DNA of 64,000 bases from positions 55,028 through 119,027 of IMG/VR virus record IMGVR_UViG_3300027801_001493. One strand, given 5' to 3'. Origin of the DNA: a virus. Positions 1-64,000 of this stretch are shown here, one piece after another. The notes below the pieces were generated by a model. The model was given only the letters and a program-made list of their open reading frames with translations. It was not told the origin of the DNA and made no database searches. The number at the start of each line of letters is the position of its first letter. The first letter of the stretch is position 1. The translations under genes were made by a program, and so were the position numbers.

Positions 1-475
1 AGCCTACTGGAGTCATTGCAAATATAACAAAGTCTCCATCTAACATTATTTCGACTTCTACAATCTTTTGTTCTAAGTTACCACATACTTGGATAACACC
101 ATTGCCATCTGTTAAGTGTTCTAATTCTACACGTTTGTTCTTTTCATCTCTTTGAACTACTCGTTTTGTTGTACCATCTTCTTGTGCAACTTGGTCGTAT
201 GCAAATCTTTCTGTGGTGTAATACCACTTACCTTGTGATAATGTTTTCTTGCCTGTTGCAGGTTTGCATGGAGTATTAGTAATAACTTTCCAGTCTACAT
301 CATTTAAGTTAATTGATTGTGGTAAAGGTGGTGCGTATATTTCTACTTCAACAGTTTCAGTAATTACTTTAACTGGAGGTAAAGGTTGGAAGCCAGTTGA
401 AGCACATGATGTCATAAGAAATGCTAGTGCTAGAATTGATGCTGTCTGTATTGTTTTTCTGTTTAAAATATCCAT
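1..475 (-). CDS. Putative phage lipoprotein (partial, runs off the window start)
   Basis: The ATG is at 475 and the frame stays open to base 1, so the C-terminus is missing. The N-terminus is MDILNRKTIQTASILALAFL followed by MTSCAS: a hydrophobic stretch ending in a lipobox, so lipidation at about Cys24 is likely. The rest is hydrophilic, with a Pro/Val/Glu-rich stretch after the Cys. It overlaps the 50-aa gene upstream and lies two genes after a spanin-like protein, so an outer-membrane lysis role (o-spanin-like) is possible. It is longer than typical o-spanins, so an envelope or virion role is equally possible. Confidence 0.7.
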   Translation of the reverse strand, partial: MDILNRKTIQTASILALAFLMTSCASTGFQPLPPVKVITETVEVEIYAPPLPQSINLNDVDWKVITNTPCKPATGKKTLSQGKWYYTTERFAYDQVAQEDGTTKRVVQRDEKNKRVELEHLTDGNGVIQVCGNLEQKIVEVEIMLDGDFVIFAMTPVG

Positions 476-615
476 TGTATAATAAGTGTTAGTAGCACTC
501 CTTTCGAAAATGCCATCCATAAGTATGTGTAGTCGTTAATATTGTATTTGTCTTGAAAATCTTCAACCGCGTCTTTGTGCCAGTCTATAATGTCGTTTAA
601 TGTTTCTTTAATCAT
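463..615 (-). CDS. Small membrane protein, 50 aa
   Basis: A 50-codon frame (ATG 615, TAA 465-463) fits exactly into the gap between two genes and overlaps both (8 nt upstream, 13 nt downstream), the usual tight packing here. The first 30 residues are charged (MIKETLNDIIDWHKDAVED...). The C-terminus is a short hydrophobic segment (about residues 33-50). Function unknown; it may belong to the lysis or envelope group with the spanin-like and lipoprotein genes. Confidence 0.6.
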   Translation of the reverse strand: MIKETLNDIIDWHKDAVEDFQDKYNINDYTYLWMAFSKGVLLTLIIQWIF

Positions 616-1045
616 CTGCTCTCTCCACTTCATTTAAATTAGCAACTTCCTTGCTGTCTTGTTCTACTGCTCTAAATATACTACTAGTAGCATCATTGGC
701 TCTACTTTCAATCATGCCAGGTCTTAATCTAGACAGTTTAGTAAAGTTATGGTCACTGAATATCTTCTGAGCTTCTTTTGCCTGTCTTTCCCACTCATTG
801 GATTTAACTGTAAGGTCTCCAATTTGTGCTATTTGTTTGCTGTTACTCTCTTCTAAACCTCTAATAGTTGATTCGTTAATATCTGCCGCACTTTGTAACG
901 AAACGTTGTGTTGGTTAAGTACATTGATTTGAATTTGTTGTTCTTCTACTTGCTTTGTTAAGCCGTTAACTATAAACGTATGGGCTCCATAGGCAAATAA
1001 AAGTGCTATCCCTACAAAGGGTAATGATTTAATAAATGCTAACAT
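608..1045 (-). CDS. Spanin-like inner-membrane coiled-coil protein
   Basis: 145 aa. One N-terminal transmembrane segment (about residues 7-27) is followed by a long Gln/Asn/Glu-rich helix (about 30-100) typical of a coiled coil, then a hydrophilic tail. This is the architecture of a phage Rz-type i-spanin, which spans the periplasm to disrupt the outer membrane at lysis. A lipoprotein gene lies two ORFs downstream and could be its partner. The assignment rests on topology and context, not on sequence family. It overlaps the upstream gene by 7 nt. Confidence 0.5.
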   Translation of the reverse strand: MLAFIKSLPFVGIALLFAYGAHTFIVNGLTKQVEEQQIQINVLNQHNVSLQSAADINESTIRGLEESNSKQIAQIGDLTVKSNEWERQAKEAQKIFSDHNFTKLSRLRPGMIESRANDATSSIFRAVEQDSKEVANLNEVERADD

Positions 1046-1797
1046 GGTTTTGCAACTAACACTTGGTCAGTAGCAGGATTGTGGAATACAATATGCTTAT
1101 TGATTGGAATGATGTTTAACTCTCCTCTCATGCTTTCTAATGTACTCACTAAAGTCTTATCCCAATCGTAATCTATTGCCGCTTCGGATATGCCTGCTTC
1201 TTCTAGTGTTACCTTTCCTTCTCCAAATTGTACAAATTCTAGTTGTAATTTATACTTATAGTCTCTAATTGTTAAGACGTTGTTTTCAAGAACACAATCT
1301 TTGATAAACGTATTGTTCAGAATAAAATCTTCTATTTCTACTATTTTCATATTCTCATCCGCTTTTGTTTTTTGTTCTTTTGTTTGGTAAGTCTCAGGTG
1401 ATTGCTTAATAAGTGTTTCGAGCATAGGATCACTTAGTGAAAGTTCTGAATCAGATAGTAAAGGTTTAACTTGCCAATCAAGGTTACCACTTACATTAAT
1501 AATATCTTTACAAAGGTTTCTTAAGCCTTCTATCATACCTTCTGTTCTGTCTACTTCAACAAACACCATATAAAGATTATCTTCATTTGGGTTTGGTGTT
1601 ACTTCAACATCTCTGTGTTCATGTATACTCTTTGAAATAAATTTTGCTAAATCGTCTCCAGCATTTTGTTCTGTTACATAAAATCCTATAACTGCAATGT
1701 CTTCTTTCTCTCCAGTCTTTGGTTCGAATTCATCTACACTAACTTTATTTGTAACTACACCTTGTAGGTCACCATGTTTTAATGCTTCTTTTATCAT
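1039..1797 (-). CDS. Conserved-type hypothetical protein, 252 aa
   Basis: Acidic soluble protein without signal peptide or membrane segment. The N-terminal half reads as an alpha/beta domain (VEVTPNPNEDNLYMVFVEVD and so on); a charged linker at about 140-150 leads to a second domain. It sits in a minus-strand chain (2701 to about 1) of start-stop overlapping genes behind one late-type promoter. I do not recognise the family; a virion role is possible from the neighbours. Confidence 0.6.
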   Translation of the reverse strand: MIKEALKHGDLQGVVTNKVSVDEFEPKTGEKEDIAVIGFYVTEQNAGDDLAKFISKSIHEHRDVEVTPNPNEDNLYMVFVEVDRTEGMIEGLRNLCKDIINVSGNLDWQVKPLLSDSELSLSDPMLETLIKQSPETYQTKEQKTKADENMKIVEIEDFILNNTFIKDCVLENNVLTIRDYKYKLQLEFVQFGEGKVTLEEAGISEAAIDYDWDKTLVSTLESMRGELNIIPINKHIVFHNPATDQVLVAKPC

Positions 1798-1799
1798 TA

Positions 1800-2144
1800 T
1801 TATTCTCCTGGATGATCTTTTTGATGTTCTTTCATGTGTTCATCAAACTCTGTCTGAATTTTTGATATTTCCTTTTGTAGGTATTCAATGTTTAAATCTT
1901 GTACAGCATCATCAGGTAACGCACCCAACTCACCTCTTGGCCATTTGATTCTAAACTCTGAATTAATCTCTACAGAATCTTGCATTCTAACTGTGTCTAA
2001 TTGTAATTGAGAAATCTCTCCAGTCAGTGTAAAATATACACCTGCTATAGACAATATAGTAATCAGTATTCCTACTAGACTTTTTATATCTATTGTTAGT
2101 TGACTCCTGTCGTTCAACGCTATTGGTTTGATGTCTTCACTCAT
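1800..2144 (-). CDS. Single-pass membrane protein, 114 aa
   Basis: A hydrophilic N-terminus, one transmembrane segment (about residues 22-42) and a C-terminal charged, probably helical tail ending in a His/Lys/Glu-rich stretch. It overlaps the upstream gene by 4 nt (ATGA-type coupling). Function not recognised; the topology would suit an envelope, holin-accessory or spanin-like role. Confidence 0.6.
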   Translation of the reverse strand: MSEDIKPIALNDRSQLTIDIKSLVGILITILSIAGVYFTLTGEISQLQLDTVRMQDSVEINSEFRIKWPRGELGALPDDAVQDLNIEYLQKEISKIQTEFDEHMKEHQKDHPGE

Positions 2145-2701
2145 ACTAAAGGTGCCTCCGCTCCAGGTACAGCCATGTTAGGGTCTGGATTAACGTTAGG
2201 TTGTTCTAATGCTTGGTCCTGAGCACTTTGCATTGCTTCTAAATCAACATAACTATCTTCTGCCGCTTCTACTTGTTCTCTGCTAAACTCATCTACATAA
2301 CGTCTTGGCATTTTAATCTCAACTATCCAAATAGGATGGTCTTGTTTTTTTGCAACACGTCTTGGATTCATACCTCTAACTTTAACTTCTGTGTCCTCTA
2401 TGCTTTTGATAGGTCTCGAAGTAACTAATGTATCTTTGTACATTTTAACTTCACAGTCGTTTTCTTTTAAACGTAATAGCCCTTCTGGATCAGGCATTCC
2501 CTTATGCTTGTACATTAAAGCAACTTCTACAAAGTATCTACCTAACTTAGGGCCAGCAATTACTTCGCCTTGATCCCAATTCTTGTATGCATATAAGTCA
2601 AAGTTGTCAATTACACCTTCAAACTCGCATAACATATCTAAAAGAGTGTTAGTATCTGATATCTTTTTTACGTTATCGTTAATAATTTTAATAGTTTGCA
2701 T
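2141..2701 (-). CDS. Hypothetical protein, 186 aa, first gene of the 2.7-0 kb operon
   Basis: Soluble protein with a mixed alpha/beta N-terminal 140 residues and a Pro/Ala/Gln-rich low-complexity C-terminus (about 150-186). It is the first gene after a late-type promoter (GCATAAATA, 2725-2733), with an AGGAAA-type ribosome site before ATG 2701. The late promoter suggests a virion or assembly protein. Family not recognised. Confidence 0.6.
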   Translation of the reverse strand: MQTIKIINDNVKKISDTNTLLDMLCEFEGVIDNFDLYAYKNWDQGEVIAGPKLGRYFVEVALMYKHKGMPDPEGLLRLKENDCEVKMYKDTLVTSRPIKSIEDTEVKVRGMNPRRVAKKQDHPIWIVEIKMPRRYVDEFSREQVEAAEDSYVDLEAMQSAQDQALEQPNVNPDPNMAVPGAEAPLV

Positions 2702-2724
2702 TTTATATATTTCCTAATTACATG

Positions 2725-2733
2725 TATTTATGC
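2725..2733 (-). promoter_or_regulatory. T4-like late promoter (GCATAAATA)
   Basis: The minus strand reads GCATAAATAC about 25 nt ahead of ATG 2701, matching the box seen repeatedly in this window and the T4 late consensus TATAAATA. Confidence 0.65.
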
Positions 2734-2764
2734 AAAAAAGATAAACTCCAGCCGTTTTTTAAAA

Positions 2765-2788
2765 CAGGTGTTTAACATTTTACACCTG
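2765..2788. other. Perfect inverted repeat upstream of phoH
   Basis: CAGGTGT and ACACCTG flank a 10-nt AT-rich loop, directly before the CTAAATAT box of phoH. It could be a terminator for antisense transcription from the right or an operator. No gene ends here on the plus strand, so a simple terminator role is not obvious. Confidence 0.45.
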
Positions 2789-2789
2789 A

Positions 2790-2798
2790 TGCTAAATA
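2790..2798 (+). promoter_or_regulatory. Late-type promoter of phoH (CTAAATAT)
   Basis: TGCTAAATAT lies about 120 nt before the chosen phoH start and immediately after the inverted repeat. Confidence 0.45.
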
Positions 2799-2916
2799 TT
2801 TTATGTATTATGATAATCAACCATATAAAAAGTTGTCGACAAACATTACATCCAACATATACCGTGATGGGGCAATCCATTTACGGTTTTTTTATGGCTC
2901 AACCAAGGAGACTATT

Positions 2917-3663
2917 ATGTCAAGAAGTAAAAGAAAAGACAAGAAGTTTAAAACTAGATTCAAGGAGAACGCACATTTGAAAATAATCGCAGGCGGTCAA
3001 GTCGAGACTATAAAACGACAAACCAAAGTAAACATAGTTCCACGTAACTTTAAACAAGACGATTTATTAGGATTGTTATCCGATTCCACCAAACCCATTG
3101 TATTCGCTACAGGACCAGCAGGAACTGGTAAGACCATTGTGAGTACATTATATGCTATCAAGCAATTCAGGGAAGGGAAGTGTGATAAGATAATAATTAC
3201 GAGACCAGCAGTAAGTGTAGATGAGCAACACGGATTCTTGCCCGGTACATTAGTGGAGAAGATGGCTCCATGGACACGCCCTATAATGGATGTGTTCGAA
3301 GAATTCTATCACCCCAAAGAGATTGAATATCTTGTTGAGGAGAACAAGGTAGAAATAGCACCGTTGGCATACATGAGAGGTAGAACATTTAAAAATGCTA
3401 TCATACTTGCAGATGAAATGCAGAATGCTACAAAAGAGCAGATCAAAATGTTATTAACAAGGATAGGAGATAATAGTAAACTTATTGTTAATGGCGATTT
3501 GAATCAGCACGATAGAGGTTATGAGACCAACGGCTTAAAGGACTTTCTGGCTAGGTTAAAGGAAAGTAGTTCTAGTATGATGGGTTTAATTGAGTTTGAC
3601 CACAATCAAATTGAAAGGCACCCGGCAGTTAGTGAGGTACTTAGGATTTATCAATCCGAGTAA
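2917..3663 (+). CDS. phoH: PhoH-family P-loop ATPase
   Basis: 248 aa. Walker A GPAGTGKT at about residues 66-73 and Walker B AIILADEMQN at about 161-170, followed by the family's NGDLNQ sensor motif near 192. These are diagnostic of PhoH, a phosphate-starvation-associated ATPase carried by many marine phages, with uncertain biochemical function. The start at 2917 is chosen because AAGGAG lies 6 nt upstream. The frame is open back to 2803, but those 38 residues have no ribosome site. It is the only plus-strand gene in this neighbourhood, and its stop overlaps the convergent gene at 3641. Confidence 0.93.
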   Translation: MSRSKRKDKKFKTRFKENAHLKIIAGGQVETIKRQTKVNIVPRNFKQDDLLGLLSDSTKPIVFATGPAGTGKTIVSTLYAIKQFREGKCDKIIITRPAVSVDEQHGFLPGTLVEKMAPWTRPIMDVFEEFYHPKEIEYLVEENKVEIAPLAYMRGRTFKNAIILADEMQNATKEQIKMLLTRIGDNSKLIVNGDLNQHDRGYETNGLKDFLARLKESSSSMMGLIEFDHNQIERHPAVSEVLRIYQSE

Positions 3664-3853
3664 GTAACTCTCTTAACACGTTCTGACACAGTTCACCGAA
3701 TTGGGAGTCTTGTATATCATATAAGTCTCTCATTCGGTCTACTGCACTTTGTACAGCTCTTAACGGATCTGGATTTCCACCAACAACATGTTTCCAAACA
3801 AACCCACCTGGCTTAAACTCTGGTTCTTTTAAAATTTCTTGAACATTGTCCAA
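3641..3853 (-). CDS. Small hypothetical protein, 70 aa
   Basis: Compact helical-looking protein (N-terminal PGGFVWKHVVGG stretch, then an amphipathic helix). It follows the methyltransferase-like gene by 1 nt and its 3' end overlaps the phoH stop by 23 nt in convergent orientation. Not recognised. Confidence 0.55.
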   Translation of the reverse strand: MDNVQEILKEPEFKPGGFVWKHVVGGNPDPLRAVQSAVDRMRDLYDIQDSQFGELCQNVLRELLTRIDKS

Positions 3854-3854
3854 T

Positions 3855-4373
3855 TTAATTTAATACTGATGCAATATAATGATTACCATCACCTTGGTCA
3901 ATCAATGGAGTAATCTCTAAGTTAAGTTCTCCAATTGCTTCGCGTATCTGGTCTGTGTTGTAATCTACTGTAATTATTCTGCCTGGTCTTCTTAATAAGC
4001 CTGACAGTTCATACATTGTTCTGTTTAATATTTCCTGGTATTCTGCATCCTGCATATCACCTTCTGTAGGTACAACAAACGGTAAACTACAAAATATAAG
4101 ATCTGTTTTGTGCGTTAGGTCGTCCCAGCCCTCTGGACTTAACACATTATGTGAAATAGTTATATCCTTATATTCAGCATAATCTTCCCATTTTGCTTGG
4201 AATATTTGTTGTCTGAAATCTTCAATAATTGTAACTTTTTTACCTAGGTCTAAATATTTTTTTGCAAGGGCACCGTTGCCTCTGCCAAACTCTACTAGAG
4301 TGATGTCTGTTGCATCCTCCATATAGATGTCTAAAATGTTGATTATACTGGATTCATAGTTTTCGATTAGCAT
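3855..4373 (-). CDS. Class I methyltransferase-like protein
   Basis: 172 aa. A SAM-binding-like motif I, LVEFGRGNGALAKKY (about 25-39), is followed by VTIIEDF (motif II acid after beta-2) and a later DLIFCSLPF strand/motif IV-like segment. This gives a Rossmann methyltransferase fold; the substrate is unknown. Its C-terminal half (DYN...IREAI) resembles the protein at 6113-6721 (DYN...IRRSV), so the two may be distant relatives. A late-type box (GTTAAATA) precedes it. Confidence 0.55.
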   Translation of the reverse strand: MLIENYESSIINILDIYMEDATDITLVEFGRGNGALAKKYLDLGKKVTIIEDFRQQIFQAKWEDYAEYKDITISHNVLSPEGWDDLTHKTDLIFCSLPFVVPTEGDMQDAEYQEILNRTMYELSGLLRRPGRIITVDYNTDQIREAIGELNLEITPLIDQGDGNHYIASVLN

Positions 4374-4396
4374 TTATTGTCCCTCATTAATGCATG

Positions 4397-4404
4397 TATT
4401 TAAC
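4397..4404 (-). promoter_or_regulatory. Late-type promoter (GTTAAATA)
   Basis: GTTAAATAC on the minus strand about 23 nt before ATG 4373, with a GAGGGA ribosome site between them. Confidence 0.4.
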
Positions 4405-4487
4405 TTAACTACTCACTTATCTTCTCTAGAATTGGTTTAAATAATATTGCTGGTTATAATTGTAACTGGCATTTAAGGGAGAATAAA

Positions 4488-4721
4488 ATGGATATACTTA
4501 AAAAGATTAGCGATTGGGCTAATAGTTTAACACAAACAGGTTTATCCTTACTAGCACTAGGTGTAGTATTAGAAGTACTATTCAACGGAGTCGGAATTCC
4601 ATTCTGGCCCGACATTAGTGTAGTCGGAAATATAATGGGCATACTGAAAGGACTATCCTCAGAAGGATTGCTTGGTCTCGTAGGCGTTGCTGTTTTATAT
4701 CATCTCTTTACCCGTAAGTAG
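4488..4721 (+). CDS. Small two-helix membrane protein, 77 aa
   Basis: ATG 4488 has an AAGGGAG ribosome site 9-15 nt upstream. An amphipathic N-terminus precedes two hydrophobic segments (about 18-36 and 58-74). A clear intrinsic terminator follows 20 nt after the stop, so this is a single-gene unit. Size and topology would suit a holin, but nothing in the sequence proves this. Confidence 0.6.
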   Translation: MDILKKISDWANSLTQTGLSLLALGVVLEVLFNGVGIPFWPDISVVGNIMGILKGLSSEGLLGLVGVAVLYHLFTRK

Positions 4722-4740
4722 GTGAAGTAGGTAAAACTTT

Positions 4741-4768
4741 GAAAGGGTCATAATGGCCCTTTCATTTT
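4741..4768 (+). terminator. Intrinsic terminator
   Basis: GAAAGGG ... CCCTTTC stem (4741-4747 / 4757-4763), extended by a G-T pair, followed by ATTTTAT. Confidence 0.65.
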
Positions 4769-4821
4769 ATAATACATACAACACAGACTTCCTTAAATTA
4801 TAACTGCTTAAAGGGGTAACT

Positions 4822-5025
4822 ATGTCTAAGCATAACAGGAAGGTAAGTGCCTTCAAAACATTAACGTGGCGTATTGTCGCATCAACTGATACATTCTTAA
4901 TCGGGTGGCTTATATCTGGTAGTACAAGTATTGGATTAAGTATAGCAAGTATCGAAGTAGTAACCAAATTAGTTCTATACTATTGGCATGAAAGACTCTG
5001 GGAGAATCACGCCAGAAAGATTTAG
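4822..5025 (+). CDS. DUF2061 membrane protein
   Basis: 67 aa with the family pattern: K...FKTLTWRIVASTDTF, then an IGW..SG segment, then IEVVTKLVLYYWHERLW. Two transmembrane segments are separated by a short loop; the HERLW end motif is characteristic. These small proteins are widespread in bacteria and of unknown biochemical role. AAGGGGT precedes the ATG. A tRNA-like element begins 7 nt after the stop. Confidence 0.8.
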   Translation: MSKHNRKVSAFKTLTWRIVASTDTFLIGWLISGSTSIGLSIASIEVVTKLVLYYWHERLWENHARKI

Positions 5026-5031
5026 GTTATA

Positions 5032-5101
5032 GGAGTGTAAAGCATTACGGAAGTGCAAGTGTCATAGGCATAGCGGTTGGGTTCGACTCCCAATACACTC
5101 C
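5032..5101 (+). ncRNA. tRNA-like element (degenerate or non-canonical)
   Basis: GGAGTGT (5032-5038) pairs perfectly with ACACTCC (5095-5101), extendable to 9 bp with the flanking TA. Inside are a perfect T-arm (TTGGG-TTCGACT-CCCAA) and a D-arm-like hairpin (GCAT/GTGC) whose loop contains GG. The region in the anticodon-arm position does not form a normal 5-bp stem with a 7-nt loop and U33; its best fold is GTGTC-ATA-GGCAT. Element length is 70 nt. It may be a decayed tRNA, a tRNA mimic or an RNA-processing site. Confidence 0.4.
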
Positions 5102-5103
5102 TA

Positions 5104-6126
5104 CTAACTTATAACGTCATCAAATATGTCTTGAAAGTCTTGTGCTGTAAATGGAACAGGATGACTGATGTATGCACTATCTCTTACAGCCTGAGCTATA
5201 AATCTATCTTGATGTTGTTTTCTATATCTGGATATCAAATCCCATTCAAGAATATACTGTCCGTATACTGCTAACACTTGTTGAATCGGTGTGTGCTGAT
5301 ATGCATCAACATCTTTCTCTAAAGTCTTTGCAATGACATATGGAGCAAATAGTGTGTTAAGTTCTCCATGTGATAAATCTGTGTTGTTAGCAATAGCATA
5401 CGTGATAGTATGTATGTGTCCTAGTCCACAGTCCATTGCCTTGCTACCTAGCAATCCTACAATAGCCATATCCTCACGCCATTTATAGTTTATTTCGTAT
5501 GCCGGTAAATGTTTTATTGCTAGTTGTATACCATACAATGCACTACCCTCTGCTATAGGGTTCCTTAGACTGCTTACAGCTCCTTCTAAGCAATGGGTCA
5601 TGGCGTCTAGGGCAATTACCTCACTTATTCTTTTAGGTAAAGTTAATGCCAACGTAGGGTCTACGATGATAACATCTGGCTGTACACCTATATCATACAC
5701 ACTTTTCTTAGTATGGTCTGGTCTTACAATCATAAAACCTTTTGTAAGTTCTGTGCCAGCATAAGTTGTGGGTACGAGTATTAAGTTAGGTCTATTGGTC
5801 AAGTTGAAGTATACTACTGCTTTGGCTAAGTCTATTACACTACCGCCACCTATACCAATAATAGTATCTGCTTCACTTTGTTTGAATGCCTCTATGGCTT
5901 GATTAACACTTTCCTCACTTGGGTCTACAAATGAGTCTACATACATTACAGCATTACCAAAACGTGCATTGTCTATAACATGGTTAAGTTTGTCTTGGTC
6001 TAAACTGCTTGTAGCAATTACAAATACCTTAGACATATTAAATTCATCTCTAAGGTCTTTAAGAAAGATACTGAATGCATCCTTCTCTATAATTATGTCT
6101 ACATTCTGTTCTTTAAATCTCGCCAT
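5104..6126 (-). CDS. Iron-containing alcohol dehydrogenase family protein
   Basis: 340 aa from ATG 6126; a TTG 15 nt further upstream is also in frame. The NAD-binding motif is IIGIGGGSVIDLAKA, then PTTYAGTE. The metal-ligand region LDAMTHCLEG and the downstream GLGHIHTITYAI...SHGELNTLFAPYV segment supply the Asp and His ligands typical of Fe-ADH/glycerol-dehydrogenase-like enzymes. It probably oxidises or reduces a small alcohol or aldehyde with NAD(P); the substrate cannot be read. It overlaps the upstream gene by 14 nt and belongs to the clamp-loader operon. Its 3' end abuts the tRNA-like element. Confidence 0.85.
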   Translation of the reverse strand: MARFKEQNVDIIIEKDAFSIFLKDLRDEFNMSKVFVIATSSLDQDKLNHVIDNARFGNAVMYVDSFVDPSEESVNQAIEAFKQSEADTIIGIGGGSVIDLAKAVVYFNLTNRPNLILVPTTYAGTELTKGFMIVRPDHTKKSVYDIGVQPDVIIVDPTLALTLPKRISEVIALDAMTHCLEGAVSSLRNPIAEGSALYGIQLAIKHLPAYEINYKWREDMAIVGLLGSKAMDCGLGHIHTITYAIANNTDLSHGELNTLFAPYVIAKTLEKDVDAYQHTPIQQVLAVYGQYILEWDLISRYRKQHQDRFIAQAVRDSAYISHPVPFTAQDFQDIFDDVIS

Positions 6127-6721
6127 TTTTCTGCAGAGCAATCATAAAGTGGTCTTCTTCAAGATCCGGTCTATCCCAATTTGTGTTAAAGTATTTTTCT
6201 GTGCTACAGCCTTTTGCTTTTACCCAACCGTCTACACTACGTCTGATGTTTGCTTTGTTATAGTCTGGTATAAGCATTACTCCGCCTTCTTCTAATGCCC
6301 ACCACCATAACTTAACTGTTTCTGATACAACCATTTCAACTGTGTTTGGACTTTGCTCTAGTCTCCAAGGCAAATTTACATACAATAAATCATATGGACC
6401 ATCGTCCTCTATTTGTTTTTGATTTACTTCTAAAGGAGTTGTGTTGTTAAACTGTACACCATCGAGTGATATATCTCTAACTTTTAAATGCTCATGTAAG
6501 TCTAGTTTATGTTGGGCACCTTGTGGGTGTAAGTCAAATACATCATGTAAATGTATTTTAACTTCTGTCATTGCCCTAATCTTTTCTACAGTACTTGCTT
6601 TAGTCTGCATGAACTCGTTGATTAATATTTGGCTTTCGCTTAATGCACAATAATTCATGAGGACCATATAACTGTCCGTACCTAACATTCTGTTTAGGTC
6701 TTTCTCCTCAAGTAGGTGCAT
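6113..6721 (-). CDS. Methyltransferase-like protein, 202 aa
   Basis: The C-terminal half contains DLLYVNLPW, a long Trp-rich helix, then GGVMLIPDYN...IRRSV, resembling the motif IV to beta-6 part of class I methyltransferases and the gene at 3855-4373. A glycine-rich motif I is not obvious, so catalytic activity is uncertain. It shares one base with the stop of the upstream gene (6721) and overlaps the dehydrogenase, so co-translation is likely. Confidence 0.45.
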   Translation of the reverse strand: MHLLEEKDLNRMLGTDSYMVLMNYCALSESQILINEFMQTKASTVEKIRAMTEVKIHLHDVFDLHPQGAQHKLDLHEHLKVRDISLDGVQFNNTTPLEVNQKQIEDDGPYDLLYVNLPWRLEQSPNTVEMVVSETVKLWWWALEEGGVMLIPDYNKANIRRSVDGWVKAKGCSTEKYFNTNWDRPDLEEDHFMIALQKNGEI

Positions 6722-6975
6722 TAATATTTCTTCAGTATCTGGAAGTCAAAGGGTTTAACTGTTTTAATCTCTAGAGGATTATCGTTGATATCAACACCTA
6801 CAATATGTGTTGCAGTTTTCTTTGATATACTCTTTAAGTCAAATACCTTTTTCTTTCTAGTTGTAGTTTGAGTGCCATCTTCTACTTTAGTAATGACCTC
6901 ATCTTCAAACCATACTGTTAGTTCGTAGTGTTCGACCCATAAGCCGTGCCACCAGTCTTTTATACGTTCTAACAT
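6721..6975 (-). CDS. Hypothetical protein, 84 aa
   Basis: Small, beta-rich, basic protein with Trp-rich N-terminus (MLERIKDWWHGLWVEHYEL). It sits 8 nt downstream of the clamp-loader gene, where T4 has gene 62, but it is far too short for gp62 and no homology is visible. Not recognised. Confidence 0.6.
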   Translation of the reverse strand: MLERIKDWWHGLWVEHYELTVWFEDEVITKVEDGTQTTTRKKKVFDLKSISKKTATHIVGVDINDNPLEIKTVKPFDFQILKKY

Positions 6976-6983
6976 TCTATCTC

Positions 6984-7907
6984 CTATATGCTATTCATTT
7001 CCAGTTCAACAAGTGTAGCGGCTAAATTAATTTCTGGATCTGCCACTGCTACACTTTTAGCAATACCATTACGGATGATAACTATTGCTTGGTCTTGTTT
7101 CATATCTGTGTCACCCCACAGATTAAGGTTGCGGTACATAAACTTGTACACTTCTTCATATTCTTCAGGTCTTGCCTGTCCAACAATCATTCCTCTTGCT
7201 TCTTTGTATTTACCTGCTTTAAACAACTCTACAGCACTGAGCATCCAATCCGATGTATTACCATCACCAGCCTGTGGTTTCTGGAGTACGCCATCAAGTA
7301 CATTCTGCTGAGTAAGATTAATTGCTTTACGCAAGTCTGGGTATGTTGCTTGTACATAAGTGTCTAGTGTTTCTAAATCTACTTCAACACCTTCTTCAAT
7401 ACAGATAGTTGCAATACGAGCCGTGAACTCGTTGGTGTCTAGTTTCTCAATATGAAAACCCTGGCACCTACTATGAAGTGCCGGGATAATCCTTTGTGGG
7501 TAGTTACAAGTTAATATGAATCTACAACTTGTGTGATAAGTTTCCATAACGCCACGTAGAGCCGCCTGTCCATTAGGAGTAATATAGTCTGCTTCATCTA
7601 GTAATACATACTTCATATCACCAAACGGCATTGTGCTACTAAAATTAGTAATCTTACTCCTAATAATGTCTACGCTATTTTCATTAGATGCATTAATCTC
7701 TAGTATGTCCATACTATCAACATCTAATTCTTGCAATAACACTTTTGCAAGTGTTGTCTTTCCTGTGCCAGGGGCTCCGCTGAATAGTAAATGAGGTAAT
7801 GCCCCATCTTCTTTCCAACCGTTCACTTGTCTGCGTTGTTGGTCATCTCTAAACACATAGGTGTCTATGCTACTAGGACGATACTTTTCTACCCACAATT
7901 CTTTCAT
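6984..7907 (-). CDS. 44: Sliding-clamp loader ATPase (T4 gp44 / RFC small-subunit type)
   Basis: 307 aa AAA+ protein beginning LWVEKYRPSS, the RFC-box signature. Walker A SGAPGTGKTT (about 43-52), Walker B YVLLDEADYIT (about 99-109), sensor 1 FILTCNYP and the SRC motif (LHSRCQGF) follow in order. It loads the sliding clamp onto primed DNA for the phage polymerase. It is the second gene of an operon driven by a consensus sigma70 promoter at 8172-8200, as expected for an early replication gene. Confidence 0.95.
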   Translation of the reverse strand: MKELWVEKYRPSSIDTYVFRDDQQRRQVNGWKEDGALPHLLFSGAPGTGKTTLAKVLLQELDVDSMDILEINASNENSVDIIRSKITNFSSTMPFGDMKYVLLDEADYITPNGQAALRGVMETYHTSCRFILTCNYPQRIIPALHSRCQGFHIEKLDTNEFTARIATICIEEGVEVDLETLDTYVQATYPDLRKAINLTQQNVLDGVLQKPQAGDGNTSDWMLSAVELFKAGKYKEARGMIVGQARPEEYEEVYKFMYRNLNLWGDTDMKQDQAIVIIRNGIAKSVAVADPEINLAATLVELEMNSI

Positions 7908-7910
7908 TAA

Positions 7911-8147
7911 TTATATTCCAGTGTTTAGTATAGTTATTGTTTCTACATCATTGTATTCACCATTTTCGGTAAACGAACGTGTAGTTGTAATTCTTTTAAC
8001 CATGCCAGTAGGAAGATTTTCCATACTAATAAGTTTTTGCTCCATTAGTCCAGTTCTTGGTTGCTCAAATACAAGGTCATTCTTGTAGTCTGAGATAATT
8101 CTTGCAGACTTAGTATAAGTCCCTTTAGTTTTATAATCAGTTGTCAT
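7911..8147 (-). CDS. Hypothetical protein, 78 aa, first gene of clamp-loader operon
   Basis: ATG 8147 is chosen because GGAG lies 6 nt upstream; the open frame extends further but crosses the sigma70 promoter. Small soluble protein (MTTDYKTKGTYTKSARIISD...), ending 3 nt before the clamp-loader start. Not recognised. Confidence 0.6.
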   Translation of the reverse strand: MTTDYKTKGTYTKSARIISDYKNDLVFEQPRTGLMEQKLISMENLPTGMVKRITTTRSFTENGEYNDVETITILNTGI

Positions 8148-8171
8148 GTACTTCTCCATTATTATGTTTTC

Positions 8172-8200
8172 ATTATACATGAATGTAACTAGGAAGTCAA
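8172..8200 (-). promoter_or_regulatory. Sigma70 promoter of clamp-loader operon
   Basis: TTGACT (8200-8195), 17-bp spacer, TATAAT (8177-8172) on the minus strand. Confidence 0.8.
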
Positions 8201-8210
8201 GCACTTTTTT

Positions 8211-8218
8211 GATAAATA
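8211..8218 (+). promoter_or_regulatory. T4-like late promoter of the fibre operon (GATAAATA)
   Basis: GATAAATAAT 32 nt before the GTG start at 8250, divergent from the early promoter at 8172-8200. Confidence 0.7.
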
Positions 8219-8249
8219 ATACTGAACGCATGACTGTAGGAGTTAATAA

Positions 8250-10877
8250 GTGGCAAACGAATATAGATTTGGACAAAAAGGTGTTTCAACTGACCTTCAA
8301 TTTGGAAAGAGAGGACCTCGATTAGTAGCAAATGCTACTACATCCGCATTACAAGTAACAGCAACAGATGGAACTACACTCAACAATGTAAGAATTGCTG
8401 ATGGTGTAATAGCCAGTGACGCCGTTACTAAGAGCCAACTAGACGCCAGTGTTGCTAATATTAGCACAAATGCTTATAACATTACACTAGGAACTGGTGG
8501 TGACGGTGATTTTGTCAGCCCAGGTAGTGTAACAACATTAACAAGTTCAACTACAGTATCAGAGTCCATAGATAGATTAAACGAGACTATGGAAAACATA
8601 AGAAACAATACTTATGTTAAAAGTGTAGACGCAACAACTAATGTTAGTTCAGGTGGTAATCCACTTACAGTAACTTTAACAATTAGTACTGTTGGTACTT
8701 CAAATCAATATGATATAGATTGGGGAGATGGAAGTTCAACTACAGCAACTTCAGATAGTACTCCAAGTCATACATATACAGATAATTCAAATTCACCATA
8801 TGATGTCGTAATTGTAGCAAGAAATACAAGCGGTAGTGGTGAAGGTTCTAGTGCTTCAATCACTAAGAGCAACTTTATAACATTGTACACAGCAACTCCT
8901 GTTGCAAACTTTGGTTTATTTACTGCCAGTTCAGGCGGTAGTGCATTAAGTGGTAACAGTAGAGAAATAGATGCTGGTGAGACAATGTACTTAGAAAATA
9001 CAACAACAAATTCAGGTTCAGCAACATGTACATACGAAATTAATTGGGGAGATGGCGGAGCCAATACTTCAGTAAGTTCAGGTGGTACTGGTGATGTTGG
9101 ACAAGCAAGAGCAAGTCATACATACTCAGATGATAGTGGTACGTCAATGTATACTATTACAATGCAACAGACTGCTCATAATACAGCAGACCCAGGTGAG
9201 GTTGGTAGTACAACAAACAATTCATTAAAAGTTTATGACGCTGGAATAAGTGCTCCAAGTGGACTGAGTTCTAAAACAATTTCATTTAGTGAAAGTAGTT
9301 CAGGTTCAAGTCCAAGGGCGGCAGTTGGATTCACAGATAATAGTGCAGAAGATACAGTTGCTAGTGGATCAAGTGTTATAAGAATAACCAATGCAAGTGC
9401 AGGTTCAAATACAGATTCAGATACATTAAGTAGTTTTGCTTATAATGGTGATTCAGGAACATTAACTGCAACAATAGATGCTAGTGCCGATGGTGCTATA
9501 ACATTTACAAATTCAGATGATAGTGGATCAAATGATGGTCTAACAATTACACAAGAAAACGATTACCAATTCTTAAATGCAAGTGGCTCTACTGTATCAT
9601 TTAGTAGTTCAGTATATAGTCCAGGACTATATCAAGGCTTTAAGGCTAAAGTAAGTAAATCAACAACAGGATTAGCAGTAGGTTCACATAGTTATAAACT
9701 AGGACATAGTGCAACTGGCGATACAAACATATTAAGTTTTATAAAAGACGATGTTACAAGCACTCCAACAACTGTTATGGCTAACGTTGTTATTTCAGAA
9801 GCAAGTGCAGGAACATTAAAACATATTTCAGGTGTACCTTACTACACTAACGATGCTACACTAACACTTTCAGGTGTTGAAGTGTACAATTGGATTGGAC
9901 AATGTTACGCAAGTACAAGTACTCCTCTCCAAGTAACAAATGGTACCAACCAAGAATCAACAAGTGGTAGTGCAATAGGTTCACAGTTTTATTCCTATGC
10001 AGACATTGATGGTTCAACAAGTTTCTTAACAGGTGGTGTTCCAGAAGCGAACACTGGTCCTAATAGTAGTAGTGCTTATACACTAGGTTCTTTAACAGTT
10101 AATGTTAATGGCGGTGGAATAGGTATTGAACAACTTAAAGCAAGAATGTTTAGTGTGAATGGCAATGGTAGTTACCAAGAACTAACAGGAAAATACATTA
10201 GTGCATTTAACGGTAGTACAGGAATTGACGAAGAAAGTATTCCAGTAAGTAGTAGTTTAGGTGCTGGCTTTAATGATAACGGAAAAAGAATTACAGGATT
10301 TAGTGGCGTAGCAGATACTCCAGCATTTGATAATACAGTTAATAACTATACAGCAAATGTATGGACAGGTTCACAGACTATAGCAGGTACTCCAGAAGCA
10401 GTAACAAGATGGGGTGACGTAACTCACTTCACAACAGATTTAAGTGGTAGTGCATATCTACCAGCAGGTCCTGATTTAAATACAGGAAGAAGTGGAGCTC
10501 AGTACTTTACTTTTGCATTTAGAAGAACTACAATGGCTAACTTTACAGTAACACTAAGTGGTAAGGTGAGTGGCTTCTTTGTAGCGGCTCCAGGTACAAC
10601 TATAGACAATGCTAGTACATTGAATGGTTGGACAGATGCAAGTATCACATACGGTGGTGCAGGTTGTCCGGGTGCTAACACAGGAGCAGGTGGTAATGGT
10701 TCTAATGGTGTTGCATTTACTTCAGGTGATAGAATTGCAGACGGAACTACATATAATTCAGATAATTTTACATTGACACTTGGTGACCAGAATGGAACAG
10801 GTGCAACAGGAAACAACATCCTGATAAGAATTAAACTAGAGTCCGGTGACGAACTCACAGCATTGAGTATAGCATAA
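8250..10877 (+). CDS. Large virion structural / fibre-like protein with PKD-like domains
   Basis: 875 aa, GTG start with TAGGAG 7 nt upstream. Residues 1-75 form a module (LQFGKRGPRLVAN...TDGTTLNNVRIADG...AVTKSQLDAS) also found at the start of the protein at 60674. Two PKD-like beta domains follow, marked by DWGDG...HTYTD (about 155-180) and NWGDGG...HTYSD (about 270-300), then Ser/Thr/Gly-rich beta repeats and a Gly-rich C-terminal region (about 790-850). This fits a tail fibre or other surface adhesin. The late promoter supports a virion role. Its TAATG stop overlaps the next start. Confidence 0.8.
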   Translation: MANEYRFGQKGVSTDLQFGKRGPRLVANATTSALQVTATDGTTLNNVRIADGVIASDAVTKSQLDASVANISTNAYNITLGTGGDGDFVSPGSVTTLTSSTTVSESIDRLNETMENIRNNTYVKSVDATTNVSSGGNPLTVTLTISTVGTSNQYDIDWGDGSSTTATSDSTPSHTYTDNSNSPYDVVIVARNTSGSGEGSSASITKSNFITLYTATPVANFGLFTASSGGSALSGNSREIDAGETMYLENTTTNSGSATCTYEINWGDGGANTSVSSGGTGDVGQARASHTYSDDSGTSMYTITMQQTAHNTADPGEVGSTTNNSLKVYDAGISAPSGLSSKTISFSESSSGSSPRAAVGFTDNSAEDTVASGSSVIRITNASAGSNTDSDTLSSFAYNGDSGTLTATIDASADGAITFTNSDDSGSNDGLTITQENDYQFLNASGSTVSFSSSVYSPGLYQGFKAKVSKSTTGLAVGSHSYKLGHSATGDTNILSFIKDDVTSTPTTVMANVVISEASAGTLKHISGVPYYTNDATLTLSGVEVYNWIGQCYASTSTPLQVTNGTNQESTSGSAIGSQFYSYADIDGSTSFLTGGVPEANTGPNSSSAYTLGSLTVNVNGGGIGIEQLKARMFSVNGNGSYQELTGKYISAFNGSTGIDEESIPVSSSLGAGFNDNGKRITGFSGVADTPAFDNTVNNYTANVWTGSQTIAGTPEAVTRWGDVTHFTTDLSGSAYLPAGPDLNTGRSGAQYFTFAFRRTTMANFTVTLSGKVSGFFVAAPGTTIDNASTLNGWTDASITYGGAGCPGANTGAGGNGSNGVAFTSGDRIADGTTYNSDNFTLTLGDQNGTGATGNNILIRIKLESGDELTALSIA

Positions 10878-11944
10878 TGGCAATATCAGATTCACAAAAA
10901 ATTGATTTACTTTGGAAGAAGATTGGTTTTGGTAAAGCAAAAACTGATACTAACTCAAACAAGAAGGCTCCTAACGAACCTAATGCAAGTAGTTTAATTA
11001 TTAAAGATTCCGATATTTGGAATCAAAGTTCAAGTATTACAGGCATTATTCCTAGTGCTAATTCAAGTATTGCTAATGTCTATTTAGATAGTGTTAGTGG
11101 TGCTTTACAAACAACTGAAGATGGTGCATCTAGTGATAACCGTACATGGAGTACTGGTACCACTAATTGGATTGCTCCTAGTTTTGGTGCAACATATCAG
11201 TTAAAAGTCTATGCCGCGGCAAGTGGTACAGCAAATCCTCAATCAAACGGAACACAGTTATTTGAAACTGGTTCAGGTTCAAGTGATGAATGGTACTTTG
11301 ACTATCAGTCAGGTATACTAAACTTCATTGGTGACAACCTTCCAAGTGCAATAGGCACTTCAAGTGGTAACGTAATTTTTGTAGCTGGTGCAGTATACAC
11401 AGGTAACACTGGTGTTACTAGTACTGGTTCTAGCATGGTTTACAGAACATACGCAAACCTTACAGCCTTGTATGCCGCTAGTGATATTGAAACAGGTGAC
11501 TTTATTAAAGTTACTGATGGCGGAGACGGTGAGTATAGATTATACATAGCCGGACAAGCAGATCCAAGTCAAGCAAGTCATTTAACACTAATTGGAACAG
11601 CCGATAGTGCTGTTACTGATGCTGGTACACTTACAACAACTATTACACATGAAAGTGGTGCTAGTGTTGTTATTGGTAATATTAGTAGCGGTAAGAAAGT
11701 TACAAGTGTTACTGTTAATGTTACAACTGCATTTGATGGTAGTGCACCAACAGTTACAGTTGGTGATGCTAGTGTTAATAACAGACTGCAAGAAGCAGAT
11801 GATAATGACCTAAAAGAAGCATACGCATACGAAAGCACTCCAAACTTTGTTTATAGTAGTGCTACTGATGAAAGTATTTTAGTGTATTTTAATGCTGATA
11901 GTAGTACGACAGGTACTGCTGTAGTTACTGTAACTTATGCTTAA
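10877..11944 (+). CDS. Virion structural / fibre-associated protein, 355 aa
   Basis: Starts one base inside the previous stop (TAATG). N-terminal 40 residues are charged (DLLWKKIGFGKAKTD), probably an attachment module, followed by a beta-rich body. The last about 90 residues (ISSGKKVTSVTVNVTTAF...TVGDASVNN...VTVTYA) resemble the C-terminal domain of the protein at 60674, pointing to an exchangeable beta-sandwich tip domain. It probably forms part of the same fibre or baseplate attachment as the 875-aa protein. Confidence 0.75.
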   Translation: MAISDSQKIDLLWKKIGFGKAKTDTNSNKKAPNEPNASSLIIKDSDIWNQSSSITGIIPSANSSIANVYLDSVSGALQTTEDGASSDNRTWSTGTTNWIAPSFGATYQLKVYAAASGTANPQSNGTQLFETGSGSSDEWYFDYQSGILNFIGDNLPSAIGTSSGNVIFVAGAVYTGNTGVTSTGSSMVYRTYANLTALYAASDIETGDFIKVTDGGDGEYRLYIAGQADPSQASHLTLIGTADSAVTDAGTLTTTITHESGASVVIGNISSGKKVTSVTVNVTTAFDGSAPTVTVGDASVNNRLQEADDNDLKEAYAYESTPNFVYSSATDESILVYFNADSSTTGTAVVTVTYA

Positions 11945-12114
11945 TCGTTAGCTGAACGTCCGCTTTCTAAACCAACACCCATAAGTAATAACATAATACT
12001 AGCAAGTATCCACCATGGATTTAATGCATTAAATACTACGCCTGCTAGTATAATACATCCTGCTAAACCTAATGTGGATAATCCTGTTCTATTGTTTGAT
12101 TCTGGAAATTTCAT
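11941..12114 (-). CDS. Small two-helix membrane protein, 57 aa
   Basis: ATG 12114 to TAA 11941: an N-terminal MKFPESNNRTG, two hydrophobic segments (about 14-30 and 34-48) and an Arg/Ser tail. An AAGG ribosome site lies just upstream. The stop overlaps the convergent fibre gene's stop by 2 nt. It is the last gene of the minus-strand run that includes the GroES-like protein. Function unknown. Confidence 0.65.
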   Translation of the reverse strand: MKFPESNNRTGLSTLGLAGCIILAGVVFNALNPWWILASIMLLLMGVGLESGRSAND

Positions 12115-12115
12115 A

Positions 12116-12490
12116 TTAACCTTTAATTGAGCCGTCCCATTTAGCCATTCTAACTAAGTCGCCGACATTTGTTGCATTTGCAGTTGGATTGTCATCTGAT
12201 ATAAGCATACATGCTTCTGGATCTACTTTCCAAATTTTTGCGCCTTCTTCTAGTCTATCATCTTTAACAGTAAATCCTTCAGTCCATCTACCATATTCTA
12301 CATATAGCCATTGTCCTGGTGTTACCCAATCAATGTCTGGGCCTACGTCAAATGCTTTGAACCATCTAGGTGCAATACCTTCATCTGATCCAATTGTTGA
12401 TTTGATAATAATGCCTGAAGCAGTCTCTTTGTCTCCAAAGTCTCCTTCAACGCATAGTATGTTATCCTTGTATGCTCTAAGAGTTGTCAT
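12116..12490 (-). CDS. GroES-like (T4 gp31-type) co-chaperonin candidate
   Basis: 124 aa from MTTLRAYKDN; upstream Mets are in frame but overlap the previous gene further. The pattern ILCVEGDFG...TASGIIIKST...FDVGPDIDWVTPGQWLYVEYGRW follows the GroES barrel layout: a TASGIII mobile-loop-like segment, a VGPG-like turn and a G-x-x-V strand. T4-like phages use gp31 in place of GroES for capsid folding, so this is plausible here, but the similarity is partial. The start lies inside the end of the upstream gene (14-nt overlap). Confidence 0.5.
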   Translation of the reverse strand: MTTLRAYKDNILCVEGDFGDKETASGIIIKSTIGSDEGIAPRWFKAFDVGPDIDWVTPGQWLYVEYGRWTEGFTVKDDRLEEGAKIWKVDPEACMLISDDNPTANATNVGDLVRMAKWDGSIKG

Positions 12491-12917
12491 CCCAATCATC
12501 CTCATATACTGGTACCATTTCAATATCACCGTTAGGTAATTCTACTTCTTTGTAACTAACAGGTTGTCTAGTTTCTGCCATTACTGGAGCATCTTCAACA
12601 GCATTCATGACACTTTGGTCTTGTTCTGTTCGTTGTGCTTCAGCAGTTTTTAGTTCAGGTTGTGCATTAGTATCTGGTTGGATTGGTTGGTCAGGCGCAG
12701 GGCCTTTTAGAGTTGTTTGTGCAGTACTGCTCAATGGGTTATCTTGATAGTATGCTCTTACTCTATCTTCTGCTTTCTGTACTATCTCGCCATTCTTTCC
12801 TAGCACATCACCGTTAGCATTCACACCCATATTACCTACAGCAGGTTCATCGCCTTGGGCGGCGATAAGTGCCTCCATATCTACGATAACACCTCTGTTT
12901 GATTTCTTTTCTGTCAT
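12477..12917 (-). CDS. Hypothetical, Gln/Pro-rich, 146 aa
   Basis: The N-terminus, GVIVDMEALIAAQGDEPAVG, is followed by an NANGDVLG segment and a disordered Gln/Pro/Thr-rich middle (about 60-115), ending in an acidic tail. Low complexity suggests a virion or scaffold protein. It starts 8 nt after the Pol III-like fragment. Family not recognised. Confidence 0.6.
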   Translation of the reverse strand: MTEKKSNRGVIVDMEALIAAQGDEPAVGNMGVNANGDVLGKNGEIVQKAEDRVRAYYQDNPLSSTAQTTLKGPAPDQPIQPDTNAQPELKTAEAQRTEQDQSVMNAVEDAPVMAETRQPVSYKEVELPNGDIEMVPVYEDDWDDNS

Positions 12918-12925
12918 GTTTTCCT

Positions 12926-13435
12926 CTACTTTAAAAACTCTTTAATGTCTAAGTTATATGTTAGACTATTTATTTTATGTACATCTAAAACGTACAATAC
13001 ATAACTAGCAACACTACTGCCTCTGCCTACACCCCAAACTAAGGAATGCTTTCGCATAGTGTCCACTATGTATATTAGTATTTGTAATACAGGAAATAAC
13101 TTCCTTTCCTCAAACATAGCTAGTTCCATTTCTACTCTTGCTTTTGCGTTGACAGATATATCTGAATCTCTGCATTTGCTTTCAACTAACTTACTAACAT
13201 ACTCCCTTACATCTAACTCTTTGTAGTGCTCTGGAATGTTATATGTATTTATACGGTCGAAGTCCTCACCACCTATAATTTTTAGTAAATTTAAGTCCAT
13301 TTCATGAGCAAACTCTTGAAACTTAGCAATATCTTCGTTTAACGTATATTCAGCATTAGATAATTCTTTACCATGATAAAGCATTTCTACGCCAGTATTT
13401 TCATCACTAATGTATCTATTGTTTTTATCTAACAT
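12926..13435 (-). CDS. Truncated DNA polymerase III alpha-like (C-family) protein
   Basis: 169 aa. The C-terminal 60 residues read like the segment of DnaE/PolC just before the catalytic aspartates: a Glu-rich helix, FPVLQILIYIVD, then WGVGRGSSVASYVLYVLDV and a final NLDIKEFL, matching the bacterial pattern GpGRGSaagSlvaY...iDPl.y.L.FeRFL. It stops right there, so the catalytic PDxDxD motif is absent and it cannot polymerise alone. It may be a structural remnant, a regulator of host DnaE, or a repurposed domain. A sigma70 promoter lies just upstream. Confidence 0.65.
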   Translation of the reverse strand: MLDKNNRYISDENTGVEMLYHGKELSNAEYTLNEDIAKFQEFAHEMDLNLLKIIGGEDFDRINTYNIPEHYKELDVREYVSKLVESKCRDSDISVNAKARVEMELAMFEERKLFPVLQILIYIVDTMRKHSLVWGVGRGSSVASYVLYVLDVHKINSLTYNLDIKEFLK

Positions 13436-13441
13436 CTTCGT

Positions 13442-13470
13442 ATTGTACTGCCTTTGTGAGGTGAAGTCAA
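13442..13470 (-). promoter_or_regulatory. Sigma70 promoter with AAAAAGGTTGAC box
   Basis: TTGACT (13470-13465), 17 bp, TACAAT (13447-13442), preceded by AAAAAGG. The -10 lies only about 7 nt from ATG 13435. Confidence 0.7.
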
Positions 13471-13475
13471 CCTTT

Positions 13476-14222
13476 TTATACTAACTTTGGTTTCCACTTC
13501 TTTTGTTTGGTTTTAAAGTCTACTTCTACGACTTCGCCTTCTGGAATAAAGCCTGCTTGACTCATTTGGCTTCTTACTTCTTGTTCAATCATGTTAAAGT
13601 CTGCATCTAATACATCCTTTTGTTCTGCAAGATTTTTTCTAATAAGTATTAGTTCTTGTTCATCTAATGCATAGTTATCGTATGTGCTGATGTCATCACG
13701 TTCCCACCATACAGTATCGTATATGCTTAAATCACCCATAAACTCTGATTGGTAAGGAAGGAATTCTGGTACTTCGCCTTCTTCATCTTCGTAGTCATAC
13801 GTTATACCTGTCTCTAGGTCTACTACTCCAATATTGGAAACTGTTATATGGTTCTTACATATAGCATTAAACTTGGCAAATAAACAATTAGTTAAGTATG
13901 TTATATTAACTTCTGGAGTTATCACAAATACATTGTCTGTAGAAGCAAAATGATTTTCTATTGTTCTTAGTGCAAACTTGTCATACCATAAACTGTCATG
14001 TAAATAGTATTTAATAAAATGCTGAATACGTTGATAACTGATGTTCTGTTCTACACTTAAATCGTTGACGTCTTCAACAGTATCATCAAACGTTGCATAC
14101 ATACCAAACTTAATAATGTATCTGTTCGACTTAATTGCATCTATTTCTAACCCATCATCTCTTCCAAATACAGAGATAATATTTACTTCACATTCGGACT
14201 TTAGTTTAACTTTCTTCGCCAT
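13476..14222 (-). CDS. Hypothetical protein, 248 aa
   Basis: Soluble alpha/beta protein rich in Asp/Tyr/Asn, ending in a basic FKTKQKKWKPKLV tail. It starts inside the end of the upstream gene (17-nt overlap), within a chain of minus-strand genes following clpP. Family not recognised. Confidence 0.6.
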   Translation of the reverse strand: MAKKVKLKSECEVNIISVFGRDDGLEIDAIKSNRYIIKFGMYATFDDTVEDVNDLSVEQNISYQRIQHFIKYYLHDSLWYDKFALRTIENHFASTDNVFVITPEVNITYLTNCLFAKFNAICKNHITVSNIGVVDLETGITYDYEDEEGEVPEFLPYQSEFMGDLSIYDTVWWERDDISTYDNYALDEQELILIRKNLAEQKDVLDADFNMIEQEVRSQMSQAGFIPEGEVVEVDFKTKQKKWKPKLV

Positions 14223-14538
14223 TTGTCTTTTTTTCCTTATAAGTATCGACTACTGCTTTAACAAATAACTCCGTGTCATCCATATAGTCTGGTGTATATG
14301 TTTCGGATTCTATTGCACCGATGTCTATTACTTGTGCTGGGTTTTTAATGTTTTCTTTATGCTGAGCAATGTACATACGTTCTTGGTATTCCATTGTGCA
14401 TTGTTCTCGTAAATCCAATATGTAGTTATACAATGGAGTTGAACTGTCCATTTTGTATAATTGCTTTGTGTATTTTTGATTTTCTTTTAACAAATCATCT
14501 GTTGTCATTAAAGTAAAATCTTTGAATGGGTTACTCAT
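14206..14538 (-). CDS. Hypothetical protein, 110 aa
   Basis: Mostly helical, charged protein (MSNPFKDFTLMTTDDLLKEN...). It overlaps both neighbours by a few bases (4 nt upstream, 17 nt downstream). Not recognised. Confidence 0.55.
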   Translation of the reverse strand: MSNPFKDFTLMTTDDLLKENQKYTKQLYKMDSSTPLYNYILDLREQCTMEYQERMYIAQHKENIKNPAQVIDIGAIESETYTPDYMDDTELFVKAVVDTYKEKKTNGEES

Positions 14539-14888
14539 ATAGATAATCTAAATAGAAATGCAAACTGCTCATCTTTAAAACGTACTACGTTTCCTTTTAT
14601 TTGATAATCAAGCATTTCTTCTAGTCCGTGTTTGTCTGTAAAATTCTTTGTAAGTGTTTTAGTATCTATATATTCTAGTTCTAACTTATATCGTTGAATG
14701 CCTTTGTGTAACTTTGCTGGACGTACTACTTGGTTTGGTTTCCATTCGTCCCAAAGGTTACCAAAGTGTTCTGCTCTAGTTTGTAAATCAACCTTAGTTG
14801 TACCAAATACTCTTTCTAATTGATGTTCATTAAGTAAACTGTTCACTTTATATAATTCATCTGCGTTATACAATACTGTTAAGTTCAT
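14535..14888 (-). CDS. Hypothetical protein, 117 aa
   Basis: The likely start is Met at 14888 (MNLTVLYNADELYKV), which overlaps the upstream gene by 23 nt; the open frame extends 16 codons further. Mixed alpha/beta, with YKLELEYIDTKTLTKNF in the middle. Not recognised. Confidence 0.5.
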   Translation of the reverse strand: MNLTVLYNADELYKVNSLLNEHQLERVFGTTKVDLQTRAEHFGNLWDEWKPNQVVRPAKLHKGIQRYKLELEYIDTKTLTKNFTDKHGLEEMLDYQIKGNVVRFKDEQFAFLFRLSI

Positions 14889-15738
14889 GATTTTCCAACT
14901 CGTTATAATAAAAAATAGAATCTTCATTAAGCCCATTATGGTTATGTCTTTGGCTAATAATTAATTCTAAGTTAGGCAATGCTTCTGGAAAGTTCTTCTC
15001 TAACACATAACTTTTATCTTTGCCTGCTATGTTAAACTCCCAACCTCTTGTAACATGCTTAGGTGGTAAGTTCGTATTCTTTTTGTAAATGTCTGCAATA
15101 ATTTTCTTTTGTTCTTTACTAATCTTAGGACTGCTGAAACCTTTTGCTGTTAATAATGCAGTTAAATCTACTATGTCATCTGTTTTAAATACTAATGTAT
15201 TAATTTTAACTGGATCCTTGTTTACATTCCACATGATATTAAATCTATTATTATCACATACTGAAGTAATATAGTTAGGACTCTTTCTTACAACTCTAAA
15301 TTTTAGTCCTTCATTAATGCTGTTTACTGTATTAATATTACTACAGTTAAATACTATTCCAGCAAAGTAATCTAATGGAGATTCGACACCAGCAACACCT
15401 ACTGTAGTAAAATGTTTATCGTAAGTAGACTTAAATTGTTCTACAGGGTATGTGTATATATTTACACCTTGTATTTTAGCAACATTAAGTCCTGTTGTAT
15501 CACAATGTAAACTGCCATCTAGCGAGTTTGTTGCGTTAAAACCTATGCCACTTAAACCCGTTGGTATATCCAAGGAGTTAAGTAGTATGACACATTGATT
15601 AACTGCCCACATACTAGCCTTTCCATTTTTGCTCACACTTATTTGGTTAAACCCTAAGCCAGTTAATTGAATGGTTGTGTCTTCTACGTTATGAGTACTT
15701 GGGTTAACATTGTACTCTATAAAATTAAGCTCTGCCAT
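14866..15738 (-). CDS. Hypothetical protein, possibly VOC/glyoxalase-like fold, 290 aa
   Basis: ATG 15738 is preferred (MAELNFIEYNV) because the upstream Cys-rich gene ends 5 nt before it. The N-terminal half has a repeating beta pattern (LTGLGFNQISVSKNG...MWAVNQCVILLNS...GLSGIGFN), reminiscent of vicinal-oxygen-chelate enzymes such as hydroxyphenylpyruvate dioxygenase. The C-terminal half is helical and Lys-rich. Metal ligands cannot be assigned with confidence, so the function is open. Confidence 0.45.
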   Translation of the reverse strand: MAELNFIEYNVNPSTHNVEDTTIQLTGLGFNQISVSKNGKASMWAVNQCVILLNSLDIPTGLSGIGFNATNSLDGSLHCDTTGLNVAKIQGVNIYTYPVEQFKSTYDKHFTTVGVAGVESPLDYFAGIVFNCSNINTVNSINEGLKFRVVRKSPNYITSVCDNNRFNIMWNVNKDPVKINTLVFKTDDIVDLTALLTAKGFSSPKISKEQKKIIADIYKKNTNLPPKHVTRGWEFNIAGKDKSYVLEKNFPEALPNLELIISQRHNHNGLNEDSIFYYNELENHELNSIV

Positions 15739-15743
15739 TCGCT

Positions 15744-15938
15744 CTAACTGTCTCCTTCTGCTGTGTCGCATTGCTGACAGCATTCTGGTGTACCACACTT
15801 ATCGTGAACTACTTCTTCTGAAAGATCCTCACCGTAACGTCCACGTTCTCTATTGCCGTCTCCGTTTAATTCGGTTGCATCTTGTTGTATTGCCTTAAAA
15901 TCTTTTTTAAGTGTTACTCTCTTTGGCTCCATCTTCAT
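15744..15938 (-). CDS. Small Cys-rich protein, 64 aa
   Basis: Basic N-terminus ([18 protein letters not shown]), acidic middle, and a C-terminal cluster [14 protein letters not shown] with four cysteines plus an upstream His, suggesting metal (probably Zn) binding. It starts within the 3' end of clpP (32-nt overlap). The position between clpP and the next gene suggests translational coupling. Not recognised. Confidence 0.55.
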
Positions 15939-16524
15939 CCCTTGTGTTAATTATTTCGTCTGCAAGACCCCAGTCCAGAGCCTCTTGTGCAGTAAGGAAA
16001 TTATCCCTATCCATCCCTATCTCAAATTCTTCGTATGTTTTTCCTTTACTGTTATGCTGTACATATATCTCAGTAAGTTCTTTTTTCATACGTTCAATCT
16101 CATGATACTGAATTGCAATATCCGATGCCATTCCTCTAGCACCACCACTTGGTTGATGTATCATTGTTCTAGCTCTAGGCAGTAAATACCTTTTGCCTGC
16201 CGCACCTGCTTGGGATAGTAAACTTCCCATTGATGCCGCTTGTCCCATTACAATAGTTGAAACGTCTGGTTTAATGTATTGCATTGTGTCGTACATTGCC
16301 ATACCTGATGTTACAACTCCTCCTGGACTATTAATATAAAAATTAATGTCTGCATTTGGATCTTCTGCTTCTAAGAAAAGTAACTGAGCACAAATACTAT
16401 TTGATACTTGGTCGTTTACTTCACCGTTTAGAAACACAATACGTTCCTTTAAAAGTCTGCTGTAGATATCGTAACTACGTTCTCCAGCACTTGTTTTTTC
16501 TATTACATATGGTACAAAATTCAT
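15907..16524 (-). CDS. clpP: ClpP serine protease subunit
   Basis: 205 aa, full length for ClpP. Catalytic Ser98 in GQAASMGS, His123 in MIHQPSGG and Asp174 in MDRDNF are all present, as is the oligomerisation/handle helix region. It degrades proteins unfolded by ClpX-type ATPases. This window also encodes ClpX (51150) and ClpS (40851), so the phage carries an ATPase, protease and adaptor. A late-type box (TATAAATA, 16541-16548) and a GAGG ribosome site precede the ATG. Confidence 0.96.
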
Positions 16525-16540
16525 GTTATCCTCTTATTAG

Positions 16541-16548
16541 TATTTATA
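16541..16548 (-). promoter_or_regulatory. T4-like late promoter of clpP (TATAAATA)
   Basis: Exact T4 consensus TATAAATA on the minus strand, 16 nt before ATG 16524. It lies in the gap after sufE, whose stop is at 16549. Confidence 0.7.
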
Positions 16549-16896
16549 TTAAACAGATAGCTCTTTAAGTCTAGTTATGAAACTATCTACACCTTTTAAA
16601 CGTTGATATGATACTTTAGCAACGGTTAAAAATTCATAGTTGTCCATGCTAATATTACGGACGTCTTCTATAGTATGTAGTTGTGACGTTATAGCTGTTA
16701 AAAGACCTTTAACAAAGGAACTGTCACTATCAAACACTACGGTATCTTCTTTTAATATTACCCACACACGACTTTGGCAACCATGCACAAGATTATCTTC
16801 ATGCTGTATTGCTTTATTGTTATCTGTCTCTGATAGCTCTATAATTGCTTCATAGAAGTCCATCGGTTCCAGTTCATTTAAATAGGTTATATCCAT
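16549..16896 (-). CDS. sufE: SufE-like cysteine desulfurase activator
   Basis: 115 aa. The hallmark LVHGCQSRVWV places the sulfur-accepting Cys at residue 40, followed by the SDSSFVKGLLTAI segment typical of SufE/CsdE (SDa.ivkGLlall). SufE takes persulfide sulfur from SufS and passes it to SufB in Fe-S cluster assembly. The phage's sufBCDST operon lies 19 kb away at 35.8-40.9 kb, so this gene completes the sulfur-transfer half of the pathway. It is shorter than E. coli SufE (138 aa) but includes the core. It has its own sigma70 promoter. Confidence 0.85.
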   Translation of the reverse strand: MDITYLNELEPMDFYEAIIELSETDNNKAIQHEDNLVHGCQSRVWVILKEDTVVFDSDSSFVKGLLTAITSQLHTIEDVRNISMDNYEFLTVAKVSYQRLKGVDSFITRLKELSV

Positions 16897-16903
16897 AGTG
16901 CTT

Positions 16904-16932
16904 ATTATATACTCGACTTATTGTAAAGTCAA
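16904..16932 (-). promoter_or_regulatory. Sigma70 promoter of sufE
   Basis: TTGACT (16932-16927), 17 bp, TATAAT (16909-16904), 8 nt before ATG 16896. Confidence 0.75.
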
Positions 16933-16941
16933 TAGTATTTA

Positions 16942-17325
16942 CTATCTATGGTCTTTGTAAGGATCACCTTTTGGCGCCTTTGGCACCGAAGTGGTAGACT
17001 TCTTTTTCTTCTTTTTCTTCTTCTTTTTGACTGGGCTTGAACCCCATAGGCTGTAAGAGCCTCTTCCTACTGAAGGTGTGGGATTAGAGGGAGCATCGGA
17101 AGAACTTCCGTCGCCTGCAGACCCTCCTCCTCCACTTGAATCTCCGTGGGAACCATTACCTGAACCGTTGCCAGGACCTGCTCCTCCACCTGAACCAGCA
17201 CCTGCACCAGATCCAGCACCGCCGCCGGCTCCACCGCCGCCGCCAGCACCACCGCCTCCACCGCCTCCGGCTTCAGCATCTAATCTTTTGCGTTTAACTG
17301 CTTCTAAAATTTCTGCAAATTTCAT
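16942..17325 (-). CDS. Gly-rich, lysine-tailed candidate internal head protein
   Basis: 127 aa. The N-terminus MKFAEILEA matches the T4 capsid-targeting pattern (short MK.. peptide ending in I/L-x-E, cleaved by the gp21 protease). A basic KRKR stretch follows, then about 55 residues of Gly/Ala/Ser, a Pro/Ser segment, ten consecutive Lys (100-109) and a basic tail. Such composition suits a flexible DNA-binding protein packaged in the head. The opposite-strand Pro-rich frame is judged a shadow because this frame has the ordinary start and N-terminus. Local GC is high because of the Gly codons. Confidence 0.6.
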   Translation of the reverse strand: MKFAEILEAVKRKRLDAEAGGGGGGGAGGGGGAGGGAGSGAGAGSGGGAGPGNGSGNGSHGDSSGGGGSAGDGSSSDAPSNPTPSVGRGSYSLWGSSPVKKKKKKKKKKSTTSVPKAPKGDPYKDHR

Positions 17326-17335
17326 TTAACTTACT

Positions 17336-17752
17336 TTAAACAACGTATCCGCTGTCTGAAAGTAATGTTACTATTTCGTCTGCATCAGTAATTTTAGCGA
17401 GGTTGTCGCTATCACCGTTGTCAGTTTTAAAATAGTCACCTGTAGCATCTTCTGTAAACCACGTTCTGTAGTCTGCACCACTAACTGAATCATCAAAATG
17501 AATTGGAGTGTAACCTGTAAAGTCTCCACCACCTTCTCCACCTGCTGTTTCGCTACCAATTGCAGTAAGTTCTGCAACCTTGGCATCTAGTAAAGTATCT
17601 GCCGCACCTTTGTCTGAATCGTTTGTAATAAACCATGCACTTGGATCGCCATCTGCATTAGTTCCTTGTTCAAAGTATCCAGCATAAGTACCTGCTTCTG
17701 CTATAAGCTCTAAATGAGCTCTTAATTTTTGTTCTTCAACATAACTTGCCAT
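17336..17752 (-). CDS. Hypothetical, possibly virion-associated, 138 aa
   Basis: Start at ATG 17752 (MASYVEEQKLRAHLELIAEAG), with GAGG 8 nt upstream and a TAATG overlap with the previous gene. Acidic, Asp/Gly/Thr-rich with short repeated patterns (Y.G...., DSDKGA.DTLLD, DSDNLAKITDADE). The composition resembles phage structural proteins. Not recognised. Confidence 0.6.
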   Translation of the reverse strand: MASYVEEQKLRAHLELIAEAGTYAGYFEQGTNADGDPSAWFITNDSDKGAADTLLDAKVAELTAIGSETAGGEGGGDFTGYTPIHFDDSVSGADYRTWFTEDATGDYFKTDNGDSDNLAKITDADEIVTLLSDSGYVV

Positions 17753-17913
17753 TATTTGTCCTCTTCTGTATACATTGTCCACGCACCATATATAATCATG
17801 CCGTAGGCAATTAAATTAACAGGTGCTAATATCATCACGATACCACCACCAATAAGTAAAGCGCCATCAAGTGATGTTCTTTCTTTTAATCTTGCTTTGA
17901 TAAAATCTATCAT
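17752..17913 (-). CDS. Small membrane protein, 53 aa
   Basis: ATG 17913 has CAGGAG 6 nt upstream. A basic amphipathic N-terminus (MIDFIKARLKERTSLDG) is followed by a Gly-rich hydrophobic segment (about 17-46, one long or two short helices) and an acidic tail. Its stop overlaps the next start (TAATG). Function unknown. Confidence 0.7.
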   Translation of the reverse strand: MIDFIKARLKERTSLDGALLIGGGIVMILAPVNLIAYGMIIYGAWTMYTEEDK

Positions 17914-17938
17914 GTAAATCTCCTGTTATATAACAGTA

Positions 17939-18730
17939 CTATTTATCGTCTTTGGCTATGACGCCGGCTTTTTCTATATAGTTCGGCATACCGTGATCCG
18001 CTACAAAGTCGAAGAATTTAAACTGTTTAGCCGCGGCCCAAAAGCCTCTAAACTGGTCTTTGACTCTTTGCCAAAAAGTACTAACTCGTATCTTCCCGTT
18101 ATGATTGATATACATAAGTCTTCCGCCGTGTACAAACATTAACCAACTCGGTGGTACTTTAGGCACTATATCGTTGTTATTAACATAACGAATGTATGCA
18201 CCAATATCGCAACCTTCTAGGTGCTGACGGAATCTTCTATTACCAACTCTTGGTTGCCCATAGGTTCTAAGTTCCTTCACTGGAATACCTTCGTTTGTTA
18301 ATTGTTCTGCTACTAATACTGCCATTGCTCCACCTAAACTGTGACCAACTACATACACGTTCTCTTGTTTCTTTCTATTTGCTTTAACTGTTTTTAAGAT
18401 TTCATCAAATACTAATTGTGTATACTCATAAAATCCATGATGCACTCTACCATTACGTGGATGCCTAATTGGATATGTCTTTAAATCTGCAAGTATATCT
18501 GAAAACTTTGTAGGTTCTGTTCCTCTACAAGCAACAACTATACCATCATCCTTTGTAAAGAATACCCATGCTTCAGCATCACCGTCTTTAATAAACACGG
18601 CTTTTTTACGTTTCATTTTTATTTTGTTTTGTGCATCCTTTAATTCTTCTGCACTAAGATAGGCTCTACCCGCCAACTTTGCCAAAACTTCGGCTCGCTC
18701 GGACTCAGAGCATTCTGCTAACCATCCCAT
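17939..18730 (-). CDS. Class 3 lipase-like hydrolase
   Basis: 263 aa. Ser131 in VGHSLGGA, Asp187 in NNNDIVPKVPP and His246 in VADHGMPNYI form a complete catalytic triad in the order of the fungal-type class 3 lipases; the oxyanion segment ACRGTE is at about 68-72. It would hydrolyse acyl esters of lipids. No signal peptide is visible, so the target may be the inner leaflet, storage lipid, or membrane at lysis. A late-type promoter precedes it and a TAGGAG ribosome site is at the start. Confidence 0.88.
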   Translation of the reverse strand: MGWLAECSESERAEVLAKLAGRAYLSAEELKDAQNKIKMKRKKAVFIKDGDAEAWVFFTKDDGIVVACRGTEPTKFSDILADLKTYPIRHPRNGRVHHGFYEYTQLVFDEILKTVKANRKKQENVYVVGHSLGGAMAVLVAEQLTNEGIPVKELRTYGQPRVGNRRFRQHLEGCDIGAYIRYVNNNDIVPKVPPSWLMFVHGGRLMYINHNGKIRVSTFWQRVKDQFRGFWAAAKQFKFFDFVADHGMPNYIEKAGVIAKDDK

Positions 18731-18770
18731 AACTACTCCTACATAATTTTAGATTAATTTATTATAGTAG

Positions 18771-18778
18771 TATTTATC
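18771..18778 (-). promoter_or_regulatory. T4-like late promoter of the lipase gene (GATAAATA)
   Basis: CGATAAATAC on the minus strand, 40 nt before ATG 18730 and just after a terminator hairpin. Confidence 0.7.
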
Positions 18779-18788
18779 GGATTTGTAT

Positions 18789-18820
18789 AAAAAAGTAGCA
18801 CTCCAATGTTAGAGTGCTAC
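18789..18820 (-). terminator. Intrinsic terminator after the 62-aa membrane gene
   Basis: GTAGCACTC / GAGTGCTAC perfect 9-bp stem with 8-nt loop, followed on the minus strand by six T. Confidence 0.85.
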
Positions 18821-18858
18821 TAGTTTTTAAGAGAGAACGGTTGTTCTCGAATTAATTG

Positions 18859-19050
18859 TTAGAATGGTGTAATAATTGGTTTCATTGCAACATACATAAA
18901 AACAAAACAGCCGATTAACAGACCAAACGTGAAAATAGATTCACATGTTTGTCCATCAGGGCAGTATTTGTCTTTGAACTCTTTGAAAGAGTTTTTAGTA
19001 CGAGCTACGAAAGAACTATTATCATTCACTTCATTTGTGATGATAGACAT
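18859..19050 (-). CDS. Single-pass membrane protein, 63 aa
   Basis: ATG 19050 has CAGGAG 8 nt upstream. A hydrophilic N-terminus with a CPDGQTC pair of cysteines precedes one transmembrane helix (about 39-58). It forms a monocistronic unit with a terminator downstream and a late-type box about 210 nt upstream. Function unknown. Confidence 0.65.
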   Translation of the reverse strand: MSIITNEVNDNSSFVARTKNSFKEFKDKYCPDGQTCESIFTFGLLIGCFVFMYVAMKPIITPF

Positions 19051-19271
19051 TTCTTTTCTCCTGAGTCTAAATTTATTAGCACCCAATTCACGCCTCCTCT
19101 CGAACGACGCTCAGATAAAAAAGTTCCTAAACTTTTATGTATACTCGTATTGTGTTTATTGTACTTTGCATTAAAGCCTATAGAGGATACGCACCTCGAC
19201 AAAAACAACGACATATACCAAATATCTGTTGTGCAAGTAGGATTGCTATTATACTTGCAATCGTATTTATC
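19051..19271 (-). promoter_or_regulatory. Late promoter and long (about 210 nt) leader
   Basis: GATAAATA at 19271-19264 is followed by a leader with no convincing ORF. It contains AAAAGTT/AACTTTT (19119-19136), a short hairpin with T residues. The leader ends in the ribosome site of the 63-aa gene. The unusual length may mean regulation, or that the box is not the real promoter. Confidence 0.4.
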
Positions 19272-19288
19272 TATCGTTCTAACAGGTG

Positions 19289-21190
19289 TTAAGTTATTGT
19301 GGTATTTGCGTTGGAAATAGTCTCTTCAGATACTATTTGTGTGATTAATGACTTACCCCAACCCTGTCTACGTCTAAAGTAGAGCCTGTTGTAGTATTCA
19401 TCGTCCTTAACATGTTCTAACATATCTATATTATATGCATTTTGACATGTGACTAATTCGTCATCTATTGTATTCATGTACTCATAGAAGTTAAATCCAA
19501 AGTTTGATTGGAAAGGATACAGTTTATTAGGATCTGTAGTGTATGCTTCTTGGAACTCCAACAAGTGTGAATACATGTATAAATCTAAATTGCAGTACTC
19601 TTGTGTTAAATGCTTGTTTACAAATTGTCTAATCTGTGTGTTATTTCTATGGAAGTCTTTTTGTGCCTCCCACATTAATGTGTGACCACTGAAGCCTTTG
19701 CTTTCTCCAGTTTCTAAATAGTATGTAATATGTTGCTTGGCTTGGTCGAATAACTTGCCTACTATACCATCATCTGTTTTACATGCTTCAAACATTTTAT
19801 CGTATGTTTCTTCATACTCTATGCCTTTGTGTTTATATATTATTCTTGCTATTGCTTGGCTCCATCCAAAGTTATGGAAGTTATTAATTACCCAAGCATA
19901 CAGCCAACTGTCTATAAATTTATCTTTAGGCATGTACTTGGTTCCGGTTATCAACTCGACCTTTTCAGGTATGTTGTCCTCTTCTTCGAATCCACTTATA
20001 TAGTTTTCTACAATCACACTAGTTAAGCCATGCTTTTCTTTTTCGCTTGGTACGTTCATGTGTGCATTTTCTAGCAGTTGTGCCAACCAACTTTCAATAG
20101 CATTGTGTTGCCCTGCTTTAATTATTTCACATAGTCCAGACTTCCAAGTATCAAATGTCTCTAAAGGTAATCCTAATATAAGTTCTGTGTAACTAGGTAT
20201 TCCTTCTCTATTACATTTTTCAAATATCATTGTAAGGTCTGACATTTCCATGTTACGTCTTTTAATCTCTTCTAGTACATCCATGTCCATACTTTGCACA
20301 CTAAGAGTAAGTCCTCTATTGAATCCACTACTAATAAACTTTTTAACAATCTCTAATATCTCATCACTACTGTTCTTATACCATGTAGCATCTACTACTT
20401 TAGGATAACCGTATTGGTTTTGTAAGTCAACTAATTTTTCTGTTACTTCCATATCTCTGTCTGTGAATACACCAAAGTTAGCATCTGCAATAGTGACATA
20501 GTCTATTTGATTCTCAGCCATCCATGTTAGTTCTTGTATTACTTTAGGTATAGGAAACTGCTTAATTTTAGCATAAGTTAAACTACCCCAATCACAAAAT
20601 GTACATGCAAAAGGGCAACCTCTATTAGTTTCTAATGTGCCATTAAACACATACCCAGTGTTGTTTGCTATAATATCGTCGAATACGCCAGTTAAGTAGG
20701 GACTCGGAATGTTTAAATCCACTAGTCTGCCGCCTTCATAGACGTCTTGTAACGGGTCGTTGTTGTTTATTGATGTAAGTATATCCACAAACATCTCTTC
20801 GCCTTCACCTAACACTATGCTGTCTACATAGGGGTGATTATCAAAGAATAGTTCTTCTTGTGGTCTATTTGTAACTTGTGGACCACCAAATATAATTAGT
20901 ATGCTTGGATTTTGTTCTTTTAAGGATTTTGCTACATGCTTGTTGTATTCCCAATTCCACATGTAATTAGAAAAGAAAACAACCTTACAATCTTGTAGTC
21001 TATCTACGACATCGTTTGGTTGTTCTCGTTTGAAAATAATGTCTTTCAGGGTGAAAGACTTCTGTACCCATTCGTATTGATTTGCGTAACTCCATAAGCA
21101 CCCTACCGAGTAAGGTAGCCAATAACCTACGAAACTGCCACCGCCTATTTTGAAGTTTGGTTGAACTAATGCTACTTGCAATTTACTCAT
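19289..21190 (-). CDS. B12-binding-domain radical SAM protein
   Basis: 633 aa. The N-terminal about 140 residues form a cobalamin-binding-like Rossmann domain (IIFGGPQVTNRP, VLGEGEE). The radical SAM CxxxCxxC follows in NRGCPFACTFCDWG (Cys192, 196, 199). Then come the usual barrel segments (YVTIADANFG, LTLSVQSMD, TELILGLPLET) and a long C-terminal extension (about 430-633). The class includes methyltransferases acting on unreactive carbons or phosphorus; the substrate is not readable. The enzyme needs a 4Fe-4S cluster, so the phage's SUF genes could mature it. The late box lies exactly 5 nt before the ATG, predicting a leaderless mRNA. Confidence 0.9.
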   Translation of the reverse strand: MSKLQVALVQPNFKIGGGSFVGYWLPYSVGCLWSYANQYEWVQKSFTLKDIIFKREQPNDVVDRLQDCKVVFFSNYMWNWEYNKHVAKSLKEQNPSILIIFGGPQVTNRPQEELFFDNHPYVDSIVLGEGEEMFVDILTSINNNDPLQDVYEGGRLVDLNIPSPYLTGVFDDIIANNTGYVFNGTLETNRGCPFACTFCDWGSLTYAKIKQFPIPKVIQELTWMAENQIDYVTIADANFGVFTDRDMEVTEKLVDLQNQYGYPKVVDATWYKNSSDEILEIVKKFISSGFNRGLTLSVQSMDMDVLEEIKRRNMEMSDLTMIFEKCNREGIPSYTELILGLPLETFDTWKSGLCEIIKAGQHNAIESWLAQLLENAHMNVPSEKEKHGLTSVIVENYISGFEEEDNIPEKVELITGTKYMPKDKFIDSWLYAWVINNFHNFGWSQAIARIIYKHKGIEYEETYDKMFEACKTDDGIVGKLFDQAKQHITYYLETGESKGFSGHTLMWEAQKDFHRNNTQIRQFVNKHLTQEYCNLDLYMYSHLLEFQEAYTTDPNKLYPFQSNFGFNFYEYMNTIDDELVTCQNAYNIDMLEHVKDDEYYNRLYFRRRQGWGKSLITQIVSEETISNANTTIT

Positions 21191-21195
21191 GCAAG

Positions 21196-21203
21196 TATTT
21201 ATA
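21196..21203 (-). promoter_or_regulatory. T4-like late promoter, leaderless type (TATAAATA)
   Basis: TATAAATA-CTTGC-ATG: the box ends 5 nt before the start codon of the radical SAM gene. Confidence 0.7.
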
Positions 21204-21205
21204 GT

Positions 21206-21457
21206 CTACTTCTTGGAGGCTTTGAGTACTTCGGCAACTAAAACGTCTTTCTTCTTACGTTTGTCTAGTTCAACACCAAATTCTCTTCCTTTAGTTTCTA
21301 AATCTGCTTTAGTAAGTTTTGATAAACTTGCTGTAGTTAATTTAGCCACTGTAGGTGCAGTTGCTTTAGCAACTGTTTTAGTTGGTGCTTTTGCAGGTAC
21401 TACTTCGTTACCATCGCTGGCTCCAAAGAAATCTGCTAACCATTTAAATAAACCCAT
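21206..21457 (-). CDS. Small HeH/SAP-like domain protein, 83 aa
   Basis: Hydrophobic N-terminal helix (MGLFKWLADFFG), an Ala/Lys/Thr/Val-rich linker (20-45), then a helix-extension-helix pattern LTKADLETKGREFGVELDKRKKKDVLVAEV. That domain usually binds nucleic acid or proteins. Its start overlaps the nadE stop by 1 nt, so it is the second gene of that unit. Confidence 0.6.
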   Translation of the reverse strand: MGLFKWLADFFGASDGNEVVPAKAPTKTVAKATAPTVAKLTTASLSKLTKADLETKGREFGVELDKRKKKDVLVAEVLKASKK

Positions 21458-22398
21458 TATAAACTCCTGTCTAGTATGTTTAATAGTTCAAACCTATCTT
21501 TATTAATAGGATGTTCTAAGTTAAAAGGATTCGCTCTTTTGAATGCTGTATTCAACACTCTATCTACTAAAAGTCTGACCTTCTTCGCAGTTTGCTCTTC
21601 CGTAATGTTATTTATGTATAAATTAATAGTATTATTGTCTATTCTTGGTAATGAAAGCAATTCAAACAATATAATATCGAACTCTAAGTATGTCATACCT
21701 AATTGATCTGCATCACTATTGCTTATTCCTAAGCCGTCTGTGGGCAATGCATCTAGTGTTGCTTGTGGTATGCCTAACATCTTTGCTAACATAGGCACCT
21801 CCCAACTTTTACTTAAACTTTGTATAGGTGCAACGTCACCTACATCACCATGTAGTGTCCAAAACCCTGCGGCTAGTTCACTAAAGTTATCTGTACTACC
21901 AACACAACCACCTACTTGATGTGCAAGGTTATACAATGTTGTCATTCTTAGCCTTGCTCTAATGTTGCCTTGTCTTTGTAATTCTTTATAAGTCTTAGCA
22001 TCTGTTAATCCTAAAAACTCTGACATGTTATCAAACTGTTCGCTCAAATCAAAACTGTGTGGTACTAGTTCAAGTGCATCTATGGCTTCTTGCCCTCTAT
22101 CAGTTTCTTCTTGTTTTTGATGTATAGGTAATGTTACTCCGTGTACTGTCCAACCTGCTTCTTTAAACAAGGCGGCAGTTAAGGCACTATCAATACCTCC
22201 GCTCATTCCTATTACAACATCTTCTATAAAGTTATCTGCTTTATATTCTGCTAGTTGTCTCACTATTACAGACAATGTTCTTTCTAGTTTTTGATGATTA
22301 CTGTATTTCTCTGATTGAATAAGTTTCTTTAATTTAGTTTCAAACCATTCCGTTAGTTCAATTTTACCTGGAGTTACTGCTAGTATCTCATTTATCAT
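21457..22398 (-). CDS. nadE: NH3-dependent NAD+ synthetase
   Basis: 313 aa. The PP-loop SGGIDSAL lies at about 66-73; NIRARLRMTTLYNLAH and GSTDNFSELAAGFWTLHGD are the ATP/NaAD-binding segments of NadE. It amidates nicotinic acid adenine dinucleotide using ammonia; there is no glutaminase domain. A phage copy would raise NAD supply during infection. It overlaps the cupin gene upstream by 11 nt. Confidence 0.93.
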   Translation of the reverse strand: MINEILAVTPGKIELTEWFETKLKKLIQSEKYSNHQKLERTLSVIVRQLAEYKADNFIEDVVIGMSGGIDSALTAALFKEAGWTVHGVTLPIHQKQEETDRGQEAIDALELVPHSFDLSEQFDNMSEFLGLTDAKTYKELQRQGNIRARLRMTTLYNLAHQVGGCVGSTDNFSELAAGFWTLHGDVGDVAPIQSLSKSWEVPMLAKMLGIPQATLDALPTDGLGISNSDADQLGMTYLEFDIILFELLSLPRIDNNTINLYINNITEEQTAKKVRLLVDRVLNTAFKRANPFNLEHPINKDRFELLNILDRSL

Positions 22399-22903
22399 TT
22401 TTTATATCCTCTGGCGATTTTAATTTAATCATTGCCGCAATTTTTTCTCTACTTACACCTCGACGTAACCAGAATTTTAAATCCTTAACGGGTTTGCCAT
22501 CTTCTTCCCTAAAGAATGAACCCATCTTACCATGTTGTCCTTTTACAAAGAATGTAACTGCATGACCACCATCAGGTATAACAACTCTATGGAAATCAGT
22601 ATGAGACCTCCAAGCAAACCAGCCTGGTCCTCTCCACATCATTTCCTTACCTCTAACCTCATAGTATCCTCCCGACAGTATGAGAGTAAAATAACCCCAA
22701 GGGTGATTATGTTCCGTAGGTAAATCACTTCCAAGAATAAGGTTTAAGCAAACTCTACCGCCATGGTAATTGCCTGCAATACCTGTCTTATGGATTTGTC
22801 TACCTAAGAAAACTCTGTGCATGTATTCATGGTCGGTGTATATGTTAGTTAAGGTCTCTGTGCCTCTACGTTTCGCTAACCACCAAAATATTTTTTGCCA
22901 CAT
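22388..22903 (-). CDS. Cupin-like protein, 171 aa
   Basis: Start at ATG 22903, 7 nt after AAGGA; earlier in-frame Mets fall in or next to the promoter box. The cupin core HNHPWGYFTLILSGGYYEV ... GPGWFAWRSHTDFHRVVIPDGG supplies His/His/Glu-type metal ligands on two conserved motifs. The class includes dioxygenases, isomerases and sugar-binding proteins; the substrate is unknown. Trp/Lys/Arg-rich N-terminus. Confidence 0.7.
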   Translation of the reverse strand: MWQKIFWWLAKRRGTETLTNIYTDHEYMHRVFLGRQIHKTGIAGNYHGGRVCLNLILGSDLPTEHNHPWGYFTLILSGGYYEVRGKEMMWRGPGWFAWRSHTDFHRVVIPDGGHAVTFFVKGQHGKMGSFFREEDGKPVKDLKFWLRRGVSREKIAAMIKLKSPEDIKNDK

Positions 22904-22926
22904 AAAGTGTTCCTTTGTAAAGTACA

Positions 22927-22934
22927 TATTTATC
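22927..22934 (-). promoter_or_regulatory. T4-like late promoter of cupin-nadE unit (GATAAATA)
   Basis: GATAAATAT on the minus strand, 23 nt before ATG 22903, directly after a terminator. Confidence 0.7.
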
Positions 22935-22940
22935 GCCCAA

Positions 22941-22968
22941 AAAAAAGCCAAACTGTAAAGTCTGGCTT
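22941..22968 (-). terminator. Intrinsic terminator after nitroreductase gene
   Basis: AAGCCAnACT / AGTnTGGCTT stem (22945-22968), followed on the minus strand by eight T. Confidence 0.85.
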
Positions 22969-22991
22969 TGTTATTAAAAACGTTGTGTTAC

Positions 22992-23615
22992 TTAGGTAAT
23001 ATACTCTACACTTATGTTTTTTATTTTTGCTGGAAACGTTAAATTTGCTTTTAAATGGTGTTCTCTTCTAGGTTTAGAATCATCTGCTATACCAACACCT
23101 AATAAAAACACTGGTTTATGAGGTATATCTAACACTCTTTGAACTTCGTCTTTATTAATACAACCACAGAACCCTGTAGTATATCCTAATAATGAACTTG
23201 TAAGGTTAGCATAACCTCCTGCTACACCAATTGCTTGATGCATATCTCTATCCATTTGTTCCCAAACATCACTTATATCTGTTTTCTTTTCTGCATCTTC
23301 TTTATCAAAGTCCCTAGCAAATACTATTAACAGTTGTGCTAAAGTTTGTGGATTAGTAGTAAGGCTGTTTCCCTTTGCTCCTTCATTTCCATCTTTGATT
23401 AAAAATCCAGATGTTTGTCTATGCACTCTTTCTATCTTTTCTCTATTTGTAATAAAGTAAGGTTTGAAAAATTGAATGTTCTGTTTACTAGGTGCTCCAG
23501 TTATTGATTCTGCAATAATATCAATATCTTCTTGCGGAATTGTTTTTGTGAGATCCCAATTACGTTGAACGTGCTGACTTTCTTTTATAGCTTTTCTTAG
23601 CATAGATTTGAACAT
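22992..23615 (-). CDS. Nitroreductase-family flavoprotein
   Basis: 207 aa. ITGAPSKQNIQFFKPYFI (FMN-binding SxxN region), DMHQAIGVAGGYANLTSSLLGYTTGFCG (central helix and GxG turn) and VFLLGVGIADDSKPRREHH (C-terminal FMN phosphate contact) occur in family order. These enzymes reduce nitro groups, quinones or flavins with NAD(P)H; the physiological substrate is unknown. TAGGAG precedes ATG 23615; the unit has its own late promoter and terminator. Confidence 0.85.
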   Translation of the reverse strand: MFKSMLRKAIKESQHVQRNWDLTKTIPQEDIDIIAESITGAPSKQNIQFFKPYFITNREKIERVHRQTSGFLIKDGNEGAKGNSLTTNPQTLAQLLIVFARDFDKEDAEKKTDISDVWEQMDRDMHQAIGVAGGYANLTSSLLGYTTGFCGCINKDEVQRVLDIPHKPVFLLGVGIADDSKPRREHHLKANLTFPAKIKNISVEYIT

Positions 23616-23652
23616 TTGTACTCCTACAATGATAACGTGTGTATGTTAAACA

Positions 23653-23660
23653 TATTTATC
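23653..23660 (-). promoter_or_regulatory. T4-like late promoter of nitroreductase gene (GATAAATA)
   Basis: GATAAATAT 37 nt before ATG 23615. It overlaps the stop codon of the upstream lipoprotein gene. Confidence 0.7.
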
Positions 23661-23829
23661 GTATAAAAAGTGTTTCGGCTCTGCACACATCTGCACTCCT
23701 ACAGTTTCTAATATTTTGCTCCCATACTACTCGTTCAGGCATCCAATCGAACTCATGCGGACCATTGTAGTCTGAACTAGTGCATCCTGTTATAATAATA
23801 CTACTTACTAGCAATATTAATTTTTTCAT
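23656..23829 (-). CDS. Small lipoprotein, 57 aa
   Basis: ATG 23829 with AGAGGAAC upstream. MKKLILLVSSIIITGCTSSD is a textbook lipoprotein signal with Cys16; the mature part is about 41 residues and contains two more Cys (NCRSADVC). It overlaps the 3' end of the secreted cytochrome c gene by 29 nt, so the two are probably translated together and may act together in the periplasm or outer membrane. Confidence 0.75.
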   Translation of the reverse strand: MKKLILLVSSIIITGCTSSDYNGPHEFDWMPERVVWEQNIRNCRSADVCRAETLFIR

Positions 23830-25087
23830 CTCGTTCCTCTTTTAGTTTATTGTATCCTTCATCATCTAGATGTGTAATAGCCAACCAAGCATGTGTCATT
23901 TCATCGCCTGTTCTACTGCCTCCCATTACCCACATATCAGGATCCGGATTGTTTGGATTGTTAGAAGTATTATCATACCATTGCTTCAGTATAATAACAG
24001 CACCCGTTGGTATAAGTGGTGCTACATCAGGTTCATACAAATGACTGTGATGCCATGTTGCACTCCAATTACTTACTTGGCTAATCTGTTCTGTTTGTCC
24101 TGTCTCTGGATAGAATATCTCTAGGCTAGCGGCATTCATTCTTAAATGTCCGTGTGGCTGAAAACTATCTAGTCTAACAGGATGGTCAAAACTATGGAAG
24201 CCTTGTGTCATGTAGTAGCCGTTGGGTGGAATAGTTATATCGTCCTGGTCGCCTAGGCGATACAAACTCAAATCTTGTTTGTATTTCAATTCTTGGCTTT
24301 CCTCTTCGCTGTATAACCACAGCCCAATCTCTACTACGTTGTTTTTGATAACTGATCCTGGTGCCATTGCTCCAAGTCCACCTGGGAACATATGAATATC
24401 CCATGCCACTTCTGCGTTGGCTGGTATAGTTCTGCATACTCCTGCAGGAACTATCTCTCCCCACTTTCCCATAGCATACTCAGTTAGCATTCCTTGTCTG
24501 CCTCCCTCAGTTATAATACTGCTGTTAGCATGGTGTACTACTGACTTTGCATTACCACGTGGCTTAACTTGTACTGCCTTAATACATCTATCACTAGTTA
24601 GCCCTGTTGGAACATTGTGTTTGTGCCATAAGTCGTTACCGGTTGCTGGTATGTCAATTGGTACACTTGGAATGATTACATCTGGTAGACCAAAGTCGGG
24701 TTCAAAATTCCATGCTTCTGTGTCTCTAAGCCTAGGGGGAATTCTAAAGACATCCTGGTCTCCGTATTGTGCTCCTTGTTCTACCCAATTATCTATTGTG
24801 TCTATGTCTTTAGTGGACAGTCTCCAATCTCCTTGTAAGTCCTGTATACCAATTCCATGGTCATAAGCATACGGTGGCATTTCTCTTGTTAATACCTTTA
24901 ATTGTATTAGTGGTGCCCACGGTCTGACTTGCTCATAACTTTCAAAACTCATAGGACCTATACCTCCTTGACGGTGACATACTACACAATTATCATTAAT
25001 AATATCTGCTACTTCCGTAACATAATCTGTAGCCCACACTGAAGTAGACCATATGGCTGTTAGAGCCACGGCTATGTGCTTGTACAT
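23801..25087 (-). CDS. Secreted cytochrome c / copper type II monooxygenase-like protein
   Basis: 428 aa. Signal peptide (1-19, VWA|TD). One c-type haem site, CVVCH (34-38), lies in a short domain ending NWVEQGAQYGD, the usual cytochrome module of environmental fusion proteins. Residues about 130-405 resemble the ascorbate-dependent (PHM-like) copper monooxygenase fold: VVHHANS (HH 185-186), PHGH (311-314) and a late Met in GDEMTHAWL (397). It would act in the periplasm after haem attachment by the host. The substrate is unknown, and copper binding is inferred from motif spacing. It is the first gene of a unit with the small lipoprotein. Confidence 0.75.
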   Translation of the reverse strand: MYKHIAVALTAIWSTSVWATDYVTEVADIINDNCVVCHRQGGIGPMSFESYEQVRPWAPLIQLKVLTREMPPYAYDHGIGIQDLQGDWRLSTKDIDTIDNWVEQGAQYGDQDVFRIPPRLRDTEAWNFEPDFGLPDVIIPSVPIDIPATGNDLWHKHNVPTGLTSDRCIKAVQVKPRGNAKSVVHHANSSIITEGGRQGMLTEYAMGKWGEIVPAGVCRTIPANAEVAWDIHMFPGGLGAMAPGSVIKNNVVEIGLWLYSEEESQELKYKQDLSLYRLGDQDDITIPPNGYYMTQGFHSFDHPVRLDSFQPHGHLRMNAASLEIFYPETGQTEQISQVSNWSATWHHSHLYEPDVAPLIPTGAVIILKQWYDNTSNNPNNPDPDMWVMGGSRTGDEMTHAWLAITHLDDEGYNKLKEERDEKINIASK

Positions 25088-25164
25088 TTTATTTTCCTTT
25101 TAGATTGCGTATCAACTACGAGTGAATACTCTGATACTTCAATAGTTTTTTACTATTATGTGTA

Positions 25165-25172
25165 TATTTATT
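25165..25172 (-). promoter_or_regulatory. Late-type promoter of the cytochrome gene (AATAAATA)
   Basis: AATAAATAT on the minus strand about 77 nt before ATG 25087; AAAGGA precedes the ATG. Confidence 0.5.
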
Positions 25173-25177
25173 AAAAA

Positions 25178-25963
25178 CTAACGGATTTTTTTATTTGTTT
25201 CGACTGCCTTTTTAAGCATATTAAGTTTAATATTCTTATCATGTGCATACTTTAAAAGTGCTTCTGTATCTTTGGGGAAACAATGTCCTCCAAAGCCAAG
25301 TTCTCCGTCTGGACCTGGTACCTGCATATGGCTACCGCCTATACGTGGATCTCTTGTTAGCATGTCTGTAAACTGTTCCCAACTAACCATACTACTGCCA
25401 CTGTTATGTAACTTATGTAAGTCATTAAAGAACATTACTTTAGTTGCTAAGTAACTGTTAATAGTATATTTGAGTAGACTCGCTGTTGTTAAATCTGTTT
25501 TAAATGTAGGAACAATCTTAACTGAACTGTGTCTAAGATATGCTTTTTCTACTACTTCACAGTCTCTCCATTTACCACCTAACACTTGCATATTAGGATT
25601 TTTAAAATCTTCGTTTGCATTTGCTTCTGTGAGGAACTCTGGATTATAAACTATTTTTAGTTCGTATTCTTTTTTAAATTCCTGTAAATAGTCTGGTATA
25701 ACTGTACTCTTAATTACTACAACACCCTTGTACTGAAGTCTATTAAGCTCTGAGAGTACATCATTTGCTATGGTTGTATCACAACTACCATCTTCTGCAA
25801 CTGGTGTAGGGACACAAACAAATATTAGTTTGCAATCATGCAAGTCATTTATAGTGTTATCTGTGTACTTAGGGTCTACAATAACTTGCTCACAGTCTTT
25901 ATCGAATCCGTTTGCTACTGCTGAGCCTACAAATCCTTTACCTATGATTCCTAACTTTAACAT
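25178..25963 (-). CDS. UDP-glucose/GDP-mannose dehydrogenase-like, C-terminally short
   Basis: 261 aa. The NAD-binding N-terminus (LGIIGKGFVGSAVA), the FVCVPTP segment, PEFLTEANA and the catalytic Cys in GFGGHCFPKDTEAL are intact. The C-terminal nucleotide-sugar-binding domain of the usual 390-450-aa enzymes is missing. It could work as a shortened dehydrogenase or need a partner. It is the last gene of the operon starting at 28209. Confidence 0.85.
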   Translation of the reverse strand: MLKLGIIGKGFVGSAVANGFDKDCEQVIVDPKYTDNTINDLHDCKLIFVCVPTPVAEDGSCDTTIANDVLSELNRLQYKGVVVIKSTVIPDYLQEFKKEYELKIVYNPEFLTEANANEDFKNPNMQVLGGKWRDCEVVEKAYLRHSSVKIVPTFKTDLTTASLLKYTINSYLATKVMFFNDLHKLHNSGSSMVSWEQFTDMLTRDPRIGGSHMQVPGPDGELGFGGHCFPKDTEALLKYAHDKNIKLNMLKKAVETNKKIR

Positions 25964-26235
25964 TATACGTTGCCTTTAATCCGTTCTATTATATAGCGGT
26001 CTTCGTATGGCTCATCGCCAACATACTCTGGTGCATTAACTAATGCCTTATCCACTCTCATTTTAATATCCCATAGTCGACGTTTCATGTCACTGCCGGT
26101 CCAGCCATCATTACGTGGGTTCTTCATTTCATGTTCTAGTTCCCATATAATATGTAGGGCTTCGTCGCTGTTAGGGATAATCATTCCTTCTCTGTTATAA
26201 TATATTCGCTCATTGTGAGCATTGTTTTTATTCAC
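25963..26235 (-). CDS. Hypothetical protein, 90 aa
   Basis: Charged, helical protein (EALHIIWELEHEMKNPRNDGW...). It overlaps guaC upstream by 8 nt and shares one base with the downstream start. Not recognised. Confidence 0.6.
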   Translation of the reverse strand: MNKNNAHNERIYYNREGMIIPNSDEALHIIWELEHEMKNPRNDGWTGSDMKRRLWDIKMRVDKALVNAPEYVGDEPYEDRYIIERIKGNV

Positions 26236-27277
26236 CTACCTGTAAGTTTTCAAAAACTGTATTATGTGTTGACTTACATTGTACAAAAGTTGTACACTTA
26301 GATAAATTCTTTAATTTGTCGGCACCAACGTAAGTGCAACCACTACGCAAACCTCCAAGTAAGTCTGTGACAACATTGGTAACTGGACCTTTACGAGGTA
26401 TTCGTACAATTCTGCCTTCACTTGTTCTATGATCCTGTACTCCACCTGTATTCTCCTGTGCTTGAGTAGTGCTACTACCGTAAAATTCTATTGTATTTGA
26501 TTCACCGTCTATCTTGCCGCCTTCGTCACAACCTGCCATCATGCCACCTAGCATAACAAAGTCTGCTCCGGCACCAAATGCCTTAACTACATCTCCAGGA
26601 CTACTACAGCCGCCATCAGCAATGATGTGTCCGCCAAGACCATGAGCGGCATCGGCACACTCAATAACGGCTGATAATTGCGGATACCCAACACCTGTCT
26701 TAATACGAGTAGTACAAACACTACCAGGCCCAATGCCAACTTTAACGATATCTGCTCCACGTAATAATAACTCCTCAGTTAAGTCTGCTGTAACTACGTT
26801 ACCAGCAATAATTGTAAGTTCTGGATACTGGTCTCTAAACCTTGCTACAAAGTCTAAAAATCGTTCGCTGTACCCATTTGCAACATCAATACACACATAT
26901 TTTATACTGCGTGATAGTTTGATAGTTGCGTCTATTCGTTCTTTGTCTATATCTGTAATGCCTGTGCTTATTGCTATGTTTCTGCATAGGTCTGGTTTGT
27001 GTACATGATTGCCTAACCAATTCCAAATGTCTGCTGGCTGGTAGTTTTTATCTAAACATGTAAACATCGGCTTTCTAACAAGTTCTTCTGCCATTGCAAA
27101 TGTGCCAACGCCTTGCATGTTAGCCGCCATAATAGGAATACCTTCCCATTCTTTACCGCTGTTCCTAAATTTGTATCTACGTTTTAAGTCAACGTCTTTA
27201 CGACTGCCCACAGTACTTCGTTTGGGTCTAAGTAAAACGTCATTGTAATCTAATTTTACGTCTGCTTCTATTCTCAT
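26228..27277 (-). CDS. guaC: GMP reductase
   Basis: 349 aa, the length of GuaC and without the CBS domains of IMP dehydrogenase. It follows the GuaC pattern throughout: [36 protein letters not shown] with catalytic Cys188, [17 protein letters not shown] and [10 protein letters not shown]. It converts GMP to IMP with NADPH, feeding guanine nucleotides back to the adenine branch. In an AT-rich phage this would shift the purine pool toward A. It overlaps the MazG-like gene by 4 nt. Confidence 0.93.
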
Positions 27278-27600
27278 TTTGTTGGAATTCCTAAGCCTTG
27301 TCTAATAACGTCATCTTCTTTTACAAACACTCCATCAATCATCATGCCTTTACGATCCTTGATATCATCGTATGCTTTTTGTAAACATTGAGTAAGTGTT
27401 AATTCATTACGTTCAGCTATGTTAATTAACACAACCATCATGTCACCTATGTCATCACTGATGTCTCTTTCTTTGCAAATGTTGTCTGACAACTCACCTG
27501 CTTCTTGTATAAGTTTAGCAAATTGTGTTTTGTCATCCGATCCTTCTATAAGGTTTCTATCGTAATGCCATTTAGTAATTAGTCTAACTAGTTCTTCCAT
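27274..27600 (-). CDS. MazG-like nucleotide pyrophosphohydrolase
   Basis: 108 aa. The all-alpha NTP-PPase pattern is present: LIQEAGELSDNI supplies the first Glu pair, DDIGDMMVVLINIAERN the E/D..D motif, then CLQKAYDDIKDRKG. It probably hydrolyses nucleoside triphosphates to monophosphates; the preferred nucleotide is unknown. It sits between GGCT and guaC in one overlapping operon. Confidence 0.8.
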   Translation of the reverse strand: MEELVRLITKWHYDRNLIEGSDDKTQFAKLIQEAGELSDNICKERDISDDIGDMMVVLINIAERNELTLTQCLQKAYDDIKDRKGMMIDGVFVKEDDVIRQGLGIPTK

Positions 27601-27977
27601 TCGAGTGTATCTCCAAATTCTTCAATATGTGCTGATTCCATTTCACCATACTTTTCTTTATAGTCGGGTCCTAAGAAATACATAACTGCTTTACCCTCAG
27701 TTGTTTCTGTTGGTATCTTATTGTAAAAGTCTGGATAACCTTCTATAGCATCTAACTGATCCATTACTTCATCGTTTACTAACCAAACTTCGCCTTTAAT
27801 CTTTTTTGATCCGCCCATAACTACACCTGGAAATGCACCCAAGTCCATCATATCATAATCTGGATATACAGTTGTAGCCATACCCACAATCTCTACCTTG
27901 TCTGGTCCAAAGCCATTAAGACCTCTAATTTCTCCGCCACTTTTAAGTGTGCCGTAAACAAATACCTTGTTATTCAT
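27588..27977 (-). CDS. Gamma-glutamylcyclotransferase-like protein
   Basis: 129 aa with the AIG2/GGCT start FVYGTLKSGG (substrate-binding YGTLK loop), a GEVWLV strand and the likely catalytic Glu in LDAIEGYPDFYNK. This fold converts gamma-glutamyl-amines to 5-oxoproline; many homologues have other or unknown substrates. It overlaps both neighbours. Confidence 0.8.
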   Translation of the reverse strand: MNNKVFVYGTLKSGGEIRGLNGFGPDKVEIVGMATTVYPDYDMMDLGAFPGVVMGGSKKIKGEVWLVNDEVMDQLDAIEGYPDFYNKIPTETTEGKAVMYFLGPDYKEKYGEMESAHIEEFGDTLEWKN

Positions 27978-28209
27978 ATTCTTTCCTACTGTCTAAATCA
28001 ATAATCTTTGTTTCTAGTGCTTTAATTCTAGCATTCATCCCAGAGATAATAATACTTGTATCCTGGTCTACAATGGTTGAATCTAACGCAATCCTGTCAT
28101 TTTGTAGATTTTCAATTTCTGTTTGTTGCTCTTTAACGGTCTTTTCTAAGTCAGAACACAATGTTATTAGTTCTGCTTTAGTCATTTGTGTTTTAGATTT
28201 TTTGCTCAT
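27970..28209 (-). CDS. Coiled-coil protein, 79 aa
   Basis: After MSKKSKTQMTKAEL, heptad-like repeats continue to the end (LCSDLEKTVKEQQTEIENL..., ARIKALETKIIDLD). It is the first gene of the guaC operon, 7 nt after the -10 of a sigma70 promoter. No enzymatic domain. Confidence 0.6.
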   Translation of the reverse strand: MSKKSKTQMTKAELITLCSDLEKTVKEQQTEIENLQNDRIALDSTIVDQDTSIIISGMNARIKALETKIIDLDSRKEYE

Positions 28210-28215
28210 AGGTTA

Positions 28216-28244
28216 ATTATACTGCATTCCTTAGTTATTGTCAA
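28216..28244 (-). promoter_or_regulatory. Sigma70 promoter of the GGCT-mazG-guaC-ugd-like operon
   Basis: TTGACA (28244-28239), 17 bp, TATAAT (28221-28216): full consensus. Confidence 0.85.
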
Positions 28245-28863
28245 GTAAATTATTATATATTTTATACTCTGGTGCCAAGTATTCCATAATTGCATCTTTA
28301 TGTGGCGTTAGTTCTTGTGCTATTTGCTGTTTGTGTTCATCTACAGTTTGGTTTACTTTGAGTATATTCATACCTTGTTTGTTAAACCATTCTGTGAGGT
28401 TGTCTGTTTTTACTACAGTTAAAGATTTATACAGCATGTGTTCTGTGATATACAACCAATTTGCTGTATGTCCATCATCATAACTATAATTACCAATTGT
28501 GAATCCATTGTCAATGCTGTTTGTATTTGTTCTTGTTAATTGACAAAATGCACTAACATATCTTTGCCATGGATCTCTAATTATTAAAACAACGTCAGTA
28601 TCTTTCCAAAATGCATTATCGAAAGGTATGTTATCTTGACTTGGTAATTCATTTGGGTACACAGTTCTGTCTATAAGGTAGTTACTGTTTCCACGTGGAG
28701 GTACTTTAGGACTTAGTGGGTCTGGATTACCATGCTGGTATATTGTGCTACTAGAGTAATTTTTCCAATCATCGTAATCATTAAATAGATTAGACAAAGA
28801 CATTAATCCGCATTTACGAGCGGAAATTATAACTTTGTTTTCCTTCTCGTTTAAAAAAATCAT
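28231..28863 (-). CDS. Sulfotransferase-like protein
   Basis: 210 aa. An N-terminal VIISARKCGLMSLSNLF occupies the place of the PAPS 5'-phosphate loop (K..GxxS/T). VVLIIRDPWQRYVSAF is the 3'-phosphate-binding RDPxxRxxS motif. The two together are diagnostic of the sulfotransferase fold. It may sulfate an envelope glycan or small molecule. It starts 1 nt before the TauD-like gene's stop and ends inside the next operon's promoter. Confidence 0.7.
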   Translation of the reverse strand: MIFLNEKENKVIISARKCGLMSLSNLFNDYDDWKNYSSSTIYQHGNPDPLSPKVPPRGNSNYLIDRTVYPNELPSQDNIPFDNAFWKDTDVVLIIRDPWQRYVSAFCQLTRTNTNSIDNGFTIGNYSYDDGHTANWLYITEHMLYKSLTVVKTDNLTEWFNKQGMNILKVNQTVDEHKQQIAQELTPHKDAIMEYLAPEYKIYNNLLDNN

Positions 28864-29805
28864 TTAGTATTCCAATTTGTCTGTGTCTTTTAACTTAGTG
28901 TACTTGTCAAAATAGTCATCTACCATGTTGTCATAATGGAATGTAATCCTATGTAGTACTCTATTTGCAATTACTTCAGGTTCCCATTCTACTCTTTTAT
29001 GTAGTGTTAGTACTTGGTCTGATATAACAATATCGCCAGGATGCCATTCATGTTCATATATGTATTTGTGTTGGAAACAATGTTCCATTAATAATTTTTT
29101 AAGTTCTTTATCTTCGAAAGTACAGTTGTTATGATAATGGAAGTATAAACCTTTCTTACCATTAAAGCCTTCGTGTACCAAAGGCATTGTGTACTTGTGG
29201 TCAACTAATCCAAAACCTTTCATCATTTGTAGTTGTGGAGTTGCTACACCTTTTGCCCAATTTTCAGGAGCATATTCATAGTTGCCTATAACACCTTCGC
29301 AACGTGCTTTTAATTCATCTGGCATATCATCGTATGCTTTTACAGTATCCATAAATGCTGTATGTGTTCCTTCACTGTGCCAAGCACCTTGTAAAGCAAC
29401 ACCTCTGGCTCTATCCATATCACCATTCATATTACTGTGCCAATCTAGTTCTCCGTTGCCAAAGATACCAGTTGGTAAACCTTTTTCTGTTTTCTTGCCT
29501 GTTACTCGTTGTAGTGGGAAGTCATTGTCCTCACCTTCAAATGTAAATGGATCTACATATTCAAGATTGCCTATGTTAGCACCATCTTGTTTCCATAGCA
29601 TTTGTTTCCAATTAGCAAAGCCACCCATCTTGTGACATAACTTTGCAAATGGTACTGTTTCAAATGGTTGTTTGACAAAAGCAATTAACAAGTTGTCTAA
29701 GTATATCTCATTAATGTCTTGATAGTCTTGTTCTGTAAGTTTTGATATGTTGCAGTCTATTAGAACTCCTGCATTTACTAATGGTATTACTTTCATTTTA
29801 CTCAC
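28864..29805 (-). CDS. TauD/TfdA-like 2-oxoglutarate oxygenase with altered metal motif
   Basis: 313 aa. The pattern GELDWHSNMNGD (117-128), a distal His in DQVLTLHKRVEW (His269) and Arg286 in VLHRITF follow the TauD layout. The usual HxD iron motif reads H-S-N (123-125), so either Asn replaces the Asp ligand or the nearby Asp128 compensates. It may be an oxygenase, a halogenase-like variant or inactive. It overlaps dCMP deaminase upstream by 8 nt. Confidence 0.65.
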   Translation of the reverse strand: MSKMKVIPLVNAGVLIDCNISKLTEQDYQDINEIYLDNLLIAFVKQPFETVPFAKLCHKMGGFANWKQMLWKQDGANIGNLEYVDPFTFEGEDNDFPLQRVTGKKTEKGLPTGIFGNGELDWHSNMNGDMDRARGVALQGAWHSEGTHTAFMDTVKAYDDMPDELKARCEGVIGNYEYAPENWAKGVATPQLQMMKGFGLVDHKYTMPLVHEGFNGKKGLYFHYHNNCTFEDKELKKLLMEHCFQHKYIYEHEWHPGDIVISDQVLTLHKRVEWEPEVIANRVLHRITFHYDNMVDDYFDKYTKLKDTDKLEY

Positions 29806-30304
29806 TTAAATGTTCGACTACGCATCCACTCTTTTCTAAAAAGTCTCTGCCTGATCCTTTGGCGGCATCATATGTATTTTTAAAATATACTTCTGATATG
29901 CCTGATTGAAATATTAATTTAGCACATTCTATACAAGGCTCGTGTGTACAAAATAGTACAGCATCCTTACAACTTTCACTGCTTTGTGCTACTTTGGCTA
30001 TTGCATTTGTTTCTGCATGTAGCACTTCTGGTTTTGTTTTTAATTTGCTCCAAGTATTACCATGTGGTGAACTATGCATAACAGCACCATCACCAATAAA
30101 CTTGTCTCTCATGTGAGGAATATCATTCCATGTATCAGTAGTTTCGCATTCATTAGTCCATCCGCTAGGCATACCATTGTAACCTATACTAATAATTCTG
30201 TTGTCTTTAACAATAATAGCACCTACTTGGGCACGTTTGGCAGTACTAAGTTCTGCAAACTGTTCTGCTACTTTTATATAGACTTCTTTAAATTTATCCT
30301 TCAC
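29798..30304 (-). CDS. dCMP deaminase
   Basis: 168 aa. Zinc site His96-Ala-Glu98 (LHAETN) with Cys124 and Cys127 in EPCIECAK. The extra His/Cys-rich insert between residues about 50 and 90 fits T4-type dCMP deaminase (CD). It makes dUMP for thymidylate synthesis. It overlaps the fabF-like gene by 4 nt. Confidence 0.93.
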   Translation of the reverse strand: MKDKFKEVYIKVAEQFAELSTAKRAQVGAIIVKDNRIISIGYNGMPSGWTNECETTDTWNDIPHMRDKFIGDGAVMHSSPHGNTWSKLKTKPEVLHAETNAIAKVAQSSESCKDAVLFCTHEPCIECAKLIFQSGISEVYFKNTYDAAKGSGRDFLEKSGCVVEHLSE

Positions 30305-31515
30305 TTGTTATACTCGGTTGTTATACTAACTGCCGCACTTCTTCCACCAAACCCAAATGATGTTTTAAACATCCTGTTGTACTTTGCTTCTTTTACTTCT
30401 GTTGGTAAGTTAAAGTGTCCGTCGTCTGTAAACGGATTTGTTAAATTTGCATTAGCTGGTATGAATCCTTCGACCATTGCTTCTGCACCTAATACAATTT
30501 CTGCAAGTCCACTAGCACCCATCATATGGCCCACTTGTCCTTTGTTGCCGTACAAGTGACTTCCTTCTGGAAAGTAATCTTTCAACACGTTATACTCTAC
30601 AGGATCACCAAATGGCGTACTTGTGGCATGTGCATTTAAAACTGTATATTCGTCAGCACTTGCACCGGCTTGCTTTAATGCTTTATCAATAGCAATCCTG
30701 GCTCCAGTGCCGTCTAAATCTGGTTGTGTTGCATGGGCTCCATCGTTAGCAATGCCTAATCCATCAACTACCCAACGTATATTTGCTCCACGCTCTTGTG
30801 CAAGTTCCAATGGTTCTACTACTAGATAAACACTACCTTCTCCCATAACAAAACCATCTCTGCTTTCGTCCCAAGGAACACTTCTGCCTGTTGGACTAAT
30901 TGCTCCTAACAGTTGGAAGTATATAGTACTCATTGAACTTGTCATGAAATCTGTTCCACCTACAATAGCACTTGTATAGCCTTCTGTTTGCATATACTTC
31001 TTTGCTATATCCAGTGCTTGTAACCCGCTAATACATGTTCCGCTAGTACCCATACTAGGCCCATGTAACTTGTAATGACTGCTTATATGGTTGCTAACGT
31101 ACTCATGTGAGCTACTTAACAGTATCTGAGGATGTACTTTACGTCTTTTATCATTTAGAATTTGTCCGTACCTTGCTAGGTTTGGTGCACCGCCTCTAAT
31201 AGTACCAACTATCACTGGTGTGTCTTGTGGTAAGTCTAATCCACTTTGTTTAACTGCATGGTCAACTGCAATCATACTGGTAACTACAGTAGGATCTATC
31301 CAACGTTTGTCTTTCTTTTTGATGAGATGCTCAATGTCTACATCGTCATAATTACAATGGAATGCTTTTTCTACTTCTAGTATCCAGTCACTGAAATGAC
31401 CTTGTTGCCTGTAATCAGTTATGGGTACTTCGAGTGCCTTTAAGTTTCTGATATTTTCAGAGAGTGTATTGCCCAAAGGCGAGACGATACCTACTCCAGT
31501 AATTGCAAGTTTCAT
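30301..31515 (-). CDS. FabF-like beta-ketoacyl synthase
   Basis: 404 aa, full length for KAS I/II. Catalytic Cys161 (SGTCISGLQA), His296 (NAHATSTPFGD) and the Lys325/His330 motif (GNKGQVGHMMGAS) are all present, with the C-terminal FKTSFGFGG loop. It condenses acyl-ACP with malonyl-ACP. It could boost fatty-acid synthesis or build a specialised acyl chain; co-transcription with oxygenase and sulfotransferase-like genes leaves the second option open. A late-type box lies exactly 5 nt before the ATG. Confidence 0.93.
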   Translation of the reverse strand: MKLAITGVGIVSPLGNTLSENIRNLKALEVPITDYRQQGHFSDWILEVEKAFHCNYDDVDIEHLIKKKDKRWIDPTVVTSMIAVDHAVKQSGLDLPQDTPVIVGTIRGGAPNLARYGQILNDKRRKVHPQILLSSSHEYVSNHISSHYKLHGPSMGTSGTCISGLQALDIAKKYMQTEGYTSAIVGGTDFMTSSMSTIYFQLLGAISPTGRSVPWDESRDGFVMGEGSVYLVVEPLELAQERGANIRWVVDGLGIANDGAHATQPDLDGTGARIAIDKALKQAGASADEYTVLNAHATSTPFGDPVEYNVLKDYFPEGSHLYGNKGQVGHMMGASGLAEIVLGAEAMVEGFIPANANLTNPFTDDGHFNLPTEVKEAKYNRMFKTSFGFGGRSAAVSITTEYNK

Positions 31516-31520
31516 AAACG

Positions 31521-31528
31521 TATTTACC
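31521..31528 (-). promoter_or_regulatory. Late-type promoter, leaderless type (GGTAAATA)
   Basis: GGTAAATA-CGTTT-ATG: 5-nt spacing to the FabF-like start codon. Confidence 0.6.
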
Positions 31529-31585
31529 GTGAAATATTAGAGGTAAGGATACAGAATTGGTAACCTTATTTTGAATTTAAAGGGA

Positions 31586-32437
31586 TTAAGACTTTTTGAT
31601 TAATGCGCCTTGCCAAAAACCTGAATTATCTGATTCTGAATTTAAACACCATTCTGATGTCCAATTCTTGCCAGTTAATGTCATAGGGTTCATAGCGGCC
31701 CAAAATGCTTCATTTACATTTGGAATGTGGAAGTTTAATATTGCCATAACTTCACCTGTTTCCATCTTATTAAAGATTGTTGCAAACATTTTTGTTTGTG
31801 TATACACGTCTAATTCTGGGAAGCCCATGTTAGGTATCCAAGGATTAATAACCCAAACATCAGGATTAAAAGTTCCTGCTGTTGTAGAGTCACCTAGTTT
31901 GGTTCCATCATGTGCAACACACAATGATTCACTTGCCCATGTTCTTGTTAACTGTGAGATTTCATTCATTGTCAATGTTGGTACTGCGTCTGCAAGTGTA
32001 ATAGTGGTAATTAACTCTGGGTCTGCATCTGGATCTGTATACGGATCAAAGTATTTAACGGAAACTGCTTCTGCGGCTTCGTTATAAACTACTTCTGCTG
32101 TTGCTGATGTATCATGTTTAAATACGTTTGCTACATTTCCTGTATTAGAAAAGTAATCACTGGTTGTTAGGAATGTATCAATATATGTATCTGATGTAAC
32201 AATTTTAACGCCTGCTTGGTTACTTGCATTGTCTACAATAAACTTTGCAGTTTTACCTGTTGCCGCATACGGTTCAACTATGTTAAGTACTTCTCCAGTA
32301 GCCATCTTTTCTACTACTGATTGAATTAATTTACCTTGTAGTTCTGTTAGTGTTCCATCAAGTAAATCATCCCATGTAAACGCGGTATCATCGATTGCAT
32401 CAATTTCTGCCGCTGTTGGTAATGTCATATTAGCCAT
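31586..32437 (-). CDS. Hypothetical protein, 283 aa
   Basis: Acidic, Thr/Asp-rich soluble protein. Near-repeated phrases (EKMATGEVLNIVEPY, about 43-57; NKMETGEVMAILNFH, about 229-243) point to an internal duplication of about 90-residue units. An AGAAAAG-type ribosome site and a late promoter precede it. Virion-type composition; family not recognised. Confidence 0.6.
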   Translation of the reverse strand: MANMTLPTAAEIDAIDDTAFTWDDLLDGTLTELQGKLIQSVVEKMATGEVLNIVEPYAATGKTAKFIVDNASNQAGVKIVTSDTYIDTFLTTSDYFSNTGNVANVFKHDTSATAEVVYNEAAEAVSVKYFDPYTDPDADPELITTITLADAVPTLTMNEISQLTRTWASESLCVAHDGTKLGDSTTAGTFNPDVWVINPWIPNMGFPELDVYTQTKMFATIFNKMETGEVMAILNFHIPNVNEAFWAAMNPMTLTGKNWTSEWCLNSESDNSGFWQGALIKKS

Positions 32438-32470
32438 TCTTTTCTCCAGTGTTAAATGCTTTTACACTTG

Positions 32471-33385
32471 TTATTTATCATTTAATGGCAGTAACTCTAC
32501 GATATTAGGAAACTCAATTACAAGTTTATGCATTTCTTCCATAGTAAAATCTTCTGCAACTTCGCCTAGCCTAATTCTGCCTACCCTATATTCTGGTGCT
32601 GTAAACGGTAAAGGAACATTATGCTCATTGCACCACGCATAATATTCTTCCATTTTCCAATAATCCTGCTCTTCTGTATTCTTAAATTGTGGACCTTGGT
32701 CAAAATTCATTGCAAATGCTGGAGCATACGTTGTTTGTTGTCTTAATTCATCTGCATGTTCTGTTGCTAATACTACATCTGATGTGCCAAAACATGCCGC
32801 TAAATCCTTGCCAACTGTATTATAATCTAACTCTAAAAATCCCCACATACCCCATGGTAGTTTTGAGTCAAAGTCCTCATCTGTTATTGTTAAGTCTATA
32901 CCCTCTAATATGTGCGGTCTATAATATTCTTGCTTTGCCACAATAAGAACTTTATCCATATCAGTTGGAACTGTTTCTAATGTGTGTACTAGTATATTAA
33001 CACGTTCTAGTAGTTCTTGTGTTTCACTACCTTTGCCATGCTCTTCTGTAAACTGTTGAAATATTAAATGTAATTGATTTAGTCTTTCTGGTTGTAAATG
33101 TGGCTCTAAATTTAAGTCTAACAAACAAGTTAGCGGTATACTACATAGACCTAACTGGTTTACTTTGTTAATAACAGAGTTCATTTCCTCTGCTAATACA
33201 CTTGCACTATTGTTATCTTGGTTAAAAGTTTGGTCTATTCTATATAGAACATTACTGTTGGGTTCCGCTCTTGCTATCTCCAACGACTCCATAACTTTCT
33301 TTGCTATAGGTGTATCGTATAGTTTAAAATCTAGGTAACGTTTATCATTACCGATTTCACTCTGTAGTATTATTCTCAGTTTCAT
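32471..33385 (-). CDS. Hypothetical protein, 304 aa
   Basis: Soluble alpha/beta protein with a basic beta N-terminus (MKLRIILQSEIGNDKRYLDF), a long helical centre, and a motif PWGMWGFLELDYNTVGKDL in the second half. It overlaps the peroxiredoxin gene by 29 nt, so it is the last gene of the SUF-peroxiredoxin run. Not recognised. Confidence 0.6.
   Translation of the reverse strand: MKLRIILQSEIGNDKRYLDFKLYDTPIAKKVMESLEIARAEPNSNVLYRIDQTFNQDNNSASVLAEEMNSVINKVNQLGLCSIPLTCLLDLNLEPHLQPERLNQLHLIFQQFTEEHGKGSETQELLERVNILVHTLETVPTDMDKVLIVAKQEYYRPHILEGIDLTITDEDFDSKLPWGMWGFLELDYNTVGKDLAACFGTSDVVLATEHADELRQQTTYAPAFAMNFDQGPQFKNTEEQDYWKMEEYYAWCNEHNVPLPFTAPEYRVGRIRLGEVAEDFTMEEMHKLVIEFPNIVELLPLNDK
32472..32479 (-). 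promoter_or_regulatory. T4-like late promoter (GATAAATA)
   Basis: GATAAATAA on the minus strand 34 nt before ATG 32437. Confidence 0.65.
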
Positions 33386-33959
33386 CTTGTTGAGCCATGT
33401 CTTCTTGTTGTTCTGCTAATGCTTGTCTTCTAACATCTTTAATTCCTGTTAAATAATTAAGCATTGATGTTGCATCACTTACATCAAATGGATCGCCGGC
33501 ATAGTTATCTTCTTTGCCTTGCTCTACAAAAATCATTTCAATATAACCATTGTCTACGACCATTGAATATCTGTGGCTTCTTAATCCAAAGTTTACTGCT
33601 TCTTTCTTAACAAGCATACCCATATTTCTAGAAAAGTCACCGTTGCCATCTGCGATTGGTTTAACATTTTCTATACCTAAACTATCTAACCATGCATTCA
33701 TAACAAATGAATCATTAACACTTAGACAAAAAACTTCGTCTACGTCCTGATCAATAATGTCATCATAGTTTGCTTCGTATCCAGGTAAATGTGTACTACT
33801 ACATGTTGGTGTAAATGCTCCAGGTAGTGAAAATACCACAACTCGCTTACCACCGAATAAATCTTCTGTGTTCTCACTGATCCAGTCAAAGTCTACTCTG
33901 CCTTCTGGAATGCCTCTTCTGTTAAACTGTACCATAGGTACGGTCATCTCTACTGCCAT
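33357..33959 (-). CDS. Peroxiredoxin (Prx5/AhpE-like)
   Basis: 200 aa. Peroxidatic Cys in LPGAFTPTCSSTHLPGY, the PxxxTxxC signature of the Prx5 group, preceded by VVVFSLPG and followed by CLSVNDSFVMNAW. A Gln/Glu-rich C-terminal tail (170-200) is an addition. It reduces peroxides and would protect Fe-S clusters made by the neighbouring SUF genes. CGGAGA is the ribosome site. Confidence 0.92.
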   Translation of the reverse strand: MAVEMTVPMVQFNRRGIPEGRVDFDWISENTEDLFGGKRVVVFSLPGAFTPTCSSTHLPGYEANYDDIIDQDVDEVFCLSVNDSFVMNAWLDSLGIENVKPIADGNGDFSRNMGMLVKKEAVNFGLRSHRYSMVVDNGYIEMIFVEQGKEDNYAGDPFDVSDATSMLNYLTGIKDVRRQALAEQQEDMAQQDETENNTTE

Positions 33960-33988
33960 GTCTATCTCCGATTTTTTAAAATGTACTA

Positions 33989-35482
33989 CTAATTATCACT
34001 AAATTGTTCAATATCGAATAATTCATGATATTCTTTTAGAACGTCTACCGTTCTTATTCTCTTTAATTTGTCTACGTTGTAAGGTTCTTTAATCTTTTCA
34101 TTTGTATAATTACAAATGTTATCCCAAAAATTTCCTTCTATGTTTGTTAGTTGTGCCATCATACGTTTTCTGTTTTCTTCTATCTTAGGTCTTGCTTTTA
34201 ACCATCTTAAATGCATTTCTGATAAAGGTACTTCACACAATGTAGCAATCTCTTTTGAAATTGCTTTTAAACGTTTTTCACTGTCCACTATGTTATCGTA
34301 ATCTTCACTGAAACCTAACTCTTCTGCTAGTGTATGAAATCCAAGTTTTTTAAACTTTGCAATCATGCCTGGCTGTCCATATAATATAAGACCTTGCCCA
34401 TATACCATAGGCTTTAACACTTTTTCTGTATAAAAAGTATTCACATTTTCATGGTCTGCTACTGTTTCACATGTATACCATACATAACTATTTTCCATCT
34501 GTGGAGCATACTTACTTTCTACTGCACCTATATAAGCATGGTCTCCTGGTATACTTTGCCCAAGTTTGTAATATTTTTTAAATGTATCGAACGTGTCTGC
34601 TGTTAATTGGTTTCTCATCATAGGTGCATTTCTTGCCAATATTTGTTTAAAATAGTCTACTGTAAGAAATTTTCCAACACCCTCTGCTTTACCAATCTTA
34701 TGAAACACTTGTGGTGGAAAAGCACTTACAATACTCTTATACTTCCATGTATTAACTAAAAACAATGCCCAAAGTGCCACAGCCCTAGATTCAGAATAAC
34801 GTCTATTTAAAAATGTAAATGTGTTTCCTTTTGATGTGTACCAATGCTCTTGGTCCCATGATACAAACTTTAGTTTGCCTGGAACACTTCTGTCTATACC
34901 CTTCTCTAAGTCTGCAGTATCTAGATGACCATGCATATTCCATTGTACAACATACTTAACAGGATTTACATTTTCTTTCGATGCATACTTATTAACTTGT
35001 TCTTGCCCATCAAAATTATTACCTACAAGTATAACTTTGTCTGCACTTATATCAAATAACTGCATACAAGAATATAGTTGTGGAATACATTGTTCTAGTT
35101 TAGGACTCTCATCTGCAAAGTTTATAACTAACGGCTTATTTAATATACCGCTGTCTAACCCATCAAAGTATGCAATCATAAAATCTACATGCTGTGGGTG
35201 AAACTCCCATGTTGTTATATGGTTTCCGTCTACAGTTTCACTACGCCCTGGGGTAGGGATAAAAAATGTTATACTCGTTATTTCTTTATTAATCTCTTTT
35301 TGCTTACTTGATAATCCGCCTCTATGTACTTCTGTACAGGAAACTAGTTCATGCCCTAGCATTCCAGCTGGCAATGTCATTGTCCAAGGTTCTCCTTGCC
35401 ATGCATCTGATGATAAATCTACTATAAATTTTTCGCCGGTCTTGTCATGTGTACAATCCAGATACTTGATATCTAAATCCAT
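33989..35482 (-). CDS. Large hypothetical protein, glycosyltransferase-like C-terminus
   Basis: 497 aa. The N-terminal 300 residues are not recognised. The C-terminal part has FYTEKVLKPMVYGQGLILYGQPGMIAKFKKLGF (in three short blocks), then EDYDNIVD and a helical ending. This layout (EK..KP...G...I....PG....L...GF) is seen in GT10/exostosin-like and related phage proteins. It overlaps the membrane protein gene by 10 nt at the end of the SUF operon. A role in glycan modification is a guess. Confidence 0.45.
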   Translation of the reverse strand: MDLDIKYLDCTHDKTGEKFIVDLSSDAWQGEPWTMTLPAGMLGHELVSCTEVHRGGLSSKQKEINKEITSITFFIPTPGRSETVDGNHITTWEFHPQHVDFMIAYFDGLDSGILNKPLVINFADESPKLEQCIPQLYSCMQLFDISADKVILVGNNFDGQEQVNKYASKENVNPVKYVVQWNMHGHLDTADLEKGIDRSVPGKLKFVSWDQEHWYTSKGNTFTFLNRRYSESRAVALWALFLVNTWKYKSIVSAFPPQVFHKIGKAEGVGKFLTVDYFKQILARNAPMMRNQLTADTFDTFKKYYKLGQSIPGDHAYIGAVESKYAPQMENSYVWYTCETVADHENVNTFYTEKVLKPMVYGQGLILYGQPGMIAKFKKLGFHTLAEELGFSEDYDNIVDSEKRLKAISKEIATLCEVPLSEMHLRWLKARPKIEENRKRMMAQLTNIEGNFWDNICNYTNEKIKEPYNVDKLKRIRTVDVLKEYHELFDIEQFSDN

Positions 35483-35838
35483 TGCAATAGATGTCCTAAG
35501 ATTGCTGAACTAAGTATAAACACTAGTACAGAATTTAAAATTATTAATGCTCTATCTTTCCAAAGTATTCCAACCCAAGTCCAACCTATGGTACCTATTA
35601 AACTAAACACTTGATCCATAAATTGGTATTGTGGACCTTGAGCTCTAAATAATACTGCTGTAAGTATAAAGAGACTTGCTGTCCATTTAATATACCAACT
35701 TAAATCTTGTTTAGGAGTAGCACTCTTGTAAACTCTATTGCTGTTTTGTATCTCGCCTATTGTGAACTCTTTGCCTGTTTTTGTTTTGACTATCGTGTCC
35801 TGACTAGGCCCATCAGTAATTTTAAATTCTTTCTTCAT
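35473..35838 (-). CDS. Membrane protein, 121 aa, after sufT
   Basis: Hydrophilic N-terminus (about 1-45) followed by three hydrophobic segments (about 48-64, 74-92, 96-116). It overlaps sufT by 4 nt, so it is translated with the SUF genes. No known SUF component has this form; function unknown. Confidence 0.65.
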   Translation of the reverse strand: MKKEFKITDGPSQDTIVKTKTGKEFTIGEIQNSNRVYKSATPKQDLSWYIKWTASLFILTAVLFRAQGPQYQFMDQVFSLIGTIGWTWVGILWKDRALIILNSVLVFILSSAILGHLLQWI

Positions 35839-36194
35839 AGTATGCCGATTTGATATTTGCCTTCGTCACTTATCATTGTGTCTGGATTCCATGGTGGATC
35901 AAACGTTAGTGTAACTTTAACTCCGTTTATACATTCTACTGCTCTTGTGGCAAACTCTATTTCCATAGGGATAATTTCAGCCGCCGGGCAGTTAGGTGAG
36001 GTTAGTGTCATTATGATGTTTGCATCATACTCTTGATTTACTGCTACTTGATATATAAGTCCTAAGTCATAAACATTCAAGTTTATTTCAGGATCATATA
36101 CCCTACGCAAATTTGCTATAATTTGGTCAACCAATTGGTCTTGCAAATTTTCTGGAGGACCTACTCCTTGTTCAGTTTCTTTATCGCCTGCCAT
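35835..36194 (-). CDS. sufT: SufT / MIP18-family (DUF59) Fe-S assembly factor
   Basis: 119 aa. LRRVYDPEINLNVYDLGLIY, MTLTSPNCPAAEIIP and VTLTFDPPWNPDTMIS are the three conserved blocks of the DUF59/SufT family; the conserved Cys is in SPNCPAA. SufT helps mature Fe-S proteins. It starts inside the 3' end of sufS (34-nt overlap), the order found in alphaproteobacterial suf operons. Confidence 0.92.
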   Translation of the reverse strand: MAGDKETEQGVGPPENLQDQLVDQIIANLRRVYDPEINLNVYDLGLIYQVAVNQEYDANIIMTLTSPNCPAAEIIPMEIEFATRAVECINGVKVTLTFDPPWNPDTMISDEGKYQIGIL

Positions 36195-37396
36195 ATTCCC
36201 TCTACTAATTTAACACAATCGTGTTCGTCATTGTATGGTGCAGTACTAACTCTAAATATGCCAGTACCTTTGTTGTTATATCTGTTACTTGCTGGGTAGG
36301 CACACATATGGCCCGTTCTAACACATACATCTGATATGTCTAAGAACCCTGCAATATCACTTGCATTGTAGTCTAACTCTGGATCAACAACAAAACTAAA
36401 AACACTTCTAGGATATGGATCTCCAATTAACTGTAGTTCTGGAATGTCAAACAATCCTTTGTCATGTAACATGTAATAAAATTCTGCTTCGTTCTCTTGT
36501 ATTTCTTTATAGCCGACTTCCATAATCCATTCTGCCGCCGCCCCTATACTGTGTACTCCTGATATATTAGGTGTACCTGCTTCTACTTGACTGACATCAT
36601 TGTTTAATACATATCCTGTTTCAAAATCTACGTGACTAACTGTGCCGCCACCTATACGTGATTCTACATCAGTAAATCCGCCTCTATGAAATAACACTCC
36701 GATACCTGTACCAGCAAACATTTTATGTCCACTAAATGCAATCCAATCAATGTTATTCAGTTTGGTGTCTATTTCTTGATGTGCAATACTTTGACATGCA
36801 TCAAGTATCACTTCACAGTCATGTTCTTTTGCTATGGCTACCATTTGTTGCCACTTCAACATGTGTCCGCTTAAATTACTTTGTGTTAAAAATGCAACTA
36901 TACTACCTGGGTTCTCACTACAAACTTCTACCCAATCCTGCATACTAACATCACCAGTGTCTGTTGCTTTACAAACAACTAGTCCATCATTTTCTGTAGT
37001 CCTGCCTTGTCTCATCCAAGGTAACGCATTACTGTGATGTTCCAATGCTGTTATAATTACTTTCCTTGCATCATCTTTATAATGCTCTGCAACCATGTTT
37101 AAACTTTCTGTTGTACCGCTAGTAAATGCAACCTCAAAAGGTTCGCACCCTATTAACTTTGCTACTGAGTCTCTGGCTTTGTCATAAATGTCTGTTGCAA
37201 TACCGCTAGTCTTAAAGTCTCCCCTATGTACATTTGCTCTGTAGTTATAGTAATAATCGCTAATTGCTTTTACACTGGTGTCCACAGTTTGTGTACTTGC
37301 CGCATTATCTAAATACGTTAAGTCACTATATGCTAGAGCAGGAAAACATGCTCTAATTTGTTTGATTGATTTTGCTTTTTTGTAGGCTTTTAACAT
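36161..37396 (-). CDS. sufS: SufS cysteine desulfurase
   Basis: 411 aa, full length. PLP-binding Lys lies in WIAFSGHKMFAGTG; LDNAAST, TSGTTESLN, ALEHHSNALPW and DACQSIAHQEID are the usual class V blocks. The active-site Cys sits in RTGHMCAYP. It releases sulfur from cysteine as a persulfide for transfer via SufE (16549) to SufB. It overlaps sufD by 7 nt. Confidence 0.95.
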   Translation of the reverse strand: MLKAYKKAKSIKQIRACFPALAYSDLTYLDNAASTQTVDTSVKAISDYYYNYRANVHRGDFKTSGIATDIYDKARDSVAKLIGCEPFEVAFTSGTTESLNMVAEHYKDDARKVIITALEHHSNALPWMRQGRTTENDGLVVCKATDTGDVSMQDWVEVCSENPGSIVAFLTQSNLSGHMLKWQQMVAIAKEHDCEVILDACQSIAHQEIDTKLNNIDWIAFSGHKMFAGTGIGVLFHRGGFTDVESRIGGGTVSHVDFETGYVLNNDVSQVEAGTPNISGVHSIGAAAEWIMEVGYKEIQENEAEFYYMLHDKGLFDIPELQLIGDPYPRSVFSFVVDPELDYNASDIAGFLDISDVCVRTGHMCAYPASNRYNNKGTGIFRVSTAPYNDEHDCVKLVEGIWQAIKKLNKE

Positions 37397-38664
37397 AGAA
37401 AACTTTCCACTAATATATCTTTGGCACTATCTTTATCAAAACCTCTGCTCTGCAGATAGTACATGTGTTCATTATTAATGTTACTTATCGTACAACCATG
37501 AGAACATTCTATTTCTTTGGTATGTATATCTAGTATAGGTCTGGTATGCATTTTTGTATCTTTAGTAAGCATTAAATTATTGTTATTCATCTCTCCGTTG
37601 AAGCCTATACTGTATGGACTAACGTCGAACTTTCCTATGAAACTGGTATTAGCCTTTTCTCTTCCAACGTTTTTAATATCTATAACACTTTTGTTATTAT
37701 CGTTTTGACTTTTCACTAAAACATACTGATGATACTCATTGCCAGCAAGTATATTATTTCTACCTTTTACATTTATATCTACGTGACTGCTACATTTAAA
37801 GTAAAAGTTTTCTTGTGAGTACTTACTGCCTTCATTGTTAAAATTAATAGTAACTTTACTTCCTGGATGGCAGACAAATCTACTATCAAAAATCCCCCAG
37901 CCGCCACAGTCAACTGTGTTTCTGTCAATTACTAATTCTGCATCTTCCCTAACAATGTATGTTACATAATTCATTTGTCCTGCTTGGGCTTTTACAGTTT
38001 CATTTATTTTGACCTTAGTGTTATATTGTACATCAACTATAGTAGTGTTTGCTTCTAGTATAGGATCTTGTGTGCTGTTCTCATAATATATGTTAAGTGG
38101 CTTATTGTAGTAACGTTCTTTAGATCCTGTTGGAAATATAATTACGTTTGTAAATGGTGTTAATGCGTATGTTAAATTTCTAAAGTCTTCAGTAGGCTCT
38201 ATAATCTTAATATACTCATCTTGTTTTTGTTTATTAAATTTAATATTATCTAATATCTGCACACCAAAAGGTTTTTTGCTACCTAAGTCCATGCTAGTTA
38301 AAATAACACTATCGTTAATAACAATAGATTGTTCTTGATGTGCAACCCATTCAAATCTTTCTAATGCTTCAACTGGATCGTACTGTGATTGTTTTGCTAA
38401 TATATCTAATTGCTTTAGTTTGTTTAAATTACTAAAATTAAATTGTTCATGTTTGTTATTAGGGATACCAACTTCTCTAAGATACATTAAGTTGTCTACA
38501 AAATGATTATGTACTCCTGGAACTTTTTTTTGATATCCGCTTTGTTCTGCCAATGCAATAAAGTCAGACGAACTAATATAGTCTGCCAAATCTTCTAATT
38601 TAAAATAACTTGCAACACCTGTTTGACTGTCTACCAGTCTTTCGCTGTAAAGATTCTTATACAC
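37390..38664 (-). CDS. sufD: SufD scaffold subunit
   Basis: About 424 aa. A GTG at 38664 is preferred because GGAAGGG lies 7 nt upstream; a TTG 18 nt earlier is also in frame. The N-terminal half is diverged. The C-terminal half carries the family ending: RPILDIHTKEIECSHGCTIS...MYYLQSRGF, with the conserved CSHG. It pairs with SufB in the SufBC2D scaffold. It overlaps sufC. Confidence 0.9.
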   Translation of the reverse strand: MYKNLYSERLVDSQTGVASYFKLEDLADYISSSDFIALAEQSGYQKKVPGVHNHFVDNLMYLREVGIPNNKHEQFNFSNLNKLKQLDILAKQSQYDPVEALERFEWVAHQEQSIVINDSVILTSMDLGSKKPFGVQILDNIKFNKQKQDEYIKIIEPTEDFRNLTYALTPFTNVIIFPTGSKERYYNKPLNIYYENSTQDPILEANTTIVDVQYNTKVKINETVKAQAGQMNYVTYIVREDAELVIDRNTVDCGGWGIFDSRFVCHPGSKVTINFNNEGSKYSQENFYFKCSSHVDINVKGRNNILAGNEYHQYVLVKSQNDNNKSVIDIKNVGREKANTSFIGKFDVSPYSIGFNGEMNNNNLMLTKDTKMHTRPILDIHTKEIECSHGCTISNINNEHMYYLQSRGFDKDSAKDILVESFLC

Positions 38665-39352
38665 TATCAAACCCTTCCGCAAATATTTTTTGTGCTAATT
38701 CTTTTCCGCCACCAACTACATGGTCTTTCTTTAACACAATGATTGCATCTGGGTTTAAACTTTCAATAAGTTTTTCGTAATGTGTTACAACAATAAGTGT
38801 ATTGTCTGCTGTTCGCCATTCATTTAGTTGTTTGGATAATGCTTTAATACCGTCAACATCTAAACCACTATCTGGTTCATCTAACATTGCTAGTGATGTA
38901 TTAAGCATCTGCATTTGAATTAGTTCGTTCTTTTTCTTTTCGCCTCCACTAGCATCGGTGTTTAAGTTTCGTTTATCCCACCCTTCAGGTAATCCTAATG
39001 ATTGGCTCAGTCCTTTAAACTTTTCTAGTGTTTCTCTAATTTCAGTACCCTTAGTGTTCAATGCTTGTTTTAAGAATTGAAAGTTGCTTAGTCCTGGTAT
39101 GCTTGTTGGTGATTGAAACCCTATAAACATTCCAGCCTTTGCTCTTTCATCTACTTCAAACTCATTAATGTTTTCACCGTTAAGTTCTACATCACCTGAT
39201 ACTTCTAAATCAGGTCTGCCCATAATACTATGTAGTAGTGTACTCTTACCAATTCCATTAGAACCCATAATAATATATGTACGCCCAACATCAAACTCAA
39301 TGTTGAGGTTTTCTAAAACTGGACTTACTGAATAATTCGTTAATTTTAACAT
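38657..39352 (-). CDS. sufC: SufC ATPase
   Basis: 231 aa ABC-type ATPase. Walker A GSNGIGKSTLL, signature SGGEKKKNELIQM, Walker B AMLDEPDSGLDVDG and the switch His in VVTHYEKL. The SGGEKK.NE and DSGLDVD variants are specific to SufC within ABC ATPases. It powers cluster assembly on SufBD. It starts a second transcription unit behind a sigma70 promoter at 39359-39387. Confidence 0.96.
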   Translation of the reverse strand: MLKLTNYSVSPVLENLNIEFDVGRTYIIMGSNGIGKSTLLHSIMGRPDLEVSGDVELNGENINEFEVDERAKAGMFIGFQSPTSIPGLSNFQFLKQALNTKGTEIRETLEKFKGLSQSLGLPEGWDKRNLNTDASGGEKKKNELIQMQMLNTSLAMLDEPDSGLDVDGIKALSKQLNEWRTADNTLIVVTHYEKLIESLNPDAIIVLKKDHVVGGGKELAQKIFAEGFDSV

Positions 39353-39358
39353 GTGTAT

Positions 39359-39387
39359 ATTGTACTACCTTTTGTTTGTGATGTCAA
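39359..39387 (-). promoter_or_regulatory. Sigma70 promoter between sufB and sufC
   Basis: TTGACA (39387-39382), 17 bp, TACAAT (39364-39359), directly before ATG 39352. It allows sufCDST to be expressed early and independently of sufB. Confidence 0.75.
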
Positions 39388-39390
39388 GTG

Positions 39391-40851
39391 TTATCCGACC
39401 GCTCCTTCAAGTGTTACACTTAACAACTTGTTGGCTTCGGCGGCAAATTCTAATGGCAGTTTTTGGAATACATCTTTACAAAATCCGTTTACTACTAAAT
39501 TCATAGCATCATCTTCGCTAAATCCTCTAGTTGCCAAGTAATACATTTGTTCTTCACTAATCTTTCCAGCACTTGCTTCATGTTCTACAGTTGCAGTACT
39601 GTTTTGACTTGTTACATATGGTATAGTTAATGCTCTACTGTCTTGTAACATTAAACTATCGCACTTTGTATAGTTAGAAGCATTTGTGGCTCCTGGGTTT
39701 ATTTTAACAGCACCTCTATATACATTTGTACTGTCTCCAAAACTAATGCCTTTGGATATAATGGTGCTCTTGGTATTCTTACCTATATGAATCATTTTAG
39801 TACCAGTGTCTGCTTGTTGCTTTCCTTTAGTAACAGCAACACTAAAAAATTCTCCTGTGCTACCTTCACCTTTTAAAATACAACTAGGGTACTTCCATGT
39901 AATTGCACTTCCTGTTTCTACTTGAGTCCAAGATACTTTTGAATTTTTACCTTCACACTTGGCTCTCTTTGTTACGAAGTTGTAAACACCGCCTACTCCA
40001 TTCTCATCTCCTGGATACCAATTTTGTACTGTTGAATATTTTATCTCTGCATCGTCCATTGTAATTAGTTCTACACAGGCGGCATGTAAAGTGTTCTCAT
40101 CATACGCTGGTGCAGTACAACCTTCTAAGTAACTTACATAACTGCCTTCGTCTGCTATAATAAGTGTGCGTTCAAACTGTCCTGTGTTTCTAGCATTAAT
40201 ACGGAAGTAAGTGTTAAGTTCCATTGGGCATTTAACACCTGGTGGAATGTATACAAATGTACCGTCTGAGAATACAGCAGAGTTCAGTGTAGCAAAGTAA
40301 TTGTCTGTGTAAGGAATTACACTACCTAAATATTTTTTAACTAAGTCTGGGTGGCTTTGAACTGCTTCACTAATACTACAAAACACAATACCGTGTTTTT
40401 CTAGTTCTGCTTTAAATGTAGTAGCAACACTAACACTATCAAATACTGCATCAATGGCTACTGTTGGAATAAGGTTGTCTTGTTTAGGTTTACTTGTATC
40501 TAATCCAAGTAATGCATCTCGTTCGTGTAATGGTACACCTAACTTTTCAAACGTATCTAAAATTTCTTGTGGAATATCACCTTCTTCAAAGAACTTAGGT
40601 GCAGAGTGATAACTCAATGCTTGGTAGTCTATTGGTTCATAGTCTAGTTCTCCCCATTGTGGTTCGCTCATGCCTTGCCATCTTTTAAAAGATTTCAGTC
40701 TAAAGTCTAACAACCATTCTGGTTCTTTTTTTAATTCACTAAGGTTTCTTACAACTTGTTCATCTAGTCCTGGTGGAAAAGAATCACTTACAACATCAGT
40801 TATAAATCCGTCTGCATACTGTTGCTTTGCATTTATGTCAGCATCTTTCAT
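39391..40851 (-). CDS. sufB: SufB scaffold subunit
   Basis: 486 aa, full length. Typical blocks: [61 protein letters not shown], and the cluster/persulfide Cys in [10 protein letters not shown], with [10 protein letters not shown] near the end. It receives sulfur from SufE and builds the cluster with SufC and SufD. It overlaps clpS by 1 nt and is read from the L33-clpS late promoter. Confidence 0.96.
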
Positions 40852-41150
40852 TATTCTACCTGCTTTGTTTTAAGTTGTAATGGATGTCCGTTGCCTCTAG
40901 CAGTTGCTAAGGCTTCAGTAGTTTTTTGTTCTGCTATCTCGAAGTTATAAGTACCAGCCACTGCTTGTCCGTGTTCATGAACAGTTAGTGTTAAGTTTTT
41001 AGCAGTCTCTACGTTCTTATTAAAAATCTCAACTAGCATTTTAATTACGAACTCTACAGGAGTATAGTCATCATTGAATACTATAACATCATACCTGGGT
41101 GGATATCTTAACTCTGTGGTGTTTTTAGTCTTTACTGCTTCTTGTGTCAT
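40851..41150 (-). CDS. clpS: ClpS-like protease adaptor
   Basis: 99 aa. [23 protein letters not shown] is the ClpS N-degron-binding core (given here as the recognisable block), followed by [21 protein letters not shown] and ARGNGHPL. The NDDYTP loop and His residues of the pocket are present. In bacteria ClpS delivers N-end-rule substrates to ClpA. No ClpA is visible here, so it may work with host ClpA or redirect it. It lies between L33 and sufB in one unit. Confidence 0.92.
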
Positions 41151-41157
41151 ATTGTAC

Positions 41158-41361
41158 CTATTTGCTGTGTGGTGGTAATTTTGCTTCTACAAACCACTCA
41201 TGTTTTCTCTTTACTGGATTATACTTCTTTAATTTTAACTTCTTATTTTCAATTGTCAAGTTTTTTGTTTTAATAAATGTATAATGGTATGTATGATGGT
41301 CCCTAGTTTCGCCTTCGGGAATTAAATACAATAACGATTTCTTCTTGTCTTTCTTTGCCAT
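41158..41361 (-). CDS. rpmG: Ribosomal protein bL33 homologue
   Basis: 67 aa. MAKKDKKKSLLYLIPE... then YHYTFIKTKNLTIENKKLKL and KKYNPVKRKHEWFVEAKL follow the bL33 pattern YTT.KN.rN...KLeLkKYdPv.rkH.lfkEaK. The N-terminus lacks the Cys pair of zinc-type L33. It may replace or supplement host L33 in the 50S subunit. It is the first gene of the clpS-sufB unit. The hairpin at 41369-41394 lies in its leader. Confidence 0.85.
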   Translation of the reverse strand: MAKKDKKKSLLYLIPEGETRDHHTYHYTFIKTKNLTIENKKLKLKKYNPVKRKHEWFVEAKLPPHSK

Positions 41362-41368
41362 AATAAAA

Positions 41369-41394
41369 GGGAAGGAGCAAATGTTCTCCTTCCC
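41369..41394 (-). terminator. Hairpin: terminator of hsp20 and leader structure of rpmG
   Basis: GGGAAGGAG / CTCCTTCCC perfect 9-bp stem followed on the minus strand by TTTTATT. It would end hsp20 transcripts; transcripts from the box at 41398 would start at its base. Confidence 0.7.
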
Positions 41395-41397
41395 ACA

Positions 41398-41405
41398 TAT
41401 TTACC
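41398..41405 (-). promoter_or_regulatory. Late-type promoter of rpmG-clpS-sufB (GGTAAATA)
   Basis: GGTAAATAT on the minus strand, lying between the hsp20 stop and the terminator hairpin. Confidence 0.5.
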
Positions 41406-41412
41406 GCAAAGT

Positions 41413-41853
41413 TTAAGTAATTTTAATAGATTGTGGTTTCAGAGCGTCTGGGACGTTCCTAAACAACGAAACAACTAAAATACCATCTTCAAGTTTAGCA
41501 CTTTGTACTTCTACATAGTCTGCAAGTTTGAAAGTTCTAATGAAATTTCGTTCTGCAATACCTTTGTGTAAGTATTCAACACCTTCTTCATCTAAACACT
41601 CTGATGTGCCTTTAATGATTAATGTTCCATCTTCTAATGAAATGTCGATATCAGATTTTTTAAATCCTGCAATAGCAAGTGTTACCTGATATGTTTCATC
41701 TTCTAGTTTTGAGATGTTGTAAGGCGGATAGCCTGTTTGTGCTTGAGCGAATGTTGGATCATTGAAAAACTGATCTGCCAGTCTGTCAAATCCGATGCTC
41801 ATTTTGTATAGTGGGGAAAGTGATTCTGATGTGAATCGTATCTGCTTATTCAT
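41413..41853 (-). CDS. Small heat-shock protein (Hsp20/IbpA)
   Basis: 146 aa. YPPYNISKLEDETYQVTLAIAGFKKSDIDISL begins the alpha-crystallin domain (quoted as its landmark), GTLIIKGTSE and GIAERNFIRTFKLADYVEVQSAKLEDGILVVSL complete it. It binds unfolding proteins without ATP. The phage may use it with the GroES-like protein during virion assembly or under stress. TAGGAG precedes ATG 41853. Confidence 0.93.
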   Translation of the reverse strand: MNKQIRFTSESLSPLYKMSIGFDRLADQFFNDPTFAQAQTGYPPYNISKLEDETYQVTLAIAGFKKSDIDISLEDGTLIIKGTSECLDEEGVEYLHKGIAERNFIRTFKLADYVEVQSAKLEDGILVVSLFRNVPDALKPQSIKIT

Positions 41854-41865
41854 AATATTCTCCTA

Positions 41866-41873
41866 TATTTAGC
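41866..41873 (-). promoter_or_regulatory. Late-type promoter of hsp20 (GCTAAATA)
   Basis: GCTAAATATAGGAG: the box runs directly into the ribosome site of the hsp20 gene. Confidence 0.55.
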
Positions 41874-42355
41874 AAGTTAATTTCCACTTTTTAAACCCAA
41901 TTGGCGAATAAAAAGTTCGCGGATCAGAGGAGCATTCGATAGTGTGTGTCCTGTTCCTCTGTTCTACTTGTTGCACTTGTCCATATCTTATAACTCTTGC
42001 CAATTATAAAACGGTTAGTGGGCAACCCAATTTGTTAAGTGTCTGTGCCGTCCGAAAACGTTTCTTACTTAACGGTGTAGTATTGCTACTACTTAATGTA
42101 ACGCCTCTAAGTTTCTTATCAGTCGGTCCGTTCAACTTACGTTTCACATTCCTTGTGTAGGATTCTTATTAACTCTACATACATTTTAAATTTACAGTAG
42201 ACTCCAGTCTCTTACGATTCTTTTGCCCTTGTAGTTTAAATTGCAAAGTTATTTATATAACTTATATATTATATAGTGCTTTATTGGCAAAAATCAAGAG
42301 CAAAATGTATCTTTTTTAATTATTGTTGATAAAACTAGCATTTTTAATGGGTTTT
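41874..42355 (-). other. About 480-bp intergenic region, probable long hsp20 leader or decayed gene
   Basis: A possible sigma70 promoter (TTGATT, 18 bp, TATAAT at 42297-42268, minus) could transcribe this region into hsp20. On the minus strand one frame encodes a basic stretch (VKRKLNGPTDKKLRGV...), ends in TAA, then continues in the same frame to about 41873 (...THTIECSSDPRTFYS...). This may be an interrupted or decayed gene, or the region may be a structured RNA leader. The plus-strand ORF here has a Cys/Leu-rich composition unlike real genes. Confidence 0.35.
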
Positions 42356-42364
42356 GCATAAATA
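42356..42364 (+). promoter_or_regulatory. T4-like late promoter (GCATAAATA)
   Basis: GCATAAATAT 57 nt before ATG 42421; TAGGAG is the ribosome site. Confidence 0.65.
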
Positions 42365-42420
42365 TTAGCAACTAGGAAATAAACAATAATGTTGTTTCCA
42401 TATAAATTAGGAGTCATAAA

Positions 42421-42789
42421 ATGGCACAAACTCAAAACGCCGGAGCCGCAGTTGCTCCAGGACACGTAGGTGGAAAGGTTATCGCAGGAATTCAAATAGA
42501 TTTCGGTGCTGACGTTTCAGCAAAATTGGCAGTAGGATCAGCCGTAGACGCAACTTTAAAAGCAATAGCAAACGAAGGCTTAACAGCATTCGCAATTGGA
42601 ACAGTAGACGCAGTAGGCGGAACTGGACAAGGACTTAAAGTTCTTTTTGAAGGTGAACACGGAACAGATACTTATGATGGATCAAGCAGTGAAACACTAG
42701 CGGCTCATTTAGAAGACGTTATTATCGCATTAGGTACAGTAGATAGCATTAACTTAGCATCAGCAACTGTTACCGCTTTTGAACTATAA
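42421..42789 (+). CDS. Small virion-type protein A, 122 aa (tandem paralogue)
   Basis: Ala/Gly/Val/Thr-rich protein with no Cys. The ending ALGTVDSINLASATVTAF is shared with the next gene (ALGTVDGVDLSGTTATAQ), so the pair are paralogues. Each has its own late promoter and intrinsic terminator, implying high, separately controlled expression, as for abundant head or decoration proteins. Family not recognised. Confidence 0.7.
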   Translation: MAQTQNAGAAVAPGHVGGKVIAGIQIDFGADVSAKLAVGSAVDATLKAIANEGLTAFAIGTVDAVGGTGQGLKVLFEGEHGTDTYDGSSSETLAAHLEDVIIALGTVDSINLASATVTAFEL

Positions 42790-42814
42790 GCCTTAAAACT
42801 TATTTAAAAGTTAA

Positions 42815-42843
42815 GAAGGGAGCATTTATGCTCCTTTCTTTTT
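42815..42843 (+). terminator. Intrinsic terminator
   Basis: GAAGGGAGCAT / ATGCTCCTTTC stem with one G-T pair, followed by six T. Confidence 0.85.
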
Positions 42844-42861
42844 GACTAAAATACATTAATA

Positions 42862-42870
42862 GCATAAATA
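42862..42870 (+). promoter_or_regulatory. T4-like late promoter (GCATAAATA)
   Basis: GCATAAATAC 31 nt before ATG 42901; TAGGAG between. Confidence 0.7.
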
Positions 42871-42900
42871 CATGTAACAAAACTATTTAGGAGAATTAAA

Positions 42901-43242
42901 ATGGCAATAGCAAAAAATAATCCAGCGGCAACTACTACAGGTTCAGCATCAGAAGTAATCGGAAAAGATATCTCAATCTTTTCTTTAGACTACATCGTTG
43001 CTAACGCAAGTACTGGCCCAGATGGAGCTCAACAAGCCGTTCTAAATGCAATTCAAGAAACTAGAGTTATATTAGCGGCAGGTGCCACTAGTAACTCTGA
43101 TACAGAACAAACTTTCATTATTGAAGGCGAGTTAGATTCAGGCTTAGCGGCTAGAATTGTTGCATTAGGAACAGTTGATGGTGTTGATTTAAGTGGTACT
43201 ACAGCAACCGCTCAAGCATTATCAATCGCCGTAGGCGCATAA
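42901..43242 (+). CDS. Small virion-type protein B, 113 aa (tandem paralogue)
   Basis: Same composition and C-terminal motif as the preceding gene, with a middle helix GPDGAQQAVLNAIQETRVILAA. Monocistronic between its own late promoter and a strong terminator. Probably a virion component or an abundant assembly protein; not recognised. Confidence 0.7.
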   Translation: MAIAKNNPAATTTGSASEVIGKDISIFSLDYIVANASTGPDGAQQAVLNAIQETRVILAAGATSNSDTEQTFIIEGELDSGLAARIVALGTVDGVDLSGTTATAQALSIAVGA

Positions 43243-43264
43243 TTTAGAATATAGACATTCTATT

Positions 43265-43294
43265 AAAAAAGCACTCTTAGGAGTGCTTTTTTTT
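43265..43294. terminator. Bidirectional intrinsic terminator
   Basis: AAGCACTC / GAGTGCTT stem with TTAG loop, flanked by A6 on the left and T8 on the right, so it can end both the plus-strand gene and the minus-strand gene at 43298. Confidence 0.85.
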
Positions 43295-43297
43295 GAC

Positions 43298-43675
43298 TTA
43301 CTTTCCAGATAAGAATTTGTCTATGTGAGGTTTGAGGTCTGTGATAGGTAGTTTGTCATTGAACTTTAATTTAAAAAACATTTCTTCTTCTTTGGTAAAC
43401 TTTTTATTCTTAGGTCTTATCCAAACATTAACACAAAATGTCATAGCACCCATAGATTCTAACTTAGGTGAGCCATAGTTCATACGCATTTGAGCATCCA
43501 TGTCATTGTCATTTAACCACTTAGTAACAGGAATTATAGCATTGTGTACTGCACCTTCAGTTATAAAGTCGTAGTCGCCATCATCTTTAATAGGAGCACA
43601 TATAACTAGAATACTGTTTTTGTAATCATCGTTAATTTGTCCTTCTAGATAATTCTCAATTTTCTTGTTAGACAT
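43298..43675 (-). CDS. Hypothetical protein, 125 aa
   Basis: Soluble alpha/beta protein (NSILVICAPIKDDGDYDFITEG...) with a Lys/Glu/Phe-rich C-terminus. It overlaps the HNH gene by 8 nt and ends at a terminator, so it closes the operon that starts at 45030 or further upstream. Not recognised. Confidence 0.6.
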   Translation of the reverse strand: MSNKKIENYLEGQINDDYKNSILVICAPIKDDGDYDFITEGAVHNAIIPVTKWLNDNDMDAQMRMNYGSPKLESMGAMTFCVNVWIRPKNKKFTKEEEMFFKLKFNDKLPITDLKPHIDKFLSGK

Positions 43676-44069
43676 TCTTTGTTTCGTTGAGTACTTTTAT
43701 AATACCCTCATAACGCCTTATATCTTCGTGTGTAGCATCGTTCTTTAATTTATTACATTGCATACATATAATCCAAAAGTTATCTATTGAATCAGGGCCA
43801 CCCTTGCTTTGTGGTATCATATGGTCAGTACTAGGAGTAGCCACCATTGACTTATCCGTATTGTTCTTACCTAACCCATAATCCAATACATGTCCACAGT
43901 TTACACATTCTGGTTTGCATAGTTCTAAGAACTCGTCATAGTCCACACTCCATTTTCGTGCATTTACAAAAGCCCATACAACTCGCAAGTCTTTGGATTC
44001 GCATACTTGCCTATAAAGTTCTCTGGTATGATATGTACCTGGATCGTATTTAGGATATATCATCGTCAT
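43668..44069 (-). CDS. HNH endonuclease
   Basis: 133 aa. Zinc-type HNH pattern: CVNCG, then STDHMIPQSKGGPDSIDNF with the catalytic His, then CMQCNKLKN. The first 50 residues are an N-terminal extension. It may be a homing-type or packaging-related nuclease. It overlaps the ParB-like gene by 20 nt, which suggests it belongs to the operon rather than being a free-standing insertion. Confidence 0.85.
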   Translation of the reverse strand: MTMIYPKYDPGTYHTRELYRQVCESKDLRVVWAFVNARKWSVDYDEFLELCKPECVNCGHVLDYGLGKNNTDKSMVATPSTDHMIPQSKGGPDSIDNFWIICMQCNKLKNDATHEDIRRYEGIIKVLNETKNV

Positions 44070-45030
44070 CTGCCATCATAGGTATATCAATAGTAAAAGG
44101 TAATGGCAAAATATCATTGTTTGTTGATTTTTGATATACGTTTATTATACCACTTGCAACTTTTTCTGTATTACCCATACCTTGATAGTTTGTAGGATAT
44201 TTAAGTTTAAATTCATCTTTTATATCCAAATGCAATCTATTCATATCTTCAAAATGTGCATTACACTCAGCAAAGATATCATCCATTAAATCATCTGTAT
44301 ATTTGTTTGCCTGTTCTAATAGTTCTTTTACTTTTAGGAAGCCCATCATTGTTGCAGTATAAATTTTTTCATTGGGCCAATATATTCGCAGTTTAGTTAA
44401 AACTGTATACAAACTATCCGACTGCCATTGTTCATGACTATTATATAAATCTGTTATGTGAGTAATTGAACCTGGGCGTCTAATCTTATAACCTGTTTCA
44501 CAATCAGCACTAGTGACTACTCTTTCAATTTCTACTGCTTGTTCATGGCCCATTTTAATATGTTGTTCATGTATAAAGTATTGTGCCATTGGTGCTGAAT
44601 CAACATTTAATGCTAACAGCATTTCTGTTTCTACATTAGGGTCATCGCTTTCTACATAAAACAATGGAATAGGTTGTCCTGGATACTTGTTTATATAAAC
44701 TAAAATATGTTGTTGCCCGTCTGCTACAAAGTAATTACCTTCGCTATCTTTACGAGCTTGTCCACATGTCACTACATTAGTATTCCATTTCCTATCTAAC
44801 TTCTTTTGATGTGTAGGTTCTGGATAACGTTGACGTTCGTAATTGATATATACAAGTTCTGGATCTACCCAGGCAAATTGTAATATTTGTTGTGGTATGT
44901 CTGTGCCAGGTGTAAATTTACCTGTACGTTGTTTTACCATTCTTGCAACTTGAGTTGCTTTTACTGACCTTACTTTACGACCTTGTGAAGGATCGAACGG
45001 TGCCATTGATAGTTTTTTTCCTGTTGCCAT
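44050..45030 (-). CDS. ParB/sulfiredoxin-like domain protein
   Basis: 326 aa. WVDPELVYINYERQRYPEPTHQKKLDRKW then VADGQQHILVYINKY resembles the ParB N-terminal nuclease-like fold (the DGQ/GxHR-type motif), as in phage DUF6551-type proteins. The C-terminal two-thirds is helical. It may bind or nick DNA; the function is inferred only from the domain. A sigma70-type promoter lies upstream. Confidence 0.6.
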   Translation of the reverse strand: MATGKKLSMAPFDPSQGRKVRSVKATQVARMVKQRTGKFTPGTDIPQQILQFAWVDPELVYINYERQRYPEPTHQKKLDRKWNTNVVTCGQARKDSEGNYFVADGQQHILVYINKYPGQPIPLFYVESDDPNVETEMLLALNVDSAPMAQYFIHEQHIKMGHEQAVEIERVVTSADCETGYKIRRPGSITHITDLYNSHEQWQSDSLYTVLTKLRIYWPNEKIYTATMMGFLKVKELLEQANKYTDDLMDDIFAECNAHFEDMNRLHLDIKDEFKLKYPTNYQGMGNTEKVASGIINVYQKSTNNDILPLPFTIDIPMMADDDDIS

Positions 45031-45075
45031 TATTACTCTCCGAGTCTTTGACTGTTAATTAATTTTAACTAGTAT

Positions 45076-45103
45076 AGTATATACTATTCTCCGTCTTTGT
45101 CAA
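45076..45103 (-). promoter_or_regulatory. Sigma70 promoter with GGTTGAC box
   Basis: AAAAGGTTGACA (-35 at 45103-45098), 16 bp, TATACT (45081-45076). It lies inside the 3' end of the preceding 67-aa gene. Confidence 0.6.
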
Positions 45104-45287
45104 CCTTTTCTTCCCAATGTCTCGCCAAACCGTTTGGTAATGGAGGTCCATCGTTTTTAATTGGTTGCAATTCTTCTTGTTTCTTTCCTTTACCAAAGAT
45201 GGTTTCCCAATTATCAGCATACTTTTTATTGTCGCTACTGATTTTAGTTTGTATTGGGTCTCCAGTAATATCGTTTTTACTTGTCAT
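45084..45287 (-). CDS. Hypothetical protein, 67 aa
   Basis: Hydrophilic, Lys/Asp/Gly-rich small protein with PPLPNGLARHWEEKVD near the end. It overlaps the next gene upstream by 4 nt. The promoter of the ParB-like gene overlaps its last codons. Not recognised. Confidence 0.55.
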   Translation of the reverse strand: MTSKNDITGDPIQTKISSDNKKYADNWETIFGKGKKQEELQPIKNDGPPLPNGLARHWEEKVDKDGE

Positions 45288-45580
45288 AAATCTGCTATTC
45301 TCTCTAACAGTTGATCAACTTCAGGATCGTTAAGATGACCTATTACGTCAGATGTAATTTCAGTATCGTAACATAGGCTTCCTTCAGCATCGAGAACTGC
45401 TAGTTCCCATAAGCCACTTTTGCCGCCATAAGAACCTTCATGCTTAACAACACTAGCACCATAGCCATTTTTAAAATGGTATAGTTTTTGCCTACCACCC
45501 CACGTGCTACCGCTTTTCTTATAGCCATCACTTAAATTGATGTCTTCAAATTTTACTAATCTAGTATCACTGTGGTTCAT
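45284..45580 (-). CDS. Hypothetical protein, 98 aa
   Basis: Start at ATG 45580 (MNHSDTRLVKFEDINL), 8 nt after AGGA. Beta-rich: a Gly/Ser/Tyr segment with WGGRQKLYHFKNGYGASVVKHEG and an acidic helix at the end. Not recognised. Confidence 0.55.
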   Translation of the reverse strand: MNHSDTRLVKFEDINLSDGYKKSGSTWGGRQKLYHFKNGYGASVVKHEGSYGGKSGLWELAVLDAEGSLCYDTEITSDVIGHLNDPEVDQLLERIADL

Positions 45581-45812
45581 GTTTCTTTTCCTGTTGTGCA
45601 AATGTAAGCTCTGTTTCCCAATTGCTTTTATTTATGTTATAATAGTCTGTGCCTGATTGAGCAATAATTATTCTGCCACTATCCATATCAACACGAATAC
45701 TATCTGTTATAATTTTTTCGCCATGCCTGCCTATAAATATTCCTTCGATGTTTCCGTTCTTATCTTCTGATCCTAAATTTTCTATAAGGAATATTAATTC
45801 TTCTTTTGTCAT
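45567..45812 (-). CDS. Hypothetical protein, 81 aa
   Basis: Small alpha/beta protein (MTKEELIFLIENLGSEDKNG...). It overlaps both neighbours (4 and 14 nt). Not recognised. Confidence 0.55.
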   Translation of the reverse strand: MTKEELIFLIENLGSEDKNGNIEGIFIGRHGEKIITDSIRVDMDSGRIIIAQSGTDYYNINKSNWETELTFAQQEKKHEPQ

Positions 45813-46240
45813 TTGCCTATATGTTTTATGTCAGTTTTACCAATAACCTGATATGCACCTTTATTATATGCTGGTGCTATAGTGTATTGACTGCTAATAT
45901 CTTTCTTTTCTTGTTCCCACTTCTCATCAATACCATCAGTCCTTGTACCCTTTGACTTGGTCATACTTGGGTACTTATCATACTCTGATACCTTAGTGTC
46001 TTGTACGGGCTTCCTGTTGGGCTTAAATGCCTGTCTGCTACGTGGATCTACCTTAGGTTGTATACCATGACAGTAGTCTACATACTGTTCAAATGTTAAT
46101 TTAGGCATACCTAACTGTTTATTATGCTTGTTTTTCTGAATCAGTCCAGCCTGCCATTTGGCAATATTAGCCTTAGTCATCTTAGGCTTATACTTCTTAT
46201 TCTGGATAGTCGTAAGACCTTGTGCTAAATGCATGGTCAT
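45809..46240 (-). CDS. Hypothetical basic protein, 143 aa
   Basis: Start at Met 46240 (MTMHLAQGLTTIQNKKY), 1 nt after the previous stop. Lys/Gln-rich, with KANIAKWQAGLIQKNKHNKQLG and an ending APAYNKGAYQVIGKTDIKHIGK. Possibly nucleic-acid-binding from charge. Family not recognised. Confidence 0.55.
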   Translation of the reverse strand: MTMHLAQGLTTIQNKKYKPKMTKANIAKWQAGLIQKNKHNKQLGMPKLTFEQYVDYCHGIQPKVDPRSRQAFKPNRKPVQDTKVSEYDKYPSMTKSKGTRTDGIDEKWEQEKKDISSQYTIAPAYNKGAYQVIGKTDIKHIGK

Positions 46241-46241
46241 A

Positions 46242-46562
46242 CTATTTTTCAAATCCTGGAAATGAATGAGAAGTAAAACTGTATTCGTAGTTACCGTCTG
46301 AATAATCAATCCCATCTCTTTCTGAGATGCTGTCAATAACACGATCCATCATCAAATCATGATGTTCTTTATTTACACCAACTGGGTATTCTTTACCAAC
46401 TGGGTGATCAATGTTGTCTTCATGATGCAACCACATAGCTTCTAAGGCTGTTAGTTTAACAGCAACAGGTATGCTTGTTGCAAGATGCGTCATGTGGATA
46501 GTGGTGTTACCACTTCTCGGACTTGAAACAATTTTATCTTTATTTTGTGCGTTTTTATACAT
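46242..46562 (-). CDS. Hypothetical protein, 106 aa
   Basis: Soluble, His-rich centre (WLHHEDNIDHPVG...EHHDLMMDRV). First gene after a consensus sigma70 promoter, so early expression is likely. Not recognised. Confidence 0.6.
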   Translation of the reverse strand: MYKNAQNKDKIVSSPRSGNTTIHMTHLATSIPVAVKLTALEAMWLHHEDNIDHPVGKEYPVGVNKEHHDLMMDRVIDSISERDGIDYSDGNYEYSFTSHSFPGFEK

Positions 46563-46598
46563 TTATGAACTCCTACATTCTTACTTTGTTATATAACT

Positions 46599-46627
46599 AT
46601 TATACCACATTTCATGGTATAAGTCAA
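46599..46627 (-). promoter_or_regulatory. Sigma70 promoter with AAAAAGGTTGAC box
   Basis: TTGACT (46627-46622), 17 bp, TATAAT (46604-46599). Confidence 0.8.
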
Positions 46628-46632
46628 CCTTT

Positions 46633-46887
46633 TTAGGATTCGTGTATGCCCAATACTCCGGGATTAATCCACTCTGCAAACAAGCCGTTGGCATCAAGAA
46701 TATCAACTACAACTTGGTTAACACCGAATAGACCAAAGCCCATATCGTAGTAGTCTGCCCAAACAACTGTGTCGTTGTCTTCTGCACTAAGTCGGAAGTA
46801 ACGGTCGTTGCCGTAGTCATCTCCTACGATAACCGGTGCACCTAAGTTAGATAAGGCAGTGAAAGCCTTTTTGTAATTACGTTGCAT
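46633..46887 (-). CDS. Hypothetical protein, 84 aa
   Basis: Acidic small protein, Asp/Gly/Tyr-rich (VGDDYGNDRYFRLSAEDND). It shares a base with the upstream gene's stop. It ends just upstream of the sigma70 promoter of the next unit. Not recognised. Confidence 0.6.
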   Translation of the reverse strand: MQRNYKKAFTALSNLGAPVIVGDDYGNDRYFRLSAEDNDTVVWADYYDMGFGLFGVNQVVVDILDANGLFAEWINPGVLGIHES

Positions 46888-47243
46888 TATGCGACCTCCT
46901 CGGTCTTATTTTTGTAACCTTTCATCGCTTCTTTAATCATTGTGCGATACTCACCCATTAACTGCCAACCGTTCAAGTCACCAGTTGATTGGATATCAAA
47001 TCCGTAACCTTCTTTAACTTGTCTGTTAGGTGTATAAGAAACTTGCTCTACAAAACCAAATTCAATTTTGTAGTATTTCTTTTGATGGTAGTTACCTCTT
47101 TTGTCACCGTGTATCCAAAAAGTATCATCTTTGCCTTGGACAGGAGTCATTACAGCACCTGTTGTAGCCTTAATGAACTTCTTCATATCGTCTGTGTCTT
47201 GATACTCTGAAGCAAGAACAGTTGTGTTTCGTTGAGTAATCAT
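46887..47243 (-). CDS. Hypothetical protein, 118 aa
   Basis: Lys/Tyr/Gly-rich beta protein (KGNYHQKKYYKIEFGFVEQ in the middle). It starts 1 nt after the upstream stop. Not recognised. Confidence 0.6.
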   Translation of the reverse strand: MITQRNTTVLASEYQDTDDMKKFIKATTGAVMTPVQGKDDTFWIHGDKRGNYHQKKYYKIEFGFVEQVSYTPNRQVKEGYGFDIQSTGDLNGWQLMGEYRTMIKEAMKGYKNKTEEVA

Positions 47244-47244
47244 A

Positions 47245-47529
47245 TTACTTACCTGTGTATCCTTTGGCTTCCATTGCCCCTCTAGGATGAATTGTTGTAG
47301 AAAGATGTAAGTACTCTTCGATAGTGAAGTTCTTTACAATAAAGTTAACCCATGCTTTCCAAGGCTTGTAATTGCCATATTTGAATCTAGCAATAAACTC
47401 TGATCTTGGAGTTCCTACTCTAGTAGGGTGACAAGGTAGTTCATAATACTTAGACTGAGAATGCTCTCCTGTGTACATTAGGTACATTCCGTCCCATGTA
47501 AAGTCTTCTTTGTTAAATGTAGTTTGCAT
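47245..47529 (-). CDS. Hypothetical protein, 94 aa
   Basis: Aromatic-rich small protein (FTWDGMYLMYTGEHSQ..., WKAWVNFIVKNFTIEEYL). First gene of a three-gene unit behind a full-consensus sigma70 promoter. Not recognised. Confidence 0.6.
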   Translation of the reverse strand: MQTTFNKEDFTWDGMYLMYTGEHSQSKYYELPCHPTRVGTPRSEFIARFKYGNYKPWKAWVNFIVKNFTIEEYLHLSTTIHPRGAMEAKGYTGK

Positions 47530-47560
47530 ATTGTCTTTCCCTTTTGCTTAATATACATAT

Positions 47561-47589
47561 ATTATACTAGAAAACCGGGTCCATGTCAA
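47561..47589 (-). promoter_or_regulatory. Sigma70 promoter with AAAAAGGTTGAC box
   Basis: TTGACA (47589-47584), 17 bp, TATAAT (47566-47561): perfect consensus. Confidence 0.85.
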
Positions 47590-47631
47590 CCTTTTTACCA
47601 CGAATCCTGGTAATCTTTTGGTATTTCGCCC

Positions 47632-47662
47632 AAAAAAATACCCCGCACATTACTGTTTGGGG
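47632..47662 (-). terminator. Intrinsic terminator after the outer-membrane barrel gene
   Basis: CCCC / GGGG-closed stem with inner CACA/TGTT-type pairing, followed on the minus strand by A then seven T. Confidence 0.75.
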
Positions 47663-47678
47663 CATTATCTAAGCTACC

Positions 47679-48323
47679 TTAGAAGGATTTGCTAACTCTG
47701 ACGACAAAAGCGTCTTCATCAACTGCATTGGATCCACTATCTGCTGTGAAATCCACATAACTAGCAACTGCATCTAAGCCCAAAGGCAATTCGAAACTTT
47801 TGCTGATTGTGTAGTGATCACCGACAGTATCCAGTGTACCATACGAGACATCCACAAAGTCCATTACATTGTAACTGACTAATGAATAGTCGTTATAATC
47901 TTCCTGTCCGATTGTGTGTGAAAGCGTAAGATCGCCGAACGAACCAGATACTGTATACTCGGAACCATCCAAAGATGAATCTCCGCTGTATGAGTAGTCT
48001 GTGTATTGTACGCCTACAGAAATCATATCACTTAGTTCGTGCTGATATCCTGCATACATATCAATCTCTGCATCAGCGTCACCGCCTGCAAAGTCGACTT
48101 CACCAACCCATACACCGACATAAGCGCCGTTCTCGAAATCTAAATCAATAGATCCGAAAGCAAAGCCACTGCCTTGTGTCTGAGTCTGTCCTCTGAAAAT
48201 ATAGTCATTTCCATAACCAATACTTCCGCCTAAAGATGCCGCATTGGCACCAAACGCCATTACAGACAATAGTAATACAACTAGTATCTTAAATGCGTTA
48301 TCAATGTTGAATAAATCTTTCAT
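47679..48323 (-). CDS. Outer-membrane beta-barrel protein (TorF/TIGR02001-like porin)
   Basis: 214 aa. Signal peptide (about 1-28, ...AFGANA), then alternating beta strands: SIGYGNDYIFRGQTQT, GAYVGVWVGEVDF, EIDMYAGYQHEL and a final VVRVSKSF ending in the C-terminal Phe needed for BAM insertion. It resembles the TIGR02001 putative porin family. A phage-encoded barrel could alter host uptake or block superinfection. It has strong ribosome (AGGAGG), sigma70 and terminator signals, so high expression is expected. Confidence 0.8.
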   Translation of the reverse strand: MKDLFNIDNAFKILVVLLLSVMAFGANAASLGGSIGYGNDYIFRGQTQTQGSGFAFGSIDLDFENGAYVGVWVGEVDFAGGDADAEIDMYAGYQHELSDMISVGVQYTDYSYSGDSSLDGSEYTVSGSFGDLTLSHTIGQEDYNDYSLVSYNVMDFVDVSYGTLDTVGDHYTISKSFELPLGLDAVASYVDFTADSGSNAVDEDAFVVRVSKSF

Positions 48324-48402
48324 TTTATTCCTCCTTTTTTTGTATACTTTGGCTTCCTAGACAGAATAGAATTACCCTGCCAATTGTCCCAAGCATTATT
48401 AT

Positions 48403-48430
48403 ATTATACACATTTTTGCAAACATGTCAA
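48403..48430 (-). promoter_or_regulatory. Sigma70 promoter of the outer-membrane barrel gene
   Basis: TTGACA (48430-48425), 16 bp, TATAAT (48408-48403). A late-type GGTAAATA box (48483-48476) lies further upstream. Confidence 0.8.
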
Positions 48431-48507
48431 GTCTTTATATAAAACTATTGGGAGGATAGGATTGATTGGTACTAGTATTTACCATATCTACAAGGTTTTT
48501 AAATCAT

Positions 48508-48532
48508 AAAAAAAGGACCCGAAGGTCCTTTT
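48508..48532 (-). terminator. Intrinsic terminator with UUCG loop
   Basis: AAAAGGACC / GGTCCTTTT stem closing a C(TTCG)G tetraloop on the minus strand, followed by a T run. Confidence 0.9.
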
Positions 48533-48548
48533 AATATATCGTAATTAC

Positions 48549-48815
48549 TTACGAATTAGCCATTGCTTTATAACCAGCGGCAATAATAGCTCTTGAAGGC
48601 GTACCTAATCTGTACACGTTTCTTGAACGATTTTTTGTGTCAGTCACAACATTCAAATAGATCGGAAATCCTTTGAATCTTAATGATTGAATTACTGCTT
48701 GTGGGTTACCAGCACCAAAAAATGATTTGATTTGTGCTGAGGATAGAGTTCTGCCTTCTTGTAAAGCTGATAGAACTTTTTGCTCTTTAGTTAGAGTTAC
48801 TGTTGATGTAGTCAT
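48549..48815 (-). CDS. Winged-helix DNA-binding protein, 88 aa
   Basis: VTLTKEQKVLSALQEGRTLSSAQIKSFFG, then PQAVIQSLRFKGFPIYLN and a VYRLGTPSR wing, form a helix-turn-helix with wing pattern. Probably a small transcription regulator. Monocistronic, with a consensus promoter and terminator. A perfect inverted repeat in its own leader (48841-48856) is a candidate operator. Confidence 0.75.
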   Translation of the reverse strand: MTTSTVTLTKEQKVLSALQEGRTLSSAQIKSFFGAGNPQAVIQSLRFKGFPIYLNVVTDTKNRSRNVYRLGTPSRAIIAAGYKAMANS

Positions 48816-48840
48816 ATGACCTCCTAGATCAATTAACTGC

Positions 48841-48856
48841 TAAGGAACATTCCTTA
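48841..48856. promoter_or_regulatory. Candidate operator (TAAGGAA inverted repeat)
   Basis: TAAGGAA-CA-TTCCTTA, a perfect 7-bp palindromic pair just downstream of the -10 of the winged-helix gene. Confidence 0.45.
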
Positions 48857-48867
48857 ACATAGTGTAT

Positions 48868-48895
48868 ATTATACAGGTATTAGATTGAATGTCAA
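48868..48895 (-). promoter_or_regulatory. Sigma70 promoter with AAAAAGGTTGAC box
   Basis: TTGACA (48895-48890), 16 bp, TATAAT (48873-48868). Confidence 0.8.
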
Positions 48896-48902
48896 CCTTT
48901 TT

Positions 48903-49340
48903 CTAAGAATCGTTGCTAACTACACGTTTGCGTAACGAAGTGCTACTAAAACTATGGTCTCTAGGGTTGTATATAACTTTGCAACCACGTTGCTTGGCTA
49001 TATCTTTACCCGTAAAGTCTTTGCTTTTGTATTCATCTCCTAAAACCCTAACATTAATAGGTAACGTTAGTAGTAGGTCGGTTAGGTCTTTTTCAGTATT
49101 GTAAATAATAATTTCATCTACATACTTTACAGCCGCTAGTTGTATTTGTCTTTCAACAATACTTTGTACTGGCTTGTTCTTTTCTGGACGGTCTTCAGTA
49201 GGGTCATTTTGTAAACCTACTATTAAATAATCGCAGTGATGTTTGGCTTCTTCAAGCATAACAATATGCCCTGCGTGTAGTAAATCGAATGTACTACAAG
49301 TGAATCCTATAGTACCGGAACCTTTATAATCAAGTTTCAT
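48903..49340 (-). CDS. Cytidylyltransferase-family nucleotidyltransferase
   Basis: 145 aa. CSTFDLLHAGHIVMLEEAK carries the HxGH nucleotide-binding motif; VRVLGDEYKSKDFTG and SFSSTSLRKRV (ISSTxLR-type) complete the TagD/RfaE-like layout. It likely activates a phosphorylated sugar or polyol with CTP or ATP. It is the last gene of the S21 operon and overlaps the 62-aa gene by 11 nt. Confidence 0.85.
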   Translation of the reverse strand: MKLDYKGSGTIGFTCSTFDLLHAGHIVMLEEAKHHCDYLIVGLQNDPTEDRPEKNKPVQSIVERQIQLAAVKYVDEIIIYNTEKDLTDLLLTLPINVRVLGDEYKSKDFTGKDIAKQRGCKVIYNPRDHSFSSTSLRKRVVSNDS

Positions 49341-49518
49341 TGTCTGCCTTTGCTCCGTTTTCTAATAAAAAACCGTAATGACCTTTAGCAACATACTCTT
49401 TGATTCTTTCCCTAGCAACATAACCATAGTTCATTATTTCTTCATCGTGTGGTACTTCTATTTGCACGGTCATTCGTATCATGCCTTTAGGTATTGGAGT
49501 TGTTCTAGGTACAGACAT
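49330..49518 (-). CDS. Hypothetical protein, 62 aa
   Basis: Basic N-terminus (MSVPRTTPIPKGMIRMTVQIE) and a short alpha/beta body. It overlaps its two neighbours (1 and 11 nt) in the S21 operon. Not recognised. Confidence 0.55.
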   Translation of the reverse strand: MSVPRTTPIPKGMIRMTVQIEVPHDEEIMNYGYVARERIKEYVAKGHYGFLLENGAKADNET

Positions 49519-49958
49519 TATGAGTAATCTTTTAGCATCTTCTTAAGTTCCAATGCATGTTGTTCTTCCTGACCTATCTGTCCACGTGCATATTCTTCTA
49601 AGTAAATACTTGCATCGCTTACTGCTTCTAGTAAGTGTTTATATAGACCAACAGCATGTAATTCGTGTGCTAAACTCTCTTCTAATATTTGTACAACTGA
49701 ATGATTATGTGACTCTTCGATAGGTGCAATCTGTTGACTTGGATGTCCATCTAAGCCTGTAATAAGTTCGCCTGCCGCTAAGGCATGTGCTAAACTTTCT
49801 GTTGCTTGTTCTTGTAGGAATGTTACAATAGGTATTCTATTAGGACCTGTGACCATTAATGAACTGTGAGTGTATCTAATTACTCCAGCCATTTCGTATT
49901 CCATAATCTCGTTAAGTATAATACATACTTTGTTCGTATCTAGATCTTGCATTTCCAT
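49518..49958 (-). CDS. Ferritin-like (bacterioferritin-type) protein
   Basis: 146 aa four-helix pattern with regularly spaced acidic/His ligands: ILNEIMEYEMAGVIRYTHSS, EQATESLAHALAAGELIT, LEESLAHELHAVGLYKHLL and IGQEEQHALELKKML. The E..H spacing matches di-iron sites of bacterioferritin. It could store iron released or needed during infection, alongside the SUF system. It follows the nucleotidyltransferase-cupin gene without a gap. Confidence 0.8.
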   Translation of the reverse strand: MEMQDLDTNKVCIILNEIMEYEMAGVIRYTHSSLMVTGPNRIPIVTFLQEQATESLAHALAAGELITGLDGHPSQQIAPIEESHNHSVVQILEESLAHELHAVGLYKHLLEAVSDASIYLEEYARGQIGQEEQHALELKKMLKDYS

Positions 49959-50735
49959 TTATTCTCCGTCATAGTACGATAGTCTTTCGATATCGTCTTC
50001 ATGTGTGTCACCACCGTATTGTATTTCTATTATATGACAATTCTCTGTGGTCCTATTAACTATTTGATGCCATTCGTTACGTCTAACTGTAAACGATTCA
50101 TCTGTGCGTAATGTTCGTAATGTAAAGTTATCTGGATATTTAGGATAAATGCCATGCTTTATTTCGCATTCGCCTTTACTAACAAACCAAATCTCGTCAC
50201 GTTTAAAATGTCTTTGGTAACTGATCCCTTTGCCAGGCTCAATTATAAGTTCTTTAACACGAACTGCTTCATCTTGAAACAAGTCACTAAACTCGCCCCA
50301 TACTCTGCGTTCAGTTGGATACTGCCATTCCTTTAATATCCAACTACTGCTGTTGGACTTAATTTTACTGCCAACACCAAATATAAATTCAATACCTTCA
50401 ACTGTCATTTCTGGTATGTTATCTTTTGAACGGTCGCCGCCATTACAAAATAGTATCTCACGTGAAGGATATGCTTTCTTGGCTTGTTCCAATGCTTTGC
50501 ATACACTTCCGTCGGAGTCATCAAAACCCCATACACTATCTACCATATCTAATCTGTCGATAATACATGCCCTTTCTTCAAAAGACATAAACGGTCTACC
50601 TTTTTTGCGAGTTAACCATTCATCACTGTTAAGTGCTACAATTAACTTGTCGCCTAGTTGGGCCGCCTCTGACAAGTAGGCGATATGACCGCTATGTAAA
50701 GGATCAAATCCTCCACTAACGATTACTACTTTCAC
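49959..50735 (-). CDS. Nucleotidyltransferase-cupin fusion
   Basis: 258 aa with two domains. Residues 1-135: cytidylyltransferase fold (SGGFDPLHSGHIAYL with HSGH 14-17, LNSDEWLTRKKGRPF, and a later SSSWILKEW). Residues about 145-258: cupin of the mannose-6-phosphate isomerase type (KELIIEPGKGISYQRHFKRDEIW, VRRNEWHQIVN). The combination suggests nucleotide-sugar synthesis. It overlaps the S21 gene by 4 nt. Confidence 0.8.
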   Translation of the reverse strand: MKVVIVSGGFDPLHSGHIAYLSEAAQLGDKLIVALNSDEWLTRKKGRPFMSFEERACIIDRLDMVDSVWGFDDSDGSVCKALEQAKKAYPSREILFCNGGDRSKDNIPEMTVEGIEFIFGVGSKIKSNSSSWILKEWQYPTERRVWGEFSDLFQDEAVRVKELIIEPGKGISYQRHFKRDEIWFVSKGECEIKHGIYPKYPDNFTLRTLRTDESFTVRRNEWHQIVNRTTENCHIIEIQYGGDTHEDDIERLSYYDGE

Positions 50736-51160
50736 GAATGAAAAGGACCTTTCTTACGAAGTTGAATTTGTAGTTTCGCCTTCACAAGTGCATGTTTCCT
50801 AGTTTTTCTTTTATCTTTCATCCATTTAGTTCCAGTAGGTTCGTACTGTCGTTGAGCTCCGGAGGCTTCCATATCACGTACTTGTTTGCTCCAACGCTTC
50901 TTCGCTTGGTCTTTCATACGCTTTCTTTTCTGACTCGGTTTCTCAAAATATTGTAGTTTAGACATAGTTTTTTGGAACTCTGCTTTTTCTAAACGCTTCT
51001 TCAATATTCTTAATGCTTTACCAACATCACCATTTCTAACTTCTACACCTGGTTTATAGGCGTCAAGATAGTGTGGCTCTACTCTTGGCTTGTCATCACG
51101 TTTTCTAGAATTAAAATCTCTAGTGAACGTTTTATTATTGTTATCTCGATTATAACTCAC
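50732..51160 (-). CDS. rpsU: Extended ribosomal protein bS21 homologue
   Basis: About 142 aa from GTG 51160, which has AGAGG 5 nt upstream; no ATG fits, and the longer upstream frame runs into the promoter. The centre matches bS21: VEVRNGDVGKALRILKKRLEK, then YFEKPSQKRKRMKDQAKKR. It has basic N- and C-terminal extensions beyond the usual 70 aa. S21 helps the 30S start translation, so a phage copy could favour phage mRNAs. It starts inside the end of clpX, with its own sigma70 promoter. Confidence 0.85.
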   Translation of the reverse strand: MSYNRDNNNKTFTRDFNSRKRDDKPRVEPHYLDAYKPGVEVRNGDVGKALRILKKRLEKAEFQKTMSKLQYFEKPSQKRKRMKDQAKKRWSKQVRDMEASGAQRQYEPTGTKWMKDKRKTRKHALVKAKLQIQLRKKGPFHS

Positions 51161-52421
51161 TTTTACCTCTAAGTTTAATTTTATAGTGTCTATCAATTTC
51201 ACTATTGCCGTTAGTATACACAAATATAGGATGCAAGTCAACCGTTTTAGGATACTTATTAAATATCACTTGTTGCACATTATCCTGTCTTAACATTGGA
51301 GCCCTAAACATTATATTGTGTAAACTGTTTTCTACAATGCTTTTTAATCCTCTCGCTCCAACTTTTTTCGTTACAGCAATCTCGGCAACGTCTTTAAGAT
51401 ATTGCTCCTCAAACTGTAATTCTATTTCATCTAATTCTAATAATTTTGTTACCTGTGTAATACAACTGGATTTAGCATTAGTAAGTATTCTAAACATATC
51501 ATCTTGATCTAAATCTTCTAGTCCTACAATGTTAGGTAACCTGCCAGCAAACTCTGGAATTAATCCATAGCTGATAATGTCATCATGTTCTACATGGTCC
51601 AGCCAATTTATATCTGTTTTCTTACTGTGAACTTTTTGATTGAATCCTATTGATCCTTTCTTTAATTTTTTGTTAACAATCTTATCTAACCCTACAAATG
51701 CTCCGCCTACTATAAACAATACGTCTTTAGTATCGAATTCAATAAAGTCATCCATACGCTTTGAGCCGTTAGTGGAAATCTTTACAGTAGTTCCTTCTAT
51801 TAGTCTTAAGAGTGCTTGTTGTACACCTTCGCCACTAATATCCTTTGTACCGGTGTTAGACTCACTGCTACGAGCCTTTTTATCAATCTCGTCTATGAAT
51901 ACTATACCCTTCTGTGCTTTTTCTACGTTCCAGTCACATGTATTAAGTAGTCGTTCTATCACACTTTCCACATCTTCGCCAACGTACCCTGCTTCAGTAA
52001 GTGTAGTTGCATCTGCTATAGCAAATGGCACACCTAATTTCCTAGCAAGTGTTTGTACTATAAGTGTTTTACCTGTACCAGTGCTACCTATTAATAGTAC
52101 ATTACTCTTTTCGATACTGTCTTTTTCATCGCTGTAGTAAGTTTTCTTATAATGGTTGTATGCACACACACTTAGAATCTCTTTTGCATACTCCTGGCTG
52201 ATTACATATTCATCTAAGTAATCTTTAATTTCTTGTGGGGTGGGGATATCTTCCAGTTCCATGTCTGGAGTAGTATCGTAATCCTCGTTGATAATTTTAT
52301 GACTTATACTTACACATTCATTACAAATATACGAGTTAGGTCCGGCGATTAGTTTACGCACATCATGTCGTTTCTTACCACAGAAACTGCATTCTAGGTT
52401 ACTATCTTTATTATCGGACAT
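51150..52421 (-). CDS. clpX: ClpX unfoldase
   Basis: 423 aa, full length. N-terminal zinc domain (Cys11, 14, 33, 36); Walker A GSTGTGKT (112-119); pore-1 loop GYVG (145-148); Walker B VFIDEID; sensor FAGR. The ClpP-docking IGF loop is present (258-260). The pore-entry RKH loop of E. coli reads SKR here, so substrate choice may differ. With clpP and clpS in the window it can form a phage protease. Confidence 0.96.
   Translation of the reverse strand: MSDNKDSNLECSFCGKKRHDVRKLIAGPNSYICNECVSISHKIINEDYDTTPDMELEDIPTPQEIKDYLDEYVISQEYAKEILSVCAYNHYKKTYYSDEKDSIEKSNVLLIGSTGTGKTLIVQTLARKLGVPFAIADATTLTEAGYVGEDVESVIERLLNTCDWNVEKAQKGIVFIDEIDKKARSSESNTGTKDISGEGVQQALLRLIEGTTVKISTNGSKRMDDFIEFDTKDVLFIVGGAFVGLDKIVNKKLKKGSIGFNQKVHSKKTDINWLDHVEHDDIISYGLIPEFAGRLPNIVGLEDLDQDDMFRILTNAKSSCITQVTKLLELDEIELQFEEQYLKDVAEIAVTKKVGARGLKSIVENSLHNIMFRAPMLRQDNVQQVIFNKYPKTVDLHPIFVYTNGNSEIDRHYKIKLRGKSEL
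51213..51241 (-). promoter_or_regulatory. Sigma70 promoter of the S21 operon inside clpX
   Basis: TTGACT (51241-51236), 17 bp, TATACT (51218-51213), preceded by AAAACGG. Confidence 0.65.
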
Positions 52422-53014
52422 TATTTTGTGGTATACCTCAAGTTATCTGGATCTGGTTTATCATTATCGTCTTTTGGTAATGGTATAGCCCAAAACCCTA
52501 ATGTACGATTAACTTCTTCTTCACTTGTCTTTGTAAGCATATTTAATATTTCTTCCTCAGTATACCCTTCTTTATTGAACTCGCTTTCGGACATAATCCT
52601 TGCGGCTTCAATTAAGTTGTTAGCATTAGCCTTTTCAACTACCGAAGGCTTAACTGCTAAACGTTGTTCTAATTCTTCTATCTTGCTGTTATCTGTCCTG
52701 ACTACGACTCGTTCTGCTCCGGGTACTTTAACAATTCGTTCGACGATTCGCTCGGGTCCTGGGACTTCAACAATTCGTTCTGGTCCGGGTACTTCAACAA
52801 TACGCTCGGGTCCTGGCACTTCCTTTTCGACAATGCGAATTGTCTCCTTCTCGACCTCGACTGGTTTCTCAACTGTGATGATCTTTTCAACTTCAATCTC
52901 CTTAGTAACTATTACTTCTTTAATAACTTCAACTGGGACTTCAACTGGTACTTCTACTTCTACTATCTTTTCAACTTGTTTCTCTATTATAACTTCTTTC
53001 GGCTTGTCATTCAA
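52421..53014 (-). CDS. Repeat-rich protein, possible frameshift extension of the upstream gene
   Basis: 197 aa by its TTG at 53014, but no good start or ribosome site exists. The frame stays open upstream, through a charged helix, into the A9 run at 53079-53071 at the end of the previous gene. A -1 slip there would fuse the two. The N-terminal half consists of Val/Glu/Pro repeats (VEVPVEVPVEV; three VPGPERIVE units, about 67-93); the C-terminal part is a helical domain. It shares 1 nt with clpX. Confidence 0.6.
   Translation of the reverse strand: MNDKPKEVIIEKQVEKIVEVEVPVEVPVEVIKEVIVTKEIEVEKIITVEKPVEVEKETIRIVEKEVPGPERIVEVPGPERIVEVPGPERIVERIVKVPGAERVVVRTDNSKIEELEQRLAVKPSVVEKANANNLIEAARIMSESEFNKEGYTEEEILNMLTKTSEEEVNRTLGFWAIPLPKDDNDKPDPDNLRYTTK
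52742..52828 (-). repeat. Tandem repeats encoding VPGPERIVE
   Basis: About three copies of a 27-nt unit, one followed by a partial VPGAERV variant, within the repeat-rich protein gene. Copies differ at synonymous positions. Confidence 0.7.
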
Positions 53015-53061
53015 GAGTTTTAATGTCTTTTCGTATTTTTCGTTTAAGGATTTAAGACTTT

Positions 53062-53081
53062 CTTCTAGTCTTTTTTTTTGG
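53062..53081 (-). promoter_or_regulatory. Candidate -1 ribosomal frameshift site
   Basis: CC-AAAAAAAAA-GACTAG: a 0-frame TAG 3 nt after nine A. AAGACT / AGTCTT can form a 6-bp hairpin around the stop. A -1 shift opens a frame of about 219 codons. Confidence 0.5.
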
Positions 53082-54471
53082 AGGCGCTTTCAGCCATTGC
53101 TGTAGCGGCATCGTCTGATGCATTTTGTTGTGCTAACCTATCTGCAACTAGTTGTTCTTTTAGATGATTAATTTGCCCTTCCATAAGAGCTCGTTCTTCA
53201 TCATCTTCAACATTCCCCAAATCTTTATTATCCCATGCCTGTTCTAATTCATTTTGTGGAGGAGGTTCTGTTGGTGTAGGTGGTACTGGAGGTCCTTTGG
53301 ACTCTAGATTAATTCCGTGCCTAAGTAATGTTTGGTTAGCCGCAATAATTAATATAACTGCTAATGGATCGAACACAAACACCAGTAACAATATAAACAA
53401 TCGTACTGCTTTATCTAATACGTCTGCACTATCGTCACCGTAAACTAATTGAGCCACATATTTAATAGGCCCAACTTCCTTCTCTAATTCTCTTACTATA
53501 CTTTCGGCTTCAAACTTTTCATCTTTAATTACTATTAAGCCATCGTATATTGTATCAATTTGTTCGTTGTAGTCATCTACTTTAACTAATGCTTGATCTT
53601 GGTCAGCACTACTGCTAGTTCGCAATTTGTTAATTTCTGTATTGGCGTTTTCTATTGTTTTCTGTGCCTGTGCTCTATAATTGTCTATGTTTGATTGTTG
53701 AATGTTTATGTCTGTCTGTGCTCTTGTACGCAAATTATCTTTTTCATCTGCTATAGCATCACGTTCTGCTTTCTGTTCTTGTCTTACTTCGTTTGCTTTT
53801 GCAACATTGTCAACTGTTTCTGTTTCAGCACTTCTAAATAAGCCGCCAGCATCTGTTTCTGTAGTAACAGTTCCTTGGCTCGCATAACTGTTTACAATGC
53901 TATCTAACGGTATTAGTTTATCATCTTGTGCTTTGAGATCAATAACTAGTTGGTCTCTTACACTTTGGATTTGTCCTTGTGCATAGTCAATGTCACCTTG
54001 TACTCTTTCCCAAGCACCGTCTCTTATATCTTCCTGTTGTTGTATACTTGAACTAACATCCATACCATCACTATTAAGGAAGTCGGCAATACGGTCTTCA
54101 AGTATTGAAATTTTGTTTTCTTCTCTAGCAACTTTACTTTCTAGTCTTTCGACTATAGCAAATGCATCTCCGCTTTCGCCTGCTTGATCCAAATGTGCTT
54201 TTGAAAGGTATCCAAATATGCCCATTGATGTTATCAACATTAATACTGCTACAGCAACACTTAGATAACTTTTTAATAGTATTCCGGTCTCGTCCCAATA
54301 TCTATACAGCCAACTTGCTGTAAGTAATTTGCCTACTTCTAGTACGCCAGCCATCACTGCTATTGGCATAGCGGCGGCGGAGAAAATACTCATGAGCCCT
54401 ATAATAGAGAACCAAGCGGCTACCCCGGCAATTGCCAAGGCTGTTATTAGTGTTAATATCCCGAATAGCAT
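53065..54471 (-). CDS. Multi-pass membrane protein with periplasmic/cytoplasmic coiled coil
   Basis: 468 aa. Three N-terminal hydrophobic segments (about 2-24, 28-46, 65-90), a long coiled coil with Gln/Asp/Glu-rich heptads (about 100-345), another hydrophobic pair (about 355-385), then a Pro-rich and acidic tail. It ends ...SASKKKD within an A9 run, a candidate -1 frameshift site leading to the next frame. It may be a membrane anchor for phage assembly or host manipulation. The late box lies 6 nt before the ATG. Confidence 0.7.
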   Translation of the reverse strand: MLFGILTLITALAIAGVAAWFSIIGLMSIFSAAAMPIAVMAGVLEVGKLLTASWLYRYWDETGILLKSYLSVAVAVLMLITSMGIFGYLSKAHLDQAGESGDAFAIVERLESKVAREENKISILEDRIADFLNSDGMDVSSSIQQQEDIRDGAWERVQGDIDYAQGQIQSVRDQLVIDLKAQDDKLIPLDSIVNSYASQGTVTTETDAGGLFRSAETETVDNVAKANEVRQEQKAERDAIADEKDNLRTRAQTDINIQQSNIDNYRAQAQKTIENANTEINKLRTSSSADQDQALVKVDDYNEQIDTIYDGLIVIKDEKFEAESIVRELEKEVGPIKYVAQLVYGDDSADVLDKAVRLFILLLVFVFDPLAVILIIAANQTLLRHGINLESKGPPVPPTPTEPPPQNELEQAWDNKDLGNVEDDEERALMEGQINHLKEQLVADRLAQQNASDDAATAMAESASKKKD

Positions 54472-54477
54472 AACATA

Positions 54478-54485
54478 TATTTATC
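54478..54485 (-). promoter_or_regulatory. T4-like late promoter (GATAAATA), near-leaderless
   Basis: GATAAATA-TATGTT-ATG on the minus strand: 6 nt to ATG 54471. Back to back with the plus-strand box at 54490. Confidence 0.65.
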
Positions 54486-54489
54486 CAAA

Positions 54490-54497
54490 GCTAAATA
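54490..54497 (+). promoter_or_regulatory. Late-type promoter, leaderless type (GCTAAATA)
   Basis: GCTAAATA-CTTAT-ATG: exactly 5 nt to ATG 54503. Confidence 0.6.
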
Positions 54498-54502
54498 CTT
54501 AT

Positions 54503-55084
54503 ATGGAACTTAATTGGACACATAATAGAGAACTACAAGAGCTGAAATGCTTTATAAACGACCAACTATGGTACACTACTAATAACGGTGGCAATACTAT
54601 AATTAAACATTATTACGAAGCAGATATTTGTAATCAAACAATACTACAGTTAACAATGGAGCATGATTCTTGGGGTGATGAAAAGTTTTGGCTATCAGAG
54701 AATTATCCAGAGCTAGGGCAATATAACCCTATTGACGTAGCAGATGAATTACAAGAGCAATGGATGGTCAAAAATAACTGGCAATCTGCTATGCCGTTAT
54801 TTGGCATAAGCAGTGATGGTGGATATCTAGACAGGCTTCAACGTACTGATGCTGTACAAGAAGGCATAGACATGACAGCCCACTATCAATCTGAATTAAC
54901 AAAAACTTGGATTGAGAAAGACTCAGATGGTAATTTTTTTAAACGAGAATGGTGTGATGAAAACAATAGTTTTTATAATATTCAGCCTTGTTGCGTATTT
55001 CCAACAAATCCAGGAAGAACACCATTGAGCGATGCAGATGTAAATAGAATAATATCATTAAGTGAAATGGGCCAGCGTTCATAG
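54503..55084 (+). CDS. Hypothetical protein, 193 aa
   Basis: Start at ATG 54503; the open frame upstream is antisense to the membrane protein gene and is ignored. Soluble, Trp/Asn/Glu-rich, with repeated W..D..F/W patterns and a CC pair late (NIQPCCVFPTNPG). Single gene between a leaderless-type late promoter and a terminator. Not recognised. Confidence 0.65.
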   Translation: MELNWTHNRELQELKCFINDQLWYTTNNGGNTIIKHYYEADICNQTILQLTMEHDSWGDEKFWLSENYPELGQYNPIDVADELQEQWMVKNNWQSAMPLFGISSDGGYLDRLQRTDAVQEGIDMTAHYQSELTKTWIEKDSDGNFFKREWCDENNSFYNIQPCCVFPTNPGRTPLSDADVNRIISLSEMGQRS

Positions 55085-55114
55085 GACTTACTATTACTAA
55101 CTGGCTATCTACAC

Positions 55115-55133
55115 AAGGCTTGCGCCTTTTTTG
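55115..55133 (+). terminator. Intrinsic terminator
   Basis: AAGGC / GCCTT stem with TTGC loop followed by six T, 30 nt after the stop at 55084. Confidence 0.7.
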
Positions 55134-55340
55134 TGTGCCTTAACTCTCTAGGATTACTTGCCCCTCAAGTTTTATCACACCTGTTTCTACTCTAAGTTTT
55201 GATTTAACGTCAGCAAAACTACCTTTCTACAACTTGAACTTAATCAAGGAGATCCGGATCTAAAAGGTGACATCCTTTCGTTTTTGTTGTTTAGAGTCTG
55301 TACAAAACTAGGGCCGAACCCAAAAATCAGACTATAGAAA
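55134..55340. other. Intergenic stretch with second hairpin
   Basis: No gene seen. AAAGG / CCTTT (55263-55278) followed by CGTTTTT could be a second, weak plus-strand terminator. The rest shows no clear promoter or ORF. Confidence 0.4.
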
Positions 55341-55832
55341 CTATGTTAGAGGAGCATCTATAAAACGCACCTTTGTGTGGTCATTCAGTTCAACCGTTGC
55401 ACTATTATGTTCGTGTTCTCTTACTGTGGTCCGTTGTACCCAACATCTTCCATTTGTTAATTCTTTAACAATTTCATCTGCTTTGTCAAAAGCCATTTCA
55501 GCAAACCGTTCACAACCTGTGTGTGAAACAAGTCTCATGTCAATAAGATTTTTCTCTTGTAACATTTTAATTGTTTCCATCTCTGGATCGTTTTCGGCTA
55601 CCAAGTAAGTATGGTCAAACATATATTTCAACCATTCTTTAAGTGGCTTCAATCCACCAAAGTCTACAATCCAATTACTAGAATCCAATTCGTCACCAGC
55701 AAAGGTGAATTCAAACTGTAATGCATATCCGTGTATTAAATTACAATGACTTTCTGCTTTCCATTGTCTAAATGCACAACTATGTCCAGTAGAATGACTA
55801 TAGGTTTTTCCGCTGTAAAATCTCTTATTCAT
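55341..55832 (-). CDS. queD: QueD-like 6-carboxytetrahydropterin synthase
   Basis: 163 aa. SCAFRQWKAESHCNLIHGY carries the catalytic Cys30 and zinc His residues in the HGY-type subfamily (the canonical HGH reads HGY). WIVDFGGLKPLKEWL, FDHTYLVAEND and VREHEHNSATVEL complete the fold. It makes the first committed intermediate of queuosine/7-deazaguanine. No queE, queC or DNA-modifying dpdA is visible in this window. It shares 1 nt with the gene before it. Confidence 0.85.
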   Translation of the reverse strand: MNKRFYSGKTYSHSTGHSCAFRQWKAESHCNLIHGYALQFEFTFAGDELDSSNWIVDFGGLKPLKEWLKYMFDHTYLVAENDPEMETIKMLQEKNLIDMRLVSHTGCERFAEMAFDKADEIVKELTNGRCWVQRTTVREHEHNSATVELNDHTKVRFIDAPLT

Positions 55833-56119
55833 TATAGGCTTACTATTTTAGATGTTTGTTTTTTATATCCTTTGGCAACTTCTTCCATTGTCGCCCCAAT
55901 AGACATAATGTGGCGTGTGGAAATTTTTATTGTTGACTCTGGTTCTACAGTCATCAAGTACGGCATTAGTCCCAAGCCTTTTTCACTACGCCCAACAATT
56001 AATGGCTGTTCGATAGTTACTTCTTTTGTATCTTCTTCTCTGAGAGTGCCAACTAGCTCTTCGCCAGTGCTGAGTCTTAGTGAAACAATCTCACCTTTCT
56101 TTACTATATTTACTAACAT
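55832..56119 (-). CDS. Sm-like/SH3-barrel candidate, 95 aa
   Basis: GEIVSLRLSTGEELVGTLREEDTKEVTIEQP (read as three short strands) resembles an Sm/LSM fold, with a strand-turn-strand GEEL.G.L.E. A C-terminal basic helix follows. If right, it could bind RNA; the match is by pattern only. First gene of the queD unit behind a full sigma70 promoter. Confidence 0.5.
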   Translation of the reverse strand: MLVNIVKKGEIVSLRLSTGEELVGTLREEDTKEVTIEQPLIVGRSEKGLGLMPYLMTVEPESTIKISTRHIMSIGATMEEVAKGYKKQTSKIVSL

Positions 56120-56146
56120 AAGGAATCCCTTTTAAATTTAAATATT

Positions 56147-56175
56147 ATTATAACGCAATATTTAGACAATGTCAA
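56147..56175 (-). promoter_or_regulatory. Sigma70 promoter of the queD unit
   Basis: TTGACA (56175-56170), 17 bp, TATAAT (56152-56147): full consensus. Confidence 0.85.
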
Positions 56176-56205
56176 GGAAATTCCTTAGTTATTTTGGTAA
56201 ATGTA

Positions 56206-56679
56206 TTATTCGTTTATAATGCCAGCTTCTGTAGGTGTCATGTCAACTATTCCTTCACGGATTAATTTAGCTCTGTTCACCATATGCTTTGCTTGAACCT
56301 CTTCCTTACTACCGCCGAAGTATGCTACAGCATGACCTTCTTCGATTAGAATGGATGTTGCAGGTCTCCACGAATCTGTCTTAACATCATATACATCAAA
56401 GTCGCCAAGTATTCTACCAAACTTACCTTTCATGTCTTCGCCGTCTTTGTTTATTTGTGTTTTTAGAACACATGTCTCGCCCATCAACGATTGTAGTCTT
56501 GCCTTTGCGGCTTTACCGAATACTTTTTCAACTTCATCTGATGTTCTTGACTCTGGGGTGTCGATGCCCATAATTCTTACTCTTTCATCAGTTAACTGAA
56601 CACCAAAACCTAAATCTATATCTACGTCTACTGTGTCTCCGTCAACAATTTTTACGACCGTGCAATTATACTCGTACAT
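56206..56679 (-). CDS. Staphylococcal-nuclease-like (thermonuclease) protein
   Basis: 157 aa from ATG 56679, with AAGGAG 6 nt upstream. VVKIVDGDTVDVDIDLGF, VRIMGIDTPESR, KGKFGRILGDF and an LIEEGHAVAYFGG ending follow the SNase order (catalytic Arg in VRIMGID, Asp/Glu nearby, Arg in GRILG). It cleaves DNA or RNA with Ca2+. No signal peptide, so it acts in the cytoplasm, possibly on host nucleic acid. A late-type promoter precedes it. Confidence 0.9.
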   Translation of the reverse strand: MYEYNCTVVKIVDGDTVDVDIDLGFGVQLTDERVRIMGIDTPESRTSDEVEKVFGKAAKARLQSLMGETCVLKTQINKDGEDMKGKFGRILGDFDVYDVKTDSWRPATSILIEEGHAVAYFGGSKEEVQAKHMVNRAKLIREGIVDMTPTEAGIINE

Positions 56680-56730
56680 TGTTACTCCTTGTGATTTCAA
56701 CCTCCATCCTACTGGAAATTGTATAAGAAG

Positions 56731-56738
56731 TATTTATC
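56731..56738 (-). promoter_or_regulatory. T4-like late promoter (GATAAATA)
   Basis: CGATAAATAC 52 nt before ATG 56679. Confidence 0.65.
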
Positions 56739-56752
56739 GTTTAACTATAGTT

Positions 56753-57289
56753 TTAATCGTTCCTAACAAGGAATGTATGGTTGTCTATAATAGTTGTTGT
56801 AGGATAGACCGTGCTCCAACTTGGTGTTGAAATATGATGATTATAATAATGTGTTGCTCCACCAGAAACATCTCTACTCCAGCCGGCTTGTACTTGAAGA
56901 GCAGTTTCAACTGAACGTCTCCAATCACGCATGTTGGCTTCGATAACTTTGCCTTGTCTCGGCTTCTGTCTGTAACGTAATTGCACAATGTCTGTTCTAC
57001 CGTCGCAGTACCAACTAAACTGGCACATGTCTCTTATTACACGGTCATTCCATGTTTTTGCCTGTAACACAACACCACAAACGGTGTTAGGATATTTTTC
57101 GTGTGCTACTCTATTTTGTACTACATGGGCTACCGCTGTTTTGCCTTTCCAGCCTTCGCCTCTTGCTTCATAGTAAATGTTAAGCGACATGCAATATGTT
57201 TCTTCTACATTCTTTACGTCCATGGGAGCATTACCTACCATCATAGACAGCATTAGTGTTTTAGCTGTTAATATTGTCGTTTCAAACAT
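56753..57289 (-). CDS. SleB-like cell-wall hydrolase
   Basis: 178 aa. Short hydrophobic N-terminus (about 5-20, possible signal), then CMSLNIYYEARGEGWKGKTAVAHVVQNRV with the catalytic Glu, CQFSWYCDG, and RDVSGGATHYYNH near the end: the Hydrolase_2/SleB layout. It cleaves peptidoglycan glycan strands. Together with the lysozyme at 61382 the phage has two muralytic enzymes. It is driven by a sigma70 promoter, so it is not simply a late lysis gene. Confidence 0.88.
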   Translation of the reverse strand: MFETTILTAKTLMLSMMVGNAPMDVKNVEETYCMSLNIYYEARGEGWKGKTAVAHVVQNRVAHEKYPNTVCGVVLQAKTWNDRVIRDMCQFSWYCDGRTDIVQLRYRQKPRQGKVIEANMRDWRRSVETALQVQAGWSRDVSGGATHYYNHHISTPSWSTVYPTTTIIDNHTFLVRND

Positions 57290-57315
57290 AATTGTACCTA
57301 CCTTATTATATGCAT

Positions 57316-57344
57316 ATTATACGTTATTATGTGGTGTATGTCAA
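57316..57344 (-). promoter_or_regulatory. Sigma70 promoter of the cell-wall hydrolase gene
   Basis: TTGACA (57344-57339), 17 bp, TATAAT (57321-57316). Confidence 0.85.
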
Positions 57345-57377
57345 GAACTTAAACTGATTAGTTTAAGTAATTACTTA

Positions 57378-57728
57378 TCAAGAAATATCAACAAATGGTA
57401 TCCTAGATGCTTTTGCAAATGCTTCATCTCCGGTCATTTTTACATCTTCATACCCGGGCATTGGAGGTTTCACCTTTACTATTACAGGAGCACCAACTCG
57501 GCTCATATCTTCATTAAATTGTAGCCATTGGCTATCTTCAGGTTTTAACTTTCTGTCACTTACTATTGCATCGACCGGGCATTCTGGTTCACAAATAGCA
57601 CAATCAATACAAATATCGGGGTCTATTACCAGAGTGTTCTCTAATTCAAAAAAACAATCTACTGGACAAACAGCGACACAGGCGGTATGCTTACAATCTA
57701 CGCACTCACCTTTTACAACGTATGTCAA
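57378..57728 (-). CDS. FdxA-like 7Fe ferredoxin
   Basis: 116 aa. CVDCKHTACVAVCPVDCF and CIDCAICEPECPVDAI provide the 3Fe-4S and 4Fe-4S ligands of FdxA-type ferredoxins, with the long C-terminal helix region. Starts at TTG 57728 after TAGGAG; the ATG in the ribosome region is out of frame. It could be an electron donor for the radical SAM or oxygenase proteins, and is a likely client of the phage SUF system. Confidence 0.93.
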   Translation of the reverse strand: MTYVVKGECVDCKHTACVAVCPVDCFFELENTLVIDPDICIDCAICEPECPVDAIVSDRKLKPEDSQWLQFNEDMSRVGAPVIVKVKPPMPGYEDVKMTGDEAFAKASRIPFVDIS

Positions 57729-57938
57729 TTCATTACTCCTATGGTTTAACTACCATTATTTAACCAAATTACACCATAACTCGTCTATTCATTGGTAATA
57801 ATGTAAATATTATTAACTGTTTGTATGAACCAGTTGACAAGTACAATATTGCACCCCTCATTAAGATGTGCTAGATAGATAAGGAACTAGTTGTTCCAAC
57901 AAGCAGTCAACAACAACAGAGTCCGGACTCGATGTTTG
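57729..57938. other. Intergenic region with hairpins before ferredoxin
   Basis: No ORF. GAGTCCGGACTC (57919-57930) is a perfect 12-bp palindrome 9 nt past the uvsE stop, and GGAAC/GTTCC (57883-57897) forms a second hairpin. Neither has a strong T-run, so they may be weak terminators or operator sites. Confidence 0.4.
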
Positions 57939-58991
57939 TTATACATTTATACTTTGCAAGTATAGTTGCTCAGATGCTAGATTCTTAGCCTTAGCTTCGC
58001 ATTGTATATCGAAGTTGTCCCAAAAGGATAACGCCCATGCATTAGCCTCTTCGTTAGGGTAATAGTCACTGTGTGCTCGAAGTTTTTGTTTCTTAGCACC
58101 AGCTTCTAATAGTGCGGGTAAGTTTTGTAACTCACTGTGATTAATTTCTTCACCTTCTTCCAACGCCATTGCTAGTCCATGATCCCTACTATAACTATAA
58201 TGCATAGCAGGACGTACACCACGCCAACTGTCAATAACTCGCTTAACTCTGTCATCGTCAGGCTGTATGTATTCTTCATCTCTAATCCAATGATGGTGTA
58301 TATCTAACACAAGGGCAACATGGTCGGCTAACTTTAACGAAGCATCTAAGCCATGACACATTTCGTCATTCTCTATAGTGATTGTGTTTCTAGCAACTTG
58401 TGATAACTTAGGCAATATGTCTATAATACCTTTGTAGCCTTTCCTACCTGATATATGTACATTAATTTTAAAGTCTTGGAACTCTTTGCCGTAGCCCATC
58501 CAACGTGCCATGTTTGCATGATACTCGAACTCTTCTACAGAACGTTCAACAACTTCCGGGCGATCACTAGCAAGAACACAAAACTGCCCGGGATGAAAAG
58601 AAAGCCTAACATCGCGATCTTTAGCCAACTGTCCAACTTTAGCAAATCCTGTTTCCAACATTTTAACGTTAGTAGGATCTTTCCACATATATTTCCAATC
58701 ATCTTGTGTTGCTCCGGGTAGTTGGTTACTACCTAAACGCACCATCCTACGCTCTGCAGGAAGTGTGCTGACATAGTCTACTAAGTTATATGCACTTTGC
58801 ATATTATGTTCAACTATGTCTAGCATACGCTCTTCAGCAACAGCTTTAGTCTGTCTGTTAAGCCATGTTATAGTAGTCTGGCGCTCTGTGAAGTTAGATT
58901 GTATTTCTTTAAGTACTTTAGGCTTTTGGTCCTGATCTGGATCCATGTACTTACAGCAAAATCCAATACGCTTCTGAGATGTGTCAAACAT
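57939..58991 (-). CDS. uvsE: UV damage endonuclease (UvsE/UvdE)
   Basis: 350 aa from ATG 58991 (MFDTSQKRIGFCCKYMD). RIGFCCKY, MVRLGSNQLPG, LSFHPGQFCVLASD, TIENDE, VALVLDIHHHW and MHYSYSRD..LRAHSDYY are the metal-ligand blocks of UVDE. It nicks 5' to UV photoproducts. Its consensus sigma70 promoter suits early repair. Confidence 0.95.
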   Translation of the reverse strand: MFDTSQKRIGFCCKYMDPDQDQKPKVLKEIQSNFTERQTTITWLNRQTKAVAEERMLDIVEHNMQSAYNLVDYVSTLPAERRMVRLGSNQLPGATQDDWKYMWKDPTNVKMLETGFAKVGQLAKDRDVRLSFHPGQFCVLASDRPEVVERSVEEFEYHANMARWMGYGKEFQDFKINVHISGRKGYKGIIDILPKLSQVARNTITIENDEMCHGLDASLKLADHVALVLDIHHHWIRDEEYIQPDDDRVKRVIDSWRGVRPAMHYSYSRDHGLAMALEEGEEINHSELQNLPALLEAGAKKQKLRAHSDYYPNEEANAWALSFWDNFDIQCEAKAKNLASEQLYLQSINV

Positions 58992-59023
58992 ATAGTAATA
59001 CCATATCAATTAATTAAGTCCTT

Positions 59024-59052
59024 ATTATACACTACTATGGGATGGTTGTCAA
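59024..59052 (-). promoter_or_regulatory. Sigma70 promoter of uvsE
   Basis: TTGACA (59052-59047), 17 bp, TATAAT (59029-59024). The -35 overlaps the divergent late box at 59052-59059. Confidence 0.85.
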
Positions 59053-59059
59053 CTAAATA
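59052..59059 (+). promoter_or_regulatory. Late-type promoter, leaderless type (ACTAAATA)
   Basis: ACTAAATA-GTGCT-ATG: exactly 5 nt to ATG 59065. Confidence 0.6.
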
Positions 59060-59064
59060 GTGCT

Positions 59065-59838
59065 ATGGAATATGATTATTTACTAGCATGTGGAGACAGT
59101 TTTACCGAAGGGTGCCAAGAGATTATAGGCAAAGGCCCACAAGGTACATGGCCCGGTATTGTTGCCGAGCATTTCAACATACCATTTTCTAATATAGCTA
59201 GAGGCGGTGCAAGTAATACAGAAATAGCATGGCAACCGTTACAATCTAACATACCGGAGTTTGCTAAAGCAAAACGCCCGTTAATAATATTTGGATTAAC
59301 AGTATCGTATAGGTTGCCTTATATTAACCCATCCACTGGAGTAATTGATACTCAGTACAGTATATTGCCAGAACACATGAAAGATGGTTGGCCCAGGCAT
59401 TTAAGAGCATTTGCGACAGAAATGCTCTATACCTATTATCCCAACCAGAGACGTCCAATTTTTTTAAAGCACCAACTTGGAGTTAGTATCAGCAATTCAG
59501 ATCACATAGATCATGATGTCATAGACAGCTTTTTGTTTGCTACTCAGCAATCTATAAAAATTATGATGCAATATAAAATTATTAATCCTAATGCAGAAGT
59601 TATGTGGGGATGGATACATAATACTGCGAATAACAGTAGAATTGATGAAAAAATATTATTACCTTACAGAGACAATTGCTTTAATAAACACTTAGATTGG
59701 TTACCACTACAACACTTTACCGATGCCGACTCTGAGAAATACTGGCTTGATGAGGATGATTGCCATCCTAACGAAAAAGGCATACAACTATATGCAGACT
59801 TTTTTATAAATTTATTAGAGAACAATAATGGACTTTGA
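59065..59838 (+). CDS. SGNH/GDSL hydrolase A
   Basis: 257 aa. Block I ACGDSFTEG (nucleophile Ser12), RGGASNTEI, and the C-terminal block V LDEDDCHPNEKG (DxxH) are the SGNH hydrolase markers. It probably deacylates or deacetylates a glycan or lipid. It forms a tandem pair with the next gene, overlapping 11 nt. A late promoter suggests a virion-associated or lysis-stage role. Confidence 0.8.
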   Translation: MEYDYLLACGDSFTEGCQEIIGKGPQGTWPGIVAEHFNIPFSNIARGGASNTEIAWQPLQSNIPEFAKAKRPLIIFGLTVSYRLPYINPSTGVIDTQYSILPEHMKDGWPRHLRAFATEMLYTYYPNQRRPIFLKHQLGVSISNSDHIDHDVIDSFLFATQQSIKIMMQYKIINPNAEVMWGWIHNTANNSRIDEKILLPYRDNCFNKHLDWLPLQHFTDADSEKYWLDEDDCHPNEKGIQLYADFFINLLENNNGL

Positions 59839-60589
59839 CGGCATAATTACATGTGGCGATAGTTACACACTCGGGCCTGTATATAGAGGTGAATTATATA
59901 CAGATTTTGACGTGGACTTTGCTGGAGATGGCTCTACACTTATACGTGAACCTGATAATGCATGGCCCGTCTTTTTAGCAAAAGAACTAAATGTGCCATA
60001 TATTAATTTGTCTAGGGGCGGTGCAAGTAATACAGAAATATCGTTGCAACCGTTACAAACTACAAGTAAATTTAAAAAGCCTTTAATGATATTTGGATTC
60101 ACTATAGATATTCGCTATCCATTTTTTGGTAAAGACGGAAGAATTACCAGTCAATCAATCGAAGATAACGACTTTAATCTAGCAGACTCTCTAAAAGAAA
60201 ATCAAGTAACACTTGCTAAGGATTTTATGCAACGATTTTTATTACCTACTAAAATGAATGGTTACACTGGTATGGATAACTTATTTGTTGAATCTGTAAA
60301 GAGAGCAATGAACTACGAAAAACTCAATACTAATGCTACTGTGATATGGGGCGACATACATTCTCATGATGTATGGATTGAGCATAGAAGTCCTGGCATA
60401 AAAAAGCATTTTAGCAATAAAACTAAGTCACGTTGTTTTAATAATATCAATAATGGATTTCCATTACAACAATTAACTACAACACCAGACCACAGCTTAC
60501 AGATAAACTATCATGACAGCCATCCTAACAAAGATGGATGTAAACTGTATGCTGAAACAATACAAAAATTTATTGCTAGTATCTCTTGA
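59828..60589 (+). CDS. SGNH/GDSL hydrolase B (tandem paralogue)
   Basis: 253 aa. Same order of blocks as gene A: TCGDSYTLG (Ser12), RGGASNTEIS and YHDSHPNKDG (DxxH), with similar LMIFGFT strand. Sequence between the blocks has diverged, so the pair probably has different substrates. It starts inside gene A. Confidence 0.8.
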   Translation: MDFDGIITCGDSYTLGPVYRGELYTDFDVDFAGDGSTLIREPDNAWPVFLAKELNVPYINLSRGGASNTEISLQPLQTTSKFKKPLMIFGFTIDIRYPFFGKDGRITSQSIEDNDFNLADSLKENQVTLAKDFMQRFLLPTKMNGYTGMDNLFVESVKRAMNYEKLNTNATVIWGDIHSHDVWIEHRSPGIKKHFSNKTKSRCFNNINNGFPLQQLTTTPDHSLQINYHDSHPNKDGCKLYAETIQKFIASIS

Positions 60590-60603
60590 AAAGCTGACAT
60601 CTA

Positions 60604-60612
60604 GCATAAATA
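60604..60612 (+). promoter_or_regulatory. T4-like late promoter (GCATAAATA)
   Basis: GCATAAATAC 62 nt before ATG 60674; TTGGAGT is the ribosome site. Confidence 0.65.
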
Positions 60613-60673
60613 CAATTATAGAAAGTTTACAGACTTCTATATAATCGATTATGTAAAACGTTGGAGTAACGAA

Positions 60674-61261
60674 ATGGCAGATACAAATAATTTCTCGTTA
60701 AAAGGACTAGGCAATCTTGTCCAGTTTGGAAAACGCGGATTAAAAATTCTAACAGACACAACAAGTGACTATTTCTCTTTCACAGACAATGATGGATCAA
60801 CTTTAGTAGAAGTACGTGGCGCCAACGCTACAGTGGCCTCTGCATTCCTTACCAAAGGACAATTTGATTCGTCGACCCAAGCTGTTGCTCAGTATGTAAG
60901 TACTGAAGTAGCATACAACAGTGGTTCAACAACTTTATTCGAAATACCTGCAGGAGCGATGGTATATGGAGTAACAGTTGATGTAGGTAGCCCGTGGGTA
61001 AGTGCAACAGATTCTACTGCAATTATTGTAGGTGATTCTGGAGACACTGATAGAGTATTTACAACAGAAGATGCAGACATGACTGAGACTTATCAGTTCC
61101 AAAGCAACTACATGGCTAGATATAGTTCAACAACAGATATTGTTGCTACAGTAACGGCTGGTTCAGCTTCTAGTGGCGTTGCTACTATTACAGTACTAGT
61201 TGTAACAGACAGCCTGACTATTAAGGACTTCGGTTCAGTAGCAGATAATGGTAGTGTATAA
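60674..61261 (+). CDS. Fibre-like structural protein built of shared modules
   Basis: 195 aa. Residues about 10-70 (LVQFGKRGLKILTD...DGSTLVEVRGANA...FLTKGQFDSS) match the N-terminal module of the 875-aa protein at 8250. Residues about 85-195 (IPAGAMVYGVTVDVG...IIVGDSGDTDR...ITVLVVTD) match the C-terminal domain of the 355-aa protein at 10877. It is effectively a mini-fibre carrying the attachment and tip modules only. Single gene with late promoter and terminator. Confidence 0.75.
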   Translation: MADTNNFSLKGLGNLVQFGKRGLKILTDTTSDYFSFTDNDGSTLVEVRGANATVASAFLTKGQFDSSTQAVAQYVSTEVAYNSGSTTLFEIPAGAMVYGVTVDVGSPWVSATDSTAIIVGDSGDTDRVFTTEDADMTETYQFQSNYMARYSSTTDIVATVTAGSASSGVATITVLVVTDSLTIKDFGSVADNGSV

Positions 61262-61296
61262 TATATAGATTTTTAATCAAATTAAAAAGATAAATC

Positions 61297-61326
61297 AAAA
61301 GCAATCCTAAGGGTTGCTTTTTTTTG
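61297..61326 (+). terminator. Intrinsic terminator
   Basis: AAAAGCAATCC / GGTTGCTTTT stem with TAAG loop, running into a T tract. Confidence 0.85.
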
Positions 61327-61345
61327 GTTGAAATTTCTATAATCA

Positions 61346-61353
61346 GATAAATA
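61346..61353 (+). promoter_or_regulatory. T4-like late promoter of the lysozyme operon (GATAAATA)
   Basis: GATAAATAC 28 nt before ATG 61382, with TAGGAG between. Confidence 0.7.
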
Positions 61354-61381
61354 CAAATAATAAACACACATAGGAGCAATT

Positions 61382-61852
61382 ATGTTTGGTATAGGAAAAG
61401 ATACTGAGTTAGACAGAGAATCAGTATTCGAACAGTTAAAAATCGACGAAGGAGTCGTAAATGAGATTTATAAAGACCATTTGGGCTACCCAACTTTCGG
61501 AGTTGGACACTTGGTCCTTGAATCAGATCCAGAGTTTGGGCAAGACGTTGGAACCCCAGTCTCAGAAGAACGAACAAAAGAATGTTTCGAAAAAGACCTC
61601 GACACAGCAATATCAGAGTGCGTTGCACTATATGGAGACGGTTTCACAGATTGGCCCGGAGTAGTACAAGAAGTCATAGTGAACATGATGTTCAATATGG
61701 GTAGAACAAGATTAGGAAAGTTTAATAACTTTCGCAAAGCCTTAGAAGCACAGGATTGGGAACAAGCTGGCATCGAAGGTAGAGATAGCAGATGGCACAA
61801 ACAAGTAACTAACCGTGCTGAACGACTAATGGTTAGATTAGAGAGCGTATAA
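61382..61852 (+). CDS. T4-type lysozyme (GH24 muramidase)
   Basis: 156 aa, about T4 lysozyme size. Catalytic Glu23, Asp32 and Thr38 (DEGVVNEIYKDHLGYPTFGVGH) have the same 9- and 6-residue spacings as T4 E11-D20-T26. The C-terminus has the helical NMMFNMGRTRLGKFN and WHKQVTNRAERLM segments. No signal or SAR helix, so it needs a holin or acts within the virion. It hydrolyses peptidoglycan. The next gene starts 1 nt after the stop. Confidence 0.93.
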   Translation: MFGIGKDTELDRESVFEQLKIDEGVVNEIYKDHLGYPTFGVGHLVLESDPEFGQDVGTPVSEERTKECFEKDLDTAISECVALYGDGFTDWPGVVQEVIVNMMFNMGRTRLGKFNNFRKALEAQDWEQAGIEGRDSRWHKQVTNRAERLMVRLESV

Positions 61853-61853
61853 A

Positions 61854-62612
61854 ATGAAACTAAATGATATCATAACTGAAGGAAGAGGCGTTCCACAGAA
61901 GCCAAAGCCTTACGGTGGCAGTAATCCTGTTGCAAAGAATATTGAAAAGTTCAATAGACCAGTAACACATAGGGATAAGAAGAAAGAACTTAAAAAGAAA
62001 GGACCCGAGTTTAATAAGCATGATTATAATAGTCGTGATATGGATGAGGGTACTTACGTTGCCGCTAGAACAGATATTATATCAAACATTGTAGATAAAA
62101 TACGTGATAAAGCGTTAGATGATGACGATTTAGTTAGACAGTTAGCTTCTTTAATTAATATGAAAGCTCAACCTCGAGGCAATGCTTTTAGAGCCCAATG
62201 GCAACTAGATCCTATAGAAGAATCAGACTTAGAAGAAGGCGAAGAAAGATCCGATATTAGAGACTTAATGATTCCTAAAATAAAAGAATATTTAGAAACA
62301 AAAGGTCCGGGATCGTTTATTAGTCTAGAAGATTTAGAAAGCGATTTATACGACTATGCTAGGCAATTAACACATGATGATTTAAATAGTTCAAGAGAAC
62401 TAAGAAACTTTATGAGTAATCCAGGTGACGAAGCAAGTTCGGCTGTTAGTGAACTACTATCAGGAATGTATCAAGCAGAGTTTGAAGACTATATTACTAC
62501 AGAAGGATTAGAAGAACAAGATTGCTGGGACGGTTATAAAAAAGATGGTACTCAAAAAGGTACTGGTAAGAACAAAGGCAAACGTGTTAATAAATGCGTA
62601 CCTAAGGCGTAA
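61854..62612 (+). CDS. Candidate internal head / virion protein with capsid-targeting-like N-terminus
   Basis: 252 aa. The N-terminus MKLNDIITE-G fits the T4 capsid-targeting peptide (ends I-x-E). A basic, Lys-rich region (20-55) follows, then acidic helical domains, and a C-terminal Lys/Gly tail with paired Cys (DCWDGYKKDG...VNKCVPKA). The charge pattern and late operon suit a processed head protein. Not matched to a named family. Confidence 0.6.
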   Translation: MKLNDIITEGRGVPQKPKPYGGSNPVAKNIEKFNRPVTHRDKKKELKKKGPEFNKHDYNSRDMDEGTYVAARTDIISNIVDKIRDKALDDDDLVRQLASLINMKAQPRGNAFRAQWQLDPIEESDLEEGEERSDIRDLMIPKIKEYLETKGPGSFISLEDLESDLYDYARQLTHDDLNSSRELRNFMSNPGDEASSAVSELLSGMYQAEFEDYITTEGLEEQDCWDGYKKDGTQKGTGKNKGKRVNKCVPKA

Positions 62613-62614
62613 TT

Positions 62615-62872
62615 ATGCATTGGTTATTCATACTATCATTAAAAGCAATATTATCAAGTATTATAGGCAGTAGCTTTTATGCTTGGTTTAAAAACACTAA
62701 AGTAGGTGTATGGTTTCAAGTTAAAATGGACAACACAATGGAATGGGTAGCAAAGAGATACGATATCGAAATCGCTAGTCGAGAAGAGAAATGGTTAGCA
62801 CAATATCCCCTATTAGGCAACCGCATTGTGCAACTTGAAAAAGAAGTTGCAAAACTTAAAAAGAAAAAATAA
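62615..62872 (+). CDS. Single-pass membrane protein with coiled-coil tail, 85 aa
   Basis: N-terminal transmembrane segment (about 4-24), amphipathic middle and a C-terminal Lys-rich heptad (RIVQLEKEVAKLKKKK). It follows the previous gene by 2 nt. Its topology recalls small spanin- or holin-like phage proteins, but the function is unknown. Confidence 0.6.
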   Translation: MHWLFILSLKAILSSIIGSSFYAWFKNTKVGVWFQVKMDNTMEWVAKRYDIEIASREEKWLAQYPLLGNRIVQLEKEVAKLKKKK

Positions 62873-62874
62873 AT

Positions 62875-63456
62875 ATGAAAATGACACACATAAACCCTGA
62901 CGTGCCCGTTTGGGAAATTACAGATTTCGATTTGCCTGTAGTAGAGTGGCAACATGACGGTATATTGGATCAAGGTAATAACAATCCTGTTAAAAACCTT
63001 AGACGCTTATGTAAAATAGACGATAACAATTTTATAGAAGCATGGAAAAGTCATACCCGACAATTAGAAACATTTTTAAGTGAAGAGGCTGAAGAAATTG
63101 AAACAGTTAAACCTCTATGGATGGGAAAGATGAAAGGTATACAAGTTGGAGTTAACGACTTAACTATAATAAATGATTTTCCAGGTTTTAAAATGTCTCG
63201 GCATTTAGATAACCGAGGAGTTGTTGGAGTATTAATTATAAATTTACAAGACAACCCCGAAAACAGTAGTACAAATTTTTGGTCACATAATTGGGAAGAT
63301 AAAGATCCATGGTACTCTAGTCCTACCAAAGCAGGCACAGGTGTGTTTATGTTAAACAGTTGGAATACTAGACACGACATAGACTTCAGTGTAGACCAAG
63401 CTGACTCTAGATTAATAGGTTATCAAACGATTGGAATTAATGCACTCATTAAATAG
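62875..63456 (+). CDS. 2-oxoglutarate/Fe(II) oxygenase-like protein
   Basis: 193 aa. HxD iron motif in SRHLDNRG (His110, Asp112), distal His167 in NTRHDI and a candidate 2OG-binding Arg179. Strand order (VGVLIINLQDN, GTGVFMLNSW) fits the prolyl-hydroxylase-like P4Hc group common in marine T4-like phages. The target residue or small molecule is unknown. It is the last gene of the lysozyme operon, 2 nt after the membrane protein. Confidence 0.8.
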   Translation: MKMTHINPDVPVWEITDFDLPVVEWQHDGILDQGNNNPVKNLRRLCKIDDNNFIEAWKSHTRQLETFLSEEAEEIETVKPLWMGKMKGIQVGVNDLTIINDFPGFKMSRHLDNRGVVGVLIINLQDNPENSSTNFWSHNWEDKDPWYSSPTKAGTGVFMLNSWNTRHDIDFSVDQADSRLIGYQTIGINALIK

Positions 63457-63475
63457 TATCCGGAACTTTATTCAG

Positions 63476-63484
63476 GCATAAATA
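63476..63484 (+). promoter_or_regulatory. T4-like late promoter (GCATAAATA)
   Basis: GCATAAATAT 26 nt before ATG 63511; ACGGAG is the ribosome site. Confidence 0.65.
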
Positions 63485-63510
63485 TTCCTTGTAACATAAC
63501 ACGGAGCAAC

Positions 63511-63717
63511 ATGCCAGTAAAATTTTCACCATCACAAACTACTTTTGTAAAAGGCAAAGGCAGGGTAACAACCCATTCATATATCAAACAACAGTCTAAA
63601 GAAGACTTAATCAAATACATAAACGACGGACAAAAGAACAAAGTTAAGCAGAAATGCCGCAACGAACTTGTCAGACGTGGTGTAGACTTAGTTTGGACTA
63701 CAAAAGAATCCCAATAA
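63511..63717 (+). CDS. Small basic protein, 68 aa
   Basis: Lys/Arg-rich: MPVKFSPSQTTFVKGKGRVT, then a helix SKEDLIKYINDGQKNKVKQK with a single Cys and a final VRRGVDLVW. Probably binds nucleic acid or a ribosomal component by charge. Monocistronic with a late promoter. Not recognised. Confidence 0.65.
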   Translation: MPVKFSPSQTTFVKGKGRVTTHSYIKQQSKEDLIKYINDGQKNKVKQKCRNELVRRGVDLVWTTKESQ

Positions 63718-63729
63718 TTTCATAAAAGT

Positions 63730-63737
63730 GATAAATA
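63730..63737 (+). promoter_or_regulatory. T4-like late promoter (GATAAATA)
   Basis: GATAAATAC 26 nt before ATG 63764. Confidence 0.65.
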
Positions 63738-63763
63738 CTTGTTAAACGAAACCAGGTATTACT

Positions 63764-64000
63764 ATGAAATTACATGATTTATTTGAAATTAGTGACTTTA
63801 AAAGGCGTGAACTAGAATACGAACTTAGGCACGAAGAACCTAATAGACATCCTAAAAAAGCAACTGACCAAGCAAAAATAAGAGACGCTAAAAAAAGATA
63901 TAGTAAAGCAGTTGGCGTAATGAAAGGTAACACCGACGAAGGCATCGAAGAAGCAGAAGGCGATAAGTGTGAAATATGCAACGGTAGAGGAAAGATAGAT
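63764..64000 (+). CDS. Candidate head protein with capsid-targeting-like N-terminus and CxxCxGxG motif (partial)
   Basis: Open from ATG 63764 to the window end (79 codons), C-terminus missing. MKLHDLFE-I fits the I/L-x-E capsid-targeting pattern. Basic helical region follows, then CEICNGRGKID, a DnaJ-type zinc motif half. A complete gene may have further CxxCxGxG repeats. Its own late promoter precedes it. Confidence 0.6.
   Translation, partial: MKLHDLFEISDFKRRELEYELRHEEPNRHPKKATDQAKIRDAKKRYSKAVGVMKGNTDEGIEEAEGDKCEICNGRGKID

Follow-up and report, generated by a model that had tools for sequence, protein, structure and literature searches.

The window analysed here, 64,000 nt of a 119-kb IMG/VR virus record, carries a gene (A) for what is predicted to be an exported cytochrome c fused to a dicopper monooxygenase core of the PHM/DBH type. 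The sequence-only reading had already seen in it a secreted protein with a c-type haem site and PHM-like copper motifs in a phage, and sequence comparisons, a predicted model and the phage genes of the record support this. The interpretation favoured here, and probably the correct one, is that A is an auxiliary metabolic gene, gained by horizontal transfer, whose product is a periplasmic dicopper monooxygenase wired through haem c that keeps a host oxidation going. It fits the definition of such a gene in being host-derived, located within true phage genomes and under purifying selection; its sort is new among auxiliary metabolic genes, the principle is not. The relevant features are collected in Table 1.

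Table 1. Positions in the window of gene A, its predicted functional residues, the overlapping lipoprotein gene and a phage hallmark gene.
Feature	Position	Strand	Remarks
Head maturation protease	15907..16524	-	phage hallmark of source record; phrog_94, E 6.9e-51
57-aa lipoprotein gene	23656..23829	-	conserved viral family; starts 29 nt inside 3' end of A, in another frame (overlap 23801-23829)
CRSADVC, conserved Cys pair C43 and C49 of lipoprotein	23683..23703	-	C43, R44 and C49 invariant in 15 divergent members
Lipobox ITGC of lipoprotein	23782..23793	-	C16 acylated (predicted), invariant in 15 members; +2 residue T, not D
Gene A	23801..25087	-	428 aa, ATG start; exported mono-haem cytochrome c fused to PHM/DBH-type dicopper monooxygenase core
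M397 (GDEM motif) of A	23897..23899	-	predicted CuM Met ligand; invariant; equivalence to DBH Met487 inferred
H312-G-H314 of A	24146..24154	-	two CuM ligands; invariant in A and B types; aligned with DBH His412/His414
H232 of A	24392..24394	-	third CuH ligand; H in 287/287 rows; aligned with DBH His333
H185-H186 of A	24530..24535	-	two CuH ligands; H in 287/287 rows; aligned with DBH His262/His263
M70 (REMPPY) of A	24878..24880	-	likely distal haem ligand; M in 286/287 aligned rows, remaining row a gap
Haem c site CVVCH of A, residues 34-38	24974..24988	-	invariant
Predicted signal peptide of A, residues 1-19	25031..25087	-	read from sequence; putative cleavage after VWA
Shine-Dalgarno-like AAAAGGA	25095..25101	-	7 nt before ATG of A

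The N-terminal part of A has the marks of a c-type cytochrome: a CxxCH site (CVVCH), an invariant distal Met (M70) and an export signal. The role of M70 rests on inference from the MPP motif that class I cytochromes c have. Residues 1-19 (MYKHIAVALTAIWSTSVWA) resemble a signal peptide whose hydrophobicity and n/h/c regions are kept across homologs as the sequence itself varies, and the haem site is invariant across viral and bacterial homologs, so both elements first noted from the letters alone have been borne out. Pfam recognises the domain only faintly: PF13442 scores 15.4 bits on A against a gathering cut-off of 27, and weak cytochrome c matches are found in 28/28 viral members, the best at 1.6e-4. 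No variation occurs at ten residues (C34, C37, H38, M70, H185, H186, H232, H312, H314 and M397), either in 28 viral homologs of 73-87% identity or in a set of 18 viral and bacterial homologs, most of them at 25-30% identity. Judged by these alignments, what stays invariant in the family down to 25-30% identity is a core of putative ligand positions for haem and copper. Comparison of the window with four relatives gave pN at about pS/6 and a JC-corrected dN/dS of ~0.1 (dN 0.09-0.12, dS 0.9-1.25); A is under purifying selection, and the observed pattern is no product of chance.

Structure prediction, suggested beforehand as a check on the copper site, gave an AlphaFold2 model of A with pLDDT 85.2 and pTM 0.82 from a broad alignment (A2, 41 rows) and a moderate one, pLDDT 67, from a narrow alignment. 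In Foldseek searches with the better model, ranks 1-31 were all PHM/DBH (E 1.4e-11 to 7.4e-9), and the match ranked after them had E 6e-6; the earlier, poorer model also had PHM/DBH at ranks 1-31. Similarity is moderate (TM 0.59 by target, rmsd ~5 Å). The check thus came out in favour of a PHM-type fold, in a predicted model, but ligand geometry was not inspected in coordinates.

At the sequence level, the A2 profile matched human DBH (dopamine beta-hydroxylase, the enzyme making noradrenaline in humans) with E 7e-7. Five His of A lie opposite DBH chain residues 223, 224, 294, 373 and 375, which a constant offset of +39 converts to His262, 263, 333, 412 and 414, the published copper ligands (PMC4846438). 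The alignment ends short of DBH Met487, and M397 was assigned by motif, position and invariance. Profiles A1, A3 and A5 gave no DBH match, so this match is alignment-dependent and fragile, and PDB sequence searches with the single A protein and narrow profiles returned nothing useful. Among the Pfam Cu2_monoox families (PF01082/PF03712), A has no match, the curated cut-offs not being reached; PF03712 is matched weakly by 6/18 relatives (best 0.0013), and a second phage protein, B (below), reaches 15.7 bits in one locus (L007), where the cut-off is 23. The fold evidence, which comes from the predicted model, is independent of the fragile sequence match.

Taken against peptidylglycine alpha-hydroxylating monooxygenase (PHM) and DBH, A shows the His-His pair and third His of CuH (H185, H186, H232), the HxH and Met of CuM, the Met by position and motif only, the two-domain beta fold, in a predicted model without an experimental structure, and secretion. 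The PHM-like His/Met motifs claimed earlier are therefore confirmed, the ligands being invariant and the predicted fold PHM/DBH-like, and the fold and metal sites are well supported by model and ligand pattern, without metal-content data. Identity to PHM/DBH is only ~10-13%, and where DBH has its DOMON domain and ascorbate supply, A carries a cytochrome c domain at the N-terminus, the electron source being inferred.

The 57-aa ORF overlapping the end of A is, on the strength of its conservation, truly coding, and represents a conserved phage lipoprotein family with a lipobox and a CRx4C motif. It has the signal sequence and lipobox Cys expected of a bacterial lipoprotein; M1, C16, C43, R44, C49 and F55 are invariant in 15 divergent members; and homologs occupy the same overlapping position relative to A. 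A few (L002, L003) have no lipobox as translated. By the E. coli rule, a non-Asp +2 residue directs a lipoprotein to the outer membrane. The protein may tether A at the (outer) membrane, a role that is inferred, with no biochemical data. A search of bacterial genomes for the pair, also suggested at the outset, indicated that the lipoprotein is specific to viral loci: it is absent from bacterial loci with the single exception of L082, a 335-kb phage-like contig in a Neomarinimicrobiota MAG that is probably a viral contig binned into it. In one 25-kb contig fragment a homolog (L257:4001-4174:+) is found without A, adjoining ClpX-, HSP20- and ClpS-like genes. An Rz1-type spanin was considered and rejected, as PHROG spanin matches cover the signal-peptide end only and the C-terminal CRx4C is not proline-rich.

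Partners of A were compared in 82 distinct viral loci, those with enough sequence after A; these count fragments, not independent events. In 75 of them A is accompanied by the lipoprotein, by B, or by B and a stand-alone cytochrome c: 39 have A and B, 23 A and the lipoprotein, eight A, cytochrome c and B, four A, lipoprotein and B, and one has all, leaving seven with A alone. B without the lipoprotein (47/82) and the lipoprotein without B (23/82) are thus the common arrangements, with both present in 5/82. The pairing of A and lipoprotein proposed in the sequence-only reading is supported with a qualification: the partner is real, but it is one of two main partners, and its role is inferred. 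B, which shares 26% identity with A and keeps every ligand, is likewise an exported cytochrome c-PHM protein, and was never seen without A in loci with >2 kb of upstream sequence. The small exported cytochrome c (Pfam PF00034, 3e-7) lies between A and B in some phages, and a search for it gave 13 viral loci. Three-gene redox modules of this kind (L016, L043, L045, L046, L242-L252) are consistent with an electron-transfer enzyme. In two large phage contigs (L018, 340 kb, and L024, 217 kb), A is flanked by FecR-like and CHASE2-type sensor-like genes, as read from translations.

A scan of viral contigs, called for earlier as a look at other marine phages, identified 156 IMG/VR stretches encoding relatives of A, the best 80 of the 156 being 73-98% identical. 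Carriers range from ~40 kb to 340 kb, with many gene contexts. A is absent from 50,697 GenBank phage records and has no match in GenBank plasmids, B has none in GenBank phages, predicted viral structures (BFVD) yielded no PHM-like match, and no phage PHM-like gene was found in the open literature searched. The initial description of the gene as very unusual in a phage is thus true of GenBank phages and BFVD, but not of uncultivated marine phages, where it is common.

The source record has tail-fibre-like genes in addition to the protease in Table 1. A lies within a minus-strand gene run, with a UDP-sugar dehydrogenase gene upstream and nitroreductase, NAD synthase and radical SAM/B12 protein genes downstream. 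These belong to a metabolism-type block (19289-34000, minus strand) that also includes IMP dehydrogenase/GMP reductase, TauD dioxygenase, ketoacyl synthase and peroxiredoxin. T4-like late promoters were looked for without success: TATAAATA is not enriched in the window (five found, 10 expected), and the single match to AATAAATATAC upstream of A, with 0.2 expected, is not convincing. Given the signal peptide, A is unlikely to be a virion protein.

The closest cellular homologs of A, at 65-81% identity, are from gammaproteobacterial MAGs, several of them named Pseudohongiella or OM182. In a tree built by a quick method, with some branches weakly supported, the viral clade nests inside gammaproteobacterial A, nearest to L086; on these phylogenetic grounds, marine phages acquired A horizontally from gammaproteobacteria of the Pseudohongiella/OM182 type. 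A 6.7-kb contig in a Flavobacteriales MAG (L096) falls inside the viral clade and is probably another viral contig binned into a MAG. The bacterial genes share the haem and copper ligands and differ in setting. They lie in catabolic-looking islands with tandem A copies (37/55 loci), a secreted 317-aa protein (47/55), cupin (20/55), GMC oxidoreductase (10/55) and Gluconate_2-dh3 (9/55) genes, often with a divergent homolog of 540+ aa without the CuM His (34/55), and no lipoprotein, whereas phage copies have the lipoprotein, B or the small cytochrome c. MFS and PQQ-dehydrogenase genes are also found near bacterial A-like and B-like copies. By inference, the islands look like systems for oxidation of organic compounds, by hydroxylation followed by dehydrogenation.

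In PHM and DBH, ascorbate supplies two electrons, CuH serves electron transfer, and hydroxylation takes place at CuM (PMC4846438, PMC6123673). In the mechanism proposed for A, the protein would be exported by Sec during infection, have its haem attached in the periplasm by the host cytochrome c maturation system, and be loaded with two coppers. The fused haem would pass electrons on to CuH, receiving them from host periplasmic cytochromes or, where a phage encodes its own cytochrome c, from that protein; this supply would take the place of the ascorbate of the eukaryotic enzymes. CuM would activate O2 and hydroxylate a small organic substrate at a C-H bond. The lipoprotein or the paralog B would hold or assist A at the membrane, and the outcome would be a host oxidation step kept running in the infected cell. 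Ascorbate is mostly absent from bacteria, so electrons probably arrive by way of the fused haem and, in some phages, the additional cytochrome c. The analysis demonstrates the reading frames, their conservation and purifying selection, the ligand pattern, the phage context, the bacterial origin and, as a prediction, the PHM-type fold. What is inferred is catalysis, the route of the electrons, the kind of substrate, what the lipoprotein does, any benefit and the host, with no activity or metal-content data.

That a bacterial gene was wrongly joined to a phage contig can be given next to no credence. The high identity of the cellular homologs would allow it, as would the G+C content of A (41.6%, against 35-37% around it), but homologs recur in several phage contexts, at >80 distinct viral loci, many of the IMG/VR records searched have a terminase scoring above cut-off, and the source record itself has capsid protease and tail genes. 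Viral A sequences also cluster together in the bacterial tree, apart from L096, and the phage contexts of the homologs have 35-40% G+C compared with 44-64% in bacterial loci. Misassembly from a host contig, named beforehand as one of the things that would refute the finding, is rejected on this recurrence and G+C difference.

Two further readings accept the gene as phage-borne and differ on its use. An active haem-copper enzyme in the periplasm might serve the phage directly, through a cell surface change, superinfection block or lysis timing, which is conceivable but unlikely. Many small secreted lipoproteins act in exclusion or lysis, the lipoprotein partner is confined to viral loci, and in cluster 50 (L048, L066, L074-L076, L078) A directly follows an endolysin-type M15 peptidase. 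Against this, A has lost no ligand and shares 65-81% identity with bacterial enzymes of the catabolic type, B and cytochrome c as its companions indicate redox chemistry, and its neighbouring genes vary between lineages. The fuller version, in which A is part of the phages' own envelope machine, anchored or regulated by the phage-specific CRx4C lipoprotein or paired with a second enzyme and phage cytochrome c, and acts on the infected-cell envelope or excludes rivals instead of reproducing a host catabolic step, is equally tentative. It is rather improbable that A handles redox, or copper and oxygen, without hydroxylase activity, as an electron sink or copper chaperone against oxidative or copper stress. 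The same phage does encode a peroxiredoxin and a nitroreductase, and some related bacterial proteins with redoxin domains have lost CuM His, the HxH being replaced by R/K and N/S/G. In viral A and B, however, none of the six copper ligands is missing, those of the O2-activating CuM site included, which argues against a role in electron transfer only, since loss would then be expected, as in the redoxin-type paralogs next to bacterial A.

The auxiliary metabolic enzyme proposed here resembles pmoC, which is encoded by large freshwater phages and is likewise a phage-borne piece of a copper monooxygenase with its copper ligands kept and close to host versions (PMC7674155). Unlike A, pmoC is one integral-membrane subunit of methane monooxygenase (PMC7674155); A is soluble and exported, with another fold, a haem of its own and all the ligands for two coppers. 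Cyanophage PET genes (PMC5082946) and viral cbb3 oxidase reads (PMC3474794) resemble A as phage genes acting on host electron transfer, but include no PHM-type enzyme or haem-copper monooxygenase fusion. If the proposal is true, marine phages of ~40-340 kb have a redox enzyme class not found here in catalogued phages or predicted viral structures, and need host haem c maturation and periplasmic copper loading during infection. It also becomes directly testable whether cytochrome electrons, in place of ascorbate, can drive PHM chemistry.

The comparisons also indicate that marine gammaproteobacteria have a large family of PHM-like enzymes linked to cytochrome c, for which no characterised member was found. 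Counts per bacterial genome are 2-15 for A-like copies and 11 or more for matches to B; in G024-G033 the paralog expansion is very large, with up to 15 A-like matches and 34 B matches in one Pseudohongiella genome. Divergent from the A type are cytochrome c-PHM homologs of 540-634 aa (L083:4498-6315:- and similar bacterial genes), some with redoxin-like N-termini, in which CuM His are replaced by R and N/S. Near PHM-like genes, 18 bacterial-locus members (L105:14231-15361:- and 17 others) have an NHL beta-propeller matching the PAL domain of peptidylglycine amidating enzyme (E 2e-23). Other NHL proteins score higher than PAL, and it is possible that these are a bacterial counterpart of the PHM-PAL pair.
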